A stretch of DNA of 64,000 bases, from the NCBI RefSeq assembly GCF_900149695.1, contig NZ_LT703003.1, forward strand, positions 1,426,001 through 1,490,000. The letters are read 5' to 3'. Numbering within the stretch: the stretch's first letter is position 1; each line of letters begins with the position of its first letter. The notes below the pieces were generated by a model, which did not search any database, was not told the DNA's origin, and saw nothing but the letters and a program-made list of their open reading frames with translations. Positions 1 through 64,000 of the stretch are shown in pieces. The DNA is from Anderseniella sp. Alg231-50 (GTDB taxonomy: Bacteria > Pseudomonadota > Alphaproteobacteria > Rhizobiales > Aestuariivirgaceae). A program made the translations under genes and the position numbers.

Positions 1-2
1 CC

Positions 3-335
3 TCGAAGCTGAAACGTGGGTGGATGCCGCCGCATCCTTCTCTGTATGTGCGCAAGTCCGTGATTGACCGCTGGGGCGGGTATGACACCAGCTACCAGAT
101 TGCTGCGGACTACGATGCCATTCTGCGCTGGTTCGGCAAAGGCGGAATCCAGGCGACGTATGTCCCGGAAGTTTTCGTCAAGATGCGGGTGGGCGGTGAA
201 AGCAACCGGTCGGTTGAACGGGTTTTGCGGAAAAGTCGTGAAGATTATCGGGCGTTGCAGTCCAACGCCGTTGGAGGCATAGGTGCACTGGTGTGGAAGA
301 ACCTGAGCAAGCTGGGTCAATTCAGGGCGAAGTGA
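3..335 (+). CDS. Family 2 glycosyltransferase, C-terminal end (5' truncated by window edge)
   Basis: The reading frame is open from the window edge, so the start lies upstream. The visible 110 residues carry the GWMPPHPSLYVRKSVID block and the D-YDAILRW segment, seen in the second half of GT-A family 2 glycosyltransferases of the colanic-acid/WcaA type. These enzymes transfer sugars to growing exopolysaccharide or O-antigen units at the cytoplasmic face of the membrane. The catalytic DxD region is outside the window, so donor and acceptor cannot be guessed. The next gene, a UDP-sugar dehydrogenase, supports a polysaccharide role. Confidence 0.75.
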   Translation, partial: SKLKRGWMPPHPSLYVRKSVIDRWGGYDTSYQIAADYDAILRWFGKGGIQATYVPEVFVKMRVGGESNRSVERVLRKSREDYRALQSNAVGGIGALVWKNLSKLGQFRAK

Positions 336-430
336 TGCCGGTGCGCAACCATGCCTTTGTGACCTTGCGCCTTGCGATCGGCAACCGGTCCCTGTAATGC
401 TCCGGTAAATTCCTCGGGAGATTTTCACGC

Positions 431-1780
431 TTGAACCAGCCTGTTCCAGAACCGGTATTTGAGACACTCCTCAACAGGTTGTCCGACCGGACCGCGACCG
501 TCGGTGTCATCGGGCTCGGATATGTCGGACTGCCGCTGGCCGCCGCGTGTGCGCGTGCCGGGTTCAAGGTTACAGGTTTCGATATCGATGAAGCCAAGAC
601 CACGGCACTTGGCAAGGGGCTATCGTATATTGACGCCGTTGCTTCCGAGGAACTTGCCGGTCATGTGTCCGCCAGGCGTTTTGAGGCGACTTCCGACTTT
701 GCACATCTGAAGCACTGTGACGCTGTCGTCATATGTGTCCCGACGCCATTGTCCAAGCACCGCGAACCAGACCTGTCCTATGTTTCCGGCACCGCCGAAC
801 AGATAGCTGACAGGCTTAGGCCGGGGCACCTGATCGTGCTTGAATCGACGACCTATCCAGGCACTACCCTTGAAGTTCTGAAGCCGATCCTGGAAGCAGG
901 CGGCCTGCGTTCCGGTGCGGATTTCTGGTTGGGTTTCTCGCCCGAGCGGGAAGATCCGGGCAACGACCGGTATCATACCGCCAGTATTCCGAAAGTGGTG
1001 GCCGGTGACGGTGAGCAGGCCTCAGACCTGATGAAGGCACTATACGGTGCGGTGGTCGATACGGTTGTACCGGTGTCAACTCCGTCTGTTGCCGAAGCCG
1101 TCAAGATCACCGAGAACGTGTTCAGGGCGGTCAACATAGCGCTGGTCAACGAACTGAAGGTGATCTACGACGCGATGGGCATTGATGTCTGGGAGGTCAT
1201 TGACGCGGCCTCGACAAAGCCGTTTGGCTTCATGCCGTTTTATCCGGGTCCGGGCCTGGGTGGCCATTGTATCCCGATAGATCCGTTTTACCTCACCTGG
1301 AAGTCGCGTGAATATGGATTGCCGACCCGGTTCATCGAACTGGCAGGTGAAATCAATGTCGCCATGCCGAAGTATGTGGTCGGCAGGCTGCGGGACGAGC
1401 TGGATCAGCAACAGTCCGTCGCGCTTGGCGCAGCGGCTATTCTTGTACTCGGCCTAGCCTACAAGAAAAACGTGTCCGATATCAGGGAGAGCCCGTCATT
1501 TGCGCTCATCGAGTTGCTTGAAAAACATGGCTGCAAGGTTGAGTTTCACGATCCCCACGTTGGTGAAATACCCATGACCCGGGAACATGCTGATCTGGCC
1601 GGGCGCAAGTCGTCAGACCTCACCGCGGAAGCTGTTGCGCAGTACAATGCCGTGCTGGTTTCAACAGATCATGATGCCATTGACTACCAACTTGTCGCGA
1701 ACAGTGCCAAACTCATTGTGGATGCACGAAATGCCTTTGCCAGACGCGGGCTGGCGGGCGCGCATATCGTGAAAGCATGA
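431..1780 (+). CDS. UDP-N-acetylglucosamine/UDP-sugar 6-dehydrogenase (WbpA-like, UDPG/MGDP family)
   Basis: This 449-residue protein has the full UDP-glucose/GDP-mannose dehydrogenase layout: an N-terminal Rossmann fold with VGVIGLGYVGLPLA near residues 24-37, a central helical dimerisation domain, and a C-terminal UDP-binding domain starting near VLGLAYKKNVSDIRESP. The catalytic thiohemiacetal Cys is in GGHCIPIDPFYL (Cys280). GHCIPIDP and the KKNVSDIRESPS block fit the WbpA/UDP-GlcNAc 6-dehydrogenase branch better than UDP-glucose dehydrogenases. It would make a UDP-uronic acid by two-step NAD-dependent oxidation. The start is TTG, preceded by GGGAG at a sensible distance. It sits in a polysaccharide locus with two other NDP-sugar enzymes. 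Confidence 0.88.
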   Translation: MNQPVPEPVFETLLNRLSDRTATVGVIGLGYVGLPLAAACARAGFKVTGFDIDEAKTTALGKGLSYIDAVASEELAGHVSARRFEATSDFAHLKHCDAVVICVPTPLSKHREPDLSYVSGTAEQIADRLRPGHLIVLESTTYPGTTLEVLKPILEAGGLRSGADFWLGFSPEREDPGNDRYHTASIPKVVAGDGEQASDLMKALYGAVVDTVVPVSTPSVAEAVKITENVFRAVNIALVNELKVIYDAMGIDVWEVIDAASTKPFGFMPFYPGPGLGGHCIPIDPFYLTWKSREYGLPTRFIELAGEINVAMPKYVVGRLRDELDQQQSVALGAAAILVLGLAYKKNVSDIRESPSFALIELLEKHGCKVEFHDPHVGEIPMTREHADLAGRKSSDLTAEAVAQYNAVLVSTDHDAIDYQLVANSAKLIVDARNAFARRGLAGAHIVKA

Positions 1781-1861
1781 CGAGGCAGACCCCGGGATTC
1801 CATGTTGTTCAAGGGTTGAACGGCAGACCTGGGGATACCAACGCGAAAGTGTTCTAAACCC

Positions 1862-3037
1862 ATGCCGGTTCAACTTTCCTGCGAACTTAGCCTGCTGATG
1901 GCGGCCTGTGAATCGGATATGGCCTTTGTTGCGGCTCATGACCGGTTGCGTGACCGGATTGACTGGCAGCGGTTCGGTTCGCTGGCACGGGCACACAAGC
2001 TCGGTGCGCTGGCAGCCACGAGGATCAGCCGGGCAGGTCTGGCCATGGTGCCGGAAGAAACAATGCTCATGCTGGACTGCTACCGGCGTGACATCGTCAC
2101 CCGAAACCTCGCCCAGGAAGTGGGCACAGTGCAGGTGATCCAGTTGCTTGCGGCGGCAGGCGTTCGCGCCCTGGCGTTCAAGGGAGTTGCGGCGGGCCGC
2201 CTGCTGCATGGCGATGTGCATAACCAGCGCGTGTCCAGCGATATCGACATTCTGGTGGCGGCAGAGGACATGGCATCCGCCGAAGCCGCACTTGCCGCTG
2301 CCGGCTACCGCAAGGACTGGCCGGGTTTCGAGGTGAACTCGCGGGCGCAACCGACACTGATGTACCTGGCACACGCGTTCACATGGGTATCGCCTGACAT
2401 GGGGCTGGCGGTCGAATTGCATCATCGCCTGACCCACAATCCATATTGGTTTGATGTCCGGTTTGACCGGTTGTGGCAGGCCGCCGAGAAGGTTGCCCTG
2501 CAGGTCGGCAATATCCGCACACTCGGCCCGGCTGACATGGCTGCCTACATGTGTTGTCACGCTGTTGATCACAGCTATTTCGTCCTGAAATGGATCGATG
2601 ATGCCGCCAAGGCTGTCACCAGAGCAGAGCAGATGATACCGGATCCGGACTGGTTACCGTCCGAGCTGGGCGCCGTCACCGCAGTTGATCGTACAAAGGA
2701 GCTGGTTGGCGCCCTGTATGCGGGTATTGAGGGTGAAACCGGATTGCCGATACAGGAACGCCGCCTTAGCGCCGGGGTTGCCCGGGCAATAGCCCGGATC
2801 GAGGAGGCAGATTTTGGCGACGACACCCGCCGCCTGGCGGACCTGCCGCGGGAAATTGCCGGAACGGTTCGCAGGGCTGTTCTGGGCGGCTCCCTGAAGG
2901 CTGCCTGGCACGATGTTTTCCAGGTTCTTGCAGACCCGCGCGATGCCCGCGCGCTGGGCCTGGGGCTGGCCTGGCAGCCGCTGTACGCTGTGCTGGGCCT
3001 GCCGTTTTCGGCGTGGCGCTACCTGACCCGCCCGTAA
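1862..3037 (+). CDS. NTP_transf_5 family nucleotidyltransferase
   Basis: The 391-residue protein fits the uncharacterised nucleotidyltransferase family PF14907. It has the lysine motif AFKGVAAGRLLHGD (Lys107) followed by the paired acidic metal site RVSSDIDILV (Asp127, Asp129), the signature of the polymerase-beta fold. Residues 1-80 are helical and the second half is an all-alpha region without further motifs. Such genes recur in lasso-peptide clusters with kinase and PqqD-like genes, and also in exopolysaccharide loci; both contexts are present here. The gene directly upstream of the asparagine-synthetase-like cyclase suggests tailoring of a peptide, for example nucleotidylation. Substrate unknown. 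Confidence 0.75.
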   Translation: MPVQLSCELSLLMAACESDMAFVAAHDRLRDRIDWQRFGSLARAHKLGALAATRISRAGLAMVPEETMLMLDCYRRDIVTRNLAQEVGTVQVIQLLAAAGVRALAFKGVAAGRLLHGDVHNQRVSSDIDILVAAEDMASAEAALAAAGYRKDWPGFEVNSRAQPTLMYLAHAFTWVSPDMGLAVELHHRLTHNPYWFDVRFDRLWQAAEKVALQVGNIRTLGPADMAAYMCCHAVDHSYFVLKWIDDAAKAVTRAEQMIPDPDWLPSELGAVTAVDRTKELVGALYAGIEGETGLPIQERRLSAGVARAIARIEEADFGDDTRRLADLPREIAGTVRRAVLGGSLKAAWHDVFQVLADPRDARALGLGLAWQPLYAVLGLPFSAWRYLTRP

Positions 3038-3181
3038 TGGGTGTGCTCGCTGCTGGTTTATTGCGGAATCTTCCGGTGAAAACCAGGCAGGCGAAGCCCG
3101 AATCAACTGCTACAAGAATTACTGTGCCTGCAGACGCCGGTTTGCAGAAGCAGTGAACAGTGCTGCCATGAGGATGATTGC

Positions 3182-5140
3182 TTGAGCGGGATAGGGGCGA
3201 TTTTCTGGAAGGATGGACGGCCTGCCGAACGCGCAGTGATTGAACGTTTGGGCCAGGGACTGCGTCCATACGGCCGGACAGCGCAGACTGTCCGCACGTC
3301 CGGCTCATGCGGTGTTGTGTTTGCCTTGCGCGGCACAACCGGCATGGACGACAAGGCAAGCCAGCCGCTGCAGGCAAACGACGGCCGGCATTTGTTTGTG
3401 TTTGATGGCCGACTGGCCAACCGGGCGGAAATTGCCCGGGATCTGGGCGGATCGAGCTTCCGGTCAGATAGGGTATCTGATGCCGATCTGGCATTTCAGT
3501 CCTGGCTTATGGGCGGCGATGCTGCTGTAAAAAAATGGTCCGGGGAGTTTTCCTTCATATGCTGGGATGCCCATGAGGAGACCCTTCTGGCATGCCGCGA
3601 TCACATCGGTCTGAGAGCACTGTGTTATCACGAAACGCCACAGCGTGTTGTCGTCGCATCGGCGCCGCGAGCCGTGCTCTCGCTGCCCGATGTCGAGCGT
3701 GCGATAGACGAGCAAAAGATTGCCGACCAGCTTGTGCAGCTGTTCCATGACGGAGAACGCACCTATTACAAGGACATCAGGCGCGTCCTGCCGGGGCATT
3801 TGTTTCGCGTCAGTCCGGCAAAGACGGAGAGCACGAGATACTGGAGTCTCGATGAGGTGCCGGACGTGCGCTATGCGCGCGATGAAGATTATGTGGAGGC
3901 CGGTCTTGAACTGTTCAATGAGGCGGTCAGGTCGCAGGTGGCAGGCGAGCCGCGGGTCGGCACGTTCCTGAGCGGTGGGCTTGATTCATCGTCGGTTGCG
4001 GTAACTGCACTGGATCATTTGTCTGACAACCAGGCCTTGCCGGCGTTTACCTGGGTGCCTTCCAGGGACTGGGACGGTCGCTGCCGGGACGGATCCTACG
4101 GAGATGAAACCCCGTTCATCGAGGATATTTGCAATTTGCACCCGCGCATCAAGCCGCATTTTGTCCGATCGGAAGGTCACGGGCTGTTTCACCAGCTCGA
4201 CGATTTTCTGGACTATTCCGGTGTCGCCCCGCGCAACGCGATCAACCTGTGCTGGATCCACGACATCAACATGGCTGCGCGGGACCAGGGCCTGAATGTT
4301 CTGCTCGATGGCGGCATGGGTAACATGTCGTTGAGCTGGAGCGGCGAGGGGGTTCTGCTCGAACGCTGGCAAAACGGAGATTACGCGAACCTGCTGCGTG
4401 ATGTTTTTGCAGGCCCCGGAGGTGCAAAAGGTGTCTACCGCAGGCTCACTCACATGCTGCTGTTCCGGATTGCACCGGACTGGGTGCATCGACGTTATGC
4501 ACAGCTCAGGGGTGATCGGGGTTCTTTGCCGCTGTGGCGGCGGCGGTCGGTGATCAATCCCGACTTTGCCCGGGAAATGCATGTCGAAGATCGCATGGCG
4601 CACTATGGTTGGGATTTCTTTTCAACACCCGTGCGCGATACCCGGCGCGTCAGAGGGGAGCTCTTTACCGGCAGCTTTTCGCACGAGCGAGCCGATATTC
4701 ACCAGGCGTTGCGTGCCATGTACAATGTCGAGACCAGAGACCCGTTTTCAGACCGCCGGCTTATCGAGTGGTCGCTTGGATTGCCGGAGGCCCAGTCGCG
4801 GCGTTTCGGACAAAACCGCTGGATGATCCGCCGGATGATGCAAGACAAGCTGCCTGCATCGGTTCTCGACAACCCGGGTGGTGGTGAACAGGTAATCGAC
4901 TGGCATGCGCGTCTAACCTGGGACCTGCCGCGCCTTCGCGAAGAGCTGGAAGCACTCTCGGATGACCCGGACACAGCCAGATTTATCGATGTCAAACTCA
5001 TCCAGGCATACCTGGATGACTGGCCTGCTGAAACACCGTTCGGTTCAAAGGACCGCGGCTATGCGTTCATACCTGTCGGCATCTGTTCGGCGATTGCGGC
5101 GGGCCGCCTGGTACGGCGTACCAAGGGATCCAACCGCTAG
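3182..5140 (+). CDS. Asparagine-synthetase-like protein, probable lasso-peptide cyclase (C protein)
   Basis: The 652-residue protein has an N-terminal Ntn/GATase-II-like domain (about 1-220) and a C-terminal adenylating synthetase domain with the PP-loop FLSGGLDSSSVA near residue 262. The N-terminus reads MSGIGAIF: the Cys that must follow Met for glutamine hydrolysis in asparagine synthetase B is Ser, so ammonia release from glutamine is not expected. Loss of this Cys with retention of the ATP-pyrophosphatase site is typical of lasso-peptide macrolactam synthetases, which adenylate an Asp or Glu side chain for attack by the core N-terminal amine. The matching precursor, RRE and protease are at 29192-30464. 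Start is TTG; length fits the family. Confidence 0.8.
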   Translation: MSGIGAIFWKDGRPAERAVIERLGQGLRPYGRTAQTVRTSGSCGVVFALRGTTGMDDKASQPLQANDGRHLFVFDGRLANRAEIARDLGGSSFRSDRVSDADLAFQSWLMGGDAAVKKWSGEFSFICWDAHEETLLACRDHIGLRALCYHETPQRVVVASAPRAVLSLPDVERAIDEQKIADQLVQLFHDGERTYYKDIRRVLPGHLFRVSPAKTESTRYWSLDEVPDVRYARDEDYVEAGLELFNEAVRSQVAGEPRVGTFLSGGLDSSSVAVTALDHLSDNQALPAFTWVPSRDWDGRCRDGSYGDETPFIEDICNLHPRIKPHFVRSEGHGLFHQLDDFLDYSGVAPRNAINLCWIHDINMAARDQGLNVLLDGGMGNMSLSWSGEGVLLERWQNGDYANLLRDVFAGPGGAKGVYRRLTHMLLFRIAPDWVHRRYAQLRGDRGSLPLWRRRSVINPDFAREMHVEDRMAHYGWDFFSTPVRDTRRVRGELFTGSFSHERADIHQALRAMYNVETRDPFSDRRLIEWSLGLPEAQSRRFGQNRWMIRRMMQDKLPASVLDNPGGGEQVIDWHARLTWDLPRLREELEALSDDPDTARFIDVKLIQAYLDDWPAETPFGSKDRGYAFIPVGICSAIAAGRLVRRTKGSNR

Positions 5141-5323
5141 GGGCAGGACTCATTAAACTTGTCCTCCCGCAGAATGGATAATTAATGGATCCGGCGCCCT
5201 AAACCCGTGGGCTGCTCGAAAACAACGCAGGACACGCCGCCAAACGAGCGCTATAAGCACTCGCGACCGCGTTCCATTCCTGTCGTGTTTGCAGGGGCTG
5301 GAATTTTTTAGGAGGGTTTTTCA

Positions 5324-6331
5324 TTGCGCGTCCTGGTTACCGGTACTGCAGGGTTCATCGGGTTTCATCTGGCCCGCCGCCTGAAGGCGGACGGCCATGA
5401 GGTGACAGGTTTCGACAACATGTCGCCCTACTATGACATCGCGCTGAAGCGCGCGCGCCTGGAGAATCTGCGCACGGCCGGTGTTCCGGTCGCAGAAGCC
5501 GATCTGTGTGACAGCGCTGCGTTGCAGGACGTCTGGCAGAAAGCCGATCCGGAGATCGTGGTGCATTTGGCGGCGCAGGCCGGGGTCCGCTACAGTCTTG
5601 AAAATCCGCAAGCCTACATAGACAGCAATCTGGTGGGGTTCAGCAATATGCTGGAGCTGGTGCGTGCCGCAAAGCCGATGCACTTCCTGTACGCCTCAAC
5701 AAGTTCCGTCTATGGGGCCAATACCACGCTGCCGTGGTCGGAAAGTCACCCGGTGGAACATCCGGTGTCGTTCTACGCGGCAACCAAGAAATCCAATGAG
5801 ATGATGGCTCATTCCTATTCGGACCTGTTCAGGCTGCCGATGACAGGCATGCGGTTTTTCACGGTCTACGGCGAATGGGGCCGTCCTGACATGGCGTTTT
5901 TCAAGTTTGCCGACGCCATGCTCAAGGATGAACCTATTGAAGTCTATAATCATGGCAAGATGACCCGTGATTTCACTCATGTCAGCGATGTGGTTGACGC
6001 TGTGGTGGGGCTGATGCCGACAACACCCGAACCGGTGGCAGTCGTTGACGGCCAGGCGGCGCAGCTTGGCACGAGCCCGGTTGCACCGCACAGGCTGGTC
6101 AATATCGCATCCGGCACACGGGTTGAGCTCATGGACTATATCAAGTGCCTCGAAAACTCGCTGGGCGTTAAGGCGCAGATCAACTTTACCGGCATGGCAG
6201 CCGGCGATGTGCGCGATACCTGGGGTGATGTTTCGGCTTTGTCAGAGCTGACCGGCTACAAACCGAAGGTGGGTGTTGACGATGGTATCGCGTATTTTGC
6301 CCGCTGGTATCGTGATTATTTCGGCCTGTAA
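5324..6331 (+). CDS. UDP-glucuronate 4-epimerase-like NAD-dependent epimerase
   Basis: This is a 335-residue extended SDR. It begins with the NAD-binding TGTAGFIGFHLARRL, followed by FDNMSPYYDIALKRARL, a segment typical of LspL/WbnF-type UDP-glucuronate 4-epimerases. The catalytic region has ASTSSVYG and YAATKKSNE (Tyr-x3-Lys). It is expected to interconvert UDP-glucuronate and UDP-galacturonate in the cytoplasm for polysaccharide synthesis. The TTG start is set by a perfect AGGAGG eight bases upstream. It is followed 65 nt later by UDP-glucuronate decarboxylase, which uses the same substrate. Confidence 0.88.
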   Translation: MRVLVTGTAGFIGFHLARRLKADGHEVTGFDNMSPYYDIALKRARLENLRTAGVPVAEADLCDSAALQDVWQKADPEIVVHLAAQAGVRYSLENPQAYIDSNLVGFSNMLELVRAAKPMHFLYASTSSVYGANTTLPWSESHPVEHPVSFYAATKKSNEMMAHSYSDLFRLPMTGMRFFTVYGEWGRPDMAFFKFADAMLKDEPIEVYNHGKMTRDFTHVSDVVDAVVGLMPTTPEPVAVVDGQAAQLGTSPVAPHRLVNIASGTRVELMDYIKCLENSLGVKAQINFTGMAAGDVRDTWGDVSALSELTGYKPKVGVDDGIAYFARWYRDYFGL

Positions 6332-6396
6332 CGGCACAGGATCAATGGCCCCGCAAGCCTGATCCGGAAACCTGAACTTCAAGAGAAGAAACCCAA

Positions 6397-7371
6397 TTGG
6401 CCAGACTGTATGACAACCGCAAGCGTATCCTGGTGACCGGAGGAGCCGGTTTCATCGGTTCCCATCTTATCGACCGGTTGCTGGAACAGGGCCACGATGT
6501 GTTGTGTATCGACAACCTTTTTACCGGCACCAAGCGCAACATCGATCAGTTTCACAATCATTCGCGTTTCGAGTTCATGCGTCATGACGTGACATTCCCT
6601 CTCTATGTGGAGGTGGACGAGATTTACAATCTCGCCTGTCCGGCATCACCGGTGCACTACCAGCACGACCCGGTTCAGACCACCAAGACCTCCGTGCACG
6701 GCGCCATCAATGTGCTGGGACTTGCCAAACGACTTGGATGCAAGGTGTTCCAGGCTTCGACGAGTGAAGTCTATGGCGACCCGGTCGTGCATCCGCAGCC
6801 GGAAGAGTACTGGGGCAATGTCAATCCGATCGGGCCGCGATCATGTTACGATGAAGGCAAACGCTGTGCGGAAACGCTGTTCTTCGATTATCACCGCCAG
6901 CACGGGCTTGAGATCAAGGTTGCCCGTATCTTCAACACCTACGGTCCCCGCATGCATCCTGCCGACGGCAGGGTGGTTTCAAACTTCATCATGCAGGCCC
7001 TGCGCGACGAACCCATCAGCATTTTCGGTGACGGATCGCAAACCCGGTCTTTCTGCTATGTTGATGACCTGGTCGAAGGACTTCTGCGCCTGATGGCAAC
7101 CGGGCCGGAAATCACCGGACCTGTCAATCTCGGCAATCCGGCCGAGTTCACCATCAAGGAACTGGCGGAAAAAGCCATCGAGATGACCGGGTCGAAATCG
7201 GACATCGTCTATCGCGAATTGCCGCGGGACGACCCCAAACAACGCCAGCCGGATATTGCGCTGGCGAGACGGACCCTCGACTGGCAACCGGCGGTCGACC
7301 TGGAAAAGGGCCTTGGCTGGACGATTGACTATTTCAAGGCGCTGCTGCCGGAACTTGCCGATAGCCGATGA
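6397..7371 (+). CDS. UDP-glucuronate decarboxylase (UDP-xylose synthase)
   Basis: The 324-residue extended SDR carries the UXS fingerprint throughout: [19 protein letters not shown] at the N-terminus, [37 protein letters not shown] with the catalytic Tyr and Lys, and [11 protein letters not shown]. It oxidises and decarboxylates UDP-glucuronate to UDP-xylose. Together with the upstream epimerase and the UDP-sugar dehydrogenase it feeds an acidic or pentose-containing surface glycan. Start is TTG after an AAGAGAAG stretch. Full length, no unusual residues seen. Confidence 0.93.
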
Positions 7372-7523
7372 GCCGCAGTGTACGGCCGGAGGGGTTGCGG
7401 TGTGTTGGAGCAACTTTATGAGTTCGTGTGACCGCATGTTGCTATAGGCTGTATTGCAATCGAATCGGCTGGTGGCCGGTGTTTCGAATTTGCCTGACTA
7501 TTTCGCAGCGGACTGTTCCTGGG

Positions 7524-9287
7524 ATGTCATTCATAAGCTTCATCTTGAGTCTTTGGAAATTCCGCCCGGGCCTGCTGGCCCTGAATGTGGTGCTGCTTGT
7601 CGTGCGAACCCTTGCCGAAGGGCTTGGCCTCATCCTGCTGGTGCCGCTCCTGGCCCTGGTTGGCGTTGCCGCGCAGGGAGAGACGAGCTGGTTCACAGGC
7701 GTTCTCAGTTCCGCGTTTGACCGGCTTGGTCTTGATCTGTCGCTGCGCTCGGTATTGCTGGTTTTTGTGGGGCTGATGGTTGCCCGGGCGGCCGTCGGTT
7801 TTGCATACAACCTCGCGGCTGCCCGGCTGCAGTACAGTTTTCTCCATGAATTGCGGGCGTCAACACATCGCGCGGTTACGCGGGCCAACTGGCCGTTTCT
7901 TGCCATGCAGGACAGCGGCGTGCTCAACCATTCGCTGTCGATACAGTCGGAAAACGCGGCATTCGGTGTCGGTGCCCTGGCCCGGCTTGCGTCCAGCCTG
8001 TTTGCCGTAGCGATCAGCCTGGCAACGGCTCTGCTGATCGATGCGCGCCTGACACTCATCGTTACGGCACTGGCACTGGCAATGGCCCTGCCGATACTGG
8101 GATTTGATTTCAGGGCCTACCGCCTCAGCGAGCGTTCGGTTTCACTGCTGGAAAACCTGTTCAAGCGGTTTCGCCATCAACTTGACGATCTCAAGTCAAT
8201 CAAGTCAGCAGCCGGTGAGGAACAGGCTGACAAACGGTTCGATGATCTGTCGCAGCGATATGTTGAGGCGATGATCCTGCGGGCCAAAAACGGTGCCCAG
8301 GCAGGCCTGGTGCATGATCTCGCGGCGGTTTTCATGCTGGCCGCACTGATCTGGCTGGTGAGTTCCTATTCACAAACACTGAGTGTCGAACCGGTGGCGC
8401 TCATCATCATCTTTGCCCGCCTGTTTCCGCGTGCCGGGGAGTTGCAGCGCGCGGTGCGTGACCTGCTGGCGATGATGCCGGGATGGAGGCGCATTCATGA
8501 CTTGCGCGAAGCAGCGCAAGCTCACGGTGAAAACCTGCCGGCCGGTGCCATGATTTCAGTGCCGTTTCGCGACTCACTTGTGCTTGAGAACGTGGCTTAT
8601 GTTTACCCCAACAGCGAAACACAGGTTCTGCAGGACATCTGCATCGAACTGCCGGCAGGCTCTGCAACCGGGCTTGTCGGCCTGTCGGGTGCGGGCAAGA
8701 CCACCCTGCTTGACCTGATGTCGGGACTGCTGATGCCGACTGGCGGGCGAATTAGTGTCGATGGCGAGGTGCTCGACGACACGCGCCGCAAGGCATGGCG
8801 GCAGACGGTAGCCTACGTTTTGCAGGATGCTCAGCTGGTCAATGAAAATGTCAGGTTCAATGTCGCGCCGTTTGACGACGATCCCGGTGACGCGGAGATC
8901 TGGGCCGCGCTTGAAATGGCCGGGGCCGCCGAAATTGTGCGCAAGCTTCCCGGTGGGCTTGATACCTTGCTGGGTGATCGTGGCAGTCGCCTGTCGCGCG
9001 GCCAGCGCCAGCGAATTTCGCTGGCCAGGGCGCTTTACCTGAAACCCGGCGTGCTGTTTCTGGATGAAGCCACAAGTGCGCTCAATCCTGCCGATGAAGC
9101 GGCTATCGTTGCCACGCTTCAGGGGCTGCGCCCGCACACGACAATTGTCGTCGTCGCGCATCGCCTGTCATCGCTGTCGTGGACCGACAAGCTCTACACA
9201 CTGCAGGACGGCTGCCTGTCAGCCCATGTCCCGTCGCAATCAACCGCCGGTGAAAAACCGGACCTGGTCAGCGGGATGCGATCGTGA
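7524..9287 (+). CDS. ABC exporter, fused permease and ATPase (candidate lasso or polysaccharide exporter)
   Basis: This is a half-transporter of 587 residues: an N-terminal type I exporter membrane domain of about six helices (residues 1-310) and a C-terminal nucleotide-binding domain with Walker A GLSGAGKTTLLDL, signature SRGQRQRISLARAL and Walker B VLFLDEATSAL. The frame is open from 7428, but the ATG at 7524 begins the hydrophobic FISFILSLWKFRPGLL segment and is preferred. No C39 peptidase domain is present, so it is not a double-glycine leader exporter. Candidate cargo is the lasso peptide encoded at 29192 (D-protein role) or an oligosaccharide/lipid substrate of the surrounding polysaccharide genes. 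Confidence 0.82.
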   Translation: MSFISFILSLWKFRPGLLALNVVLLVVRTLAEGLGLILLVPLLALVGVAAQGETSWFTGVLSSAFDRLGLDLSLRSVLLVFVGLMVARAAVGFAYNLAAARLQYSFLHELRASTHRAVTRANWPFLAMQDSGVLNHSLSIQSENAAFGVGALARLASSLFAVAISLATALLIDARLTLIVTALALAMALPILGFDFRAYRLSERSVSLLENLFKRFRHQLDDLKSIKSAAGEEQADKRFDDLSQRYVEAMILRAKNGAQAGLVHDLAAVFMLAALIWLVSSYSQTLSVEPVALIIIFARLFPRAGELQRAVRDLLAMMPGWRRIHDLREAAQAHGENLPAGAMISVPFRDSLVLENVAYVYPNSETQVLQDICIELPAGSATGLVGLSGAGKTTLLDLMSGLLMPTGGRISVDGEVLDDTRRKAWRQTVAYVLQDAQLVNENVRFNVAPFDDDPGDAEIWAALEMAGAAEIVRKLPGGLDTLLGDRGSRLSRGQRQRISLARALYLKPGVLFLDEATSALNPADEAAIVATLQGLRPHTTIVVVAHRLSSLSWTDKLYTLQDGCLSAHVPSQSTAGEKPDLVSGMRS

Positions 9288-9639
9288 AAGCCGGATGCGT
9301 GTATCCGTTTGGTTGAGGGATTGGCAAGCGTTGTTGGTTGCCGGTCTTGTCAGGTGGCCAGTTAGCAATTTGGTGGCTGGCTGGCGCCGGGATTGATTGT
9401 ATCCGTCCCACTGCCGCAAGAGAATTTTGTGAGTTCGGCAATGTTGATGCACATAAGTCTGGGTCTGACCCAAACCTTTGGGGTGTTCGTCTTGAAAGCC
9501 ACGATAAATATTCCAAGCCAGATTTTTAAGGTGAGGCAAGGATTTGATGATTCTGGTTAATCGACGATTAAAGTCAGGCGGCGGGTACCTTTAATGTGTA
9601 GTCAACAAGAGCTGTACCCGCCAAAACCCTGATCTTCAC
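9288..9639. other. 352-nt intergenic region between convergent ABC and giant RTX genes
   Basis: No convincing gene is visible; short open frames here have no family signature or ribosome binding site. The only structure I recognise is the inverted repeat at 9580-9622 near the end of the giant gene. The stretch is less GC-rich than its neighbours. Confidence 0.6.
9580..9622 (-). terminator. 9-bp inverted repeat downstream of the giant RTX gene
   Basis: GGCGGGTAC at 9580-9588 is repeated as GTACCCGCC at 9614-9622, a perfect 9-bp inverted repeat with a 25-nt loop. It lies 18 nt beyond the stop codon of the - strand giant gene. Without a strong T-run it would be an imperfect intrinsic terminator or an mRNA 3' stabilising hairpin. 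Confidence 0.4.
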
Positions 9640-12600
9640 CTATACAAGAAAGTCGGTTTCATTGAAGTTGGAGAATGCGAAGTTCTGCAGGACGATGGAA
9701 TCACCGCCGCCCAGATCAATCACCGTGTCAGCGCCGTTGCTTGAAGCAGCGTCCAGAACCTGCTGGGTTGTGGAGAACAACCCGAGATACTGCAGATTGA
9801 GTTGGTCCACGTCGTCTTCAAAGTCTGTAATCGTGTCGGTGCCGGTTTCGTCTGTGAAGAAGTAGAACGTGTCGGCTCCGGTGCCGCCAGTCAAAGTGTC
9901 CGATCCATCATTGCCGAACAGGATATCTGCGCCGGCGCCGCCATCGATGACGTCATTTCCGGTATGGCCATGAATCCAGTTGACACCCGCGTCACCTGTA
10001 ATGGTGTCGCCGAAGGCGGAGCCTTGAACCATCTCCACGTCGATGAAGGTGTCACCGAAGGCTTCACCGGTATTGTTGGCTGAATTGGAGAGGTCCACCG
10101 TCACTCCTGATGCGGCGAACACGTAGGAAATGTTGTCAAAACCCTCACCGCCATTGAGAACATCGGCGCCAAGTCCACCAATCAGGGCGTCGTTTCCGGC
10201 GCCTCCGATAAGGATGTCGTCCCCTTCGCCGCCTGCCAGGAAGTTGGTTGTATCATCTCCGGTCAGGGTGTCGTCGAAAGCAGAACCTTCAAACATTTCC
10301 ACTGCGGTATACTGGTCGCCGGCAGCATCACCGGTATTCAGGCTGGTATCCGCCAGATTGACGGTGACCGCTTCGGTTGCGGTGCGGTAGGACACCCAGT
10401 CGAAGTCACTGCCGCCGTCCAAATCGTCGGCACCGGCGCCGCCGATGAGTGTATCGGATCCGCTGCCGCCATTGAGTGTGTCGGCGCCTGCGCCACCGTT
10501 CAGCATGTCGTCGCCGCCGTCACCGTTCAGTGTATCGTCGCCGCCGAACCCGGTGATGGTGTCATTGCTGTCCAGCCCGTCGATGATGTCGTTGTTGTCG
10601 GCACCGAACAAGTCGTTGTCGTTGCCGTCGCCCTGGGTGATCACCGGCGCATCTGCGGTGCCGTTGATGGTGATGGTCAGGTTGGCCGTAGAGGTCAGCG
10701 ATCCATCGCTGATCTCGTAATCGAAGACCTCGGTGAACGTCTCACCGGCTGCCAGGGCCTGCACTGCGACATTGGCATTGTCCAGCGTATAGGTGTAGCT
10801 GCCGCTTCTGGTGATCTGCAGTGTGCCGTATACACCAACGATGGTTAGCGACCCAAACAGGGGAACCGGGTTCTGGCCGGCATTGGTGACAATCAGGCTG
10901 TCGCCTTCAACATCACTGTCGACACCGGCACCGTCATCGTCGGTCAGGACGTTTCCGGTGTGATCAAGGTTTGTATCCTCGCTCACGCCTGCCGCATTGT
11001 CTTCCGCAACTGGTGCGTCGTTCACATCGCGGAACGACAGGTCGATCGAGGCATCCGCGTTGGAACCGTCCGGTAGCAGGTTGGGAACGCCGCCCAGGTT
11101 GAAATCACCGCTGACGTCGTCAATGTTTTCATCGTTGACGTCGAAGCCGTCATTGACGTCGCTGCCCTCGAAGACATCGAGCAGGCCGTCACCGTCGGCA
11201 TCTGCTGTCGAGGTGGATGACGTCGGTCCGCCGTCGCCGCGTTCTTCAGCGTCGTTCAGTGCATCATTATCGGAGTTGAAATCGACATAGTCCGCAAACC
11301 CGTCTCCGTCGGTATCAACCGGCGTGAGGCCTGCACTCAGGCCCGCGTCGGTTGAACCGACATTGGCGTCATAGGCATCATCAAGGCCATCCTGATCCAG
11401 GTCCACGCCGGACGGGGCGATATAGTTGTCTGTTGCCTGTGCTTCGACATTGTCGGTGATGCCGTCATTGTCTGAATCAATGTCGAGGCGATTGCCGCCG
11501 CCGAAGGCGACACCATCACCGAAGACAAAAACCTTGCCGTCAGGTCCGCCGGAATTGTCAGGAATGAATACCCGGATGGACGCAATGTCCGAACCCACAG
11601 GAGCCAGGTCATCCAGTGCATAGATCGCCATCTCGGCATTCTGGGTGCTGTTCTGCCGGGCCCCGGTGTCCAGGTAATCCGTACCGCTGACCAGGATCTT
11701 GTCGCCAAGGGGATTGCCCTGATCATCATAGGCCCTGATTTCGACCGGGTTGTTGCCGCCACGCTCGGTTACGCCGACAAAAGTGCCTGCGGTGACGAAC
11801 AGGGGTGTGTTGTAGTTCAGTTCGTAATAGTCGCCGGCGTTAAAGTCGGAACTGGATTCCTGATAATCGTTCAGGTCAGTGGACTGGAAGGCGGGCAGAA
11901 TGTCTGCGTTCCAGTCGGCAGATCCGGAGAACGACGCTTCGGTCGATCCATCTTTCTGGTAGGTCAGGTCAACGCTGGCGGTGAAGTTGTGGCCATAGCT
12001 GTCCGGCAGCACGAAGTCGGTAAATGTCTTGCCGTTTACCGTGACCGAGGTCAGAACATGATCGCCGTCCTGGTCGTTCAGGTCGGCGCTTGAAATACCG
12101 AATGAGACATCACCGGACAAAAGCGCCCCGTCGATCCCGCTGTCGGAACCGGTAGACTGCACGGCCTCGTTGATGTCGATAATGCCGTCATTGTCATCGT
12201 CGATATCGACCAGGTTTGCAATCGTGTCGCCATCGGAGTCGATGTGCAGTGTCACGGTGGCTTGTGCAATATCACCGTCACCTGAAGTGAGTTGATACTG
12301 GAAGGTTTCGATGTCAGCCGGGATGACGCCTTCGGTGACGTTCAGGGTGCCGTCGCCCATCAGTTCGATGACTGTGCCTGATGCCAGTGTCACCTGCGAC
12401 GAGCCGTCAAACTGCAACACGATCGCCGGATCTGCCGGGTCGATTATGCCGGTGACCGCCAGGCTGACATCGTCCGGGTCTGTATCATTGGCCAGCACGT
12501 CGATATTGACTGTCTGGCCGGGCGCGACAACCACAGGTGCTTCATCTGCAGCTACCGCAGCATCATTGGCGCCGTTTATGGTTACGGTTATGTCGTGGGT

Positions 12601-15600
12601 GGTGCCGTCAACAGCTGTTACCGTGACCACATCGTTCAAGGTGGCGTTGGCAGCCAGGGCCTGCACGGCTGCATTGGCATTGTCGAGCGTGTAGGTCCAG
12701 TTGCCTGCCGTATCGATGGCCAGGGAGCCGTAGGTGCCGGCTACATTGCCGCCGGTGAACAGCTCTTCACCGGTGTCGACGTCCGATATGGTCAAGGTGC
12801 CGGTTGTGACTTCAGCCACACCACCGTCTTCGGTGACGTCTCCGGTATCCACACCACCAACAACGGCAGCGTCATTGGTGCCGGTGATGGTGACGGTGAT
12901 GTCATGGGTGGTGCCGTCAATGGCCATAACCGTGACAGTGTCATTCATGGTGGCGCCGAGCGGCAGGGCCTGCACGGCGGCATTGGTATTGTCGAGTGTG
13001 TAGGTCCATGCACCTGCAGTGTCGATGGTCACTGAACCATAAGTTCCGGCCTGCAGCTGGGGAGCAGCTTCGCCTTCGATGAACCCGTCGCCGTCAAGGT
13101 CGGCTGCAAAATCCGGTTCCAGGCCGGGGAGGGATGCCGGCGAGTATGGAGTGGATGTTATATAGACGCCCGCCGCGTCGGTCTGCCAGACCGTATAGAC
13201 GTCATTCGGGCCCTGCCACAGCACGTCAAACCCGGTATCCGTCGCTTCAACCTGAAGGGCAGACCAGCCGACATAGCGGTCAGGCCCGACATTGGTTCCG
13301 CTCTGGGTCAGGACGACCGGCGGATTGACGCCATCGCTGAACTCATAGGCGTTGTCCTGGTTGACGGAAAGCTGGGTCTCGCCATTGTACTCAATAATCG
13401 TGGGGCTATAGGTGCCGGGTTTGAACAGTTCCTCGCCGGTATCGACGTCGGAAATAGTCAGGATGCCGGAGGTCACCTGAAGCACACCACCGTCTTCGGT
13501 GACATTGCCGGTATCCACGCCGGCGATCACGGCGGCATCATTGGTGCCGGTGATGGTGATGGTGATGTCGTGGGTCGTGCCGTCAACGGCGGTTACCGTC
13601 ACGGTGTCATTCAGTGTAGTACCGTGCGGCAGGGCCTGTACGGTGGCATTGGCATTGTCGAGCGTATAGGTCCAGTTGCCTGCAGCGTCTATCGCGACAG
13701 AACCATAGGTGCCGGCGGTAGTGCCGACAGTGAACAGCTCTTCACCGGTATCGATGTCGGAGATGGTCAGGGTGCCGGATGCGGCCTGAAGCACGCCGCC
13801 GTCTTCGGTGACGTCTCCGGTGTCCACACCGCCAACCATGGCGGCATCATTGGTGCCGGTGATGGTGACGATGATGTCGTGGGTCGTGCCGTCAATGGCA
13901 GCTACCGTGACGGTATCGTTCATGGTGGCGTTGAGAGGCAGGGCCTGAACGGCTGCATTGGCATTGTCGAGCGTGTAGGTCCAGTTACCTGCAGCGTCTA
14001 TGGTCAAAGCGCCATAGGTGCCGACAGCAGCGCCTGCCGTAAACAGCTCTTCACCGGTGTCGACATCGGAGATGGTCAGGGTGCCGGAGGTGACTTCAGC
14101 CACGCCACCGTCTTCGGTAACGTCACCGGTGTCTACACCGCCAACAACGGCAGCGTCATTGGTGCCGGTAATGGTTACGGTGATGTCATGGGTCGTACCG
14201 TCCTTGGCAGATACCGTGACTATGTCGTTCATGGTGGTGCCGGCGGGCAGGGCCTGCACGGCGGCATTGTCATTGTCGAGCGTGTAGGTCCACGCTCCTG
14301 CTGAATCAATGACCAGCAACCCGTAACTGCCGGCATAATGGTGGGTTGCAAGTTCGGTTCCGGCAAGCCCGTCACCATCAAAGTCGGCCGCAAAGACCGG
14401 CTCGAATCCAGGAAGGGCTGTCGGTGAGTAGGTGCTGGAAGATATGAATGCGCCCGAGGCGTCGACCTGCCAGACGGTGTAGACGTCGTTGGGTCCCTGC
14501 CACAGCACGGTAAACCCGGTATCCGTCGCTTCAACCTGCAGGGCCGACCAGCCGACCCAGCGGTCAGGCCCGACGTCGGTTCCGCCCGATGTCAGGGTGA
14601 CCGGCGCACCGACGCCGTCGCTAAATTCGTAGGCGTTGGCCTGGTTGACGGAGAGCTGAATCTCGCCGTTGGCCTCCACGATTGTGCCGATGGGCGGACC
14701 GGCTACGAAGAACGCTTCCGCGGTATCGACATCGGAAATGGCCAGAGTGCCTGATGTGACCTGAAGCACGCCGCCGTCTTCGGTTACGTTGCCGGTGTCC
14801 ACGCCGGTTATCACAGCGGCATCATTGGTGCCGGTGATGGTGATGTTGATGTCGTGGGTCGTGCCATCGATGGCAGATACCGTGACGGTGTCATTCAATG
14901 TGGTGCCGAGCGGCAGGGCCTGAACGGCTGCATCGGCATTATCGAGCGTGTAGGTCCAGTTGCCATTGGCATCTATTGTCAACGACCCATAAGTCCCGGC
15001 CACAGTGCCGTTGGTGAACAGCTCTTCACCCGTATCAACGTCTGATATGGTCAAGGCGCCGGATACGGCTTCAGCCGCACCGCCGTCCTCAATGACGCCG
15101 CCGGTATCACCGCCGCCGATGACAGCAGCATCATTGGTACCGGTAATTGTAATGATGATGTCCTGCTGGGTACCGTCCACCGATGACACCGTGACGGTGT
15201 CTATCAGGGTTTCACCGGCACCAAGTGCCTGGATTGCAGAATTGTCGGACTGCGCGGTGTAGGTCCAGTTGCCAGCAGCGTCGATTGTAATGTCGCCGAC
15301 CGTGCCATTGAAAGTACCTGCAACAAAGGTTTCTTCTGACGGATCATCAATATCGGAGATAGTCAGGGTGCCCGATGTGGTCAAGTCCGGTGCCGTCTCG
15401 TCCTCGATCACCGAACCGTCGACTACACCGGCAATCGCTGCGGCGTCATTCACAGGATTTACCGTGATGTCGATGGTTGCCGTGTCCGTGCGCAGCGAAT
15501 GACCCACCAGGCCGGAAGCGAACAGGTCCATTTCCACATTACCGGTATCGGGCCCGGAAACGGTGACTTCCAGAAGGTCATCACCTCTGTCCTGGAAGAA

Positions 15601-18600
15601 CAGTATTTCAATGGGATAATACCCGGGGGCAACTACATTCAGCTGGCCGGACTCGGTCACAGCACCATGTACGCCGTCATTGTCAACGATCTCATTGCCG
15701 TCAATCGACAGATTGCTGCCGTCATCCGATGTGGTCGAGAAGGTGTAGAGGCCCGGTGTCTCAATGTAGATGTGGCCTGTGTACCTGAAGCCGTATGTGT
15801 TGGTGTTGTTCTGGAAATCAAAAGCTATTTCGCTGACATTGAATTCGGTCGCAATCCCGGTGGCGGTGAGATTTTCGTCGGTAATGTTGTGGACCGTATC
15901 GTCATCAGGCGCGCGTCTGTAGAACTCATATTCGAGACCGGCCGACATGCCGGTGAACTGGTATTCAAACTGATCCGGACCATTGTAATCTGGATCAGGC
16001 GTATAGGTGACGCTCAGGTCTGGATTTACGACCAGTGAGCCGTTTGCAGGTTGCGTCGTGATGGTGAATCCGGTGACGAATTCGATGATCACGTCGTCGT
16101 TGGCCAGCACATTTACTGTACCAAAGGCGTCTTCGCTGACCACCAGGCTGTCATCGCCGGCAACGGCTTCAACCACTGTCGTCACAGTGCCCTCGCCGGT
16201 ATCGATGCCGTCAGACGCGGTATAGTTGAAGCTGGTCGGCCCGGAGTAACTCGGTGTCGGTACGAATGTGAGCGTCGTCCCATCCGCAGACATGGTGACC
16301 GTGCCGTCGCGAACGACAACACTGCCGCCGGGCGCGATGGCACTGCCGTCAATCTCGGTCAGCGACAGGGTATCGCCTTCGGCGTCCGTATCGTTGGCCA
16401 GCAAGGTCGAAATGAGGATCGTGGTTCCGGTCGAGACTATCGTACCAATGTCATCGACACCGGTTTCCGGTGCGTCATTGATGCCGGTTATCACAACATC
16501 GATATTGTGTGTGGTGCCGTCAACTGCGCTTACCGTGATGGTATCGGTAGCCGTTTCACCCTGACCCAGAGACTGGATCGCAGTTTGGGTATTGTCTGCC
16601 GTATATGTCCAGCTTCCTGCAGCGTCTATCGTCAGGGACCCGAGCGTGCCGACAATGGTTTCGGCTGTGAACACGGCTTCGCCGGTGTCGACATCCGAAA
16701 TTGACAGCAAGCCTGTGTCAGTCAGGGTCAGCGGGTCGTTGTCTTCCGTGACCGCGCCCTGGTCGTCACCGCCAATGACGGCAGCATCATTGATGCCGGT
16801 GATGGTGATGGTGATGTCATGGGTGGTGCCGTCAATGGCGGTTACCGTGACAACATCGTTCATGGTGGCGTTTAGCGGCAGCGCCTGCACGGCTGCGTTG
16901 GCATTGTCGAGTGTGTAGGTCCAATTGCCGTTGGCATCGATGGTTACAGAACCAAATGTGCCGGTTGCACCACCTGCCGTGAACAGTTCCTCACCGGTAT
17001 CGATGTCGGAAATGGTCAAGGTGCCGGATGTAACCTGAAGCACACCACCGTCTTCGGTTACATTGCCGGTGTCCACGCCGGCGATCACTGCGGCGTCATT
17101 GGTACCGGTTATGGTGACGGTAATGTCATGGGTGGTGCCGTCGATGGCGGTTACCGTGACCACATCGTTCATGGTGGCATTGAGTGGCAACGCCTGCACG
17201 GCTGCATTGGCATTGTCGAGCGTGTAGGTCCAGTTGCCTGCTGCATCGATGGTCAGGGACCCGTAGGTGCCGGCTGCATTGCCGTTGCTGAACAGCTCTT
17301 CACCGGTGTCGACGTCCGATATGGTCAAGGTGCCGGATGTGACCTCGGCCACGCCGCCGTCCTCGGTGACGTTGCCGGTATCCACACCGGCGATCACCGC
17401 GGCATCATTTGTACCAGTGACGGTGACGGTGATGTCGTGGGTAGTGCCATCCACGGCCATGACGGTGATGGTGTCATTCAAGGTTGCACCGAGCGGCAGG
17501 GCCTGCACGGTGGCGTTGTCATTGTCGAGCGTGTAGGTCCACGCACCTGCAGCGTCGATGGTCAGCGAGCCATAAGTGCCGGCATGCAACTGGGGAGCCG
17601 CTTCACCTTCGATGAACCCGTCGCCGTCAAGGTCGGCGGCAAAGACCGGTTCCAGGCCGGGCAGGGCTGCCGGTGACAGGGTGCTGGAAGATATAAATGC
17701 GCCTGTGGCGTCGACCTGCCAGACTGTATAAACGTCGTTGGGCCCCTGCCAGAGGACGGTAAACCCGGTATCCGTCGCTTCAACCTGCAAGGCCGACCAG
17801 CCGACCCAGCGGTCAGGCCCGACGTCGGTCCCGCTCGATGTCAGGACGACAGGCGGATTGACGCCGTCGCTGAACTCATAGGCGTTGGCCTGGTTGACGG
17901 AAAGCTGGATCTCGCCGTTGGATTCAACCGTCATCGGACCATAGGTGCCGGGCTTGAACAGTTCCTCACCGGTGTCCACGTCCGAGATTGTCAAGGTGCC
18001 CGATGTGACCTGAAGCACACCACCGTCCTCGGTGACGTTGCCAGTGTCTGCGCCGGCGATCACGGCGGCATCATTGGTGCCGGTGATGGTGACAGTGATG
18101 TCATGGGCGGTGCCATCGACGGCAAACACCGTAACGGTGTCATTCAGTGTGGCGCCAACCGGCAAAGCCTGAACGGTCGCATTGGCATTGTCGAGCGTGT
18201 AGGTCCAGGCGCCCGAGGCGTCGATGGTTACAGAGCCATAGGCACCGGCATGCAACTGGGGAGCTGTCTCGCCTTCGATAAAGCCGTCACCATCAAGATC
18301 GGCAGAAAACTGCGGCTCCAGGCTGGGCAGGGACGCGGGTGAGTACGGGGTGGACGTTATATAGACGCCTGCGGCATCGGTCTGCCAGACTGCGTAGACG
18401 TCGTTAGGGCCCTGCCACAGCACGTCAAATCCGGTGTCCGTCGCTTCAACCTGCAGGGCAGACCAGCCGGCATAGCGGTCAGGGCCGACCTCGGTCCCGC
18501 TCTGGGTCAGGACGACAGGCGGATTGACGCCATCGCTGAACTGATAGGCGTTGTCCTGGTTTACAGAAAGCTGGGTCTCGCCATTATATTCAACGATTCC

Positions 18601-21600
18601 AGGACTATAGGTGCCGGGCTTGAACAGTTCTTCACCGGTGTCCACGTCCGAGATTGTCAAGGTGCCCGATGTGACCTGAAGCACACCACCGTCCTCGGTG
18701 ACGTCACCGGTGTCCACACCGGCGATAACGGCAGCGTCATTGGTGCCGGTGATGGTGACGATGATGTCATGGGTCGTGCCGTCAATGGCGGCTACCGTCA
18801 CGGTATCGTTAATGGTGGCGCCGGCGGGCAGTGCCTGCACGGCGGTGTTGGCGTTGTCGAGCGTGTAGGTCCAGTTTCCTGTAGCGTCTATGGTCAAAGA
18901 GCCATAGGTGCCGGCGGCAGCGCCTGTCGTAAACAGCTCTTCACCAGTGTCGACATCGGAGATGGTCAGGGTGCCGGATGCAACTTCAGCCAAGCCACCG
19001 TCTTCGGTCACGTCACCGGTGTCCACACCGGCGATAATGGCAGCATCATTGGTGCCATTGATCACTACATTCACATCGAAGGTCGTACCGTCGACGGAGG
19101 TAACAGTGATGGTATCGGTCAAGGTGCTTCCCGCACCAAGTGACTGGATGACCGTTTGTGTGTTATCTGCGGCGTAAGATGCGTTGCCGGCAGCATCCAG
19201 CGTCAGTACTCCGTACAAACCGTTGAGGTTTCCGGGCGTGAACTGTGCTTCGCCGGTGTCAACATCGGTAATGTTGATCGTGCCAAGCCCTGTCAACGTT
19301 ACAGGCGCGTCGTCTTCGGTCACTTCCGGCAGAACGCCGACGCTGATAACCGCAGCATCGTTGGTACCGTTGATGGTGACGGTTACATCGTGGGTCGTGC
19401 CGTCAATCGACTGGATTGTGATGGTGTCGATCAGGGACGAACCCTCACCAAGTGCCTGGATGGCCGGCAGGGTGTTGTCTGCGGAATAGGTCCAGTTGCC
19501 CAGGGCATCTATGGTCAAAGAGCCATATGAGCCCGGGGTCGTGTTGGCATTGAAGACTTCTTCGCCGAGGTCAATGTCGGAAATGGTCAGTGTGCCGGTC
19601 GTCGTCAGCGTTACCGGGTCGTCTTCTTCCTTGACACTGCCGGTATCCACACCGCCGATAATCGCGGCATCATTGGTACCGTTGATCACGACGTCGATAT
19701 TGTGGGTCGTACCATCGAGGGTCGAGACAGTGATGGTCTCGGTCAGGGTTGCGGTGGCGCCAAGCTGCTGGATGACCAGCGGCGTATTATCGGCAGAATA
19801 GGTCCAGTTGCCCAGCGCATCTATGGTCAGAGAACCATAAGTGCCGGCTATTGTTTCGGGGTTGAACTCGGCTTCGCCGGTGTCGACATCAGCAACCGTC
19901 AAGACCCCGGAATCGGTGAGGGTAAGCGGGTCGTCATCCTCGGTAACACTTGCCTGGTCATCGCCGCCGACGACCGCCACGTCATTGACGCCGGTTATGG
20001 TGACCGTAACGTTATGCGTCGATCCGTCAAATGCCTGAACGGTAACCGTATCTGTTGCAGTGATGCCTGCACCCAGGGACTGCACGAGCAGGTCGGAGTT
20101 GTTCAGGGTATAGGTGTAACTGCCAGCGGCGGTGAGGGCGACGACACCGTAAGTGCCGTTGTAGTTTCCGGCCTGGAATGATGATTCTCCGGCATCGGCG
20201 TCATTTACGACCAGGATACCCAGATCGAACGGCGGATTACCGAGATCTTCGGTTACTTCAGCCGTGTCATCGCCTGTCACGACAGCGACATCGTTCACGC
20301 CGTTGATGGTGATGGTCAGGTTTGAGTTTTCGGTATTGTTAAAGGTGTTTTCAGCAGTGTAGGTGAACGTCTCAGTAAGAGTTTCACCGTCCTTGAGTTC
20401 CTGAGCCGCGCTGGAAGCGGGATCGACCAGATACGAATAATTGCCATCGGCGCTGATGGTCAAAGTACCATAAGCACCTGCAATCACCGTATCGCCGGAC
20501 GTTGCTACCGCGGTAGAGTCGACATTGATGACGGTAATGCCGACACCAGAGTCGTTGTCGAGCACGTTGCCGGTGGCCGCTACCACGTCATCTTCCGTGA
20601 CAGAGTTGACATCTGCGAAAGCCTGAACACTTACGTCCGAGCCCTCGATCGTGACATCAAGGTCCGCTGTCGTCACAACACTGCCGTCAGTAAGGCTGTA
20701 GGTGAAGGAATCAACCAGCGTATCGCCAAAATCCAGTGCCTGGACTGCAGGAAGGTTGTTGTCCAGATCATAAGTGTAGTCGCCGGTGACACCATCAATG
20801 GTCAGGGTGCCGTATGTTCCGGCAACCAGTGTTGTGCCGGTCGGATTAAGGTTGATGCTGTTGACTTCGACAATGCCGATGGGCTGGTTCTCGATGTCGC
20901 TGTCTACGCCGAACCCGTCGTCATCGGTGATAACGTTGCCGGTAGCCGACAGTGTGATGTTTTCCTGCACGGTGGCGGTGTTGTCGCTGGCAACCGGAGC
21001 GTCATTGTTGCCTGTAATTTCGACAATCAGGTCAGTATTCAGGGGGTTGCCGTCTTCAGTGAAGTTGTAGGCAAAGGTATCCGGAATGATATCGTCTGCT
21101 GTGAAATCCTGAACCAGAGAATTGTCCAGAATATATGAGTAATCGCCGTTTGCCGCGACTTCCAGGGTTCCGTACGTCCCGACTATGAACACCGTGCCGG
21201 TGCCTGGTACCGCAACGCCAGCAACCTCGGTGAGCACATAGACGCCTGCCGGATTGTTGATGAGATCATCGGTAAACAGGTTACCCGTAACGGTCAGGAC
21301 GAGGTCTTCGGTGACCCCGGCAAAATCCTCAGGCGCGGTATTGGGATTGCCGCCACCGCCATTGTTGTCATCGACGAATTCCTCGTACGTTACATTGCCG
21401 GCAGCATCGAAAATACGGATCCATTCAGACCAGGTCTGGGTGTCGTCAAAATCGAATACGGTAAGTGTGTATGTGCCGTCATTGTGGTATCGGCGTTCTT
21501 CGACGTAATTGAAGGACAGATCGTAGACATCATAGACATCGTCCGTGCCGTCGGTGTATCGCTCCGCTGAAAATTCGAAACCCTGCAGGGAAACATCACG

Positions 21601-21885
21601 GGTGTCGTCAAACTCGCCGTCATTGTACGCCAGGATGTCGCTGCCGGCGCCGCCAACCGCCAGTGTGGTGTCATTGGCATCGTAAATGACGATGTCATCG
21701 CCGTCGCCGGCGTCGATTATGTCGTCGCCGAGACCACCATCGATCCAGTCATTGTCATCGCCACCATTGATGATGTCGTTGCCGTCATTGCCATTGATGG
21801 TGTCATCCCCGGCAAATCCGTTAATCGTGTCGTTACCGGATGTTCCATCGAGGATATTGTCGTTGCCGTCGCCGTCTATACTCAT
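9640..21885 (-). CDS. Giant RTX/VCBS repeat surface or secreted protein (4081 aa)
   Basis: One uninterrupted frame encodes about 4081 residues. In order: an N-terminal RTX block with GGxGxD nonapeptides (1-90); some twenty VCBS-type repeats marked by VTEDGG...SGTLTISDVDTGEE, TYGSLTIDAAGNWTYTLDN and DGTTHDITVTITGTNDAA; a PA14 domain (about 1975-2125); thrombospondin-type-3-like calcium motifs (DIDDDNDGIID and DSDNDGITD, about 3215-3580); and a C-terminal RTX array (about 3750-4000) ending in a hydrophobic tail FNETDFLV typical of type I secretion signals. Four Trp-rich inserts interrupt individual VCBS repeats. There is no Sec signal peptide. Likely role is calcium-dependent adhesion or matrix formation. 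No secretion ATPase/adaptor pair is adjacent. Confidence 0.88.
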   Translation of the reverse strand: MSIDGDGNDNILDGTSGNDTINGFAGDDTINGNDGNDIINGGDDNDWIDGGLGDDIIDAGDGDDIVIYDANDTTLAVGGAGSDILAYNDGEFDDTRDVSLQGFEFSAERYTDGTDDVYDVYDLSFNYVEERRYHNDGTYTLTVFDFDDTQTWSEWIRIFDAAGNVTYEEFVDDNNGGGGNPNTAPEDFAGVTEDLVLTVTGNLFTDDLINNPAGVYVLTEVAGVAVPGTGTVFIVGTYGTLEVAANGDYSYILDNSLVQDFTADDIIPDTFAYNFTEDGNPLNTDLIVEITGNNDAPVASDNTATVQENITLSATGNVITDDDGFGVDSDIENQPIGIVEVNSINLNPTGTTLVAGTYGTLTIDGVTGDYTYDLDNNLPAVQALDFGDTLVDSFTYSLTDGSVVTTADLDVTIEGSDVSVQAFADVNSVTEDDVVAATGNVLDNDSGVGITVINVDSTAVATSGDTVIAGAYGTLTISADGNYSYLVDPASSAAQELKDGETLTETFTYTAENTFNNTENSNLTITINGVNDVAVVTGDDTAEVTEDLGNPPFDLGILVVNDADAGESSFQAGNYNGTYGVVALTAAGSYTYTLNNSDLLVQSLGAGITATDTVTVQAFDGSTHNVTVTITGVNDVAVVGGDDQASVTEDDDPLTLTDSGVLTVADVDTGEAEFNPETIAGTYGSLTIDALGNWTYSADNTPLVIQQLGATATLTETITVSTLDGTTHNIDVVINGTNDAAIIGGVDTGSVKEEDDPVTLTTTGTLTISDIDLGEEVFNANTTPGSYGSLTIDALGNWTYSADNTLPAIQALGEGSSLIDTITIQSIDGTTHDVTVTINGTNDAAVISVGVLPEVTEDDAPVTLTGLGTINITDVDTGEAQFTPGNLNGLYGVLTLDAAGNASYAADNTQTVIQSLGAGSTLTDTITVTSVDGTTFDVNVVINGTNDAAIIAGVDTGDVTEDGGLAEVASGTLTISDVDTGEELFTTGAAAGTYGSLTIDATGNWTYTLDNANTAVQALPAGATINDTVTVAAIDGTTHDIIVTITGTNDAAVIAGVDTGDVTEDGGVLQVTSGTLTISDVDTGEELFKPGTYSPGIVEYNGETQLSVNQDNAYQFSDGVNPPVVLTQSGTEVGPDRYAGWSALQVEATDTGFDVLWQGPNDVYAVWQTDAAGVYITSTPYSPASLPSLEPQFSADLDGDGFIEGETAPQLHAGAYGSVTIDASGAWTYTLDNANATVQALPVGATLNDTVTVFAVDGTAHDITVTITGTNDAAVIAGADTGNVTEDGGVLQVTSGTLTISDVDTGEELFKPGTYGPMTVESNGEIQLSVNQANAYEFSDGVNPPVVLTSSGTDVGPDRWVGWSALQVEATDTGFTVLWQGPNDVYTVWQVDATGAFISSSTLSPAALPGLEPVFAADLDGDGFIEGEAAPQLHAGTYGSLTIDAAGAWTYTLDNDNATVQALPLGATLNDTITVMAVDGTTHDITVTVTGTNDAAVIAGVDTGNVTEDGGVAEVTSGTLTISDVDTGEELFSNGNAAGTYGSLTIDAAGNWTYTLDNANAAVQALPLNATMNDVVTVTAIDGTTHDITVTITGTNDAAVIAGVDTGNVTEDGGVLQVTSGTLTISDIDTGEELFTAGGATGTFGSVTIDANGNWTYTLDNANAAVQALPLNATMNDVVTVTAIDGTTHDITITITGINDAAVIGGDDQGAVTEDNDPLTLTDTGLLSISDVDTGEAVFTAETIVGTLGSLTIDAAGSWTYTADNTQTAIQSLGQGETATDTITVSAVDGTTHNIDVVITGINDAPETGVDDIGTIVSTGTTILISTLLANDTDAEGDTLSLTEIDGSAIAPGGSVVVRDGTVTMSADGTTLTFVPTPSYSGPTSFNYTASDGIDTGEGTVTTVVEAVAGDDSLVVSEDAFGTVNVLANDDVIIEFVTGFTITTQPANGSLVVNPDLSVTYTPDPDYNGPDQFEYQFTGMSAGLEYEFYRRAPDDDTVHNITDENLTATGIATEFNVSEIAFDFQNNTNTYGFRYTGHIYIETPGLYTFSTTSDDGSNLSIDGNEIVDNDGVHGAVTESGQLNVVAPGYYPIEILFFQDRGDDLLEVTVSGPDTGNVEMDLFASGLVGHSLRTDTATIDITVNPVNDAAAIAGVVDGSVIEDETAPDLTTSGTLTISDIDDPSEETFVAGTFNGTVGDITIDAAGNWTYTAQSDNSAIQALGAGETLIDTVTVSSVDGTQQDIIITITGTNDAAVIGGGDTGGVIEDGGAAEAVSGALTISDVDTGEELFTNGTVAGTYGSLTIDANGNWTYTLDNADAAVQALPLGTTLNDTVTVSAIDGTTHDINITITGTNDAAVITGVDTGNVTEDGGVLQVTSGTLAISDVDTAEAFFVAGPPIGTIVEANGEIQLSVNQANAYEFSDGVGAPVTLTSGGTDVGPDRWVGWSALQVEATDTGFTVLWQGPNDVYTVWQVDASGAFISSSTYSPTALPGFEPVFAADFDGDGLAGTELATHHYAGSYGLLVIDSAGAWTYTLDNDNAAVQALPAGTTMNDIVTVSAKDGTTHDITVTITGTNDAAVVGGVDTGDVTEDGGVAEVTSGTLTISDVDTGEELFTAGAAVGTYGALTIDAAGNWTYTLDNANAAVQALPLNATMNDTVTVAAIDGTTHDIIVTITGTNDAAMVGGVDTGDVTEDGGVLQAASGTLTISDIDTGEELFTVGTTAGTYGSVAIDAAGNWTYTLDNANATVQALPHGTTLNDTVTVTAVDGTTHDITITITGTNDAAVIAGVDTGNVTEDGGVLQVTSGILTISDVDTGEELFKPGTYSPTIIEYNGETQLSVNQDNAYEFSDGVNPPVVLTQSGTNVGPDRYVGWSALQVEATDTGFDVLWQGPNDVYTVWQTDAAGVYITSTPYSPASLPGLEPDFAADLDGDGFIEGEAAPQLQAGTYGSVTIDTAGAWTYTLDNTNAAVQALPLGATMNDTVTVMAIDGTTHDITVTITGTNDAAVVGGVDTGDVTEDGGVAEVTTGTLTISDVDTGEELFTGGNVAGTYGSLAIDTAGNWTYTLDNANAAVQALAANATLNDVVTVTAVDGTTHDITVTINGANDAAVAADEAPVVVAPGQTVNIDVLANDTDPDDVSLAVTGIIDPADPAIVLQFDGSSQVTLASGTVIELMGDGTLNVTEGVIPADIETFQYQLTSGDGDIAQATVTLHIDSDGDTIANLVDIDDDNDGIIDINEAVQSTGSDSGIDGALLSGDVSFGISSADLNDQDGDHVLTSVTVNGKTFTDFVLPDSYGHNFTASVDLTYQKDGSTEASFSGSADWNADILPAFQSTDLNDYQESSSDFNAGDYYELNYNTPLFVTAGTFVGVTERGGNNPVEIRAYDDQGNPLGDKILVSGTDYLDTGARQNSTQNAEMAIYALDDLAPVGSDIASIRVFIPDNSGGPDGKVFVFGDGVAFGGGNRLDIDSDNDGITDNVEAQATDNYIAPSGVDLDQDGLDDAYDANVGSTDAGLSAGLTPVDTDGDGFADYVDFNSDNDALNDAEERGDGGPTSSTSTADADGDGLLDVFEGSDVNDGFDVNDENIDDVSGDFNLGGVPNLLPDGSNADASIDLSFRDVNDAPVAEDNAAGVSEDTNLDHTGNVLTDDDGAGVDSDVEGDSLIVTNAGQNPVPLFGSLTIVGVYGTLQITRSGSYTYTLDNANVAVQALAAGETFTEVFDYEISDGSLTSTANLTITINGTADAPVITQGDGNDNDLFGADNNDIIDGLDSNDTITGFGGDDTLNGDGGDDMLNGGAGADTLNGGSGSDTLIGGAGADDLDGGSDFDWVSYRTATEAVTVNLADTSLNTGDAAGDQYTAVEMFEGSAFDDTLTGDDTTNFLAGGEGDDILIGGAGNDALIGGLGADVLNGGEGFDNISYVFAASGVTVDLSNSANNTGEAFGDTFIDVEMVQGSAFGDTITGDAGVNWIHGHTGNDVIDGGAGADILFGNDGSDTLTGGTGADTFYFFTDETGTDTITDFEDDVDQLNLQYLGLFSTTQQVLDAASSNGADTVIDLGGGDSIVLQNFAFSNFNETDFLV
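12540..20290 (-). repeat. VCBS repeat-coding array with four Trp-rich insert modules
   Basis: Inside the giant gene, units of about 300 nt recur with high nucleotide similarity, for example the stretch encoding NATVQAL-P-GAT-NDTVTV. Four longer units contain an extra module of about 125 residues with GWSALQVEATDTGF, VLWQGPNDVY and VWQ-DA-G. They lie near 13040-13420, 14330-14700, 17570-17950 and 18240-18615. The outer two (NGETQLSVNQDNAY, ITSTPYSP) resemble each other, and so do the inner two (NGEIQLSVNQANAY, FISSST). Such near-identical DNA invites unequal recombination and assembly error. Confidence 0.8.
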
Positions 21886-22184
21886 TATCGGACATCTCGG
21901 TTGTGACCGGCTCCGATACGCCGATTTACTGACTCAATACACATGACCAACTACCCGTCGCTCCAGTGGGTTTACGCACTCAGGAACCCGCATGAACGGA
22001 ATCCCAGCCGCGCAAAACTACCGGGAGAGCCCTAAAAGAGTCTTTACAGAGGAATCGAAATTGAGAAAGTCCGTGTCCTGCAAGCCCAATTTATGCCGGA
22101 TCCGTGGTGCATATACCGATACTCACCAGGCCTTAAACAATCGCTCGACAAATCGACGCGACACGCGCCAAACTGCGATTTACC

Positions 22185-22961
22185 ATGTCCTTGTTTCTCG
22201 ACAAGATTATCCCGTTGTTTGTCTACCCTGTCGGCTTTGCCGTTCTGGCGGGACTGGCGTGCCTGTTTTCATTTGCGTTGGGCAGACGCCGCAAGGCGAT
22301 GGTCTGGGTCACGCTCGCGACGCTGTATCTTTGGCTGGCGGCTACTCCCATAGTGGCGTTGAAGCTGATTAATTCGCTCGAAGAACAATATCCGATTGTA
22401 AATATCGATACGCTGCCGAAAGCGGATGTAGCGATTGTTCTGGGTGGTGTGACCGTTCAGGCGCAGGGCTCCAACCCTTATACTGACCTGAAATCCGGCG
22501 CAGATCGTATCCTGCATGCAGCGCGTCTGCTCAAGGCAGGAAAAGTGGACCGAATACTGGTCAGCAGCGGGCGCCCTGTTTCGCGGCTTGATTCCAGGTC
22601 TGAAGCTGAAGTCATTGCCGGATTTCTGCGGGAATTTGGTGTTGATGACGCGGATATCGTGCTGGAAAGCGAGTCTCGAAACACCCGCGAAAATGCGGTC
22701 AACAGCCTCGCTCGCATGCGGGAGGACGGCTTCTCATCCGCTATTCTGGTTACATCTGCCCTGCACATGCCGCGCGCAGCGGCCGTGTTCCGTAAAGCAG
22801 GGGTTACATTCTCACCGGCTTCAATAGACCCTTTGTCATCATCAATCGAGGGAAGGACGGTCTTTGCCTTCCTGCCGAACTCCAAGGCACTGGACTTCTC
22901 AACACAGTCGATCAAGGAGTGGATTGGTATGCTGGTATATCAGTTGCGCGGGTGGGCCTGA
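22185..22961 (+). CDS. YdcF/ElyC/SanA-family (DUF218) membrane protein
   Basis: The 258-residue protein has two hydrophobic helices (about 7-28 and 36-54) followed by a DUF218 domain. Recognisable elements are ADVAIVLGG, SGADRILHAARLLKAGK, ILVSSGRP, ESESRNTRENA and ILVTSALHMPRAAAVFRKAG. E. coli relatives (ElyC, SanA, YdcF) affect envelope integrity or lipid-carrier use during peptidoglycan and enterobacterial common antigen synthesis; the biochemical activity is unsettled. It lies between the two giant genes, divergent from the larger one, in a locus rich in envelope functions. Confidence 0.85.
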   Translation: MSLFLDKIIPLFVYPVGFAVLAGLACLFSFALGRRRKAMVWVTLATLYLWLAATPIVALKLINSLEEQYPIVNIDTLPKADVAIVLGGVTVQAQGSNPYTDLKSGADRILHAARLLKAGKVDRILVSSGRPVSRLDSRSEAEVIAGFLREFGVDDADIVLESESRNTRENAVNSLARMREDGFSSAILVTSALHMPRAAAVFRKAGVTFSPASIDPLSSSIEGRTVFAFLPNSKALDFSTQSIKEWIGMLVYQLRGWA

Positions 22962-23018
22962 CTGATGCTCGTTTGCGCGCGGCATGGGGTTGCCAGGTTG
23001 CTGTAAGGTTCTTTCAAC

Positions 23019-23052
23019 CAAATTGACATTAGCACTCAAACAAATTTGACAT
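23019..23052 (+). promoter_or_regulatory. Two TTGACA boxes upstream of the second giant gene
   Basis: CAAATTGACAT and CAAATTTGACAT form an imperfect direct repeat with TTGACA at 23023-23028 and 23046-23051, in an AT-rich pocket about 75-100 nt before the ATG at 23124. They could be alternative -35 elements or a tandem binding site. I see no strong -10 at ideal spacing, so this is tentative. Confidence 0.3.
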
Positions 23053-23123
23053 AAATTAACCCGGTCAGGATTCACTGCTCGCATGGCTGTGCACGAATTG
23101 TCGTGTGCTGCGGGAGAGTTAGT

Positions 23124-26100
23124 ATGAGTGACGGCGTTGGTTTTAATGTTTTTGATTTGGGCGAAACGCCTGAATTCATTGACGAAATAGCACTTGTTCC
23201 AAACCTGGACCTGACAGCAGGGACGCAGGTTGAAGTGGTCTTTCCCGCTATGGGGGAAGGGTCCGGGGAAACCGTGACATTTACCCTGGCAAGCGATACG
23301 CCGGCAGGACAACCTATAGTAGTAGACGTTCAGACCGGTGAAAACCGTTCGGTTGGTGAACACGGGGTAAACGATGCCTGGATTCGCCTCGATACCGCTG
23401 TTGCATCAATCGAGCAGGCGGAATTGACGCCGGGAACCGGTTCGAATGCTTCCAACCCAGTGGCCGTTCAAACAAGCGCCGCAGTGTCGGCTGAGCTGCT
23501 TGATGCAGCAGGCGATGCCGGCCTGCAAGTGGTGTTTGTCGACGCCAGCGCAGACAACGTGCAGCAACTGATCGACGGCATTGATCCGTCTTTTGAAGTT
23601 CACATCATTGAGGCAGACCAGGACGGCGTTGCCTTCATGGCGTCTGTTCTGGAAGGCCGCTCCGGCATTGACGCCGTGCACATCGTTTCACACGGCCAGT
23701 CCGGCCAGCTGCAACTTGGCAGCACCATGGTGGATGCTCACAGTATTGCCGGCGGCCAGGCGCAGTCCTGGGCCCAGATTGGCGGCAGCCTGGCAGATAC
23801 CGGCGATATACTGGTCTATGGCTGTGATTTTGGTGAAGGCCGGCTTGGAAGCCTGACGATCGAAGCCCTGTCCGAGGCCACCGGTGCCGATGTTGCGGCG
23901 TCCGATGATGATACCGGTTCTGCCGCGCTTGGTGGTGACTGGGAACTCGAAGTGTCGACGGGTAGTGTCGAGACAGAAACCATTTCCGTTGAAGAGTTCG
24001 ACGGCCTGCTGGAACTGGACCAGTCTGAAGTCGTGGTTCCGGCAACCAACCAGGCAGATACTCTGGCGCAGAACATTTTTGGTGCGGGCGTCACCATCAA
24101 TTCGGCCTCCTATACCGGCGCAGCATCCCAGGCAGCAACATTTTCCGGCGCCCTGGATGGGTTGGGTTCCGAGTTTCTCGGGTTTGATTCCGGGGTGATT
24201 TTCTCGACAGGCAACGCCAATGGCATTGTCGGAACTGCCGATGCGGGCAATTTCGGCACAGACATAACCGATCCCGGTGCCACTGATGGCGACCCGGACT
24301 TCAATTCCCTCGAAAACGGTATCAGTACGTTCGATGCCTCTTTCCTGGAAGCGAATATCACGTCTACTACGGGCGTGCTGACCCTGCAGTTTGTGTTCGG
24401 CTCGGACGAATACAATGAGTACGTCTATGCAGGGTTCAACGATTCCATCGGCATCTGGATCAATGGCGTCAACTATGCCGTGACGACGGACGGCCAGCAG
24501 GTCGGCATCGACACGATCAACAGTGCCGGAACCATTAATCCGACCAGCAACCAAAGCGATGATGCAAACGATCCGAACTCGACCCACGATCCCACGGACG
24601 GTGTATATGAATCAGCCAACCAGTCGCTGCACGTTACCCGTACCACCGAGCCAACCCAGATGGATGGCTATACAACCACGATTTCGGTCAACATAAACCT
24701 GCAGATCGGGGTCGCGACAGACATCAAGATCGGCATCGCAGATACCGGTGACGCAATTTATGATTCCTGGCTGATTGTCCGGGAAAACAGCTTTGAGAGC
24801 GTGCTTGCCGCCTTCGAGGACGAGGTCGTGACAACGCCGAATACAAGTGTGGTCATTTCCCCGCTGGACAATGATTTCAGCGAAACCTACACCGCAGCCG
24901 ACCTGACCATCACGAAAATCAATGGTGTGGACGTGATTGTGGGTCAACAGGTTGCTCTGCCCTCAGGGGTCCTCGTTACCCTCAATAACGACAAGACACT
25001 GACCGTCGATCCGGACGGCAATGCCCTCTCGCATGACACGTTCACATACGAGATAACAGACCCGGATGGACAGACCGCAGTCGGCCTCGTCGGAATGAAC
25101 ACCAATGGAGCGCCGTTGCTGAACCTCGATCCGGACAATTCCGGCGGCGGGTTCGACAATCGCGGGTTTGACGCCTTTTTCAATACCAGCACAGGCGATG
25201 CAGTAAACATTGCCGACAGCGATGTTGACATAACCGACCTGAACTCACCGAATCTGACTTCCATGACCATCAACGTGTCCGATGTGGTGGATGGCAACGA
25301 TGAGGTCTTGAACATTGGCGGGGTGAATTTTGCACTGGTCACGGGCGTTACCGGCACGCTTGTTACTGCCGATGGCGTCAATTTCCTGGTGGATTATGAT
25401 GTCAGCGGTACACCAGATGCCTTCTCCATTACTGTGCAGGGCGGCGGTACGGCTTCCCAGGCAGCCTGGGAAGCACTTATTGCATCAATCACCTACGACA
25501 ATGCGAGCCCGACAGCGACGCTCGGCAACCGTGAATTCGATATTTTTGTCAATGATGGCACCGGCAACTCCAATGTCGGTGAAGCCATCGTTCACGTTGC
25601 ATCACCAAACGCGACGATTGGCGGAACCGATACGGGATCTGTCACCGAAGACTCCGCTCCGTTCAGCCTGACCACCGGCGGTACACTGACCATAGCAGAT
25701 CCTGACAATGGCCAGGCCCAGTTCATCTCCAGCACCTATGGCGGTACGTACGGCGATGTCACCATCAATCCACTGGGTGGCTGGACATACACGGCGAGCA
25801 ATCTCAATCCCGTGATCGATGCGCTGGACGCAGGTGAAACACTGACCGACGTCATCAGCGTCACTTCGGTGGACGGGACGAGCCACGACATAACCATCAC
25901 GATCAACGGCGCCAATGATGCTCCGGTCGCAAATCCGGACCTGCTGACGGTAGACTCCAATGATACTGAACCGACGACCGGCAACGTCCTTACCGACGGT
26001 TCGCCCGATTATGATCCTGAAGGCGACGTGCTGACGGTCATCGAGATCAACGGTGCTGCTGCCGACATTGGTAATCAGGTAACGCTTGATTCCGGCGCGC

Positions 26101-29100
26101 TGGTGACACTCAACTCGGACGGTACCTACAGCTATGATCCGAACGGGTCATTCGAGCAGGTACAGCTGGGCAGTTCGATTACCGATTCATTCACCTATAC
26201 CATTGACGACGAAAGCGGCCTTACGGATACCGTGACGGTGACCATCGTCGTCAATGGAACCAATGAAGCCCCGAGTCTTGACCTCAATGCGGCGGACAAC
26301 GCCGCTCCGGTGTCCCCGTCAGATGATTTTGAAGGCGGCAGCTACCCGAGCAGCGGGTCCAACTGGACATCTGACTGGACCGAGTCATCCATAGGCGGCG
26401 CGAACGGCAGCGATATCAATGTCGAAGCGGACGCCGGTGACAACTCACTCACACTGAAGGACGATGGTGCCAGGGCGACCCGCTCCGCAGACCTGACGGG
26501 AGCTGAAACGGCTTCTCTCAGCTTTGACTATCGGCGCGACGGTTTTGACGACAGCAACGACTTCGTTCGCGTGATGGTGTCGTCGGACGGCATAAATTTT
26601 GTCGAGATTGGTGTCCTGTCCGGTCCGGCGAACGATAGTGCCTATCAGACCTTTACGGCCGACATCAGCGCGTATGTTTCTCCAGATTTTGCCGTGCGGT
26701 TCGAGACCTCCGGAAACTTCAACAACGGCGGTGACAAGGTCTGGATCGACAATGTCGACATATCGACAACATTTACGCCTCCTGTTGATTTTGCGGCAAG
26801 CGTCGACAACACCAATGCGCAGGTTGCCATAGCCAGTCCGGATGTGGATGTCCAGGACCCGAATGACACGCAGATCGAATCCGCCAATATCGTCATCACC
26901 AATGCGCAAGTGGGTGATCTGCTTGCCGTTTCTGGCTCGCTGCCGGGCGGCATCACCGCGTCTGCCTATAATGCATCGACCGGCGAATTGACGCTGAGCG
27001 GCACTGCTACTCTCGCTGATTACGAGCAGGCAATCGAACAGATTCAGTTCTCGACCTATTCGAATGTCTATACGGATCGCGCAATTGAAGTGACTGTCAA
27101 TGACGGTGGTCTTGATTCAAATGTCGCCACCTCGGTCATTACCGTCAACAATGTAAATGACTGGCCTGTTGTGGCATCGAATTCCATTACCGTTGATGAA
27201 GAAACAGCAGATACGTCTCTTGGCCTGTCTGCAAGTGATCCCAACGGCAATCCGCTGACCATCACTGTTTCCGGTCTGCCTACGCTCGGCACAGTGACAC
27301 TGGCTGACGGGTCGCCTGTTTCCGACGGCCAGACATTGTCCCAGACCCAGCTTGCCGGCCTGCAGTATGATGCGCCGGCTGACTACAATGGCACCGATGA
27401 TCCAGGTGATTTCACTTATACGGTCAGCGACGGTATCGCGTCCGTGACCGGCTCGGTGGACATCACGCTCAATCCCATAAATGATGACCCTGTGGCAAAT
27501 GCCGATACGCTGACAGTTGGTGAGGATGATACCGTTGCCACTTCCGGCAATGTCATCACCAATGACACAGACATTGACGGTGATACGCCGCTGACGGTGA
27601 CTGAAGTCAATGGCAACGCCGGTGACGTGGGCAACCAGGTTACCCTGGCCTCTGGCGCGCTGCTGACGCTGAATTCCGATGGCAGCTATGATTATGATCC
27701 GAACGGCGCGTTCGAGGACACAGCTCTCGGTGACACTGCAACCGACACGTTCAGCTATGTGGTGTCCGATGGTAATGGTGGGTCTGATACGGCAACCGTT
27801 ACTGTGACCATCGACGGGGAAAATGATGACCCTGTGGGCAACGCCGACACCCTGACAGTCGGTGAGGATGACACCGTTGCCAGCTCCGGCAATGTTATCA
27901 CCAACGACACGGATATTGATGGTGATACGCCGCTGACGGTAACTGAAGTCAACGGCAGCGCCGGTGACGTGGGCAACCAGATTACCCTGTCCTCCGGCGC
28001 GCTGCTGACCCTGAATTCCGATGGCAGCTATGATTATGATCCGAACGGCGCGTTCGAGGACACTGCAGCGAGTGAGACTGCAACCGACACGTTCAGCTAC
28101 GTGGTGTCTGACGGCAATGGAGGGTCCGACACAGCAACCGTCACTATTACCATCAACGGGGAAAATGATATCCCGACAGAAATCACGGAATCATACGCCG
28201 AGTCGTATCGCGAAGCCCTGATCAATTGCGGAATCTGGAGCAGTTTTGATGTTCTGGCTGGCTCCGTGCTGGTGGACCTGGACAATGTGGTTGATGGTGA
28301 TGTGAACGACTCCCACACATTCAGTTTCGTGGATGGTACGGGTAGTCCTGTCACGGATCCGGATCTGGCGATCGTCAACAACGAACTGGTGGTCCGCGCC
28401 GACGCTTCACTGGTGTCCGGTACAATAACCAGCCGTACAGTCATCGTCCGTGTGGACGACGGCAATGGCGGGGTCGTCGATCAGACTTACAGCTTCGACT
28501 TGCGCCTGAACACGGGCCCGTATACCGGTTCAGCCACCCATGACATCGGGTTGGGCACAGTCGCTTCGGACACCATGCAGGGCGGAGACGGCCTGGACAG
28601 GCTGTTCGGCAATGACGGCAACGACTTTCTGTTTGGAGAAGCAGGTAGCGATATGCTGGAAGGAGGCGCCGGCGCCGATGCGCTCGATGGCGGCAGCGGT
28701 CGAGACGTCGCCTCGTACATGGAGTCTGCTGTTGGCGTGACCGTCGATCTGCTGAATGCCGGAGCTAATACCGGAGATGCGGCTGGTGACAGTTTCATCA
28801 GTATTGAAGGGCTTTGGGGATCCAGTTTTGACGACAATCTCCATGGCGACAACAACGACAATACGATTATCGGCTCTTATGGCGACGACGTCATAGTTGG
28901 TCGCGGCGGCAATGACCTTCTCCAGGGCGGCGAGGGCAATGACATTTTCACCTTCAACAATGCTGATGGCGATGACAGAATAATGGACTTTGCGGCAGGG
29001 GCTGGCCTGGGAGATGTTGTAGATGTGTCCGACTATGGATTTGCTGATTTCGTCACGCTGCAATCAGCGATGAGTGTCGTCGACGGCCACGTGGTGCTTC

Positions 29101-29180
29101 AGCTTGATGCGAACAACAGTGTTCAGTTCTGGGGAATTAGCAACATAAGCCAGCTTCACGCCAATGACTTTGTTCTTTGA
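23124..29180 (+). CDS. Large DUF4347 / choice-of-anchor / cadherin-like / RTX protein (2018 aa)
   Basis: The ATG at 23124 follows GGGAGAG and is preferred over the upstream in-frame TTG. Domains in order: an N-terminal stretch without Sec signal; a DUF4347 domain (about 135-285) with AVHIVSHGQSG (His190) and ILVYGCDFGEG (Cys234); a choice-of-anchor L-like domain (about 305-570) marked by FVFGSDEYNEYVYAGFNDS; VCBS and cadherin-like repeats; a jelly-roll-like segment (about 1075-1210); two nearly identical 114-residue repeats; and a C-terminal RTX array (about 1812-1945) with GGDGLDRLFGNDGNDFL. The C-terminal about 70 residues resemble a type I secretion signal. Probable extracellular adhesin. 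Its stop lies 11 nt from the convergent lasso precursor gene. Confidence 0.88.
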   Translation: MSDGVGFNVFDLGETPEFIDEIALVPNLDLTAGTQVEVVFPAMGEGSGETVTFTLASDTPAGQPIVVDVQTGENRSVGEHGVNDAWIRLDTAVASIEQAELTPGTGSNASNPVAVQTSAAVSAELLDAAGDAGLQVVFVDASADNVQQLIDGIDPSFEVHIIEADQDGVAFMASVLEGRSGIDAVHIVSHGQSGQLQLGSTMVDAHSIAGGQAQSWAQIGGSLADTGDILVYGCDFGEGRLGSLTIEALSEATGADVAASDDDTGSAALGGDWELEVSTGSVETETISVEEFDGLLELDQSEVVVPATNQADTLAQNIFGAGVTINSASYTGAASQAATFSGALDGLGSEFLGFDSGVIFSTGNANGIVGTADAGNFGTDITDPGATDGDPDFNSLENGISTFDASFLEANITSTTGVLTLQFVFGSDEYNEYVYAGFNDSIGIWINGVNYAVTTDGQQVGIDTINSAGTINPTSNQSDDANDPNSTHDPTDGVYESANQSLHVTRTTEPTQMDGYTTTISVNINLQIGVATDIKIGIADTGDAIYDSWLIVRENSFESVLAAFEDEVVTTPNTSVVISPLDNDFSETYTAADLTITKINGVDVIVGQQVALPSGVLVTLNNDKTLTVDPDGNALSHDTFTYEITDPDGQTAVGLVGMNTNGAPLLNLDPDNSGGGFDNRGFDAFFNTSTGDAVNIADSDVDITDLNSPNLTSMTINVSDVVDGNDEVLNIGGVNFALVTGVTGTLVTADGVNFLVDYDVSGTPDAFSITVQGGGTASQAAWEALIASITYDNASPTATLGNREFDIFVNDGTGNSNVGEAIVHVASPNATIGGTDTGSVTEDSAPFSLTTGGTLTIADPDNGQAQFISSTYGGTYGDVTINPLGGWTYTASNLNPVIDALDAGETLTDVISVTSVDGTSHDITITINGANDAPVANPDLLTVDSNDTEPTTGNVLTDGSPDYDPEGDVLTVIEINGAAADIGNQVTLDSGALVTLNSDGTYSYDPNGSFEQVQLGSSITDSFTYTIDDESGLTDTVTVTIVVNGTNEAPSLDLNAADNAAPVSPSDDFEGGSYPSSGSNWTSDWTESSIGGANGSDINVEADAGDNSLTLKDDGARATRSADLTGAETASLSFDYRRDGFDDSNDFVRVMVSSDGINFVEIGVLSGPANDSAYQTFTADISAYVSPDFAVRFETSGNFNNGGDKVWIDNVDISTTFTPPVDFAASVDNTNAQVAIASPDVDVQDPNDTQIESANIVITNAQVGDLLAVSGSLPGGITASAYNASTGELTLSGTATLADYEQAIEQIQFSTYSNVYTDRAIEVTVNDGGLDSNVATSVITVNNVNDWPVVASNSITVDEETADTSLGLSASDPNGNPLTITVSGLPTLGTVTLADGSPVSDGQTLSQTQLAGLQYDAPADYNGTDDPGDFTYTVSDGIASVTGSVDITLNPINDDPVANADTLTVGEDDTVATSGNVITNDTDIDGDTPLTVTEVNGNAGDVGNQVTLASGALLTLNSDGSYDYDPNGAFEDTALGDTATDTFSYVVSDGNGGSDTATVTVTIDGENDDPVGNADTLTVGEDDTVASSGNVITNDTDIDGDTPLTVTEVNGSAGDVGNQITLSSGALLTLNSDGSYDYDPNGAFEDTAASETATDTFSYVVSDGNGGSDTATVTITINGENDIPTEITESYAESYREALINCGIWSSFDVLAGSVLVDLDNVVDGDVNDSHTFSFVDGTGSPVTDPDLAIVNNELVVRADASLVSGTITSRTVIVRVDDGNGGVVDQTYSFDLRLNTGPYTGSATHDIGLGTVASDTMQGGDGLDRLFGNDGNDFLFGEAGSDMLEGGAGADALDGGSGRDVASYMESAVGVTVDLLNAGANTGDAAGDSFISIEGLWGSSFDDNLHGDNNDNTIIGSYGDDVIVGRGGNDLLQGGEGNDIFTFNNADGDDRIMDFAAGAGLGDVVDVSDYGFADFVTLQSAMSVVDGHVVLQLDANNSVQFWGISNISQLHANDFVL
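27480..28163 (+). repeat. Tandem duplication, 2 x 342 bp, within the DUF4347/RTX gene
   Basis: Copies at 27480-27821 and 27822-28163 both start with AATGATGACCC and encode a 114-residue cadherin-like unit containing NADTLTVGEDDTVA, NVITNDTDIDGDTPLTVTEVNG and SDGSYDYDPNGAFEDTA. The two DNA copies differ at scattered, mostly third-codon positions, so the duplication is recent or homogenised by gene conversion. The boundary of a third, diverged unit follows at 28164. Confidence 0.85.
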
Positions 29181-29191
29181 GTCTGGCGTCC

Positions 29192-29380
29192 TTACGGGTC
29201 GCAACGGAATCCATCAGGAGTGAAGCAGTTATCGACTCCTGCCGACGCAAACCCGCCTTGGGTGATCGCAGCAATGTTATTGATATGAAGGCACGGCCGG
29301 GACCATTCACGTGGTTCAAATACCTGCCGTACTATCGGTGCATTTTCTGTCGGTAACCGGAAACGGTTCAAAGCTCTCAT
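29192..29380 (-). CDS. Lasso-peptide precursor (A protein), 62 aa with a 21-aa predicted core
   Basis: The ATG at 29380 follows TGAGGA with 7-nt spacing; the frame is open to 29455, giving an 87-residue alternative. The leader (1-41) ends in EWSRPCLHINNIAAITQ, matching the lasso leader pattern Y/W-x2-P-x-L...T-x, with Thr40 at position -2. The core (42-62) starts with Gly; its ring segment GGFASAGVD places Asp at position 9, the expected isopeptide acceptor. The tail segment NCFTPDGFRCDP has two Cys (core 11 and 19) able to form a disulfide. It lies in the same orientation as, and downstream of, the kinase, PqqD-like and B2 genes. The pattern match and context together make this a strong assignment, although precursors usually lie first in the operon. 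Confidence 0.85.
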   Translation of the reverse strand: MRALNRFRLPTENAPIVRQVFEPREWSRPCLHINNIAAITQGGFASAGVDNCFTPDGFRCDP

Positions 29381-29456
29381 GTGCCAATCCTCAACGCACC
29401 CGGCGTTGCGTGTGTACATTGCATGCTCACATCCGTTGGTGAGCCTGGAACTCATA

Positions 29457-29486
29457 TTGATACAAACCGGAAATTCCGCCTAACAA
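29457..29486 (-). promoter_or_regulatory. Candidate promoter of the lasso precursor gene
   Basis: On the - strand, TTGTTA (29481-29486) and TATCAA (29457-29462) are separated by 18 nt, resembling sigma-70 -35 and -10 boxes. Transcription would start near 29450, leaving about 70 nt of leader before the ATG at 29380. A separate promoter would explain the 357-nt gap between the protease gene and the precursor gene. Consensus fit is moderate. Confidence 0.3.
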
Positions 29487-29525
29487 GCGCTTCCAGAGCC
29501 GAAGGTTTGCCTTTGCCCGGGATGT

Positions 29526-29543
29526 CTTGAATGCCTGTTCAAG
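29526..29543. promoter_or_regulatory. Perfect 6-6-6 palindrome upstream of the lasso precursor
   Basis: CTTGAATGCCTGTTCAAG is a perfect inverted repeat (CTTGAA / TTCAAG) with a 6-nt spacer, about 40 nt upstream of the candidate -35 box of the precursor gene. The size and position suit a dimeric regulator, but no cognate regulator gene is adjacent. Confidence 0.35.
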
Positions 29544-29737
29544 CAGTCGATTTCTACCTGTTGCGCCACACTTTGTACAGCCTTGATTTACTTTCAAGAT
29601 CCCCTGAAACCATAGTTTATTTCATAATATCATATATTTACAGTTTTTGCGTCGTGCTGGGAAAATAACAGGAAGTCATTGTCGCTGTTGCTCGGCCGCC
29701 CTTTTCTACTCCGGGTACGGCTGATCGATTCGGCTGC

Positions 29738-30202
29738 CTAAAGCCTTGATATGCCGCTCTCCAGCGGCATGGGTGAAAACGCTTCCAGATCGGGCAGCTT
29801 GCCGGTGACGACAAGATCGCCGCTGGTCAGCCAGGCGTGTGCTTCAAGCTCACCTGTGGCATTTTTCCGGACACCGATGTTGAGTTTGTAGCTTCGTTCG
29901 ATGCGGTCCAGCCACATCGACCCCGCCATTGCCTGCAGCAGGCAGTCCGACCGCCACGGCACGCGTGAGCCGGCTGAACTTATGGCCCACCCGATAAGAT
30001 CGGTTTCCGCGGCTGTCGCAGCGGACGCGGACCTGGTTGTTTGAAAGCGCTGCAGCACGGCCTTGATGGGCTTGCGGCGGTGTTCACCGCGCGCCCTCGC
30101 CAATAGCCAGGTCGCCGTCAGCAGTGCCTTCCACTGCATGGCGGACAGGCGGCCTGCGCGTTGCCAGAGCCCGTCAGCGGACTTTGACAAGGCCGTTCTC
30201 AA
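29738..30202 (-). CDS. Lasso-peptide B2 protein, transglutaminase-like leader peptidase
   Basis: The 154-residue protein matches the lasso B2 family. The N-terminal half is helical and basic; the second half holds RSDCLLQAMAGSMWLDR with the nucleophile Cys87, then LNIGVRK and ELEAHAWLTSGDLVVTG with His122. The spacing of Cys, the IGV strand and the HAW motif is characteristic of McjB-type cysteine proteases, which cut the leader after the T-x dipeptide and deliver the core to the cyclase. The start is uncertain: TTG at 30202 overlaps the PqqD-like gene by 29 nt, and another TTG lies 12 nt inward. Overlap implies translational coupling. Confidence 0.85.
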   Translation of the reverse strand: MRTALSKSADGLWQRAGRLSAMQWKALLTATWLLARARGEHRRKPIKAVLQRFQTTRSASAATAAETDLIGWAISSAGSRVPWRSDCLLQAMAGSMWLDRIERSYKLNIGVRKNATGELEAHAWLTSGDLVVTGKLPDLEAFSPMPLESGISRL

Positions 30203-30464
30203 TCAGCTCGGCAATAAAATCGCGGGTGTCGCTTTCGCACTGTTCACGCTCAACGTCGTATTCCTTGACCAGCGAGGTGCAAATATCGTCAAGCGTGACC
30301 TCCTCGCTCAGCTTTTCCCATATCTGCCGGGCCGGGCCCTCCAGTCCGTAATACACCCCGCGCTCGGCGTCGAGCAGCACGGTATCATCGGGCCCCAGCT
30401 CCGCTGCAGGCAGCTGGCTGGTGCGGATCAGGATGCTGTCAGATTTTATGTTTTGCTGGCTCAT
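30174..30464 (-). CDS. PqqD-like RiPP recognition element (lasso B1 protein)
   Basis: This 96-residue protein has the PqqD/RRE fold signature: an N-terminal beta segment with DTVLLDAERGVYYGLEGPARQIWEKL, followed by TLDDICTSLVKEYDVE and a C-terminal helix with FIAELIENGLV. Stand-alone RREs in lasso clusters bind the precursor leader and present it to the B2 protease and the cyclase. It starts within the last 4 nt of the upstream kinase gene (ATGA overlap) and overlaps the protease gene, so all three are one transcript. Confidence 0.88.
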   Translation of the reverse strand: MSQQNIKSDSILIRTSQLPAAELGPDDTVLLDAERGVYYGLEGPARQIWEKLSEEVTLDDICTSLVKEYDVEREQCESDTRDFIAELIENGLVKVR

Positions 30465-31387
30465 GTGCCAAAGGTGTCCCGGACGTGTGAAATAATCAAG
30501 TTCATGCAGTGCTCATGACGGTCTTTGTTGCGCGGCCTGACCAGATGGAAGGCCGGTACGCTGCCACACAGGCCTGCCGCCCATGTCATGAATTGCTGTT
30601 CCCGGCCCAATGCCTCGATCAGATGGGTAAGCGACACATCCCGCCGCAGGCGCATCATGGCATTGAGCTGGCCCATGGGTGTGATGACCGGTTCCGCCGT
30701 CTCGTCGTCGTGCCAGTCGGTGAAATACAGTCCGGCCATCGGGCGGGGGAGCAGGCTGTAGGCGTCAGGCACCAGGTGAATATGCTTGCCGAACCGGTAT
30801 GAGTCCACTGCCAGGTGGTCATCACCAAGCCCCGTCATTTCGCCGGATTGCTGATACAGGTGCAATGCCGGTATCGACGGTGCAGCCAGGTAGGGATGTT
30901 CAGCTGTTGAGTGAATGGTCAGCCTGTCGTCGGTGAACAGGCCGAAGCCCGCCATCTGGAAACTGGCTGCAAGGGTGGACTTGCCGTCGCCGGCGTTGCC
31001 GCAAAACGCCACGCTGCCCTTGGGTGTGTCCACGGCTGCACAATGCAGCGGAATATAATCGCGTTGATGCAGCAGGCATCCGAGGCCGGCCGAAAGAGCA
31101 AACAGTCGGGCTGCCGGTTCATTGTGGGCGCCGCCGGGATCGATGCTGACCCGGTTTCCAGCTTCAATATGGCAACGAATGCCGTTGTCCAGTGCAATCA
31201 GGATTTCATTGCTGCCCACCAGATATCCGTCTTTGGTGACGGTATGGTGGTCGATCGTGGCGGGCAGGTCCCGCATCACCATCTCAACAGGCGTCTTATC
31301 CAGTACCTGCTGCGCCTGTCTGGGAGGCAGTTCAGGAATGTCAAAGCCTGATTCGAGCAGGAGGCCGTGGACACAGTATTGAGGCAT
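30461..31387 (-). CDS. HPr-kinase-like protein of the lasso cassette (candidate peptide kinase)
   Basis: The 308-residue protein resembles the catalytic domain of HPr kinase/phosphorylase. Walker A is [15 protein letters not shown] (residues 129-143), after an HCAAVD strand, and is followed by GLFTDDRLTIH with the catalytic Asp pair (153-154). The first 110 residues form a family-specific N-terminal domain. HPrK-like proteins in lasso clusters phosphorylate the peptide, in paeninodin at a C-terminal Ser; related HprK-related kinase A proteins occur with PqqD-like and nucleotidyltransferase genes. The predicted core here ends in Pro, so the target may differ. First gene of the - strand cassette, divergent from the ABM gene. 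Confidence 0.83.
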   Translation of the reverse strand: MPQYCVHGLLLESGFDIPELPPRQAQQVLDKTPVEMVMRDLPATIDHHTVTKDGYLVGSNEILIALDNGIRCHIEAGNRVSIDPGGAHNEPAARLFALSAGLGCLLHQRDYIPLHCAAVDTPKGSVAFCGNAGDGKSTLAASFQMAGFGLFTDDRLTIHSTAEHPYLAAPSIPALHLYQQSGEMTGLGDDHLAVDSYRFGKHIHLVPDAYSLLPRPMAGLYFTDWHDDETAEPVITPMGQLNAMMRLRRDVSLTHLIEALGREQQFMTWAAGLCGSVPAFHLVRPRNKDRHEHCMNLIISHVRDTFGT

Positions 31388-31503
31388 CTGGTCAGGTGTT
31401 CCTGTAAAACCACCATGTCGCTGTGGTGATGGGAAACCGGAAGTGTTCTGCGGTGTTTAAGCTGTGCCGGGATAGTGTACAAGCGCCGTCGAGGCTTTCT
31501 TCA

Positions 31504-31546
31504 CAAGCCAGTTTTACCCGAGCGCAAAGTTTTTTTCACTGGCTTG
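31504..31546. promoter_or_regulatory. Long inverted repeat in the divergent kinase/ABM intergenic region
   Basis: CAAGCCAGT (31504-31512) and ACTGGCTTG (31538-31546) form a perfect 9-bp inverted repeat with a 25-nt spacer containing a T7 run. It sits between the lasso kinase start (31387, - strand) and the monooxygenase-fold start (31614, + strand). It could be an operator for one or both directions. No role is demonstrable from sequence. Confidence 0.4.
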
Positions 31547-31613
31547 CTGCCGGGGCAGTATGCCAGAACCCCCCAGCGATAGTCGTTCGATCCGGAAATT
31601 GGGGCTGAAATTC

Positions 31614-31925
31614 ATGTTTGTTATCACGGCGGAATTTCGCCTGAAGCGGGATATGCTGAACGCGTTCATGCCCTTGATGCTGATCCAGGCTGAAAAGTCG
31701 CTCTCCAATGAACCGGGATGCCTCGTGTTTGATGTCTGCATCGAGCACAATGACAGCGAGGACGTTGTATTCCTTTACGAGGCCTACGAGGACGAGGCAG
31801 CGTTCGACCTGCACATGGAAACATCCCATTACCTGGCATTTTCGGAAACCACGTCCGACCTCGTGGCGGCCAAGTCGGTGCGCCGGTTTGATCGCATTTC
31901 ATCTGATACCAAAGGAAACCGTTAA
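31614..31925 (+). CDS. Antibiotic biosynthesis monooxygenase (ABM) domain protein
   Basis: From the ATG at 31614 the 103-residue protein reads MFVITAEFRLK, then MLIQAEKSLSNEPGCLVFDVC, VVFLYEAYEDEAAFDLHMET and a final helix: the dimeric alpha/beta-barrel ABM fold (PF03992). The frame is open from 31560, but the added residues are not conserved. Members include quinol monooxygenases, YgiN, LsrG and haem-degrading proteins; the subfamily cannot be fixed here. Its stop overlaps the start of the next gene (TAATG), implying coupling with the dehydrogenase. Confidence 0.82.
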   Translation: MFVITAEFRLKRDMLNAFMPLMLIQAEKSLSNEPGCLVFDVCIEHNDSEDVVFLYEAYEDEAAFDLHMETSHYLAFSETTSDLVAAKSVRRFDRISSDTKGNR

Positions 31926-33022
31926 TGACCTCTTCGAATTCCATTCATGTTGCAGTTCTTCCCGGCGACGGCATCGGCCGCGAGGTCATGGAGCCGTGTC
32001 TTGAATGCCTCGACGTGCTGGCGGCACGGTCCGGCGGTTTCTCGTTCACCTACGAGACCCTTGAAGCCGGCGCCGGCGTATTCCGCGACACCGGCGTCGC
32101 GCTGCCCGACGATGTCGTGAAAAAGGCCGGTGCCGCAGACGTCATGTTGCTGGGCGCCATGGGCCTGCCCGATATCAGGTATGAAGACGGCAGGGAAATC
32201 ACACCCCAGATAGAACTGCGTGAAATCTTCGATCTTTATGCTGGTGTCCGGCCGGTTGAAACATTTCCAGGCTCTCCGGTACCGCTGAAAGACCCGCGTG
32301 CCGCGCAGCTTGATTTCGTATTGATCCGCGAGAACACCGAGGGGCTGTTTGCGTCTCGCGGCGCCTGCGAAATGACCGGCGACGATGAAGCCCGCGACAC
32401 CATGGTGATCACCCGCAAGGGCACCGAACGGCTGTCGGACTTCGCTCTCAGGCTGGCGGAACGGCGCACGGCGCAAGGCCGCGGGCAGGGCCGCGTCACC
32501 TGTGTCGACAAGGCCAATGTGTTCGGCAGTTTCGCCTTCATGCGCAAGGTGTTCTACGAACGTGCCGAGAAATTTTCCGGGCTCAAAGCTGATCACGCCT
32601 ATGTGGATGCAACGTCGCTGGCGCTGGTGCGCAACCCCTGGGTGTTTGACGTGATGATCACCGAAAACATGTTTGGTGATATCCTGTCTGACCAGGCCGC
32701 TGCCCTGATGGGCGGCATGGGGATGGCGCCGTCTGCCGACATCGGCGACAGGCACGGCCTGTTTCAGCCGTGCCACGGCACCGCGCCGGACATTATGGGA
32801 ACCGGCAAGGCCAACCCGTCCGCCATGCTGCTGTCAGGCGCCATGATGCTGGACTGGCTCGGCGAAACGATGAACTCGCCGGAACTGACCGGCGCCGGGG
32901 AAACCTTCCGCAATGCCGTGCGTGCAGCATTTTCCGACGGCAATCTTGTGCCTTTCGAAGTGGGCGGCAGTGCCGGATTGCGCGAGGTATCGGACCGGGT
33001 TCTCGGTATCCTCAAGAACTGA
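31925..33022 (+). CDS. Isocitrate/isopropylmalate dehydrogenase-family enzyme
   Basis: The 365-residue beta-decarboxylating dehydrogenase starts VAVLPGDGIGREVMEPCLE and has FVLIRENTEGLFASRG, the catalytic segment VTCVDKANVFGS, the metal-binding Asp region MITENMFGDILSDQAAALMGG and the nucleotide loop PCHGTAPDIMGTGKANP. Substrate-pocket residues differ from classical LeuB (no SERK-type motif after the EN block), so it may act on another 2-hydroxy acid such as tartrate, D-malate or a 3-alkylmalate. It is coupled to the ABM gene, an arrangement suggesting a small catabolic module rather than leucine synthesis. Confidence 0.8.
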   Translation: MTSSNSIHVAVLPGDGIGREVMEPCLECLDVLAARSGGFSFTYETLEAGAGVFRDTGVALPDDVVKKAGAADVMLLGAMGLPDIRYEDGREITPQIELREIFDLYAGVRPVETFPGSPVPLKDPRAAQLDFVLIRENTEGLFASRGACEMTGDDEARDTMVITRKGTERLSDFALRLAERRTAQGRGQGRVTCVDKANVFGSFAFMRKVFYERAEKFSGLKADHAYVDATSLALVRNPWVFDVMITENMFGDILSDQAAALMGGMGMAPSADIGDRHGLFQPCHGTAPDIMGTGKANPSAMLLSGAMMLDWLGETMNSPELTGAGETFRNAVRAAFSDGNLVPFEVGGSAGLREVSDRVLGILKN

Positions 33023-33030
33023 TCAGAAAT

Positions 33031-33423
33031 TCAGTGGCTCACCGGAGCCTCGTCGACTTCTGCCAGCTCCTCCAGTTCCTCATCACGTGCCATCATGAAC
33101 TGGGTGTCCTGTTCGAGACTGGTGATCAGCCCGCCGAGCTCGGCATATAACTGGCGGATGCGCTGCAACTTGCCCTCAACCGAGGACAGCCTGCCACCGT
33201 TTGTTGCATCTTCGGGTTCATATTCTTCGCCGACCATGAGCCAGGCAAAGCTGACATCCAGCGCGCCTGCCAGCCGCAGCAGCCGGTTGGCCCGGGGGTC
33301 GCGCTCGTCGGCTTCCCAGGCGAGGATGGTTTCGGCTTTTACACCGACCCGGTCCGACAGCTGGTTGACATCATAATTCTTGCTTTCGCGCGCGTGCGTG
33401 ATGCGCTTGCCGATGGTATCCAT
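33031..33423 (-). CDS. XRE-type helix-turn-helix regulator
   Basis: The 130-residue protein has an N-terminal HTH_3 domain: IGKRITHARESKNYDVNQLSDRVGVKAETILAWEADERDPRANRLLRLAGAL (segments of residues 4-55). A coiled-coil-like tail rich in Glu and Leu (about 80-125) may dimerise it. It converges on the dehydrogenase gene with only 8 nt between stops and faces away from the ABC exporter at 33638, so it could regulate that exporter or act elsewhere. Confidence 0.85.
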   Translation of the reverse strand: MDTIGKRITHARESKNYDVNQLSDRVGVKAETILAWEADERDPRANRLLRLAGALDVSFAWLMVGEEYEPEDATNGGRLSSVEGKLQRIRQLYAELGGLITSLEQDTQFMMARDEELEELAEVDEAPVSH

Positions 33424-33637
33424 GCGGGCTCGCTTTCCCTGGTTTCAGGATTTGCTGTTAATGGCGTAATCGTTAGGTGAAGGGGCGTTGTAACGCCTGG
33501 GGCAGCTTGTTCAACAGTCGCAGTGACGCATGGCTGTCATGCAGCATTCGCCGAACAATGTAATATAAGAGACATGGTCAAGGTTCTGCCTGTATTGATA
33601 GGCAATACCGGCTGAAAAATTCGTAGAAAGAATAATT

Positions 33638-35521
33638 GTGCTGGACGGATTGTTCAAATGGTTTGAGGCGAGGACGCAGCCGTTTCCTGATCAGGAAGCG
33701 GAGATGCCGCCTGCGACACTGAGCGGTTTTGTCTGGCACTACACCAAACCGTTCTGGCCGTGGGTGCTGACCACGTCGGTGCTGGCTGCTGTTGTGGCAA
33801 CGATTGAAGTCTCGCTGTTTGCGTTTCTGGGGTCGGTTGTCGACTGGCTGGCCAAGACAACGCCCGATGCGGTGTTTCAGGATTACTGGTGGCAGCTCAG
33901 CCTGCTTGCGGTGCTGGTGCTGGTACTGCATCCGGTGCTCAACTTTCTGTACGAGCTGATCATTCACCAGACACTGATGGGCAACTACCCGATGCTCATC
34001 CGCTGGCAGGCACATCGCTATGTGCTGCGCCAGTCGCTGGAGTTTTTCCAAAACGACTTTGCCGGGCGCGTTGCCACCAAGGTGATGCAGTCGGCGCTGG
34101 CGGTGCGCGAAGTGGTGCTTAAAACCGCCGACGTTTTTGTCTTTGTCATTGTGTATTTCACGGCGGCGCTGGTCCTGTTTGCAGCCAGCGACTGGCGGCT
34201 CGCGATGCCCATGGTCGTATGGCTGATCGGCTATCTCGCAGCGCTTTATTATTTCGTTCCGAAGCTGAAGCGGGTGTCCAAGGCCCAGGCAGATGCGCGT
34301 TCGGTGGTCACGGGCAGGATCGTGGACAGTTATACAAACATTCCAACTGTGAAAATGTTCGCCCACACAGAGTTTGAAGACCGCTATGCACGTGCCGGCA
34401 TGGAGCCGTTTCTGGACAATGTGCACCGGCAGATGCGCCTGTCGACCCTGTTGATCACCACGCTCAACGTGCTCAACTCCATCAACCTGTTCGGGGTCAG
34501 CGTGGTTTCCCTGTGGCTGTGGTCAACCGGTGCCATCACGGCGGGCGCCATCGCCTTTGCCATTGGCCTGGTGTTGCGCCTGAAAGGTATGGCGCACTGG
34601 ATCATGTGGGAAGTGTCCGGTCTGTTTGAAAACATCGGCGTGGTGCAGGACGGCATAGAAACCATCTCGCGAACCGTGTCTGTCGTGGACCAGCCCGGCG
34701 CGCCGAAGCTTCAGGTCAATTCGGGGGAAATCAGGTTTGACGGTATCGGGTTCCATTACGGCAAGGACCGCGAAGAACTTGACCAAGGCATCATCGACGA
34801 CCTGTCGCTGACGGTGAAGCCCGGTGAGAAACTCGGCATCGTCGGGCGTTCGGGCGCGGGCAAGTCGACCCTGGTGTCCCTGTTGCTGCGGTTTTACGAT
34901 CTGGGAAGCGGGCGTATCCTGATTGACGGCCAGGACATTGCCGAGGTTGCCCAAAGTTCGCTCAGGGCGAATATCGGCATGGTGACCCAGGATACCTCGC
35001 TGCTGCACCGCTCGATTGCGGACAACATCCGCTATGGCCGGCCCGATGCGCCGCTGCACGAGGTCGAGGAGGCGGCTCGCCGTGCCGCCGCTGACGGCTT
35101 CATCCCAGGACTTGAGGACATGCACGGGCGCGCCGGATATGACAGCCATGTGGGTGAGCGCGGGGTCAAACTGTCCGGCGGGCAACGCCAGCGTATCGCC
35201 ATTGCACGGGTGTTGCTGAAAGACGCGCCGATCCTGATTCTGGACGAGGCGACAAGTGCACTGGACTCAGAAGTGGAAGCTGTGATCCAGGAGAGTTTCG
35301 AAGGCCTGATGCAGGGCAAGACCGTTCTGGCCATTGCCCACAGACTGTCGACGATCGCAGCCATGGACCGTCTCGTCGTCATGGACAAGGGTGTCATAGT
35401 AGAAGAGGGCACCCATGCCGAACTGCTTGCCGCAAAGGGGCTTTACGCCAGCCTTTGGGCACGCCAGTCTGGTGGTTTTATTGCCGGTGCAGATGCTGTG
35501 GAGGCAAATGCCGCAGAATAA
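33638..35521 (+). CDS. ABC exporter, fused permease and ATPase (multidrug/lipid type)
   Basis: The 627-residue half-transporter has an N-terminal type I exporter membrane domain (helices from about residue 40 to 330) and an ATPase domain with GRSGAGKSTLVSLLLRFYD, a Q-loop GMVTQDTSLLHRSIADNIRYG, signature LSGGQRQRIAIARVLL and Walker B ILILDEATSALDSEVE. It belongs to a branch of alphaproteobacterial exporters of unknown cargo. GTG start. It lies 2.2 kb from the lasso kinase but is separated by other genes, so it is a second, weaker candidate for lasso export. Confidence 0.85.
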   Translation: MLDGLFKWFEARTQPFPDQEAEMPPATLSGFVWHYTKPFWPWVLTTSVLAAVVATIEVSLFAFLGSVVDWLAKTTPDAVFQDYWWQLSLLAVLVLVLHPVLNFLYELIIHQTLMGNYPMLIRWQAHRYVLRQSLEFFQNDFAGRVATKVMQSALAVREVVLKTADVFVFVIVYFTAALVLFAASDWRLAMPMVVWLIGYLAALYYFVPKLKRVSKAQADARSVVTGRIVDSYTNIPTVKMFAHTEFEDRYARAGMEPFLDNVHRQMRLSTLLITTLNVLNSINLFGVSVVSLWLWSTGAITAGAIAFAIGLVLRLKGMAHWIMWEVSGLFENIGVVQDGIETISRTVSVVDQPGAPKLQVNSGEIRFDGIGFHYGKDREELDQGIIDDLSLTVKPGEKLGIVGRSGAGKSTLVSLLLRFYDLGSGRILIDGQDIAEVAQSSLRANIGMVTQDTSLLHRSIADNIRYGRPDAPLHEVEEAARRAAADGFIPGLEDMHGRAGYDSHVGERGVKLSGGQRQRIAIARVLLKDAPILILDEATSALDSEVEAVIQESFEGLMQGKTVLAIAHRLSTIAAMDRLVVMDKGVIVEEGTHAELLAAKGLYASLWARQSGGFIAGADAVEANAAE

Positions 35522-35548
35522 GACGTGCCGCCAGACAGGGAGCAGGCC

Positions 35549-37165
35549 ATGGCCGGGACCGAACAGGCAATGATCGTCACCGCGCAGCCAGAAGCGTCCG
35601 AAGCAGGCGCGCGGGTCCTGATGCGCGGCGGCAACGCCATTGACGCCGCCATGGCCGCGGCCCTGGTCCAGGGCGTGGTCGACCCGCAAATGTGCGGTAT
35701 TGCCGGTTTTGGATCCTGCCAGATCTACATGCCGGGCAAGGGCGTTCACACCAACATTGATTTCCACGGCAATACGCCGCTGTCGGCAACACCGGATATG
35801 TGGCTTGACCTGCTGGAAGGCGAAACCCGTGACGGTTTCGGGTTCGTGCTTGAGGGCAATGTCAATGACCTGGGATATCAGGCGGTCACCACGCCGGGAT
35901 CGCTGAAAGCCTATTCGCAAGCGGCCAACGAATTCGGCACCATGGACTGGGCTGATATCTGCGCACCGGCAATTGCACAGGCCAGGGCAGGCTTCCATGT
36001 GCGCCCGCACGTGCACCACTGGTGGACCCATGGTGCGGAATTCGGCCGGGTCGATGTTGCCGACCGGCTGCGGTTTTCAAAGACCGGCGCGCGGGCCTAT
36101 TTCCGTCCCGACGGCTCGGTGAAGCGGATAGGAGATCATGTTGCCAACCCCGACCTTGCCATCACCCTGGAGCGGGTGGCGCGGCATGGGGCTGAAATTT
36201 TTTACTCCGGTGAAATGGCCGAGCAGATAGAAGATGACTTCAAGGCCCATGGCGGGCTGATGACGCTTGCCGATCTCAAGGCCTATGAGACAGTGCGCAC
36301 CGATCCGTTGCGCGGCAGTTATCGCGGTTTTGACATCGCCACCAACCATCCGCCGGGCGGCGGCGTCATGGTGGTCGAGATGTTGAACATTCTTGAGAAT
36401 TTCGACCTGGCCGGGATCGGCCACAACACAACCGAGTATATCCGCATTGTGTGCGAGGCAATGAAGGCGGCGACTTCGGACAAGGACAATTTTGTCGGCG
36501 ATCCGGCATTTTATGAAGTCCCTCTCGACCGGCTGATATCCGGGCAGCATGCAGCCGCCATTGCCGACCGCATCAAGGCGGGTGAACGCATGTCCGTGGA
36601 GCGGATGGACCTGCCGCCGGAACCGAAAGACACCACCCACGTTGCAGTCGTGGACAGGCACGGCAATTGCGTGACCATGACCCATTCGCTGGGCATGCCG
36701 TCCGGCGTCATCACCGACGGTCTGGGGTTCATGTACAATGGCTGCATGGGTGTGTTTGATCCGCGTCCCGGCAGGGCAGGGTCAATCGCGCCCGGCAAAA
36801 GCCGGTTCTCATCCGTGTGTCCGACCATCGCCTTCAAGGACGGCAAGCCGCATGTGGTCATCGGCGCCCCCGGCGGCACCCAGATTGCCATGGGCGTGCT
36901 GCAGGGGCTCATCAACGTGCTGGACTTCGGCATGACCATGGAACAGGCGGTTTCCGCACCGCGGTTTTCATCCACATCCGATGCCATTGACATTACCAGC
37001 CGCATTCCCGGCTATGTCGTGGAGCCGTTGCAGAACGACGGATACGAGGTTATCCGGTCTGCCCTGACATTCGGCATTGCGGCGGTGCACGGCATCCGGA
37101 TCGTTGACGGGGTCATGGACGGCGGCGCCGACCCCGGCCATGACGGGGTCGCGCTCGCCGTGTGA
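35549..37165 (+). CDS. Gamma-glutamyltransferase-family protein
   Basis: The Ntn-hydrolase family is clear: AGARVLMRGGNAIDAAMAAALVQGVVDPQMCGI at the N-terminus (in segments), TTPGSLKAY, the GGLMTLADLKAYE block, and the autoprocessing site PKDTTHVAVVDRHGNCVTMT, where the Thr before His (about residue 361) would become the N-terminal nucleophile of the small subunit. PGGTQIAMGVLQGL and the C-terminal MDGGADPGHDG also match. No signal peptide is visible, so it may be cytoplasmic, unlike classical GGT. ATG at 35549 has AGGGAG upstream; a GTG at 35525 is the alternative. It follows the ABC exporter closely. Confidence 0.85.
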   Translation: MAGTEQAMIVTAQPEASEAGARVLMRGGNAIDAAMAAALVQGVVDPQMCGIAGFGSCQIYMPGKGVHTNIDFHGNTPLSATPDMWLDLLEGETRDGFGFVLEGNVNDLGYQAVTTPGSLKAYSQAANEFGTMDWADICAPAIAQARAGFHVRPHVHHWWTHGAEFGRVDVADRLRFSKTGARAYFRPDGSVKRIGDHVANPDLAITLERVARHGAEIFYSGEMAEQIEDDFKAHGGLMTLADLKAYETVRTDPLRGSYRGFDIATNHPPGGGVMVVEMLNILENFDLAGIGHNTTEYIRIVCEAMKAATSDKDNFVGDPAFYEVPLDRLISGQHAAAIADRIKAGERMSVERMDLPPEPKDTTHVAVVDRHGNCVTMTHSLGMPSGVITDGLGFMYNGCMGVFDPRPGRAGSIAPGKSRFSSVCPTIAFKDGKPHVVIGAPGGTQIAMGVLQGLINVLDFGMTMEQAVSAPRFSSTSDAIDITSRIPGYVVEPLQNDGYEVIRSALTFGIAAVHGIRIVDGVMDGGADPGHDGVALAV

Positions 37166-37921
37166 TCAGATCGACCAACCGCCGTCGATGATATGGTTCT
37201 GCCCGGTCACGAACGTGGCATCATCGGACGCCAGGTAGACAACCAGTCCGGCCACGTCTTCGGCCGTGGCAAGTGCGCCGGTCGGCTGGCGCGCCAGAAA
37301 CCATTCGCGCGCCTTGTCATAGCCGCCCATGTCCTCCCCCAGTTTCTCGACCCTCTGGCGCAACGACGGTGTGTCGATGGTGCCGGGACAAACGGCGTTG
37401 CAGCGGATATTCTGCTTGATGAAGTCGATGGCGATGGACCGGGTCATGCCGATCACGGCAGCCTTGGTTGCGCCGTAGACGAAGCGCGACGGGGCGCCTT
37501 TGATGGATGATGCCACCGAGGCCATGTTGATGATCGAGCCGCCGCCGTTTTCCAGCATGCCGGGCAGTACCGCCCTGGCCATCCGGTACTGGGATTTCAC
37601 GTTGAGGTCGAAGGAGAAATCCCACGCGGCATCGTCACATTCCAGAATATTGCCGTGGTGCACGAAGCCGGAGCAGTTGAACAGGATGTCGACAGGTCCG
37701 ACACGCTCGACGACTTTCGCCACCTGCCGGGGCTTGGTGACGTCCAGCAGGTAGGTGCGGATACCGCGCTGTTCCTGTTTCACCTGGGCCAGCGCGTCCT
37801 TGTTGATATCGGTTGCAAATACTTTCGCGCCTTCACGTGCCATGGCGATGGCGGCCGCCTTGCCGATGCCCTGGCCGGCCGCTGTGACCAAAGCGGTCTT
37901 TCCCTTGAGTTTACCTGCCAT
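37166..37921 (-). CDS. SDR-family oxidoreductase
   Basis: This 251-residue classical short-chain dehydrogenase starts at the ATG at 37921 after a strong GGGAGGG site. It shows the cofactor loop TAAGQGIGKAAAIAMAREG with an acidic residue at the end of beta2 (FATDIN, favouring NAD), the NCSGFVHHG strand, catalytic Ser in NMASVASS and YGATKAAVIG, then CPGTIDTPS. It resembles 2-keto-3-deoxy-L-fuconate dehydrogenase and BDH2-type enzymes. It is divergent from the DenD-like/dehydratase pair, so a role in sugar-acid oxidation is plausible; the substrate is not determined. Confidence 0.88.
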   Translation of the reverse strand: MAGKLKGKTALVTAAGQGIGKAAAIAMAREGAKVFATDINKDALAQVKQEQRGIRTYLLDVTKPRQVAKVVERVGPVDILFNCSGFVHHGNILECDDAAWDFSFDLNVKSQYRMARAVLPGMLENGGGSIINMASVASSIKGAPSRFVYGATKAAVIGMTRSIAIDFIKQNIRCNAVCPGTIDTPSLRQRVEKLGEDMGGYDKAREWFLARQPTGALATAEDVAGLVVYLASDDATFVTGQNHIIDGGWSI

Positions 37922-38037
37922 TTTATTCCCTCCCTGCGGGATTTGTGGTTTGAGCCTTGCCAACAATGTGGCAGGTTTCTGCATCCGCATAAAACACAAT
38001 TCGTCTGGAATAAAGAGCGGTTGGAGGCAAACGTCAT

Positions 38038-39024
38038 ATGAAAGTTGTTATCACCGGCGGCACCGGCTTTGTTGGTGCGCGACTGGCGCGGCGAATTATT
38101 GACAAGGGCACGCTTGCCGGGCCGGACGGGACGCAAACACCGGTGGATGAAGTTGTGCTGTTTGACGTCATGGCGCCCGATCCCCTGCCGATGCAGCTCG
38201 ATGGCCAGGTGACACTGGTGACCGGAGATATTTCCGACAAGGCAACCATTGACGGGTTGATCGACCGCGATGACATTTCGGTGTTTCACCTGGCTTCGGT
38301 GGTGTCCGGGGGCGGCGAAAAGGATTTCGATTTGGCGATCCGGGTCAACCTGACCGGCGGGATGAACATTTTCGAAGCACTTCGTGCCAGGGCTTCCACG
38401 CCACGGCTGGTGTTTGCGTCATCCATTGCGGTGTTCGGGGGCGACCATATGCCGGGCGTGGTGGGCGACGAGGGCAAGCAGACACCACAGACCACCTACG
38501 GCGTGACCAAGGCGTGTTGCGAGCTGCTGATCAACGATTACACGCGAAAAGGGTTCCTGGATGGCCGCTCGGCGCGCTTGCCGACGGTCATCGTGCGTCC
38601 CGGCGCACCCAATGCGGCGGCGTCTTCGTTTGCTTCCGGTGTGTTCCGGGAACCGCTGAAAGGTGAACCGTGTGCCTTGCCGGTTACTCTGGAAACCGTA
38701 ATGCCGGTTCTCGGGTACCGCAACATTGTTGAAGGCATACTGGCATTGCATGAATTGCCGTCAGACAGGCTGGGCGATGACCGGGCGGTGTCACTGCCGT
38801 CCATGGACGTGACCGTTGCAGACATGGTGGATGCGCTCAAGCGTGTGGCCCATAACCGCAAGCTCGGCGAGATCACGGTGGAGCCTGATCCGTTCATCGA
38901 GGCTATTGTCCGGTCATGGCCGGTGGCAACCGACGATGCCCGCGCGCTGGCGCTTGGTCTGCCAAAGGATCAGTCACTGGACGACATCGTGCGTCATTAC
39001 ATCGAGGATTATGATCATGGCTAG
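38038..39024 (+). CDS. DenD-like NAD-dependent D-erythronate/sugar-acid dehydrogenase
   Basis: The 328-residue extended SDR begins VVITGGTGFVGARLARRII and has FHLASVVSGGGEKDFDLA, the catalytic ASSIAVFGG and the TYGVTKACCELLINDYTRKG helix, then PTVIVRPGAPNAAASSFASG. The SGGGE-DFDLA stretch and the PGAPN-AASSF-S motif are characteristic of the DenD (D-erythronate 2-dehydrogenase) group. Its stop overlaps the dehydratase start by 8 nt, so both are co-translated. The gene symbol is withheld because substrates within this group vary. Confidence 0.78.
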   Translation: MKVVITGGTGFVGARLARRIIDKGTLAGPDGTQTPVDEVVLFDVMAPDPLPMQLDGQVTLVTGDISDKATIDGLIDRDDISVFHLASVVSGGGEKDFDLAIRVNLTGGMNIFEALRARASTPRLVFASSIAVFGGDHMPGVVGDEGKQTPQTTYGVTKACCELLINDYTRKGFLDGRSARLPTVIVRPGAPNAAASSFASGVFREPLKGEPCALPVTLETVMPVLGYRNIVEGILALHELPSDRLGDDRAVSLPSMDVTVADMVDALKRVAHNRKLGEITVEPDPFIEAIVRSWPVATDDARALALGLPKDQSLDDIVRHYIEDYDHG

Positions 39025-40795
39025 GAAAACGGTTTATCGGGGCAAGTCGCTGGCCGCCAAGTCTGACAAGGATCCCCTGGCACCCAAAGGCCGGTCGAAA
39101 CACTGGTTCGGCCAGAAGGGCATGGACGGGTTCCATCATCGCAGCTGGATGAAGAACCAGGGCCTGCCGCATCACCTGTTTGATGGCCGGCCGGTGATCG
39201 GCATCTGCAACACATGGTCGGAGCTGACGCCATGCAATGCGCATTTCCGGGTGCTGGCTGAACGGGTGAAGCGTGGCATTTATGAAGCCGGCGGTTTTCC
39301 GGTGGAGTTCCCGGTCACCTCGCTTGGTGAAACGCTGATGCGGCCGACCACGATGATGTTCCGAAACCTGGTTTCAATGGATGTTGAAGAATCGATCCGC
39401 GCCAACCCGATCGATGGTGTGGTGCTGCTGGTCGGCTGTGACAAGACCACACCGGCGCTGATCATGGGGGCGGCATCTTGCAACCTGCCGACCCTGGTGC
39501 TGTCGGGCGGGCCGATGCTCAATGGCCGTTATGGGGATGAAACCATTGGTTCAGGGACCCATGTCTGGAAGTTCGTCGAGCGCCAGAAGGCCGGTACCAT
39601 GACATTTGACCAGATGACCGAGGCGGAAGCCTGCATGTCGCGTTCGGTCGGACACTGCATGACCATGGGAACGGCGTCGACGATGGCCTCAATGGTGGAA
39701 TCGCTGGGCCTCGGATTGCCGTCCAATGCGGCCATTCCGGCGGCTGACTCGCGGCGCAATGTGCTGGCTCACATGGTTGGCCGGCGCATTGTCGAGATGG
39801 TGGATGAAGATCTGCGCATGTCGAAGATTCTCACCCGCAAGGCGTTTGAAAACGCCATCCGGGTCAATGGTGCGATTGGCGGATCGACAAATGCCGTTGT
39901 CCACCTGCTGGCGATTGCCGGACGCATGGGCGTGAAGGTCTCGCTGGATGACTGGGACAGGTTCGGCCAGGACGTACCGTGCCTGGTCAACCTGATGCCG
40001 TCCGGCAAATACCTGATGGAGGATTTCTTCTATGCAGGTGGCTTGCCGGTGGTGATGAAGGAACTGGCGGAAAACGGGCTTTTGCACAAGTCGGCCAAGA
40101 CCGTGAACGGCAAATCGCAATGGGCAAATATCAAGGACGCGACCTGCTATAACCGCGATGTAATTCATACCTTCAAGAAGCCGTTCAAGGAAAACGGCGG
40201 TATCGCCGTGTTGCGTGGCAACCTGTCGCCGTCCGGCGCGGTACTGAAGCCGTCTGCCGCGACCGCCGGTCTGATGCAGCACAAGGGCCGAGCAGTGGTG
40301 TTTGAAGACATCGACGACTACAAGGCACGGGTTGATGACCCCAAGCTCGACATCGATGAAAACTCGATCATGGTGTTGAAGAACTGCGGTCCCAAGGGAT
40401 ATCCGGGATTTTCCGAAGTAGGCAATATGGCGCTGCCGGCAAAACTGCTCAAAAAGGGCGTCACCGACATGGTGCGGATTTCCGATGCCCGCATGTCCGG
40501 CACCGCTTACGGCACCGTTGTGCTGCATGTTGCGCCGGAAGCTGCCGCGGGCGGCCCGCTGGCGCTGGTGCGCGAGGGAGACATGATCGAACTGGATGTG
40601 AAAGGGCGCAGGCTGCACCTTGATGTGTCCGATGAGGAACTCGCCGCCCGCAAAACCGAATGGCAGCCGCTGGAAAGTCCGGCGCGCGGCTATGCCAAAC
40701 TGCATGAAGACCATGTCATGCAGGCCGACACCGGTTGTGACCTGGATTTTCTGGTTGGCAAGTCAGGCGCGGAAATCCCGCGCGAAAGCCATTAG
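39017..40795 (+). CDS. IlvD/Edd-family sugar-acid dehydratase (L-arabinonate dehydratase-like)
   Basis: The ATG at 39017 starts a 592-residue Fe-S dehydratase. GFHHRSWMKNQGLP and GICNTWSELTPCN are typical of the sugar-acid branch rather than of dihydroxyacid dehydratase. Likely cluster ligands are Cys64 (GICNTWS), Cys141 (GCDKTTP) and Cys214 (SVGHC). GGSTNAVVHLLAIAGR and the C-terminal ISDARMSGTAYG, containing the catalytic Ser region, are intact. Substrates in this group include L-arabinonate, D-xylonate, D-fuconate and galactonate. The neighbouring SMP-30 lactonase and dehydrogenases support an oxidative sugar-acid pathway. Confidence 0.88.
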   Translation: MARKTVYRGKSLAAKSDKDPLAPKGRSKHWFGQKGMDGFHHRSWMKNQGLPHHLFDGRPVIGICNTWSELTPCNAHFRVLAERVKRGIYEAGGFPVEFPVTSLGETLMRPTTMMFRNLVSMDVEESIRANPIDGVVLLVGCDKTTPALIMGAASCNLPTLVLSGGPMLNGRYGDETIGSGTHVWKFVERQKAGTMTFDQMTEAEACMSRSVGHCMTMGTASTMASMVESLGLGLPSNAAIPAADSRRNVLAHMVGRRIVEMVDEDLRMSKILTRKAFENAIRVNGAIGGSTNAVVHLLAIAGRMGVKVSLDDWDRFGQDVPCLVNLMPSGKYLMEDFFYAGGLPVVMKELAENGLLHKSAKTVNGKSQWANIKDATCYNRDVIHTFKKPFKENGGIAVLRGNLSPSGAVLKPSAATAGLMQHKGRAVVFEDIDDYKARVDDPKLDIDENSIMVLKNCGPKGYPGFSEVGNMALPAKLLKKGVTDMVRISDARMSGTAYGTVVLHVAPEAAAGGPLALVREGDMIELDVKGRRLHLDVSDEELAARKTEWQPLESPARGYAKLHEDHVMQADTGCDLDFLVGKSGAEIPRESH

Positions 40796-40911
40796 CGCAA
40801 TATGGGTTCAGTTGATCTCGTAAAGTTGCTATAAGGCTTTGAAAGCGGTCAGTTTTATGGTTTTGATTGTTCCAGTCGAAAACCATACTGATCCAGGTTC
40901 AGGGCACCAGC

Positions 40912-41919
40912 ATGATTGATCTTGCCGACATCGACTTTTTGGGTTCCGGTCTCAAGCGGCCGGAGTGTGTGTTGGCACATTCGTCCGGATTGCTGATCGT
41001 GCCGGACTGGACCGGTGCCGGTGGCGTCAGTCTTGTTGCACCACATGGCGTGTCCATCCGGCATCTTGCCGGGGATCGTCCGGAAAGCGATCCACTGAGG
41101 CCGAACGGGATTGCCCTGGAAGACGGCGGCAACATTCTGCTGGCCCATCTTGGTGATGAAACCGGCGGCCTTTTCCGGTTGCGACCGGACGCGACGACCG
41201 AAACCGTCCTGGACGAAGTTGATGGTGAAAAGCTGCCACCCTGCAATTTTGTGATCTCGGATGGTGGAAGCGGGCTGTTCCTGACGGTTTCGACACGCCG
41301 CGTGCCGCGCGCGCTCGGCTATCGCAAGGACGTGGACGACGGCTTCATCGTGCATATTCCCTACCGCGGCGCGCCCCGTATCGCTGCCGATGGCCTCGGA
41401 TACACCAATGAATGCATGCTGCACCCGTCCGGGCGCTGGCTCTATGTCAACGAAACCTTCGTTCGCAGGATGTCGCGGTTCAAGGTGACGGGCAGGGGCA
41501 AGCTCGGCAAGCGCGAAACAGTATGCGAGTTCGGTGCCGGGATCTTTCCCGACGGCCTGGCATTTGATGCAGACGGCAATGCGTGGGTGACGTCCATTGT
41601 CTCCAATTGCCTGGTCCGCATTGCCGCGGACGGGGAGCAGACCATCTGGCTTGAAGACGTTGATCCCGATCACCTGGCCTGGGTTGAAGAAGCCTATCAG
41701 GCAAATGATATGGGCCGGCCGCATCTCGACGGAGTCAAATCACAGGTGTTGGGTAATATCTCCAATCTGGCGTTTGGCGGCGCGGACCTGAAAACCGCCT
41801 ATCTCGGATGTCTGCTGGGTGACAGTGTCGCATCGTTTGACATGCCGGTTGCCGGCCATCCGCTGCCACACTGGCAGGCGGATATCGCGCCCCTGCTGCA
41901 GGCCAAGGACCTGGCGTAA
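40912..41919 (+). CDS. SMP-30/gluconolactonase-family protein
   Basis: The 335-residue protein reads as a six-bladed beta-propeller of the SMP-30/LRE type: GLKRPECVLAHSSGLLIVPDW at the N-terminus, RPNGIALEDGGNILLAH, GLGYTNECMLHPSGRWLYVNET with a Glu/Asn metal-ligand pattern, and FPDGLAFDADGNAWVTSI with the catalytic Asp region. It probably hydrolyses a sugar lactone to the acid used by the dehydratase upstream. I prefer the ATG at 40912 over an upstream TTG. Its stop overlaps the next start (TAATG). Confidence 0.82.
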   Translation: MIDLADIDFLGSGLKRPECVLAHSSGLLIVPDWTGAGGVSLVAPHGVSIRHLAGDRPESDPLRPNGIALEDGGNILLAHLGDETGGLFRLRPDATTETVLDEVDGEKLPPCNFVISDGGSGLFLTVSTRRVPRALGYRKDVDDGFIVHIPYRGAPRIAADGLGYTNECMLHPSGRWLYVNETFVRRMSRFKVTGRGKLGKRETVCEFGAGIFPDGLAFDADGNAWVTSIVSNCLVRIAADGEQTIWLEDVDPDHLAWVEEAYQANDMGRPHLDGVKSQVLGNISNLAFGGADLKTAYLGCLLGDSVASFDMPVAGHPLPHWQADIAPLLQAKDLA

Positions 41920-42953
41920 TGAACAGTTTGAAGGTGGCCGTGGTCGGCGCGGGATATTTCGCGCAACTGCACCATGAAGCATGGACGCGCATGGATCGTG
42001 TCGAGCTGGTCGGTATTTGCGACACGAATGCCGAGGCAGCTGAAGCGGCTGCGCAAGCCAATGGTGTCGCGGCCTACTCGGACGTGGCCGACATGCTGGC
42101 CGCCGCCCGGCCCGACCTGGTGGACATTGTCACGCCGCCTCCGTCCCATCTCGAGCTTATCCGGACCTGCATGGACGAAAGAACCGCGGTGATCTGCCAG
42201 AAGCCGTTCTGCCAAACCCCGGAGGAAGCAAGCGAGGCGGTTGCCCTGTCGCAGAAGGCCGGTTGCTTCATTGCCGTGCATGAAAACTTCCGCTTCCAGC
42301 CCTGGTACCGCAAAGCCAGGCACCTGCTTGATGAAAACGCGCTCGGCCAGGTTTACCAGATTACCTATCGCCTGCGTCCTGGTGACGGGCAGGGGCCGGA
42401 TGCCTATCTGGCGCGGCAACCATATTTCCAGAAGATGCCGAAACTGCTGATCCATGAGACCGGAGTGCACTGGATAGACACTTTCCGCTACCTGTTCGGT
42501 GACCCGACGGCGGTGTTTGCGGACCTGCGGCGTCTCAATCCGGTCATCGCCGGAGAAGATGCCGGTATTGTCATATTCGACCTGCCGGACGGGGTGCGTG
42601 GCGTGCTGGACGGCAACCGGCTGGCTGACCATGCGGCTGACAACACACGGCGCACGATGGGTGAAATGCTGATCGAGGGGGCGGATGCAACCTTGCGGCT
42701 TTCCGGCCAGGGTGAACTTTGGCTGCGCAGCCACGGCAGCATGACAGAGACACAAGTGCCATGTGATTTCGTGGACACAGTGTTTGGCGGCGACTGCGTG
42801 TACAACCTGTGTGCCCATGTCGCTGACCATATGCTGGACGGTACAGGGCTGGAAAACGAGGCGTCGGATTATCTCGTGGTGCAGGCAGCCGAGCGTGCGG
42901 CCTATCAGTCAACGGAAAAACGGTGCTGGATTGACGTGGCGTCTTGTCTATAA
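41919..42953 (+). CDS. Gfo/Idh/MocA-family oxidoreductase
   Basis: The 344-residue enzyme has an N-terminal Rossmann fold (VAVVGAGYFAQLHHEAW), the family Lys motif as CQKPFCQTPEEA (EKP replaced by QKP), HENFRFQPWYRKAR and the catalytic-side block LIHETGVHWIDTFRYLFG. It would perform NAD(P)-dependent oxidation of a sugar, inositol or lactone. It is translationally coupled to the SMP-30 gene. The change of the usual Glu before the catalytic Lys to Gln is within family variation. Confidence 0.88.
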   Translation: MNSLKVAVVGAGYFAQLHHEAWTRMDRVELVGICDTNAEAAEAAAQANGVAAYSDVADMLAAARPDLVDIVTPPPSHLELIRTCMDERTAVICQKPFCQTPEEASEAVALSQKAGCFIAVHENFRFQPWYRKARHLLDENALGQVYQITYRLRPGDGQGPDAYLARQPYFQKMPKLLIHETGVHWIDTFRYLFGDPTAVFADLRRLNPVIAGEDAGIVIFDLPDGVRGVLDGNRLADHAADNTRRTMGEMLIEGADATLRLSGQGELWLRSHGSMTETQVPCDFVDTVFGGDCVYNLCAHVADHMLDGTGLENEASDYLVVQAAERAAYQSTEKRCWIDVASCL

Positions 42954-43004
42954 CTGATGATCGTCGTTTGATTGGGTTCAGAGTAACTTTGACTGGTAAG
43001 TTTC

Positions 43005-43763
43005 GTGGAATTGACACTTGAATCAGCCTTCTCCACCGGCGGAATGGTGGGACACTTTGCCTATTTGCTGCTGGTCGTGTCGATGCTCATGCGGCGCATG
43101 TTTCTGCTGCGGATATTCGTCATTCTGTCAGCCTCCATCGCCATAGCCTATGCACTGTTCTGGCTGAAAGACCCCATAGGCGTCTTCTGGGAAAGCCTGC
43201 TGGTCGTGGTCAATGCGGTCCAGCTTGCCATCACCTGGCACCAGAACCGGTCGGCGCGGTTTTCCGAGGAAGAAACGGTTTTCATGAAAAACCATCTGCC
43301 CAGCCTGTCATTGTCCGATCGCCGAAAACTGCTCAATCGCGGCATCTGGATATCCGGCGAAACCGGCACGGAACTGACAACGGAAGGCCAGCCGGTCCGG
43401 CATCTTGTATATCTTGCAACCGGTCAGGCGCTGGTGATCTCCGGCGGGCGTGCAGTGGCGGTTTGTGAACCCGGCGCGTTCATCGGCGAGATGACGGCTT
43501 TGCGCGGTGAACCGGCAAGTGCAACCGTGAAGGTCAACAAGGCTGCGCGGTACTGGGCCATCGAGGCAGACCAGCTGCGCGAACTGGTCAGGAAGAATAC
43601 CGAAATCGGTGTGGCGCTCGAAGGCAGCTTCGCCCGCAACATGCGCGACAAGCTGGTGCGGTCGAACAAGTTCATCCAGGACTCAGGCGGCGTAATCAGC
43701 CCGTCACCGCCGGGCGATCCGGTCAAGAAGGACGAGCCCAAGCCCGGAGCCAGTGTTTCATGA
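43005..43763 (+). CDS. Membrane protein with C-terminal cyclic-nucleotide-binding domain (Popeye-like)
   Basis: Residues 10-80 hold three hydrophobic helices (HFAYLLLVVSMLM, FVILSASIAIAYALFW, FWESLLVVVNAVQL). The remainder is a cNMP-binding-like barrel with LVYLATGQALVISGG, VCEPGAFIGEMTALRGEPASATVKV and a C-helix. The GEMTALRGEPASATV phosphate-binding cassette matches the FxGExxLxxxxRxAxV pattern with Pro-Ala-Ser in place of the Arg stretch. Domain order resembles Popeye proteins. It ends in ATGA overlap with the fusion lyase gene, implying a joint function. GTG start. Confidence 0.75.
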   Translation: MELTLESAFSTGGMVGHFAYLLLVVSMLMRRMFLLRIFVILSASIAIAYALFWLKDPIGVFWESLLVVVNAVQLAITWHQNRSARFSEEETVFMKNHLPSLSLSDRRKLLNRGIWISGETGTELTTEGQPVRHLVYLATGQALVISGGRAVAVCEPGAFIGEMTALRGEPASATVKVNKAARYWAIEADQLRELVRKNTEIGVALEGSFARNMRDKLVRSNKFIQDSGGVISPSPPGDPVKKDEPKPGASVS

Positions 43764-45661
43764 AACCGGCCGCGCCCGGCATCTCATACACGGGGCAGGT
43801 GCACTCAAAACCATCAGACCTGGCATCCGCCCTGGGCAATACCGGCGTCGACGTCGTCTCGTCGCCTGCCACCATCGGTTATCTCGAGATGGCCTGCTGT
43901 TATGCAATGGACCAGTTGTTTGAGGAAGGTGAGGCTAGTGTGGGTGTGGGCTTCGACATGCAGCATGTCGGTGCCGCCACGCCGGACCTGCCTGTGGATC
44001 TCGCTGCTGAACTGATCAGGGTCGACGGGCGCAGATTGACTTTTACCGTGGAAGCGACCCAGGCCGGCAAGCAGATCATGACCGGGACGCATCAGCGCGC
44101 GGTGGTCAATCTGGCCCGGCTCATTGCCGGGACAGCTGTTCCGGACGCGCCGGACACAGCGTTGCGTCTGACCGGCCGGGGATTGAAAATTTCCGACGTG
44201 GAGGCCGTTGCCGTCGATGGACGCCGGGTGGAGATCGCCGACGAGTGCCGTGAGCGCATGGCCGACGGGCGAGCCATTGTGGAGCGCTATTTTGCCGACA
44301 ACACCCCCGCTTACGGTTTGAATACTGGTCTGGGCGTGCGCGCAACAGACATGCTGTCGGTCGAAGAAGCGGCAGAATTCTCAGCTAAAATGGTTCGCGG
44401 CCGGGCACAGGCAATCGGCCAGCCTTTGCCGGTGCCGGCGGTGCGTGCCGCCATGCTGGTGCGTCTGAACACCGTGTTGAGCGGTGCGGCAGGTGCCAGT
44501 CTTGCCGTTGCTGACGCGCTGCGCGATGCGCTGAATTCGGGCGTTACACCGGTCATGCCCGCAACCGGGTCCATTGGTGCCGGAGACTTGGTGATTATGG
44601 CCGCTGTCCCGCATGCCCTGATGGGAGAAGGGGATGCGTTTTTCGACGGCGGACGCATGCCGGGATCAGATGCCCTGAAAAAGGCAGGCCTGGAACCGCT
44701 GATGCTCGGACCGAAAGACGGGCTGGTCTTGTGCAACAATCAGGCGCATTCAGCTTCGTTAGCCTGCCTTGCGGCGCTCTCTGCCCGCGCCGCGCTGGAT
44801 GCTGCCAACATATCCGCAGCCCTGGTCATGGAGGGCTTTCGGGCCAATGTTTCACCGCTCAGCTCCGCTGCCGCCGGTATCAGGCCGCAGGCCGGCCAGG
44901 TTGAAACCGCCAAGGCTTTTCGCGACCTGCTGGAAGGCAGCGCCCTGATGCAGGACGGTGCTGCGCGCCGGCTGCAGGATCCGATTTCGCTGCGCTCAGT
45001 CATCCAGACCCATGGCGCCGTGCATGCGGCCCTGGATGTGCTGGAGGCCGCGCTTGACGTCGAGATCAACCATGCACCCGACAATCCTGCGGTGCTGGTG
45101 GGCGAAAACCGGATTGTCTCGACCGGCAACTACCACACGCCCTGGCTGAGCCAGGCCCTTGATGTAACTGCGCGGTCGCTGGCGGTCCTGGCCAATGACG
45201 CGGTGGCCCGCATCCACCGGCTGTGTACGCCGGAGATGTCGGGTCTTGCCCCGTTGCTGTCATCTGCGGCAACCGACCGGGCCGGTTTCGGGCCGTTGCT
45301 CAAGCCGGTCGAAGCGGTACGGGCCAATATCATTCACCTTGCCAATCCGGTGCCCGTCATTCCGAGCTTCAATGCCGGTGGAGTCGAGGATGCAGCCACG
45401 TTCACGCCGCTGGCGGCATCGAAACTGATGCAGCTTTGCGAACAACTGAGCTATCTGCTGGCCTATGAACTGCTGGCCGGTGCCCAGGCGCTGGACCTTG
45501 CCGGTCCGGCGGGCGTGGCGCCGCGCATTGCAACTGCCCATGAGCAGGTAAGGGCCCTGTCGGGGTTTCTTGACGACGACCGGCCCATTGGCCGGGAGGT
45601 CGAAGCTGTTGCCTGCGAACTGGTCCTGATGGGTAGGCTGGCGAAGCAGGTTTACCGATAG
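43760..45661 (+). CDS. Hotdog thioesterase (FlK-like) fused to HAL/PAL-type ammonia-lyase homologue
   Basis: Residues 1-125 form a FlK-like hotdog domain: SSPATIGYLEMACCYAM with Thr38 and Glu43, and DMQHVGAATP with His69, resembling the fluoroacetyl-CoA thioesterase triad. From about 130 to 633 the protein matches aromatic amino acid/histidine ammonia-lyases: YGLNTGLG (Tyr185), CNNQAHSASLACLA, NYHTPWLSQAL and FNAGGVEDAA. The MIO segment reads TGSIGAGDL (269-277), whereas canonical enzymes have GASGDL: the cyclising Ser is absent. The enzyme may be a MIO-less or otherwise altered lyase. Translation is coupled to the cNMP protein; it converges with a 10-nt overlap on the OCD gene. Confidence 0.82.
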   Translation: MKPAAPGISYTGQVHSKPSDLASALGNTGVDVVSSPATIGYLEMACCYAMDQLFEEGEASVGVGFDMQHVGAATPDLPVDLAAELIRVDGRRLTFTVEATQAGKQIMTGTHQRAVVNLARLIAGTAVPDAPDTALRLTGRGLKISDVEAVAVDGRRVEIADECRERMADGRAIVERYFADNTPAYGLNTGLGVRATDMLSVEEAAEFSAKMVRGRAQAIGQPLPVPAVRAAMLVRLNTVLSGAAGASLAVADALRDALNSGVTPVMPATGSIGAGDLVIMAAVPHALMGEGDAFFDGGRMPGSDALKKAGLEPLMLGPKDGLVLCNNQAHSASLACLAALSARAALDAANISAALVMEGFRANVSPLSSAAAGIRPQAGQVETAKAFRDLLEGSALMQDGAARRLQDPISLRSVIQTHGAVHAALDVLEAALDVEINHAPDNPAVLVGENRIVSTGNYHTPWLSQALDVTARSLAVLANDAVARIHRLCTPEMSGLAPLLSSAATDRAGFGPLLKPVEAVRANIIHLANPVPVIPSFNAGGVEDAATFTPLAASKLMQLCEQLSYLLAYELLAGAQALDLAGPAGVAPRIATAHEQVRALSGFLDDDRPIGREVEAVACELVLMGRLAKQVYR

Positions 45662-46662
45662 ACCAGCTTTTGTCCGATGCCGAGTTTTTCAGCCTTTTCG
45701 AGCATAGCTGCGCCAAGGGCAATGTCGGACAATGACAGGCCACGGTGCCAGAACAGGATGGTTTCGTCGTCGCGTTCACGGCCCGGTTTTGCCCCGGTGA
45801 CAATCTGGCAAAGCTCGCCATGCACGGTGTCTTCCGATATCAGACCTGCATCGATGTGCGGGCGCAGTGCCCCGAGATTTCCGGCGCGGAACTGGCTGAA
45901 ATCATCGATGACCACCTTGTCCATGATGTCCGTCATCCGTATGTCCAGTGCGGACACGGTACCGTAGGGAATGACGCAAGTGCCCGGCTTCACCCAGTCT
46001 GCCCTGAACAGTTCCTCACGTTCAGCCAGCCGGGAGGCTTCCACCATGATATCGGCGCCTTCCAGACAGTCGCGCCAGTTGTCGGTCACGGTTATCTTCT
46101 TGCCGAGATCGGTTTCCAGTTTTGCTGCAAAGGCCTCGCGGCTTTCCGGACGGCGCGAATGCACCCTGATCTCGTCGAAATCATACAGGTGATCGAGCAG
46201 CCTCACATTCCAGTATGCGGTGCCGCGGGCGCCGACATGGCCGAGGATTTTTGATCCCTTGCGTGCCAGGTGTTTTGCGCCGATGGCGGTCAGCGCGCCG
46301 GTGCGGGCGTCGGTGATCAGGGTCGCGTCGAGAATGGCGCGCGGCATGCCGGTTTGCGGATCAAACAGGTTGAGCAGGGCCATTTCCGACGGCAGGCCCT
46401 TTTTGTAGTTGTCGACATAGTCACCGACGATTTTGACACCGGCCAGGTCCAGCGGCGCCACATAGCCGCGCAGGACATTGAAATGGCCGTTGAAGGCAGG
46501 GTTCGGCGTCAAATGCATGCGTGGTTCAATCACCGCGCCGTCCGGCGTGCCCTGGGCAATGAGGCCCTGTTCGACGGCGGCGATGATTTCTTCGTCGGTC
46601 ATCGCCAGCCGGTCGATGTCCGGACCGTTCAGCCAGGTCAGCTTCACAGGTTCATTGTTCAT
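45652..46662 (-). CDS. Ornithine cyclodeaminase / mu-crystallin-family protein
   Basis: The 336-residue protein shows the family pattern: [23 protein letters not shown] at the substrate side (read in segments), [54 protein letters not shown] (helix and Rossmann start), [13 protein letters not shown] and the ADIMVEASR strand. Members include lysine or ornithine cyclodeaminases, ketimine reductases and delta-1-pyrroline-2-carboxylate reductases. The last activity would partner the aconitase X gene pair at 51394-53096. It overlaps the upstream CysNC gene by 4 nt. Confidence 0.85.
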
Positions 46663-48563
46663 GCCGGTTTCAGTCTTCCGCTGTTTTCCAGGTGGTCGAC
46701 AATTTCACCGGCGGTTGTCTCAGGCGATTTTTCGGCCGTGTTGATGGTGATTTCCGCGTTCTCCGGCGCTTCATAGTCGCTGTCTATACCGGTGAAATTC
46801 TTGATCTCTCCGGCGCGGGCCTTGGCATACAGGCCCTTCACATCGCGTGTTTCGCAAACCTCGAGCGGTGTGTCGACGTGGATTTCAATGAATTCACCGT
46901 CCTCCAGCATGTCGCGTGCCATGCGGCGCTCTGCCCGGAACGGCGAGATGAACGATACCAGGACGATCAGACCGGCGTCCGCCATCAGTTTAGAGACCTC
47001 GGAGACGCGGCGGATGTTTTCCACCCGGTCGGCATCGGTGAAACCAAGGTCATGATTGAGGCCGTGGCGTACATTGTCGCCATCGAGCAGGTAGGTGTGG
47101 TGGCCCATGGCGGTGAGGCGCTTTTCGACAATGTTGGCGACGGTCGACTTGCCGGAGCCCGACAGGCCGGTAAACCACAGCACCGTGGGTTGCTGGTTCT
47201 TGGTGGCCGCGCGGGTTCCCTTGTGGATATCAAGCGCCTGCCAGTGAATATTGCTGGCCCGGCGCAAGGCAAAGTTGATCAACCCCAGACCGACGGTTGT
47301 ATTGCTGATGCGGTCAATGATGATGAAGCCGCCAAGATCGCGGTTGTCGGCATAGGCGGTAAACGGCAGCTGCTCATCAAGGCTGATATTGCACATGCCG
47401 ATCTGGTTGAGTTCCAGCGTCTTTGCGGCGGTGTGTTCCAGCGTGTTGACGTTGACCTCGTATTTGGGTTGCGCGAATTGCGCCGACACCGTGCGGGCGC
47501 CCTGCTTTACCAGGTAGGGCCTGCCTGGCAGCATGGGCTCATCACCCATCCACAGTATCTGGGCCTCGAACTGGTCGGCAACTTCCACCGGGTCATCGGC
47601 AGAGCAAATGACGCTGCCGCGGCCGGCGTCGACTTCGTCAGCAAGCGTCACCATGATGGCCTGACCGGCTTGCGCCTGCTCCAGATCGCCACCGTGGGTA
47701 ACGATGCGGGCAATGGTGCTTTCACGTGCTGACGGCAGCACTTTCACCTTGTCACCCGGCTTAAGCGTGCCTGATACCAGGGTCCCGGCAAAGCCCCGGA
47801 AGGTGCTGTCGGGATGGCTTGCCAACTGAACCGGCAGGCGGGCGGGCTGGTCATGATCGGGCTGCGCCATATCCACGGTTTCGAGATGCTGCAGCAGGCA
47901 CGGACCGTCATACCAGGGTGTTTCAGGGCTGTTTTTGGTAACATTGCAACCGGTCAGTGCGGACACCGGAATGCAGGTCACGTGGTCTGTGCCGATCTCC
48001 TTGGCGAACGCGAGAAAGTCCGCTTCGATGGCGCGATAGGTGGCTTCGTCATTGTCCACCAGGTCCATCTTGTTGACCGCAAGCACCAGTTGCCGGATGC
48101 CGAGCAGTGTCACGATGTAGGCATGGCGGCGGGTCTGGGTCAGGATGCCCTTGGTGGCATCGACCAGCAGCACTGCAAGGTCAGCGGTTGACGCACCGGT
48201 GACCATGTTGCGGGTGTATTGTTCATGGCCCTGCGTGTCGGCCACGATGAACTTGCGGCCGGGCGTGGTGAACGCACGGTAGGCGACATCAATGGTCGTG
48301 CCCTGTTGACGCTCGGCGGCAAGCCCGTCAACCAGCAATGCGAAGTCAACATTGTCACCCTGCGTGCCGATGCGTCCGGAGCTTGCTTCAAGGGCCGATA
48401 ACTGGTCGTCAGAGACCAGTTTCGAATCATACAACAACCGGCCGATCAGGGTGGACTTGCCGTCACCCGCCGATCCGCAGGTGATGAAGCGCAGCCTGTC
48501 CTTGGCCGACTGCCCGGCCAGGTAGGCTTCGATATTGTCGGCAGTGAGGTCAGGGGTCTGCAT
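46659..48563 (-). CDS. cysNC: Sulfate adenylyltransferase GTPase subunit fused to APS kinase (CysN/CysC)
   Basis: The ATG at 48563 gives 634 residues. The N-terminal EF-Tu-like GTPase has Walker [20 protein letters not shown], the switch [12 protein letters not shown] and NKMDLVD; domains II and III follow. From about residue 440 the APS kinase domain begins, with [36 protein letters not shown] and FISPFRAER. It should activate sulfate to APS and PAPS with CysD as catalytic partner. The start overlaps the cysD remnant stop as TGATG, the normal cysDN junction. PAPS could serve sulfated glycans, but the missing CysD core leaves the first step unsupported in this window. Confidence 0.93.
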
Positions 48564-48733
48564 CAGAAATAACCTTCCTGCTTGTTGTTTTCCATCGATT
48601 CGGGCTGGTCGCGGTCCATGACCCGGCCAGCCCCACATTTCACAACCGGCCTTTGCGCCGCGACCTCGCGCATGATGTGAATGCTTTCAGCTTTCAGTTG
48701 TTGCAGATGACTTGGTCTGGATAATTGGGTCAT
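48563..48733 (-). pseudogene. cysD: cysD remnant with large in-frame internal deletion
   Basis: A 56-codon frame begins [20 protein letters not shown], then MREVAAQ, the expected CysD N-terminus (LRQLEAESIHIIREVAAE in E. coli). It then jumps to [17 protein letters not shown] and EGYF, the expected CysD C-terminus. About 240 residues are missing, including the PP-loop SxGKDS motif that binds ATP. The frame is kept and the stop overlaps the cysN start (TGATG). It is either a true deletion leaving a catalytically dead sulfurylase subunit or an assembly/chimera artefact at the junction. Confidence 0.85.
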
Positions 48734-48916
48734 TCGGCTCTCGGAAAAATCAGGTTGGTCATGCCGTGGGCTGGTTTCATCTTGGTTTGGAGAAATTGTC
48801 AATCATTGTCCTGCAATGCCAAGAATTTGTCCTCACTGGTCATGTTGGCAATGTGGTGTAGGCCTAGCGTTCAGGAGGTGAACGACACCCCTGTTTGTCA
48901 GCACAAGGACACTGTC

Positions 48917-50461
48917 ATGTCAACACGCGAAGGTGGAAGACGCAGAGCGAGGCGCGGCAGCCGGCCGGACCGGTCTTCGGGACAATTGCCGGAACCGATC
49001 GGGGTGTTCCGCAATCCGCTGCCGCCGGTCGAACTGCTGGGCCAGGATGATCTCAACCGGCTGATTGATGCAGCCTTCCGGGTGTTGCAGGAATCCGGGC
49101 TGGAGTTCCTGTCCGCCAGATGCCTGGACATACTGGAGAAGAACGGCTGCAAAGTTGATCGCGAGACCGGGGTGGCGCGGATGGATCGCGCAACGGTGGA
49201 GCACTTTGTCGGCCTCGCGCCTGAAAGCTTTGCCGTGCACGGCCGCAACCCGGAGCGTAATACGGTCATGGGCGGCAATTACATCAACTTCAATACCGTC
49301 GGCTCGCCGCCCAACATCAATGACCTGGATGATGGCCGGCGTCCGGGCACCTACCAGGCGCTTGTCGACCTGGTGAAACTGAACCATGCGCTCGGCGTGT
49401 GTCATACGATGGGCGGTTCCATCGTCGAACCGATGGACCTGCCGGTGCCGACCCGGCACCTGGACAATGCCTATGCCATCTTGAAATACACCGACCGGTC
49501 GGCGTTTGTGCGCACGGTGTCGGAATTCCGCGCGATGGACGCCATCGAGATGGTGGCCATTGCGCGTGATGTCGGCCTGGACCAGCTCAAGTCCGAATGC
49601 TCGCTGCTGACGTCGTTCAACGTCAACAGCCCTCGCCGGGTGGACGAGGAACTGCTCGAAGGCCTGTTGTGTTTCGGTGAATATGGCCAGGCGGTCGCGG
49701 TGACGCCGTTCACGCTGGCCGGCGCCATGAGCCCGGTGACGGTTGCCGGTGCACTGGTGCAGCAGACTGCGGAAGCGCTTGCCGTGATCGCCCTGTCACA
49801 AATGGCTAACCCCGGCGCGCCGGTGCTGTTCGGCGGGTTTACCTCCAATGTGGACATGAAATCCGGTGCGCCTGCCTTCGGCACGCCGGAATATGTCAAG
49901 GCGGTGCTGATCGGCGGCCAGATCGCGCGGTACTTCAAGCTGCCGTACCGGTCGTCGAACGTGAACGCATCGAATTGCGTGGATGCGCAGTCGACCTATG
50001 AGACAGCCATGTCCCTGTGGGCGGTGATCATGGGCCACGCCAATGTCGTGCATCACGGCCTCGGCTGGCTGGAGGGCGGCCTGTCGGCATCCATGGAGAA
50101 ATGCGTGATCGACGCTGAAATGATCCGGCAATGGATAGCGTCGCTGGCGCCAATGGACATGAGCGACGAGGCGCTCGGGGTCGAGGCCATTGCCGGGGTT
50201 GAGCCGGGCGGGCACTTTTTCGGTGAGCAGCACACGCTGGCGCGGTTTGAAACGGCGTTCTACCAGCCGATGGTGTCCGACTGGCGCAATTTCGAGAACT
50301 GGGAGGAGGCCGGTTCGAAAACCGCCACCGAGCGCGCCAATGTTGTCTGGAAGCAAATGCTGGAAGCTTACGAAGAACCACCTATGGATGAGGCGGTGGA
50401 TGAAGCGCTCAAGGATTACATGAACCGCCGCAAGCATGAACTCAAGGATGTGCAGCCCTAG
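48917..50461 (+). CDS. MttB-superfamily (trimethylamine/glycine betaine-type) methyltransferase
   Basis: The ATG at 48917 gives 514 residues, beginning with a short basic tail (REGGRRRARRGSRPDR). The body matches MttB-family barrels: RVLQESGLEFLSARCLDIL, the PPNINDLDDGRRPGT loop, MSPVTVAGALVQQTAEALA, FGGFTSNVDMKSGAPAFGTPE and GHANVVHHGLGWLEGGLSAS. There is no in-frame amber codon, so this is a non-pyrrolysine member; characterised ones demethylate glycine betaine, proline betaine or carnitine onto a corrinoid protein. No corrinoid protein gene is adjacent. Upstream in-frame codons to 48725 are antisense to the cysD remnant and unlikely to be translated. Confidence 0.85.
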   Translation: MSTREGGRRRARRGSRPDRSSGQLPEPIGVFRNPLPPVELLGQDDLNRLIDAAFRVLQESGLEFLSARCLDILEKNGCKVDRETGVARMDRATVEHFVGLAPESFAVHGRNPERNTVMGGNYINFNTVGSPPNINDLDDGRRPGTYQALVDLVKLNHALGVCHTMGGSIVEPMDLPVPTRHLDNAYAILKYTDRSAFVRTVSEFRAMDAIEMVAIARDVGLDQLKSECSLLTSFNVNSPRRVDEELLEGLLCFGEYGQAVAVTPFTLAGAMSPVTVAGALVQQTAEALAVIALSQMANPGAPVLFGGFTSNVDMKSGAPAFGTPEYVKAVLIGGQIARYFKLPYRSSNVNASNCVDAQSTYETAMSLWAVIMGHANVVHHGLGWLEGGLSASMEKCVIDAEMIRQWIASLAPMDMSDEALGVEAIAGVEPGGHFFGEQHTLARFETAFYQPMVSDWRNFENWEEAGSKTATERANVVWKQMLEAYEEPPMDEAVDEALKDYMNRRKHELKDVQP

Positions 50462-50565
50462 GGTAGACCCATCAAGTCGTGAACTTCACAAGGGCCGCTT
50501 TAGCCTCTGTTTGCCATTCGGTCTGCAAGCTCCAACGACACTAATAATATGTGGCGGTTTCAACC

Positions 50566-51102
50566 CTACGGGACCACGTCGTGCTCAAGCCAATAGTTCT
50601 CGAGGGCCTGTTCTATCGTTGGATCGTGCCCAGCCCTGGCATCCAGTTTCCACCGGAGGTAAGCCACAACGGCAGATAGTTGCTGAGGACTGAACTTTGC
50701 GAAGCAAGCCCTTGCCCGCGAGCCCATCGTACCTCCACCCCACATCTTTGCTATTTTCTTGCGCTCGCCCTGCGGCGTCAGGGATGAACACAAGCGTGCT
50801 ACCGGATCGTAACTGTCTAAATCACCCCGAATGTCAGCAATTATGTACGCAGGCAGGTAAAACCGAAGAGCATTATCCGAGAAAAAGGACAGTGCGGTTC
50901 CCCACCCGTCCGGCGCTTGATTGAGAAACGCCACGTCCAATTGCTTCCAATCGGTCTTTCCGCGAAAGTCGTTTACGAGAGCCCGGGGTTCTTCACCATA
51001 AGAAGAGTCAGTCAGGTCATCATCACCGGGATATTCGACCTCCGCGAATGCACGTTCGACTTTATCAATCAGATGTTCATCGAGGTGACGTGAGTTTTTC
51101 AT
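50566..51102 (-). CDS. Uncharacterised protein, possibly DUF6714-like
   Basis: A 178-residue frame starts at the ATG at 51102 after AGGATCG. It reads HLIDKVERAFAEVEYPGDDDL, then DWKQLDVAFLNQAPDG, ALSFFSDNALRFYLPAYIIAD and FSPQQLSAVVAYLRWKLDARAG. The combination of an N-terminal helix, a YP-D-DD acidic stretch and a FYLPAY segment recalls the uncharacterised DUF6714 family from memory, which I cannot confirm. No signal peptide or membrane helix. Codon use is less GC-rich than in its neighbours, suggesting a recently acquired orphan. Confidence 0.65.
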   Translation of the reverse strand: MKNSRHLDEHLIDKVERAFAEVEYPGDDDLTDSSYGEEPRALVNDFRGKTDWKQLDVAFLNQAPDGWGTALSFFSDNALRFYLPAYIIADIRGDLDSYDPVARLCSSLTPQGERKKIAKMWGGGTMGSRARACFAKFSPQQLSAVVAYLRWKLDARAGHDPTIEQALENYWLEHDVVP

Positions 51103-51393
51103 GAATTCGATCCTGTGCAAACCAAGTTGGCTCAACTGCCCTGCGCAATAATGGCTAAAACTATCCCAACTTGTGGAAACTAATAAGAACCTTGAGATCG
51201 AAACGGCCTTGGTAACTTAGGTTTTTCTGGGAATGTTGAAGCCGTCGCCACCTGAGGCTAGCACCACTGATGCAATAAAGACGAAATCTCCAACGCAGAG
51301 TCTGACGGACAAGGTTTTGGAGGCAGCGCACTGCAGGCGAGATTTTTGGAATCGTCTCGATTTGTGAAGATGAGAATTTGCAATTGCTGATCA
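51103..51393. other. AT-richer intergenic stretch of about 290 nt, nothing recognised
   Basis: The sequence between the uncharacterised gene and the aconitase X small subunit is visibly AT-richer than the flanks. Frames in it lack ribosome binding sites and known motifs. I see no tRNA, repeat or clear terminator. Confidence 0.5.
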
Positions 51394-51819
51394 TCAGCGG
51401 GTGTTGGCCCCAAGCTGTATCTGCCCGGCTGGCGTGACACTCACGCGTTCAGCATGCTGCAGTGAAGCGAGCCCGTCGCCTGTCAGCTCCAGCACGGGAC
51501 AAACCAAGCCATACAGCTTCTCGGCCACCGCAGCGCCGATCATTACATTTGCATCGCCTGTGGCCATGACGATGGCTCCGGGTGCGGTGCCGAGGCGAAT
51601 GGCCTCCGCCACGCCGCCCGGCGTGCCGCCGGATCCACGGGTGGATGGAAGCACCAGAATTGTGTCCTTGATGCATACGCCGCTCTGCGGGTGATTATTG
51701 TCCACGATGATGCCGGTGGCAGGATCAAAACCGCCCCAGAAACTCAACGGCTCGTCGAGCCACAGGACGGGTCCCTCCGCTGCGCCCTCGTACAACACCC
51801 TTGCCTGCAGCCTTGCCAT
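51394..51819 (-). CDS. Aconitase X small subunit (swivel domain, DUF126)
   Basis: From the ATG at 51819 the 141-residue protein shows the DUF126 swivel domain: ARVLYEGAAEGPVLWLDEPLSFWGGFDPATG (in segments), HPQSGVCIKDTILVLPSTRGSGGTPGGVAEA and AIVMATGDANVMIGAAVAEKLYG. SGGTPGG forms the phosphate-loop-like turn. It pairs with the catalytic large subunit, whose stop overlaps this start (ATGA). Split-subunit aconitase X enzymes in bacteria include cis-3-hydroxy-L-proline dehydratase; archaeal relatives are phosphomevalonate dehydratases. Confidence 0.9.
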   Translation of the reverse strand: MARLQARVLYEGAAEGPVLWLDEPLSFWGGFDPATGIIVDNNHPQSGVCIKDTILVLPSTRGSGGTPGGVAEAIRLGTAPGAIVMATGDANVMIGAAVAEKLYGLVCPVLELTGDGLASLQHAERVSVTPAGQIQLGANTR

Positions 51820-53096
51820 CAGTCCAGCCCCTGCCACAGGGCTTGATCGCGCCAGACATCGCCTCTGACAGCGGTTTCGGCGCATTCGGCAAGTGAGCCG
51901 AAGCACACTTCGACACCCAGCATGCCGGGCGCATACCAGGCCCACTTGGCGGCGTTGGTCATGACGCGGCCTTTGCAGCCGCGCACGGCGGGCGAAAAAT
52001 AGGTGCAGGTATCGACAATGATCTCGGCCCCGGCGTCCTCAAGCGCTTCTATCCAGCCTTTCTGCGCCGCAAGATCGCGCACGTGACGGCTGGTGGAAAT
52101 ATACAGTTTCGTGGCCGGGTTGATTTTGCGCCCCTGCAACATCGGTATGAGGTCAGCGAACTCCGTAAACGAAAAATGCGGCGTGCCGAGAGCCACCATT
52201 TCAACCGGGCCGTCGCCGGCGCTGGTCAGGCTGCGCCGGGCGGCGCTGAGCGTGTCGAGAGTGACAGCCACGGTTTTGACAGGGTCGCGACCGGCAAACG
52301 CCGTCTGCCTGTCCGGCGCTTCCGGTGTGCGGCCAATGCCGTGCCAGTGCTCGACACCACCGGCGGCGGCAGCAGCAGCGGAAACCGCTTTCAAGGCATC
52401 TTCACTTACATCCGGGTCAAGGGCGTCAATTGCCGGAACCTTCTTGCCGGCCTGCTGGCCCACGACGGTGCCGAGCAGATGGAAGTAGATGTCCTGCCGT
52501 TTCAGGCTGTCGGGAACCGCAGACGTATCAAACAGTATCTGCGCACGGCGTCCTGCATCGGTGTGCAGGCCGGACAGGGGAGCGTAGCCGGTCAGCCCGC
52601 AGGCGACGTCGAGATAGTCGCCGTACTTGTTGGTGCGCGCGCCGACGGCAGCGTTGTAGAAACTCACCGCATTGCTTTCACCGACTACGATGTGATCGCC
52701 CAAAACCGGTCCGCCGGGAAGCTGGTACGGCGCACAGGTCCACACGGTACGGCAGCCAAGCTCGGCATAAAGCTGCATCAGTTCCTTGGCGCCACGGGCC
52801 ATGTCGGTTTTCGGATCACGGATGTTTTCATCGGCAAGGCTGACCAGGCCGTTATTGGTCCAGGCCGGGATTTTGAACTTTGCGCCTGCCTCGAGCATGA
52901 AGCGGGCAAAGTCCACATGGGCGCGGCCGGCGTAAAAGCAGGCGTCAATATGGGCGAATGTGACCGGGACAAGCTCGCTTGCGCCCATAACGTTGGCCGC
53001 GCGCTTCACCAGTTGCATGGCGAACTGCAGCGCCGGACCCTGGTCACCGGAGAGCATCGCCGCGCAGTCATCGTTCAGGTTCAGGCTTGCGCTCAT
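51819..53096 (-). CDS. Aconitase X large catalytic subunit (DUF521)
   Basis: The 425-residue protein matches the aconitase X catalytic domain: LNDDCAAMLSGDQGPALQFAMQLV at the N-terminus, VTFAHIDACFYAG, WTCAPYQLPGGPVLGDHIVVGESNAVSFYNAAVGARTNKYGDYLD (segments) and the C-terminal IIVDTCTYFSPAVRGCKGRVMTNAAKWAWYAPGML region with the metal/cluster Cys residues. In Proteobacteria the family mainly dehydrates cis-3-hydroxy-L-proline to delta-1-pyrroline-2-carboxylate. An ornithine-cyclodeaminase homologue at 45652 could reduce that product. It overlaps the HAD gene upstream by 4 nt. Confidence 0.9.
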   Translation of the reverse strand: MSASLNLNDDCAAMLSGDQGPALQFAMQLVKRAANVMGASELVPVTFAHIDACFYAGRAHVDFARFMLEAGAKFKIPAWTNNGLVSLADENIRDPKTDMARGAKELMQLYAELGCRTVWTCAPYQLPGGPVLGDHIVVGESNAVSFYNAAVGARTNKYGDYLDVACGLTGYAPLSGLHTDAGRRAQILFDTSAVPDSLKRQDIYFHLLGTVVGQQAGKKVPAIDALDPDVSEDALKAVSAAAAAAGGVEHWHGIGRTPEAPDRQTAFAGRDPVKTVAVTLDTLSAARRSLTSAGDGPVEMVALGTPHFSFTEFADLIPMLQGRKINPATKLYISTSRHVRDLAAQKGWIEALEDAGAEIIVDTCTYFSPAVRGCKGRVMTNAAKWAWYAPGMLGVEVCFGSLAECAETAVRGDVWRDQALWQGLD

Positions 53097-53791
53097 CGGG
53101 CGAGTGTCAGCATCCTGGTTATCAGTGCAAGCGTCTCTTTGTGGTCGCCGGTGACAAACTCGGCACCATTGTCCGTCAGCCGTTGCCGGCGGTCGGCATG
53201 CACATGAAAACCAATAAAGTGGGTGCCGTTTTTCCGGCCTGCTTCAAGATCGTTCAGGTTATCGCCGATGTACACAACACGATCGGCAGGCAGCGCCAGG
53301 TCCGAGATGACGCGGGCCAGCACTTGATGCTTGTGGCCGCTCTTGTCTGCTGTGCCGGGATAGGCGCTCAGATTGTCCCACAATCCGGCTTGGCGAAGAC
53401 GTATTTCCGCGGCACATCTCAGGTTTGCGGTTGCGATGCCTAGCGCCATCCCCGGCGTGGCGGCAAGTGCGGTGACGATGTCAGGCGCCTTCGGGACAAT
53501 GCTGACTTCAAGCCTGCCGCTGGCAAAGCCGTCTTTCAATTCGGCATCATAGGCGTCGACATAGGCGTCGTAATGAGCCCGCTCGAACCTGTCGCCAAGG
53601 TGTTCGCTCAGCACCTGGTGAATGATGTCGTGATCATTGCGAACCCGGTAACTGTCCCAGTCGCGCGACAGGCCGGTAATGCCGAATACCTGTTCCAGAG
53701 GCGTAAAAAACGCGTCTTCCTCCGGCTTCCGCAAATGCAGGAGCGGACCATCCACGTCAAAAATGACCGCGCAATTGTGGGTTGCGGTCAT
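53093..53791 (-). CDS. HAD-family hydrolase (phosphoglycolate phosphatase-like)
   Basis: The 232-residue protein begins with HAD motif I as CAVIFDVDGPLL (nucleophile Asp and acid Asp), then has a helical cap (about 20-95), motif II in LGIATANLR (Thr), a Lys region KSGHKHQVLARVI and motif IV VYIGDNLNDLEAGRKNG. It would dephosphorylate a small phosphoester in the cytoplasm. It lies in a tight operon, overlapping aconitase X by 4 nt and starting 5 nt after the decarboxylase stop, so it probably acts in the same pathway or in damage control. Confidence 0.85.
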   Translation of the reverse strand: MTATHNCAVIFDVDGPLLHLRKPEEDAFFTPLEQVFGITGLSRDWDSYRVRNDHDIIHQVLSEHLGDRFERAHYDAYVDAYDAELKDGFASGRLEVSIVPKAPDIVTALAATPGMALGIATANLRCAAEIRLRQAGLWDNLSAYPGTADKSGHKHQVLARVISDLALPADRVVYIGDNLNDLEAGRKNGTHFIGFHVHADRRQRLTDNGAEFVTGDHKETLALITRMLTLAR

Positions 53792-53796
53792 CTCCG

Positions 53797-55395
<1,599 letters not shown>

Positions 55396-55414
55396 TTTGC
55401 AATTTTCCTTTTGT

Positions 55415-56527
55415 TCAAGTGCCGAACCTTGCAGGCGATATGGTTGCGGGTTCAAGCCCCTGAGCGGCAATATCATCGGGTATTTGTCTCCCGTCGATCA
55501 GCGCAGCGGACAGTCTGGATAACGCCGGTGCCGTCTGAATGCCGTAGCCGCCCTGGCCGGCCAGCCAGAAGAAATTGTCGACCTCATCGTCAAAGCCCAC
55601 GACCGGGTTGCCATCTTCTGCAAAACTGCGCAGGCCGCCCCAGGTATGACCGATATGGGTGACCTCAAAGTCGATCACGTTGTGGAATTTCTCGACCGCT
55701 TCGGCCAGTGCCATGTCATCAGCCCAGGCATCATGCGGTTCTACCGGTGTCGCATCGGCCGGTGACAGCATCAGCTTGCCGCCCATGGGCTTGAAGTAAA
55801 AGGTTTCACCGGCGCCAAAGCACAATGGCCACTGATCGACACCGGCGCTTTGCGGCAGGTCAAGCAGGACAGCAGAGCGGCGCTTGGGGGTGACCTCAAT
55901 CGACTGTGCTTTTGCCAGTTCGGCAACCGGTGTGGCCCATGCACCGGTTGCGTTTACAACCATGGCGCAGCTCAGATCGCCATCGGTGGTCTGCACCTGC
56001 CAGGCGCCATAGTGCCGGGTAAAACCTGTTACTTCAGTTTTGGTCGCCACGGTGCCGCCGCGCGCCCTGAACAGTTTCATGTAGCCCTGCAGCAGCAGGT
56101 CCACATCCAGGTCGCGGGCATGATCGTCGCTCAAGGCTGCGATCAGCGCATCGGTTTTCATCAGCGGAACCCTGTGTTTCAGCTCGTCGAGCGGCAACGG
56201 GCGCAGGCCCAGTGCTTCGCCTTCCGCCATGTGGGCCTCGTCACCGGGTCCGACCATCATTATCTCGCCGCGCGGTGACAGAAGCGGTGCAGCGGCAAAG
56301 TCATTGGGGGCAGCTTCAAAAAATGCCTCGCTTGCCTTTGCCAGCGCCTGGATGGCCGGCGGGCCATAGCTTGGGACAAAGGTTGCCGCTGACCTGCCGG
56401 TTGAATGATAGCCCGCCTGCGGTTCGCGCTCGATCACGCAGACCTTGTGGGTTTCGGCAAGTTCGGCGGCTGCTGAAAATCCGGCCATGCCGCCGCCAAC
56501 TACCACGATGTCAAAAATTCTGCTCAT
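55415..56527 (-). CDS. dauA: FAD-dependent D-amino acid dehydrogenase, DauA (D-arginine dehydrogenase)-like
   Basis: From the ATG at 56527 the 370-residue protein starts FDIVVVGGGMAGFSAAAELA (FAD-binding GxGxxG), then EREPQAGYHSTGRSAATFVPSYG, PLLSPRGEIMMVG, VVNATGAWA and PKRRSAVLLDLP, ending with TWGGLRSFAEDGNPVVGFD and FFWLAGQGGYGIQTAPALS. This follows Pseudomonas DauA closely in order and motif. It oxidises D-arginine and other D-amino acids to 2-oxo acids, passing electrons to the respiratory chain. It leads the - strand operon, 19 nt before the decarboxylase, and is divergent from ectoine hydrolase. Confidence 0.87.
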   Translation of the reverse strand: MSRIFDIVVVGGGMAGFSAAAELAETHKVCVIEREPQAGYHSTGRSAATFVPSYGPPAIQALAKASEAFFEAAPNDFAAAPLLSPRGEIMMVGPGDEAHMAEGEALGLRPLPLDELKHRVPLMKTDALIAALSDDHARDLDVDLLLQGYMKLFRARGGTVATKTEVTGFTRHYGAWQVQTTDGDLSCAMVVNATGAWATPVAELAKAQSIEVTPKRRSAVLLDLPQSAGVDQWPLCFGAGETFYFKPMGGKLMLSPADATPVEPHDAWADDMALAEAVEKFHNVIDFEVTHIGHTWGGLRSFAEDGNPVVGFDDEVDNFFWLAGQGGYGIQTAPALSRLSAALIDGRQIPDDIAAQGLEPATISPARFGT

Positions 56528-56608
56528 ACTATCAACTTGCATTGCGTTTGGACGATTTCTGACGGCATTCTTGTCCGACAATTCGTTCGCCGTCGAGGGG
56601 CAATCAAA

Positions 56609-57790
56609 ATGAGTGAAGCAGTATTGCATTTTTCACATGACGAGTATCAGGCGCGCATTGCGAAAACCCGCGCTGAAATGAGTGCGCGCGGGCTTGACCT
56701 TGTCATTGTGTCGGACCCGTCCAACATGGGCTGGCTGACGGGGTATGACGGCTGGTCGTTTTACGTGCACCAGGCGGTTTTGCTTGGCCTTGAGGGCGAG
56801 CCGGTGTGGTGGGGACGCTCGATGGATGCCAACGGTGCCTACAGGACCGCGTTCATGGCACACGACAACATCATCGGATACCCTGATCATTTCGTGCAGT
56901 CTTCAGAGCGTCATCCGATGGATCACCTGTCCGGCGTCATTGCCGGGCGCGGCTGGCAGGGTGCGCGCATAGGCGTTGAGATGGACAATTACTGGTTTAC
57001 CGCAGCCGCGTGGGAAAGCCTGAAATCGCATTTGCCCGATGCCACCTTCAGCGACGCCAACGGGCTGGTGAACTGGCAGCGTGCCGTCAAGTCGCCCGCC
57101 GAGACCGGGTTCATGCGCCGTGCCGCCGGTATTGTCGAGCGCATGCATGCAACCATCGTCGACATGGCGGAACCGGGGCTGCCCAAGAACGCGCTGGTGG
57201 CGGAGTTGTACAAGGTGTCGATTGAGGGAGCCAATGGCCACTGGGGTGATTATCCGGCCATCGTGCCGATGCTGCCGTCGGGCATGGATGCAACCGCGCC
57301 GCACCTGACCTGGAATGACCAGCCGTTCAAATCCGGCGAGAGCACGTTCTTTGAAATCGCCGGTTGTTACAGGCGGTACAACTGCCCGCAGTCGCGCACG
57401 TTGTTTCTGGGTCAGGTGCCGCAAAAGTACCTGGATGCCGAAAAGGCGGTGCTGGAGGCCGTGGACAAGGGATTGGAGCAGGCAAAACCGGGGAACACTT
57501 GTGAGGATATCGCCATTGCGTTTTACGATACGCTGGAGCGGCACGGGTTTTCCAAGGATTCGCGGACCGGCTACTCCATCGGACTGAGCTATCCGCCGGA
57601 CTGGGGCGAGCGCACCATGTCGTTCCGGCGTGGCGACAAGACGGTGCTTGAACCCGGCATGATCTTCCATTTCATGCCGGCGCTGTGGCTCGATGACGGG
57701 GGCCTGGAAATCACCGAGCCGATCCTGATTACCGATACCGGCGTGGAGTGCCTGTGCAACACGCCGCGCAAGCTGTTTGTGAAGGGATAA
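56609..57790 (+). CDS. doeA: Ectoine hydrolase-like M24 peptidase (DoeA/EutD)
   Basis: The ATG at 56609 follows GAGGGG. The 393-residue protein has a creatinase N-terminal domain and a pita-bread domain. Family-specific strings are DPSNMGWLTGYDGWSFYVHQ, GYPDHFVQSSERHPMDHL, GVEMDNYWFTAAAWESL, VNWQRAVKSPAETGFMRRAA, GDYPAIVPMLPSG, FFEIAGCYRRYNCPQSRTLF and DSRTGYSIGLSYPPDWGERT, all close to DoeA/EutD. It hydrolyses ectoine to N-acetyl-diaminobutyrate. No doeB deacetylase or regulator is adjacent, unlike standard ectoine-use loci, so a related substrate remains possible. Confidence 0.87.
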   Translation: MSEAVLHFSHDEYQARIAKTRAEMSARGLDLVIVSDPSNMGWLTGYDGWSFYVHQAVLLGLEGEPVWWGRSMDANGAYRTAFMAHDNIIGYPDHFVQSSERHPMDHLSGVIAGRGWQGARIGVEMDNYWFTAAAWESLKSHLPDATFSDANGLVNWQRAVKSPAETGFMRRAAGIVERMHATIVDMAEPGLPKNALVAELYKVSIEGANGHWGDYPAIVPMLPSGMDATAPHLTWNDQPFKSGESTFFEIAGCYRRYNCPQSRTLFLGQVPQKYLDAEKAVLEAVDKGLEQAKPGNTCEDIAIAFYDTLERHGFSKDSRTGYSIGLSYPPDWGERTMSFRRGDKTVLEPGMIFHFMPALWLDDGGLEITEPILITDTGVECLCNTPRKLFVKG

Positions 57791-57794
57791 ACAT

Positions 57795-58463
57795 ATGCGT
57801 CACTTTGCTGAGATCGAGACCCTCGCCGCCAACAACAAGGGCGGAGAAGCCGCCATGCAGGCCCTGCTGCAAACAGTGCCGGACCAGTCGGAAGTGATGG
57901 CACTGCCGGATGACCGCTGGCTGGCCAATTTTGCCCGCTGCATTTTCAATTCCGGCTTCAACTGGAAGGTCATCGAGAAGAAATGGCCGGGCTTTGAGGA
58001 GGCGTTTCACGGCTTCAATCCCAATTTCCTGGCGATGTTGCCGGACGAGGAATATGAGGCACTGCTCAAGGACACCCGCATTGTCCGTCACGGCGCGAAA
58101 ATCATGTCGGTGCGCGACAATGCCATCTGGCTGGTCGAGCTGGCGCGGCAACACGGCACCGCGGCAAAGTTCCTCGGCGCCTGGCCCGCGTCAGACCAGA
58201 TCGGACTGCTGGAACTGATGAAGAAACAGGGGTCGCGGCTGGGCGGAAACACCGGTCAGTATGCGCTGCGCTTCATCGGCAAGGACGGGTTTATCCTGTC
58301 GGCGGATGTCACCAACGCGCTTATGCGTGAGGGGGTCGTCGCCAAAATTCCGTCGTCAAAAAAAGACATGACTGCGGTGCAGGCCGCCTTCAACCAGTGG
58401 CATGAGGAAACCGGCCGACCCTACACCCATCTAAGCCGGATTCTGGCGATGAGTGTGGGCTAG
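57795..58463 (+). CDS. DNA-3-methyladenine glycosylase I-family protein (Tag-like)
   Basis: The 222-residue protein resembles the methyladenine glycosylase family: DDRWLANFARCIFNSGFNWKVIEKKWPGFEEAFHGFNP (segments of residues 38-76) corresponds to the Tag F-x-GF-W--I---R--F--AF block, and KIMSVRDNAIWLVE to the K--A---NA segment. It is a diverged branch common in Alphaproteobacteria; the zinc-binding Cys/His set of E. coli Tag is not evident. It begins 4 nt after the ectoine hydrolase stop with AAGGGA upstream, so the two are co-transcribed. Confidence 0.8.
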   Translation: MRHFAEIETLAANNKGGEAAMQALLQTVPDQSEVMALPDDRWLANFARCIFNSGFNWKVIEKKWPGFEEAFHGFNPNFLAMLPDEEYEALLKDTRIVRHGAKIMSVRDNAIWLVELARQHGTAAKFLGAWPASDQIGLLELMKKQGSRLGGNTGQYALRFIGKDGFILSADVTNALMREGVVAKIPSSKKDMTAVQAAFNQWHEETGRPYTHLSRILAMSVG

Positions 58464-58476
58464 AGCATGCTCTAGA

Positions 58477-58857
58477 TCAGGTTTCTGAACGCGCCATCGC
58501 GGCAGAGCCGACCAGCACAATGACCGCAAAAGCGGCGATCTGACCGGAAATCACGGCAGGCCAGATCAGGGCGAACTGCGCATCCAGGTATTTTTGCGGC
58601 CCGTAAGACAGCAGCGCCATCAGGGCTGCCAGCACAGACAGGACCTTGCCTGGAGCGCTCTCCAGCGGGCCGATGATGATGGCGGCGGCTGCTGCCGACA
58701 GGGCGGCAGCCAGAAACGGCGCAATGCCAAACAGCGGTATGGTTGCGGGCGGATGCGGGGCGGATTGCGCAAACAGCGCGCCCAGCATGGTCAGTTGCAG
58801 CACAATCAGGGCGGTCAGGGCCGCGTTAGCCTGGCGGGTCCGGGGTGTGGTTGTCAT
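58477..58857 (-). CDS. Small integral membrane protein, four helices, target of adjacent TetR
   Basis: From the ATG at 58857 (GGAG upstream) the 126-residue protein has four hydrophobic segments: ALTALIVLQLTMLGALFA, LFGIAPFLAAALSAAAAAII, VLSVLAALMALLSYG and AVISGQIAAFAVIVLVGSAA. No conserved family is recognised. It is divergent from a TetR gene across a palindromic operator, so it is probably repressed by that regulator and may respond to a small molecule or membrane stress. Confidence 0.7.
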   Translation of the reverse strand: MTTTPRTRQANAALTALIVLQLTMLGALFAQSAPHPPATIPLFGIAPFLAAALSAAAAAIIIGPLESAPGKVLSVLAALMALLSYGPQKYLDAQFALIWPAVISGQIAAFAVIVLVGSAAMARSET

Positions 58858-58867
58858 GGCGATCTCC

Positions 58868-58920
58868 ATAAACGTAATTATATGTACGGTTGCATTATCC
58901 GTAACGATGTGTACGTTTAT
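58868..58920. promoter_or_regulatory. Nested palindromic operator between membrane protein and TetR genes
   Basis: An outer inverted repeat ATAAACGTA (58868-58876) / TACGTTTAT (58912-58920) encloses an inner one, TACGG (58885-58889) / CCGTA (58899-58903). The region fills the space between the divergent starts at 58857 and 58948, the usual place of an autoregulatory TetR operator controlling both genes. Confidence 0.65.
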
Positions 58921-58947
58921 TGTCAACAGCTCCGGGAGACCTGAACA

Positions 58948-59562
58948 GTGCGGGATGAAAACAAGACAGCGCGCAAGCAGCGTATCGAGGCGGCGGCTCT
59001 GGAGTTGTTGGCCGAGAAGGGTTACCTGGCCACGTCGATGTTGTCGGTGGCGAAGCGCGCCAGGGCTTCGAACGAAACGCTGTACAACTGGTACGGCAAC
59101 AAGCAGGGACTGTTCAGGTCACTCGTCGAGGCCAATGCCGGTGAAGTGAAAGCATTGCTGGAAAACGACCTGGCTCAGGAACGGCCACCGGAGGCGACCT
59201 TGAAGGCGCTTGGGCCCCTGCTGTTGGGACTGCTGGTCAGTGACAAGGCCATCACCCTCAACAGGGCGGCTGCTGCGGACCCATCAGGTGAACTGGCGCG
59301 CGAACTGACCCAGGCGGGCAGGGATACCGTCGCGCCCCTGATTGCGGATGTTTTCATCAAGGCCCGGGGCGCCGGCATCCTGGCATTTGACGATGCCGGC
59401 GAGGCAGTGGGGCTTTATCTGGACCTGCTGGTCGGTGACCTGCAGATCAGGCGGGTGCTGGGTGCTGTGCCGGTGTTGACGCAAGCGGGCACGGACCGGC
59501 GTGCGGCTGTGGCGCTGGACAACTTGCTGATATTGCTGAAGGTGGGCGAAGACGTAAACTGA
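58948..59562 (+). CDS. TetR-family transcriptional regulator
   Basis: The 204-residue protein has the TetR DNA-binding domain: RKQRIEAAALELLAEKGYLA, then TSMLSVAKRARASNETLYNWYGNKQGLFRSLV (in segments), ending with the YNWYGNK recognition helix. The C-terminal ligand domain (about 60-204) is all-alpha and matches the TetR_C_7/AefR-like type loosely. GTG start with GGGAGA upstream. The palindromic spacer to the membrane protein gene implies it controls itself and that gene. Confidence 0.9.
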   Translation: MRDENKTARKQRIEAAALELLAEKGYLATSMLSVAKRARASNETLYNWYGNKQGLFRSLVEANAGEVKALLENDLAQERPPEATLKALGPLLLGLLVSDKAITLNRAAAADPSGELARELTQAGRDTVAPLIADVFIKARGAGILAFDDAGEAVGLYLDLLVGDLQIRRVLGAVPVLTQAGTDRRAAVALDNLLILLKVGEDVN

Positions 59563-59573
59563 CCACCGCCCTC

Positions 59574-60449
59574 TCAATCTGCAAGATGGTCAACCAGGTA
59601 CTTAGTCAAACCATGCTTGGGCGCGTTCTGGGGCCAGACGGCATATATCCCGATGTCTTCTACCTGCCAGTCGGGGAGTACGTATTCCATCACGCCGGCT
59701 GTTACATCGTCTTCGGCGAGAAAATCGGGAATGAAAGCCAACCCTGCCCCGGCGCGGGCAAACTGGTACAGCGCATGTGCGTCGTTCACGCTTATGCGGG
59801 AAGCCGGTTTCAGGGTCGTGGTCTTGTGTCCGGCTTTTTGAAATTTCGGCTGCTTGGCCCTGACCGGAGAAAGCTCAAGCCAGTCCCAGTCGTTCAAATC
59901 TGCAGGCGACCCCGGTCTCGTCCGGTTCTCGAGGTAGGATTTGGCCGCCACAAGCCGGCGCTTCACACTGCTGAGCTTGCGGGCGATGAGGGCGCTGTCC
60001 TTGAGCCAGCCCATGCGGATCGCCAGGTCGAAACCATCACCGATCAGACTCTTGCGGCTATCTGAAAAGTCCATCGTCAGTTGTACTTTTCGATTGATCA
60101 CGGTGAATCCGGCGATCTGTTCAACCAGCTTTGAGCGCGCCAGGACCGCGGGCATTGTCAGGCGCAGTTCCCCGGATGGTTCCCGGGCCTGGTCGGAGAC
60201 CGACTGGAGCCCGTCTTCTGCCGCCTCGATCATGGTGCGCGCGGATGCAAGCAGACGCTCGCCGTCACGTGTCAGAGACAGGCTGCGTGTCGAGCGATAG
60301 ATCAGAGCCGTGCCAAGCCGTTTTTCCAGTTCCGATACCTGGTGACTGACAACCGACGGAGACAGCCGCATGGCCCTGGCAGCAGCCCGGAATGAACCGT
60401 GATCGATAGTCCTGGCGAATATCGCCATCTGGCGCAATTGATCTATCAT
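59574..60449 (-). CDS. LysR-family transcriptional regulator
   Basis: The 291-residue protein has the N-terminal winged helix MAIFARTIDHGSFRAAARAM, then LSPSVVSHQVSELEKRLGT and ALIYRSTRSLSLTRDGERLL, and a C-terminal periplasmic-binding-like effector domain with FDLAIRMGWLKDSALIARKL. It belongs to the group with a short, DsdC/CrgA-like effector domain. It is divergent from the SnoaL-like/cupin pair across a 130-nt AT-rich spacer and is the likely regulator of that pair. Confidence 0.9.
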   Translation of the reverse strand: MIDQLRQMAIFARTIDHGSFRAAARAMRLSPSVVSHQVSELEKRLGTALIYRSTRSLSLTRDGERLLASARTMIEAAEDGLQSVSDQAREPSGELRLTMPAVLARSKLVEQIAGFTVINRKVQLTMDFSDSRKSLIGDGFDLAIRMGWLKDSALIARKLSSVKRRLVAAKSYLENRTRPGSPADLNDWDWLELSPVRAKQPKFQKAGHKTTTLKPASRISVNDAHALYQFARAGAGLAFIPDFLAEDDVTAGVMEYVLPDWQVEDIGIYAVWPQNAPKHGLTKYLVDHLAD

Positions 60450-60579
60450 GCAAAATTTCCGAACAGTGAATTCATATTATTCTATCTTATCATCTAAAAT
60501 GCATTCGTCCATCTTGTGTAGCAAGGAAGCCGTATCAGAGCGTTTCTGACCGGCGGATCCAGGAAACCAGGAGAACACG
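60450..60579. promoter_or_regulatory. AT-rich divergent promoter region, LysR and SnoaL-like genes
   Basis: The spacer contains a markedly AT-rich core (about 60470-60500, with TTCATATTATTCTATCTTAT), placed where LysR regulators bind their own and the divergent promoter. I cannot define a single T-N11-A site with confidence. A GGAG ribosome binding site for the SnoaL-like gene lies at its end. Confidence 0.4.
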
Positions 60580-61059
60580 ATGATGAAATTCAGGACGATA
60601 TTTGCTGCTCTTGCACTGTTGATCATGCCCATGGCCAATGCCGCGATGGCCGATGACAAGGCGCTTGTTCAGACGTTTTACGATTACCTGAGCAATCCGG
60701 CATCCGATGCACATGCCGACGCATTCAAATCGGCAACCACAGCCGATTGGGGAAGCATCGGGGACTATTCAGGGAAAATCAAAACCCGTGATGCCTTCGT
60801 TGGCCAGGTCGGCGGCTTCGGCAAGCTTATTCCCGACCTGAAATGGGCCGTGGAGGAAATGATCCAGGAAGGTGACCGCGTCGTGGTGCGGAGCCGGGCC
60901 ACAGGAACGCCGGCCGGGCCGTTGTTCGGCGTGGATGGCGAGGGCAGGAGCTTTGATATCCTGACCATCGATATCCACACGATTGAAGACGGCAAGATCG
61001 TCCGGACATACCATGTTGAGGACTGGGCCGGTGCACTGCGCCAACTGAAAACCAAATGA
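60580..61059 (+). CDS. Exported SnoaL-like / NTF2-fold protein
   Basis: The 159-residue protein begins with a Sec signal peptide (MMKFRTIFAALALLIMPMAN, cleavage near ANAAMA-DD). The mature part is a cone-shaped NTF2 fold: LVQTFYDYLSNPASDAHADAF, then SGKIKTRDAFVGQVGGFGKLIPDLKW (segments), EEMIQEGDRVVVRSRATGTPAG and IHTIEDGKIVRTYHVEDWAG. Such ester-cyclase/SnoaL-like proteins include polyketide cyclases and many of unknown role; a periplasmic location argues against polyketide work. It is followed after 63 nt by a cupin gene. Confidence 0.82.
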   Translation: MMKFRTIFAALALLIMPMANAAMADDKALVQTFYDYLSNPASDAHADAFKSATTADWGSIGDYSGKIKTRDAFVGQVGGFGKLIPDLKWAVEEMIQEGDRVVVRSRATGTPAGPLFGVDGEGRSFDILTIDIHTIEDGKIVRTYHVEDWAGALRQLKTK

Positions 61060-61122
61060 ACCTTGCGAACCGGCCGGGCGTGCATGCGTCCGGCCGCTGT
61101 TTTCCAAAAGGGAACAAACAGG

Positions 61123-61590
61123 ATGACGAAACGGTACTCCTTTGTAAATCCGCTCGGCGGCACTGACTACGAATGGTCGGCCGATCATACTTACGTGAAA
61201 GTGTCCGCGCACGATTCCGATGGTCATTTCACCTTGATGGAAGACAATCTGAGATCCACGTTCGCGCTGGGTCTGCATCGCCACGACCACCACGCGGAGA
61301 CATTCTACATACTGGAAGGCGCCCTGGACTTTCATGTGGACGGGGACTGGGTGACGGCCGGACCGGGAAGCTGCCTTCATATCCCGCCCGGTGTCCCGCA
61401 CGCCTGTGTCGTGAACGACGCGAGCGTCACCGCACGGATGCTGATGATCTTCCAGCCGGCCGGGTTTGACCTCTACCTCGCAGAGCTTGGTGAGATGAGT
61501 GCCGAGGAGCTCGATGACCCGGTCAGAATGGAGGAACTGGCCCGGAAATACGACATCATCAATCTTGGCGATGTTCCCGGGCGCAGCTAG
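61123..61590 (+). CDS. Cupin-domain protein
   Basis: From the ATG at 61123 the 155-residue protein contains one cupin_2 barrel: GLHRHDHHAETFYILEGALDFHVDGDW is cupin motif 1 with the His-His-Glu metal set (read in segments), and SCLHIPPGVPHACV carries the motif 2 His. It is probably a metal-dependent dioxygenase, isomerase or small-molecule sensor; the substrate is unknown. Probably co-transcribed with the exported SnoaL-like gene and under control of the divergent LysR. Confidence 0.87.
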   Translation: MTKRYSFVNPLGGTDYEWSADHTYVKVSAHDSDGHFTLMEDNLRSTFALGLHRHDHHAETFYILEGALDFHVDGDWVTAGPGSCLHIPPGVPHACVVNDASVTARMLMIFQPAGFDLYLAELGEMSAEELDDPVRMEELARKYDIINLGDVPGRS

Positions 61591-61633
61591 GTCAGCGATA
61601 AGCGGTGTCGGGAAACGAATACCCGTCAGCGCT

Positions 61634-62530
61634 CTATTTGCCGTGTGTAGTTGCTGTTCTGACTGCCTGTTTCCTGTTCACCAGCGCCACGCCAACCAGG
61701 ATGAGAGCGGCACCCAGGTATTCCCGCAGGTCGATTTTTTCGCCAACCAGGAAGACTCCGATAATGATGGCAACGACGGGCGGGATGTAGGCGACTGAAG
61801 CCGCGGAGACGGCCCCCAGTTCATCGATTATGTAGTAGTAAATTATGAATGCTATCCCGGTTCCCAGCACACCCAGCCCCAGAATCAGGCCGGCTGCAAC
61901 ATAAGCATTGCTCCAGATTTCACCAATTCCATTCATGTCCGTGACCACGAGCAGAATAACGAGACTCAGCCCCAACTGGTAGGTAATGAGGGCTGAGACC
62001 GGTATACCGAGCGGGATGACGTATTTCTTCGCATAGACAAACGATGCGCCAACACTGAATGATCCGACAACGTTGTAAAGTACGCCTTCGATATTCGTGG
62101 CTGCGATGTCAGTGCCGGATGGCTGGGCGATCAAAAGCACGCCAAGAAATCCAATCACGATTCCAAGCACCCTGAAAGCGGACGCCTTTTCGCCACCCAG
62201 AAACATCAGCGCAAGAAGGAAAGACAGGATGGGGGTCAGCCCGCTCAATGCGCCTGCAACACCTGACAGCAACAGGGACGAGCCTTTGGCGAACCCATAA
62301 TAATAGGCGATGGTGCCGACAACAGCCATGACCGCAAGGTGGCCTGCATGTTTCACGTGGGCCCGCTTGAAGGCACCTTTGTACTGGGCGTAAAGCGCTA
62401 TGGGCACCAGTCCGAACACGACCCTGAGCAGTACGATCTGCATGGGAGACACCAGTTGCGATGCCATCTTCATGTAGATGAAGCTGCTGCCCCAGATGAT
62501 CCCGAGCAACCAGAACATGGCCAATGGCAA
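61634..62530 (-). CDS. EamA/DMT-family transporter (RhaT-like)
   Basis: The 298-residue protein shows ten predicted helices in two EamA repeats: FWLLGIIWGSSFIYMKMAS opens repeat 1 and LYNVVGSFSVGASFVYAKKYV opens repeat 2. The last helix includes REYLGAALILVGVALVNRK, the usual EamA end. It is an inner-membrane exporter or importer of metabolites; the substrate is not predictable. TTG at 62530 or ATG at 62518 are both possible starts. Confidence 0.88.
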   Translation of the reverse strand: MPLAMFWLLGIIWGSSFIYMKMASQLVSPMQIVLLRVVFGLVPIALYAQYKGAFKRAHVKHAGHLAVMAVVGTIAYYYGFAKGSSLLLSGVAGALSGLTPILSFLLALMFLGGEKASAFRVLGIVIGFLGVLLIAQPSGTDIAATNIEGVLYNVVGSFSVGASFVYAKKYVIPLGIPVSALITYQLGLSLVILLVVTDMNGIGEIWSNAYVAAGLILGLGVLGTGIAFIIYYYIIDELGAVSAASVAYIPPVVAIIIGVFLVGEKIDLREYLGAALILVGVALVNRKQAVRTATTHGK

Positions 62531-62746
62531 GGCTTTCAGGGGGATGTCCTCCGTGACGGGTCAACGCTGTGTGCCTTGCGTCACGCCGTCCTGGATCGCT
62601 CAGTTGTTTGCGATGCCGACAGCGGGCGGGTTCTTAACGAGAATTTCCGCTATGCCCTACGATGTCAAGGTCAGCTTCCAGGCGCCGCAAAGAGCGGCCG
62701 GCATGGTTGAATCCAACCCGGCGCGGCCATCACCCTTCAAGGTTAC

Positions 62747-63931
62747 CTATTCCTGGGCCACAGTGCTGCGCCACTGCAGGAAATCGCGAAACAGGTCTTC
62801 CATCTTTTCTTCGGACGGGGGTTCCTGAAGCACCTGTTGAAGACTGCCGCTTTGCTCGATAGTGGTAAGAAAGTTGCTGAACTGCTCCTCCAGAGCCTCG
62901 GTGGAGGACGCCACGAGCAATTCGTCGGCCTTGCGTTTCTCGGCATACCTGGTGGAGACCCAGTCCTGTGCGATCTGCAACCGGCGCCAGCCCGGAACAT
63001 CCGCCAGCACATCAATCTCCTGCCATTTGGCCGACCTGTAAGGTTTTTGAATGTCACCGATCCGGTCAAAAAAAGCTGTCACGAAATTGGCTATTTTGCC
63101 GGACCTCTCATTGGGGGAAGTCCACAGGTAACCCACCAGAACCGATTCAACGGCAATGGTTTCCACCTGCCGGTCGCTGGTTATCAGGTTGGGGTAGTCG
63201 CGATTACTCAGGGTCGATTTGCGATATGCTTTTTCGAGCTCGCCGACAGCGGGGATTGAGAGCACACGAAGGCCTGAACCGGCGCCAATCTGCTGCAGGA
63301 TCGGTGATGGCCTTGCCGCTACATAAAGCGCTGCCGCAATTTCCCCTGTGGCAACCTTTTCAAGTCCCTGCGTCGGGTCGAAATTGACGGGAACCACTTC
63401 CACACCCATCGCCTTGAAAATCCGGGCCGCGCGCGCATACGTGCCCGAGCCCACCTTGCCGAAGTTTACCTTCCGCCCCGCCAGCTGGGACACATCATTG
63501 ATACCACTGCGCGAAATAAGGTGAATTTCCTCATCAAACAGTTTGGCCACGAAGCGCAGTCGCTTTTCTATCCTGCCGTAGGTTTTCTCCTTGCGCAGGA
63601 GAGCAAGGGTATCGTGGTGCACGACCCCCATATCGATGCCACGCAGGAACAGTATGTCGTTGACGTTCTGAACACCGCCATCGCCGATCATCGGCAGTAC
63701 CCGCATTCTCCCGGGTTCGTTTACGGTGAAGGCGATCTCATCGATCATGCGCGCGCCCTCGACGCCTGATGTCATGATCCTGACTGTACCTGCGTTGGAG
63801 TCACGGCGAACCTTTTCCAGGACCTGTTGTCCCTGGGCAGGCAGCCCGAGAGACAGAAACGCAAAGCAGATCCCAAACAAGGCTACGAACATTCGAGTGA
63901 GTGCAGTTCGGCAGATTTTGACACAAGTCAT
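62747..63931 (-). CDS. TAXI-type TRAP transporter solute-binding protein
   Basis: The 394-residue protein starts with a signal peptide (hydrophobic FVALFGICFAFLSLGLPA, cleavage near AQG). The mature part matches the TAXI/NMT1-like binding fold: RIMTSGVEGARMIDEIAF, GVVHHDTLALLRKE, LFDEEIHLISRSGINDVSQLAGRKVNFGKVGSGTYARAARIF (segments) and FDPTQGLEKVATGEIAAALYV. An extension of about 90 residues after residue 300 is unusual. The permease is not in the window. It would capture an organic acid or amino acid in the periplasm. Confidence 0.82.
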   Translation of the reverse strand: MTCVKICRTALTRMFVALFGICFAFLSLGLPAQGQQVLEKVRRDSNAGTVRIMTSGVEGARMIDEIAFTVNEPGRMRVLPMIGDGGVQNVNDILFLRGIDMGVVHHDTLALLRKEKTYGRIEKRLRFVAKLFDEEIHLISRSGINDVSQLAGRKVNFGKVGSGTYARAARIFKAMGVEVVPVNFDPTQGLEKVATGEIAAALYVAARPSPILQQIGAGSGLRVLSIPAVGELEKAYRKSTLSNRDYPNLITSDRQVETIAVESVLVGYLWTSPNERSGKIANFVTAFFDRIGDIQKPYRSAKWQEIDVLADVPGWRRLQIAQDWVSTRYAEKRKADELLVASSTEALEEQFSNFLTTIEQSGSLQQVLQEPPSEEKMEDLFRDFLQWRSTVAQE

Positions 63932-64000
63932 TTATGTAGCTCCCAATCGAAGCCCCCGATTACCCTTTACCAACTTTGACCACATTTACGCCGTTGGATG

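Follow-up and report, generated by a model that had tools for sequence, protein, structure and literature searches.

The question raised by this locus is whether a frame of 62 codons, found behind genes for a kinase, an RRE and a B2 leader peptidase, codes for a lasso-peptide precursor, and if so which enzymes would mature it. The window analysed is a stretch of 64,000 nucleotides from Anderseniella sp. Alg231-50 (contig NZ_LT703003.1, positions 1,426,001 to 1,490,000), the genus being placed in the Hyphomicrobiales, Parvibaculaceae. The answer favoured here, with a probability of roughly 0.88, is that the frame, called A1, is a genuine lasso precursor matured by the adjacent RRE/B2 pair. The first-pass annotation had proposed a lasso precursor, and this is supported by orthologues without a frameshift, by an RRE and a B2 of lasso type, and by a probable lasso-type cyclase in the same syntenic region. 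It had missed the cyclase, which is not adjacent, the sister precursors, and the absence from A1 of the C-terminal Ser of the paeninodin type.

A1 has its ATG start codon at 29380 and its stop at 29194-29192. The gene order on the minus strand is kinase, RRE, B2 and then, after a gap of 357 bp, A1, so that its earlier description as a gene downstream of these three on the same strand is exact; the kinase, RRE and B2 genes overlap one another. A distance of 11 bp separates the end of A1 from the stop codon of a giant RTX/cadherin gene that converges on it (Table 1). The six frames of the window were searched for a strict lasso pattern (Y/W..P.[LIV], T.G, and D/E at 8/9, near a stop). The single match is A1, with its W-x2-P-x-L, T(-2), G1 and D9 as originally read, where a first-order Markov null gives an expectation of 0.08 per window. 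The fixed register of W(-16), P(-13), L(-11), T(-2), G1 and D/E8-9 had 0 matches in three simulated 4.6-Mb genomes. No protein family model matches A1, which is a short frame, and promoter and terminator consensus scans around it are close to chance level.

Table 1. Features of the A1 locus and of the related loci. Locations without a prefix are positions in the window.
Feature	Location	Strand	Evidence and remarks
Putative lasso precursor A1	29192..29380	-	62 aa, ATG start; single strict motif match in window, orthologues, signs of purifying selection
A1 leader MRALNRFRLPTENAPIVRQVFEPREWSRPCLHINNIAAITQ	29258..29380	-	41 aa; predicted RRE-binding motif W(-16)SRP(-13)CL(-11), T(-2); invariant positions, motif type as in PMC13381572
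A1 core GGFASAGVDNCFTPDGFRCDP	29195..29257	-	predicted Gly1-Asp9 ring; Cys11/Cys19 outside ring; invariant ring Ser5
GAGG ribosome-binding motif of A1	29389..29392	-	kept in 4/4 species
B2 leader peptidase (Transglut_core3)	29738..30202	-	NF033537 71 bits, cut-off 33; PF13471; Cys87/His122 invariant
Discrete RRE (B1, PqqD-like)	30174..30464	-	top NCBIfam model lasso PqqD; TbiB1 (5v1u) E 6e-9
HprK-like kinase K1	30461..31387	-	Walker A GNAGDGKST, DD motif; model resembles PEPCK/HprK structures
Probable lasso macrolactam synthetase (C)	3182..5140	+	Asn-synthase domain, SGGLDSS, without N-terminal catalytic Cys; syntenic orthologues
NTP_transf_5, tailoring family	1862..3037	+	also in phospho-lasso clusters
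MsbA/HepA-type ABC transporter, candidate exporter (D)	7428..9287	+	family and synteny
Giant RTX/cadherin repeat protein	9640-21885	-	4081 residues
Giant RTX/cadherin repeat protein	23103-29180	+	2025 residues
A3 precursor-like ORF	9362..9502	-	46 aa, GTG start; ...VWVRPRLMCINIAELTK (leader), FSCGSGTDTINPGASQPPNC (core); orthologue at syntenic place in G001
A2 precursor	contig C4, L061:12713-12901	-	...RKTWTKPQLRLVPILAITR (leader), GSLPHNTNDNPIFPQELGPS (core); C-terminal Ser; core identical in three species
Second HprK-like kinase K2	L061:14458-15393		neighbour of A2
A4 family	L148:5006-5146, L149:8058-8240, G003:C33:22971-23078	all -	core start NGxSSC[AV]DG
G002 precursor-like ORFs	G002:C241:20560-20652, G002:C199:2205-2285	both -	same leader motif

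Orthologues of A1 are found at the same place in three other Anderseniella (G005, 74% identity; G003, 69%; G001, 56%), and there are no stops or frameshifts in any of the four species. The invariant residues are W26, R28, P29, L31, I39 and T40 (that is, T-2) in the leader, G42 and G43 (G1, G2), S46 (S5) and G48-C52 (G7 V8 D9 N10 C11) in the core, and D56-G57, R59-C60 (C19) and P62 at the core end. Frameshifts in relatives, or loss of Thr(-2), Gly1 and Asp9 among homologues, had been named in the first-pass annotation as grounds for doubting A1; the three orthologues have no frameshift and all three residues are invariant. The A1 frame alone is open in all four orthologues, the other frames on both strands being interrupted in the relatives. 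The pn/ps ratio over residues 25-62 (the C-terminal half) is 0.15-0.34, and A1 is, to judge by its substitutions, under purifying selection. Two further contigs, one stopping inside B2 (G004) and the other just behind the kinase (G002), do not inform on the presence of A1. When the A1 profile was run against 385 alphaproteobacterial genomes, only weak matches (E 0.001 or worse) were obtained outside the source genome. Ten weak matches were inspected, and are either other coding frames or do not have the W..P.L motif, T(-2) or the core pattern. A weak match in G006:C120 (42% over 45 residues) was dropped, the core pattern being missing.

The monoisotopic mass of the product was computed as 2113.8622 Da for the lasso and 2111.8466 Da with a disulfide, in agreement with the values of 2113.86 and 2111.85 Da calculated previously by hand. 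C11 and C19 are the only Cys pair of the core, and both are outside the predicted ring. If oxidised, they would make A1 class IV-like, by cysteine placement only, and a Cys11-Cys19 disulfide in the tail of the product is reasonably probable. The C-terminus is DP or QP in the four species. Because the C-terminal Ser that was looked for is absent, A1 is classed on its sequence as not paeninodin-like.

The RRE and B2 next to A1 are, from their matches, of lasso type. B2 is the only PF13471 gene in the source genome, where no other B2 was found, and in each of the five genomes where it was found there is exactly one Transglut_core3 gene, beside the RRE and K1. A search of PDB sequences with B2 gave zero matches. 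The RRE scores 58 bits against lasso_PqqD_Bac, below the cut-off of 80 of this exception model, and is above the cut-off of the PqqD Pfam model. Among solved structures it is closest to TbiB1, a lasso RRE (5v1u), and it also matches 9x90, an RRE of paeninodin type whose structure was determined together with a WxxPxL leader (PMC13381572). The source genome has six PqqD-like genes besides this RRE.

A1 is not the only precursor of its kind. A profile built from the four A1 sequences gave as its second match in the source genome A2, at a weak E of 0.015. The stop of A2 is 3 bp ahead of the start of a second cyclase-like gene, and its neighbours include K2. With A2 added, the profile found A3 in the window and A4 in G004 and G005; one more round of profile building brought in an A4 copy in G003 (E 3e-8) and two precursors in G002 (E 0.004 and 0.067). 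W(-16), P(-13) and T(-2) are common to all of the related precursors, as is a hydrophobic side chain at -11. They are present in 6/6 Anderseniella genomes and in 0/63 other genomes of the family (E <= 0.01), a count that is not independent, the profile having been built from Anderseniella itself. In simulation, the expectation for a more general motif is 2-5 matches per random genome, and the A3, A4 and G002 copies therefore rest on conservation and context. The A4 copies are at unrelated places in three species, with no lasso enzymes nearby; Asn at core position 1, as in A4, would be unusual.

Some details of these surroundings are worth recording. A3 is flanked by the ABC transporter gene and a giant rtxA gene, and its counterpart in G001 starts with Leu1. 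The two giant RTX/cadherin repeat proteins of the window flank A3 and A1, and A2 likewise adjoins an RTX gene. G002 is the most distant Anderseniella, and its ORF on contig C199 has a cyclase fragment on one side and a DUF218 gene on the other. A palindrome-like TTAATCGTCGATTAA is present upstream of A3 (window 9557-9571), within 25 bp of sequence that G001 shares exactly, with a similar TTAATCGTTGAT upstream of A2; these are possible operators. There are no repeats of TTAATCGTCGATTAA elsewhere in the window.

The sister precursors also have a bearing on the kinase. K1 is below the cut-off of every family model, and a PDB sequence search with it gave zero matches. Its predicted structure (mean pLDDT 71) matches PEPCK and HprK/P chains with E values of 1e-6 to 6e-4 and low TM-scores, which places the fold in PEPCK/HprK at the superfamily level only, with medium confidence. 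K2 keeps motifs equivalent to the Walker A and DD pair of K1. Kinases of the paeninodin type modify a C-terminal Ser (PMC9266682), and in a proteobacterial precursor the residue phosphorylated by BsfK is Ser3, which lies within the predicted ring (PMC10368454). Ser or Thr occupies core position 5 in the five families that have no C-terminal Ser (A1, A3, A4 and the two G002 precursors). A2, which ends in Ser and is accompanied by a kinase of its own, has His at this position. When the ring residues are shuffled, such agreement arises at any position with a probability of about 0.002, or 0.004 if residue 1 is kept in place; the pattern was seen before testing and five families are few, and 0.002 is thus optimistic. 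Given that all precursors without a C-terminal Ser have Ser or Thr at ring position 5, the kinase may phosphorylate the ring. For A1 itself, we rate phosphorylation of Ser5 by K1 at a little short of even chances; on this reading, the predicted target of K1 is Ser5, and that of K2 the Ser at the C-terminus of A2. It could instead be that K1 does not act on A1, and is either a remnant or a modifier of the sister precursors only. The DP or QP ending, without the Ser used by paeninodin-type kinases, would suit this, as would the second kinase beside the Ser-ending A2. It agrees less well with a K1 that keeps its Walker A and DD motifs intact and is 61-88% identical across five relatives, with the invariance of Ser5 in A1, or with the ring Ser targeted by BsfK, and is in our judgement appreciable but rather doubtful.

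No cyclase was found beside B2, and the candidate is 25 kb from A1. The top model for this protein is the lasso cyclase NF033535 (E 1e-82), although its score of 279 bits falls short of the model's cut-off, 525. Its N-terminus, MSGIGAIF, is missing the catalytic Cys of glutamine amidotransferases, while SGGLDSS (SGGxDS) is intact. The source genome has two full-length genes with an Asn-synthase domain, one of them this candidate, three more matches being short and weak. The candidate's membership in the lasso pathway is probable on this evidence, if formally below the cut-off. The gene is in a plus-strand run (431-9287) with genes for a UDP-sugar dehydrogenase, NTP_transf_5, an epimerase and the ABC transporter, and the run could serve for the addition of sugar to the peptide, or could be a polysaccharide locus. 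PsmN is a precedent for NTP_transf_5 in phospho-lasso clusters (PMC9266682). In G001, one contig has ugd, NTP_transf_5, cyclase, epimerase, ABC transporter and rtxA, and a second has rtxA, DUF218, rtxB, precursor, B2, RRE and kinase, in both cases in the order of the window. Both end in the giant rtxA gene, and we infer that they adjoin across it. G004 keeps the kinase, RRE and B2; a full cyclase gene was not found there, and the contig ends before the precursor.

We consider it likely that A1 pairs with this cyclase. The distance of 25 kb, the operon shared with nucleotide-sugar genes and the score below the lasso cut-off would suit a cyclase of some other pathway, in which case the RRE, kinase and B2 would turn A1 into a RiPP that is linear or modified in some other way, for example a phosphopeptide; the LPP family provides kinase-RRE systems that have no lasso enzymes (PMC13381572). 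However, the family model makes B2 lasso-specific, the lasso cyclase is by far the top model for the candidate, in which the amidotransferase Cys is missing, G1 and D9 of the core are invariant, and a second cyclase-like gene stands directly behind the sister precursor A2, all of which makes a non-lasso product improbable. That A1 is an intergenic frame left open by chance, short and unmatched by protein family models as it is, is very improbable, in view of its presence in four species, its synonymous-biased change, the conserved ribosome-binding motif and the fixed motif register.

For A1 as a lasso precursor, the following pathway is proposed. The RRE would bind the leader motif W(-16)xxP(-13)xL(-11), and K1 would most likely phosphorylate ring Ser5 ahead of cleavage, in the manner of BsfK on its ring Ser3. 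B2 would then cleave after residue -1 with T(-2) as a guide, and the cyclase would activate Asp9 by adenylation and link it to the Gly1 amino group, closing the ring around the threaded tail. The two cysteines, Cys11 and Cys19, would probably oxidise to the class IV-like tail disulfide, and the ABC transporter of the cyclase operon would probably export the product.

The locus resembles several known systems in part. It shares with paeninodin and pseudomycoidin the split RRE/B2, the HprK-like kinase, an NTP transferase gene and the WxxPxL leader motif, but differs in having no C-terminal Ser, two cysteines, a cyclase 25 kb off and an alphaproteobacterial host. The Bsf system of Bradymonas sediminis (PMC10368454) is similar in its Gram-negative host, discrete B1 and B2, low-similarity HprK-like kinase, Ser in the predicted ring and absence of a C-terminal Ser; it has YxxPxL, Ile(-2), Asp8 and Ser3, whereas A1 has WxxPxL, Thr(-2), Asp9 and Ser5. 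Class IV peptides (LP2006, pandonodin and the felipeptins) have, like A1, one Cys pair with both Cys outside the ring, but their clusters are without tailoring genes beyond the basic set (PMC9266682), apart from a predicted oxidoreductase for the felipeptins, whereas A1 has a kinase and an NTP transferase. The LPP family of RiPPs in Bacillota (PMC13381572) has an HprK-like kinase, a discrete RRE, an NTP transferase, an MsbA-like transporter and several precursors, but uses an SpI-type peptidase and has neither the lasso B2 nor a cyclase. In a literature search, no paper was found that names both Anderseniella and lasso peptides. A search for orphan or dispersed lasso precursors returned nothing relevant, which is weak evidence, subscription journals being thinly covered.

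The less expected part of the finding is the dispersed arrangement. The source genome contains at least three precursors that share a leader, beside a single B2 and a pair of cyclase-like genes. Since the search for B2 genes gave no second one here, the B2 of the window would serve A2 and A3 too; the six other PqqD-like genes make sharing of the RRE less certain. We tentatively suggest, at somewhat less than even odds, that Anderseniella has a dispersed system, in which one RRE/B2 pair matures scattered precursors that have only the W(-16)xxP(-13)x[LVF](-11)/T(-2) leader in common, and in which the kinase linked to the RRE adds phosphate at position 5 of the ring, to give disulfide-bearing phospho-lasso peptides. 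The cores of such a system would differ in size, in N-terminal residue (Gly, Phe, Leu or Asn) and in cysteine pattern.

A1 adds to a marine alphaproteobacterial genus a well-conserved lasso family, in which class IV-like cysteines are combined with a kinase. The dispersed pattern would matter more, in that tools expecting precursor, peptidase and cyclase to be adjacent would tend to miss such systems. Several cores on one shared leader would be a natural test of the core variation accepted by one leader-processing pair, and the Ser/Thr pattern at position 5 makes the target of the kinase directly testable.
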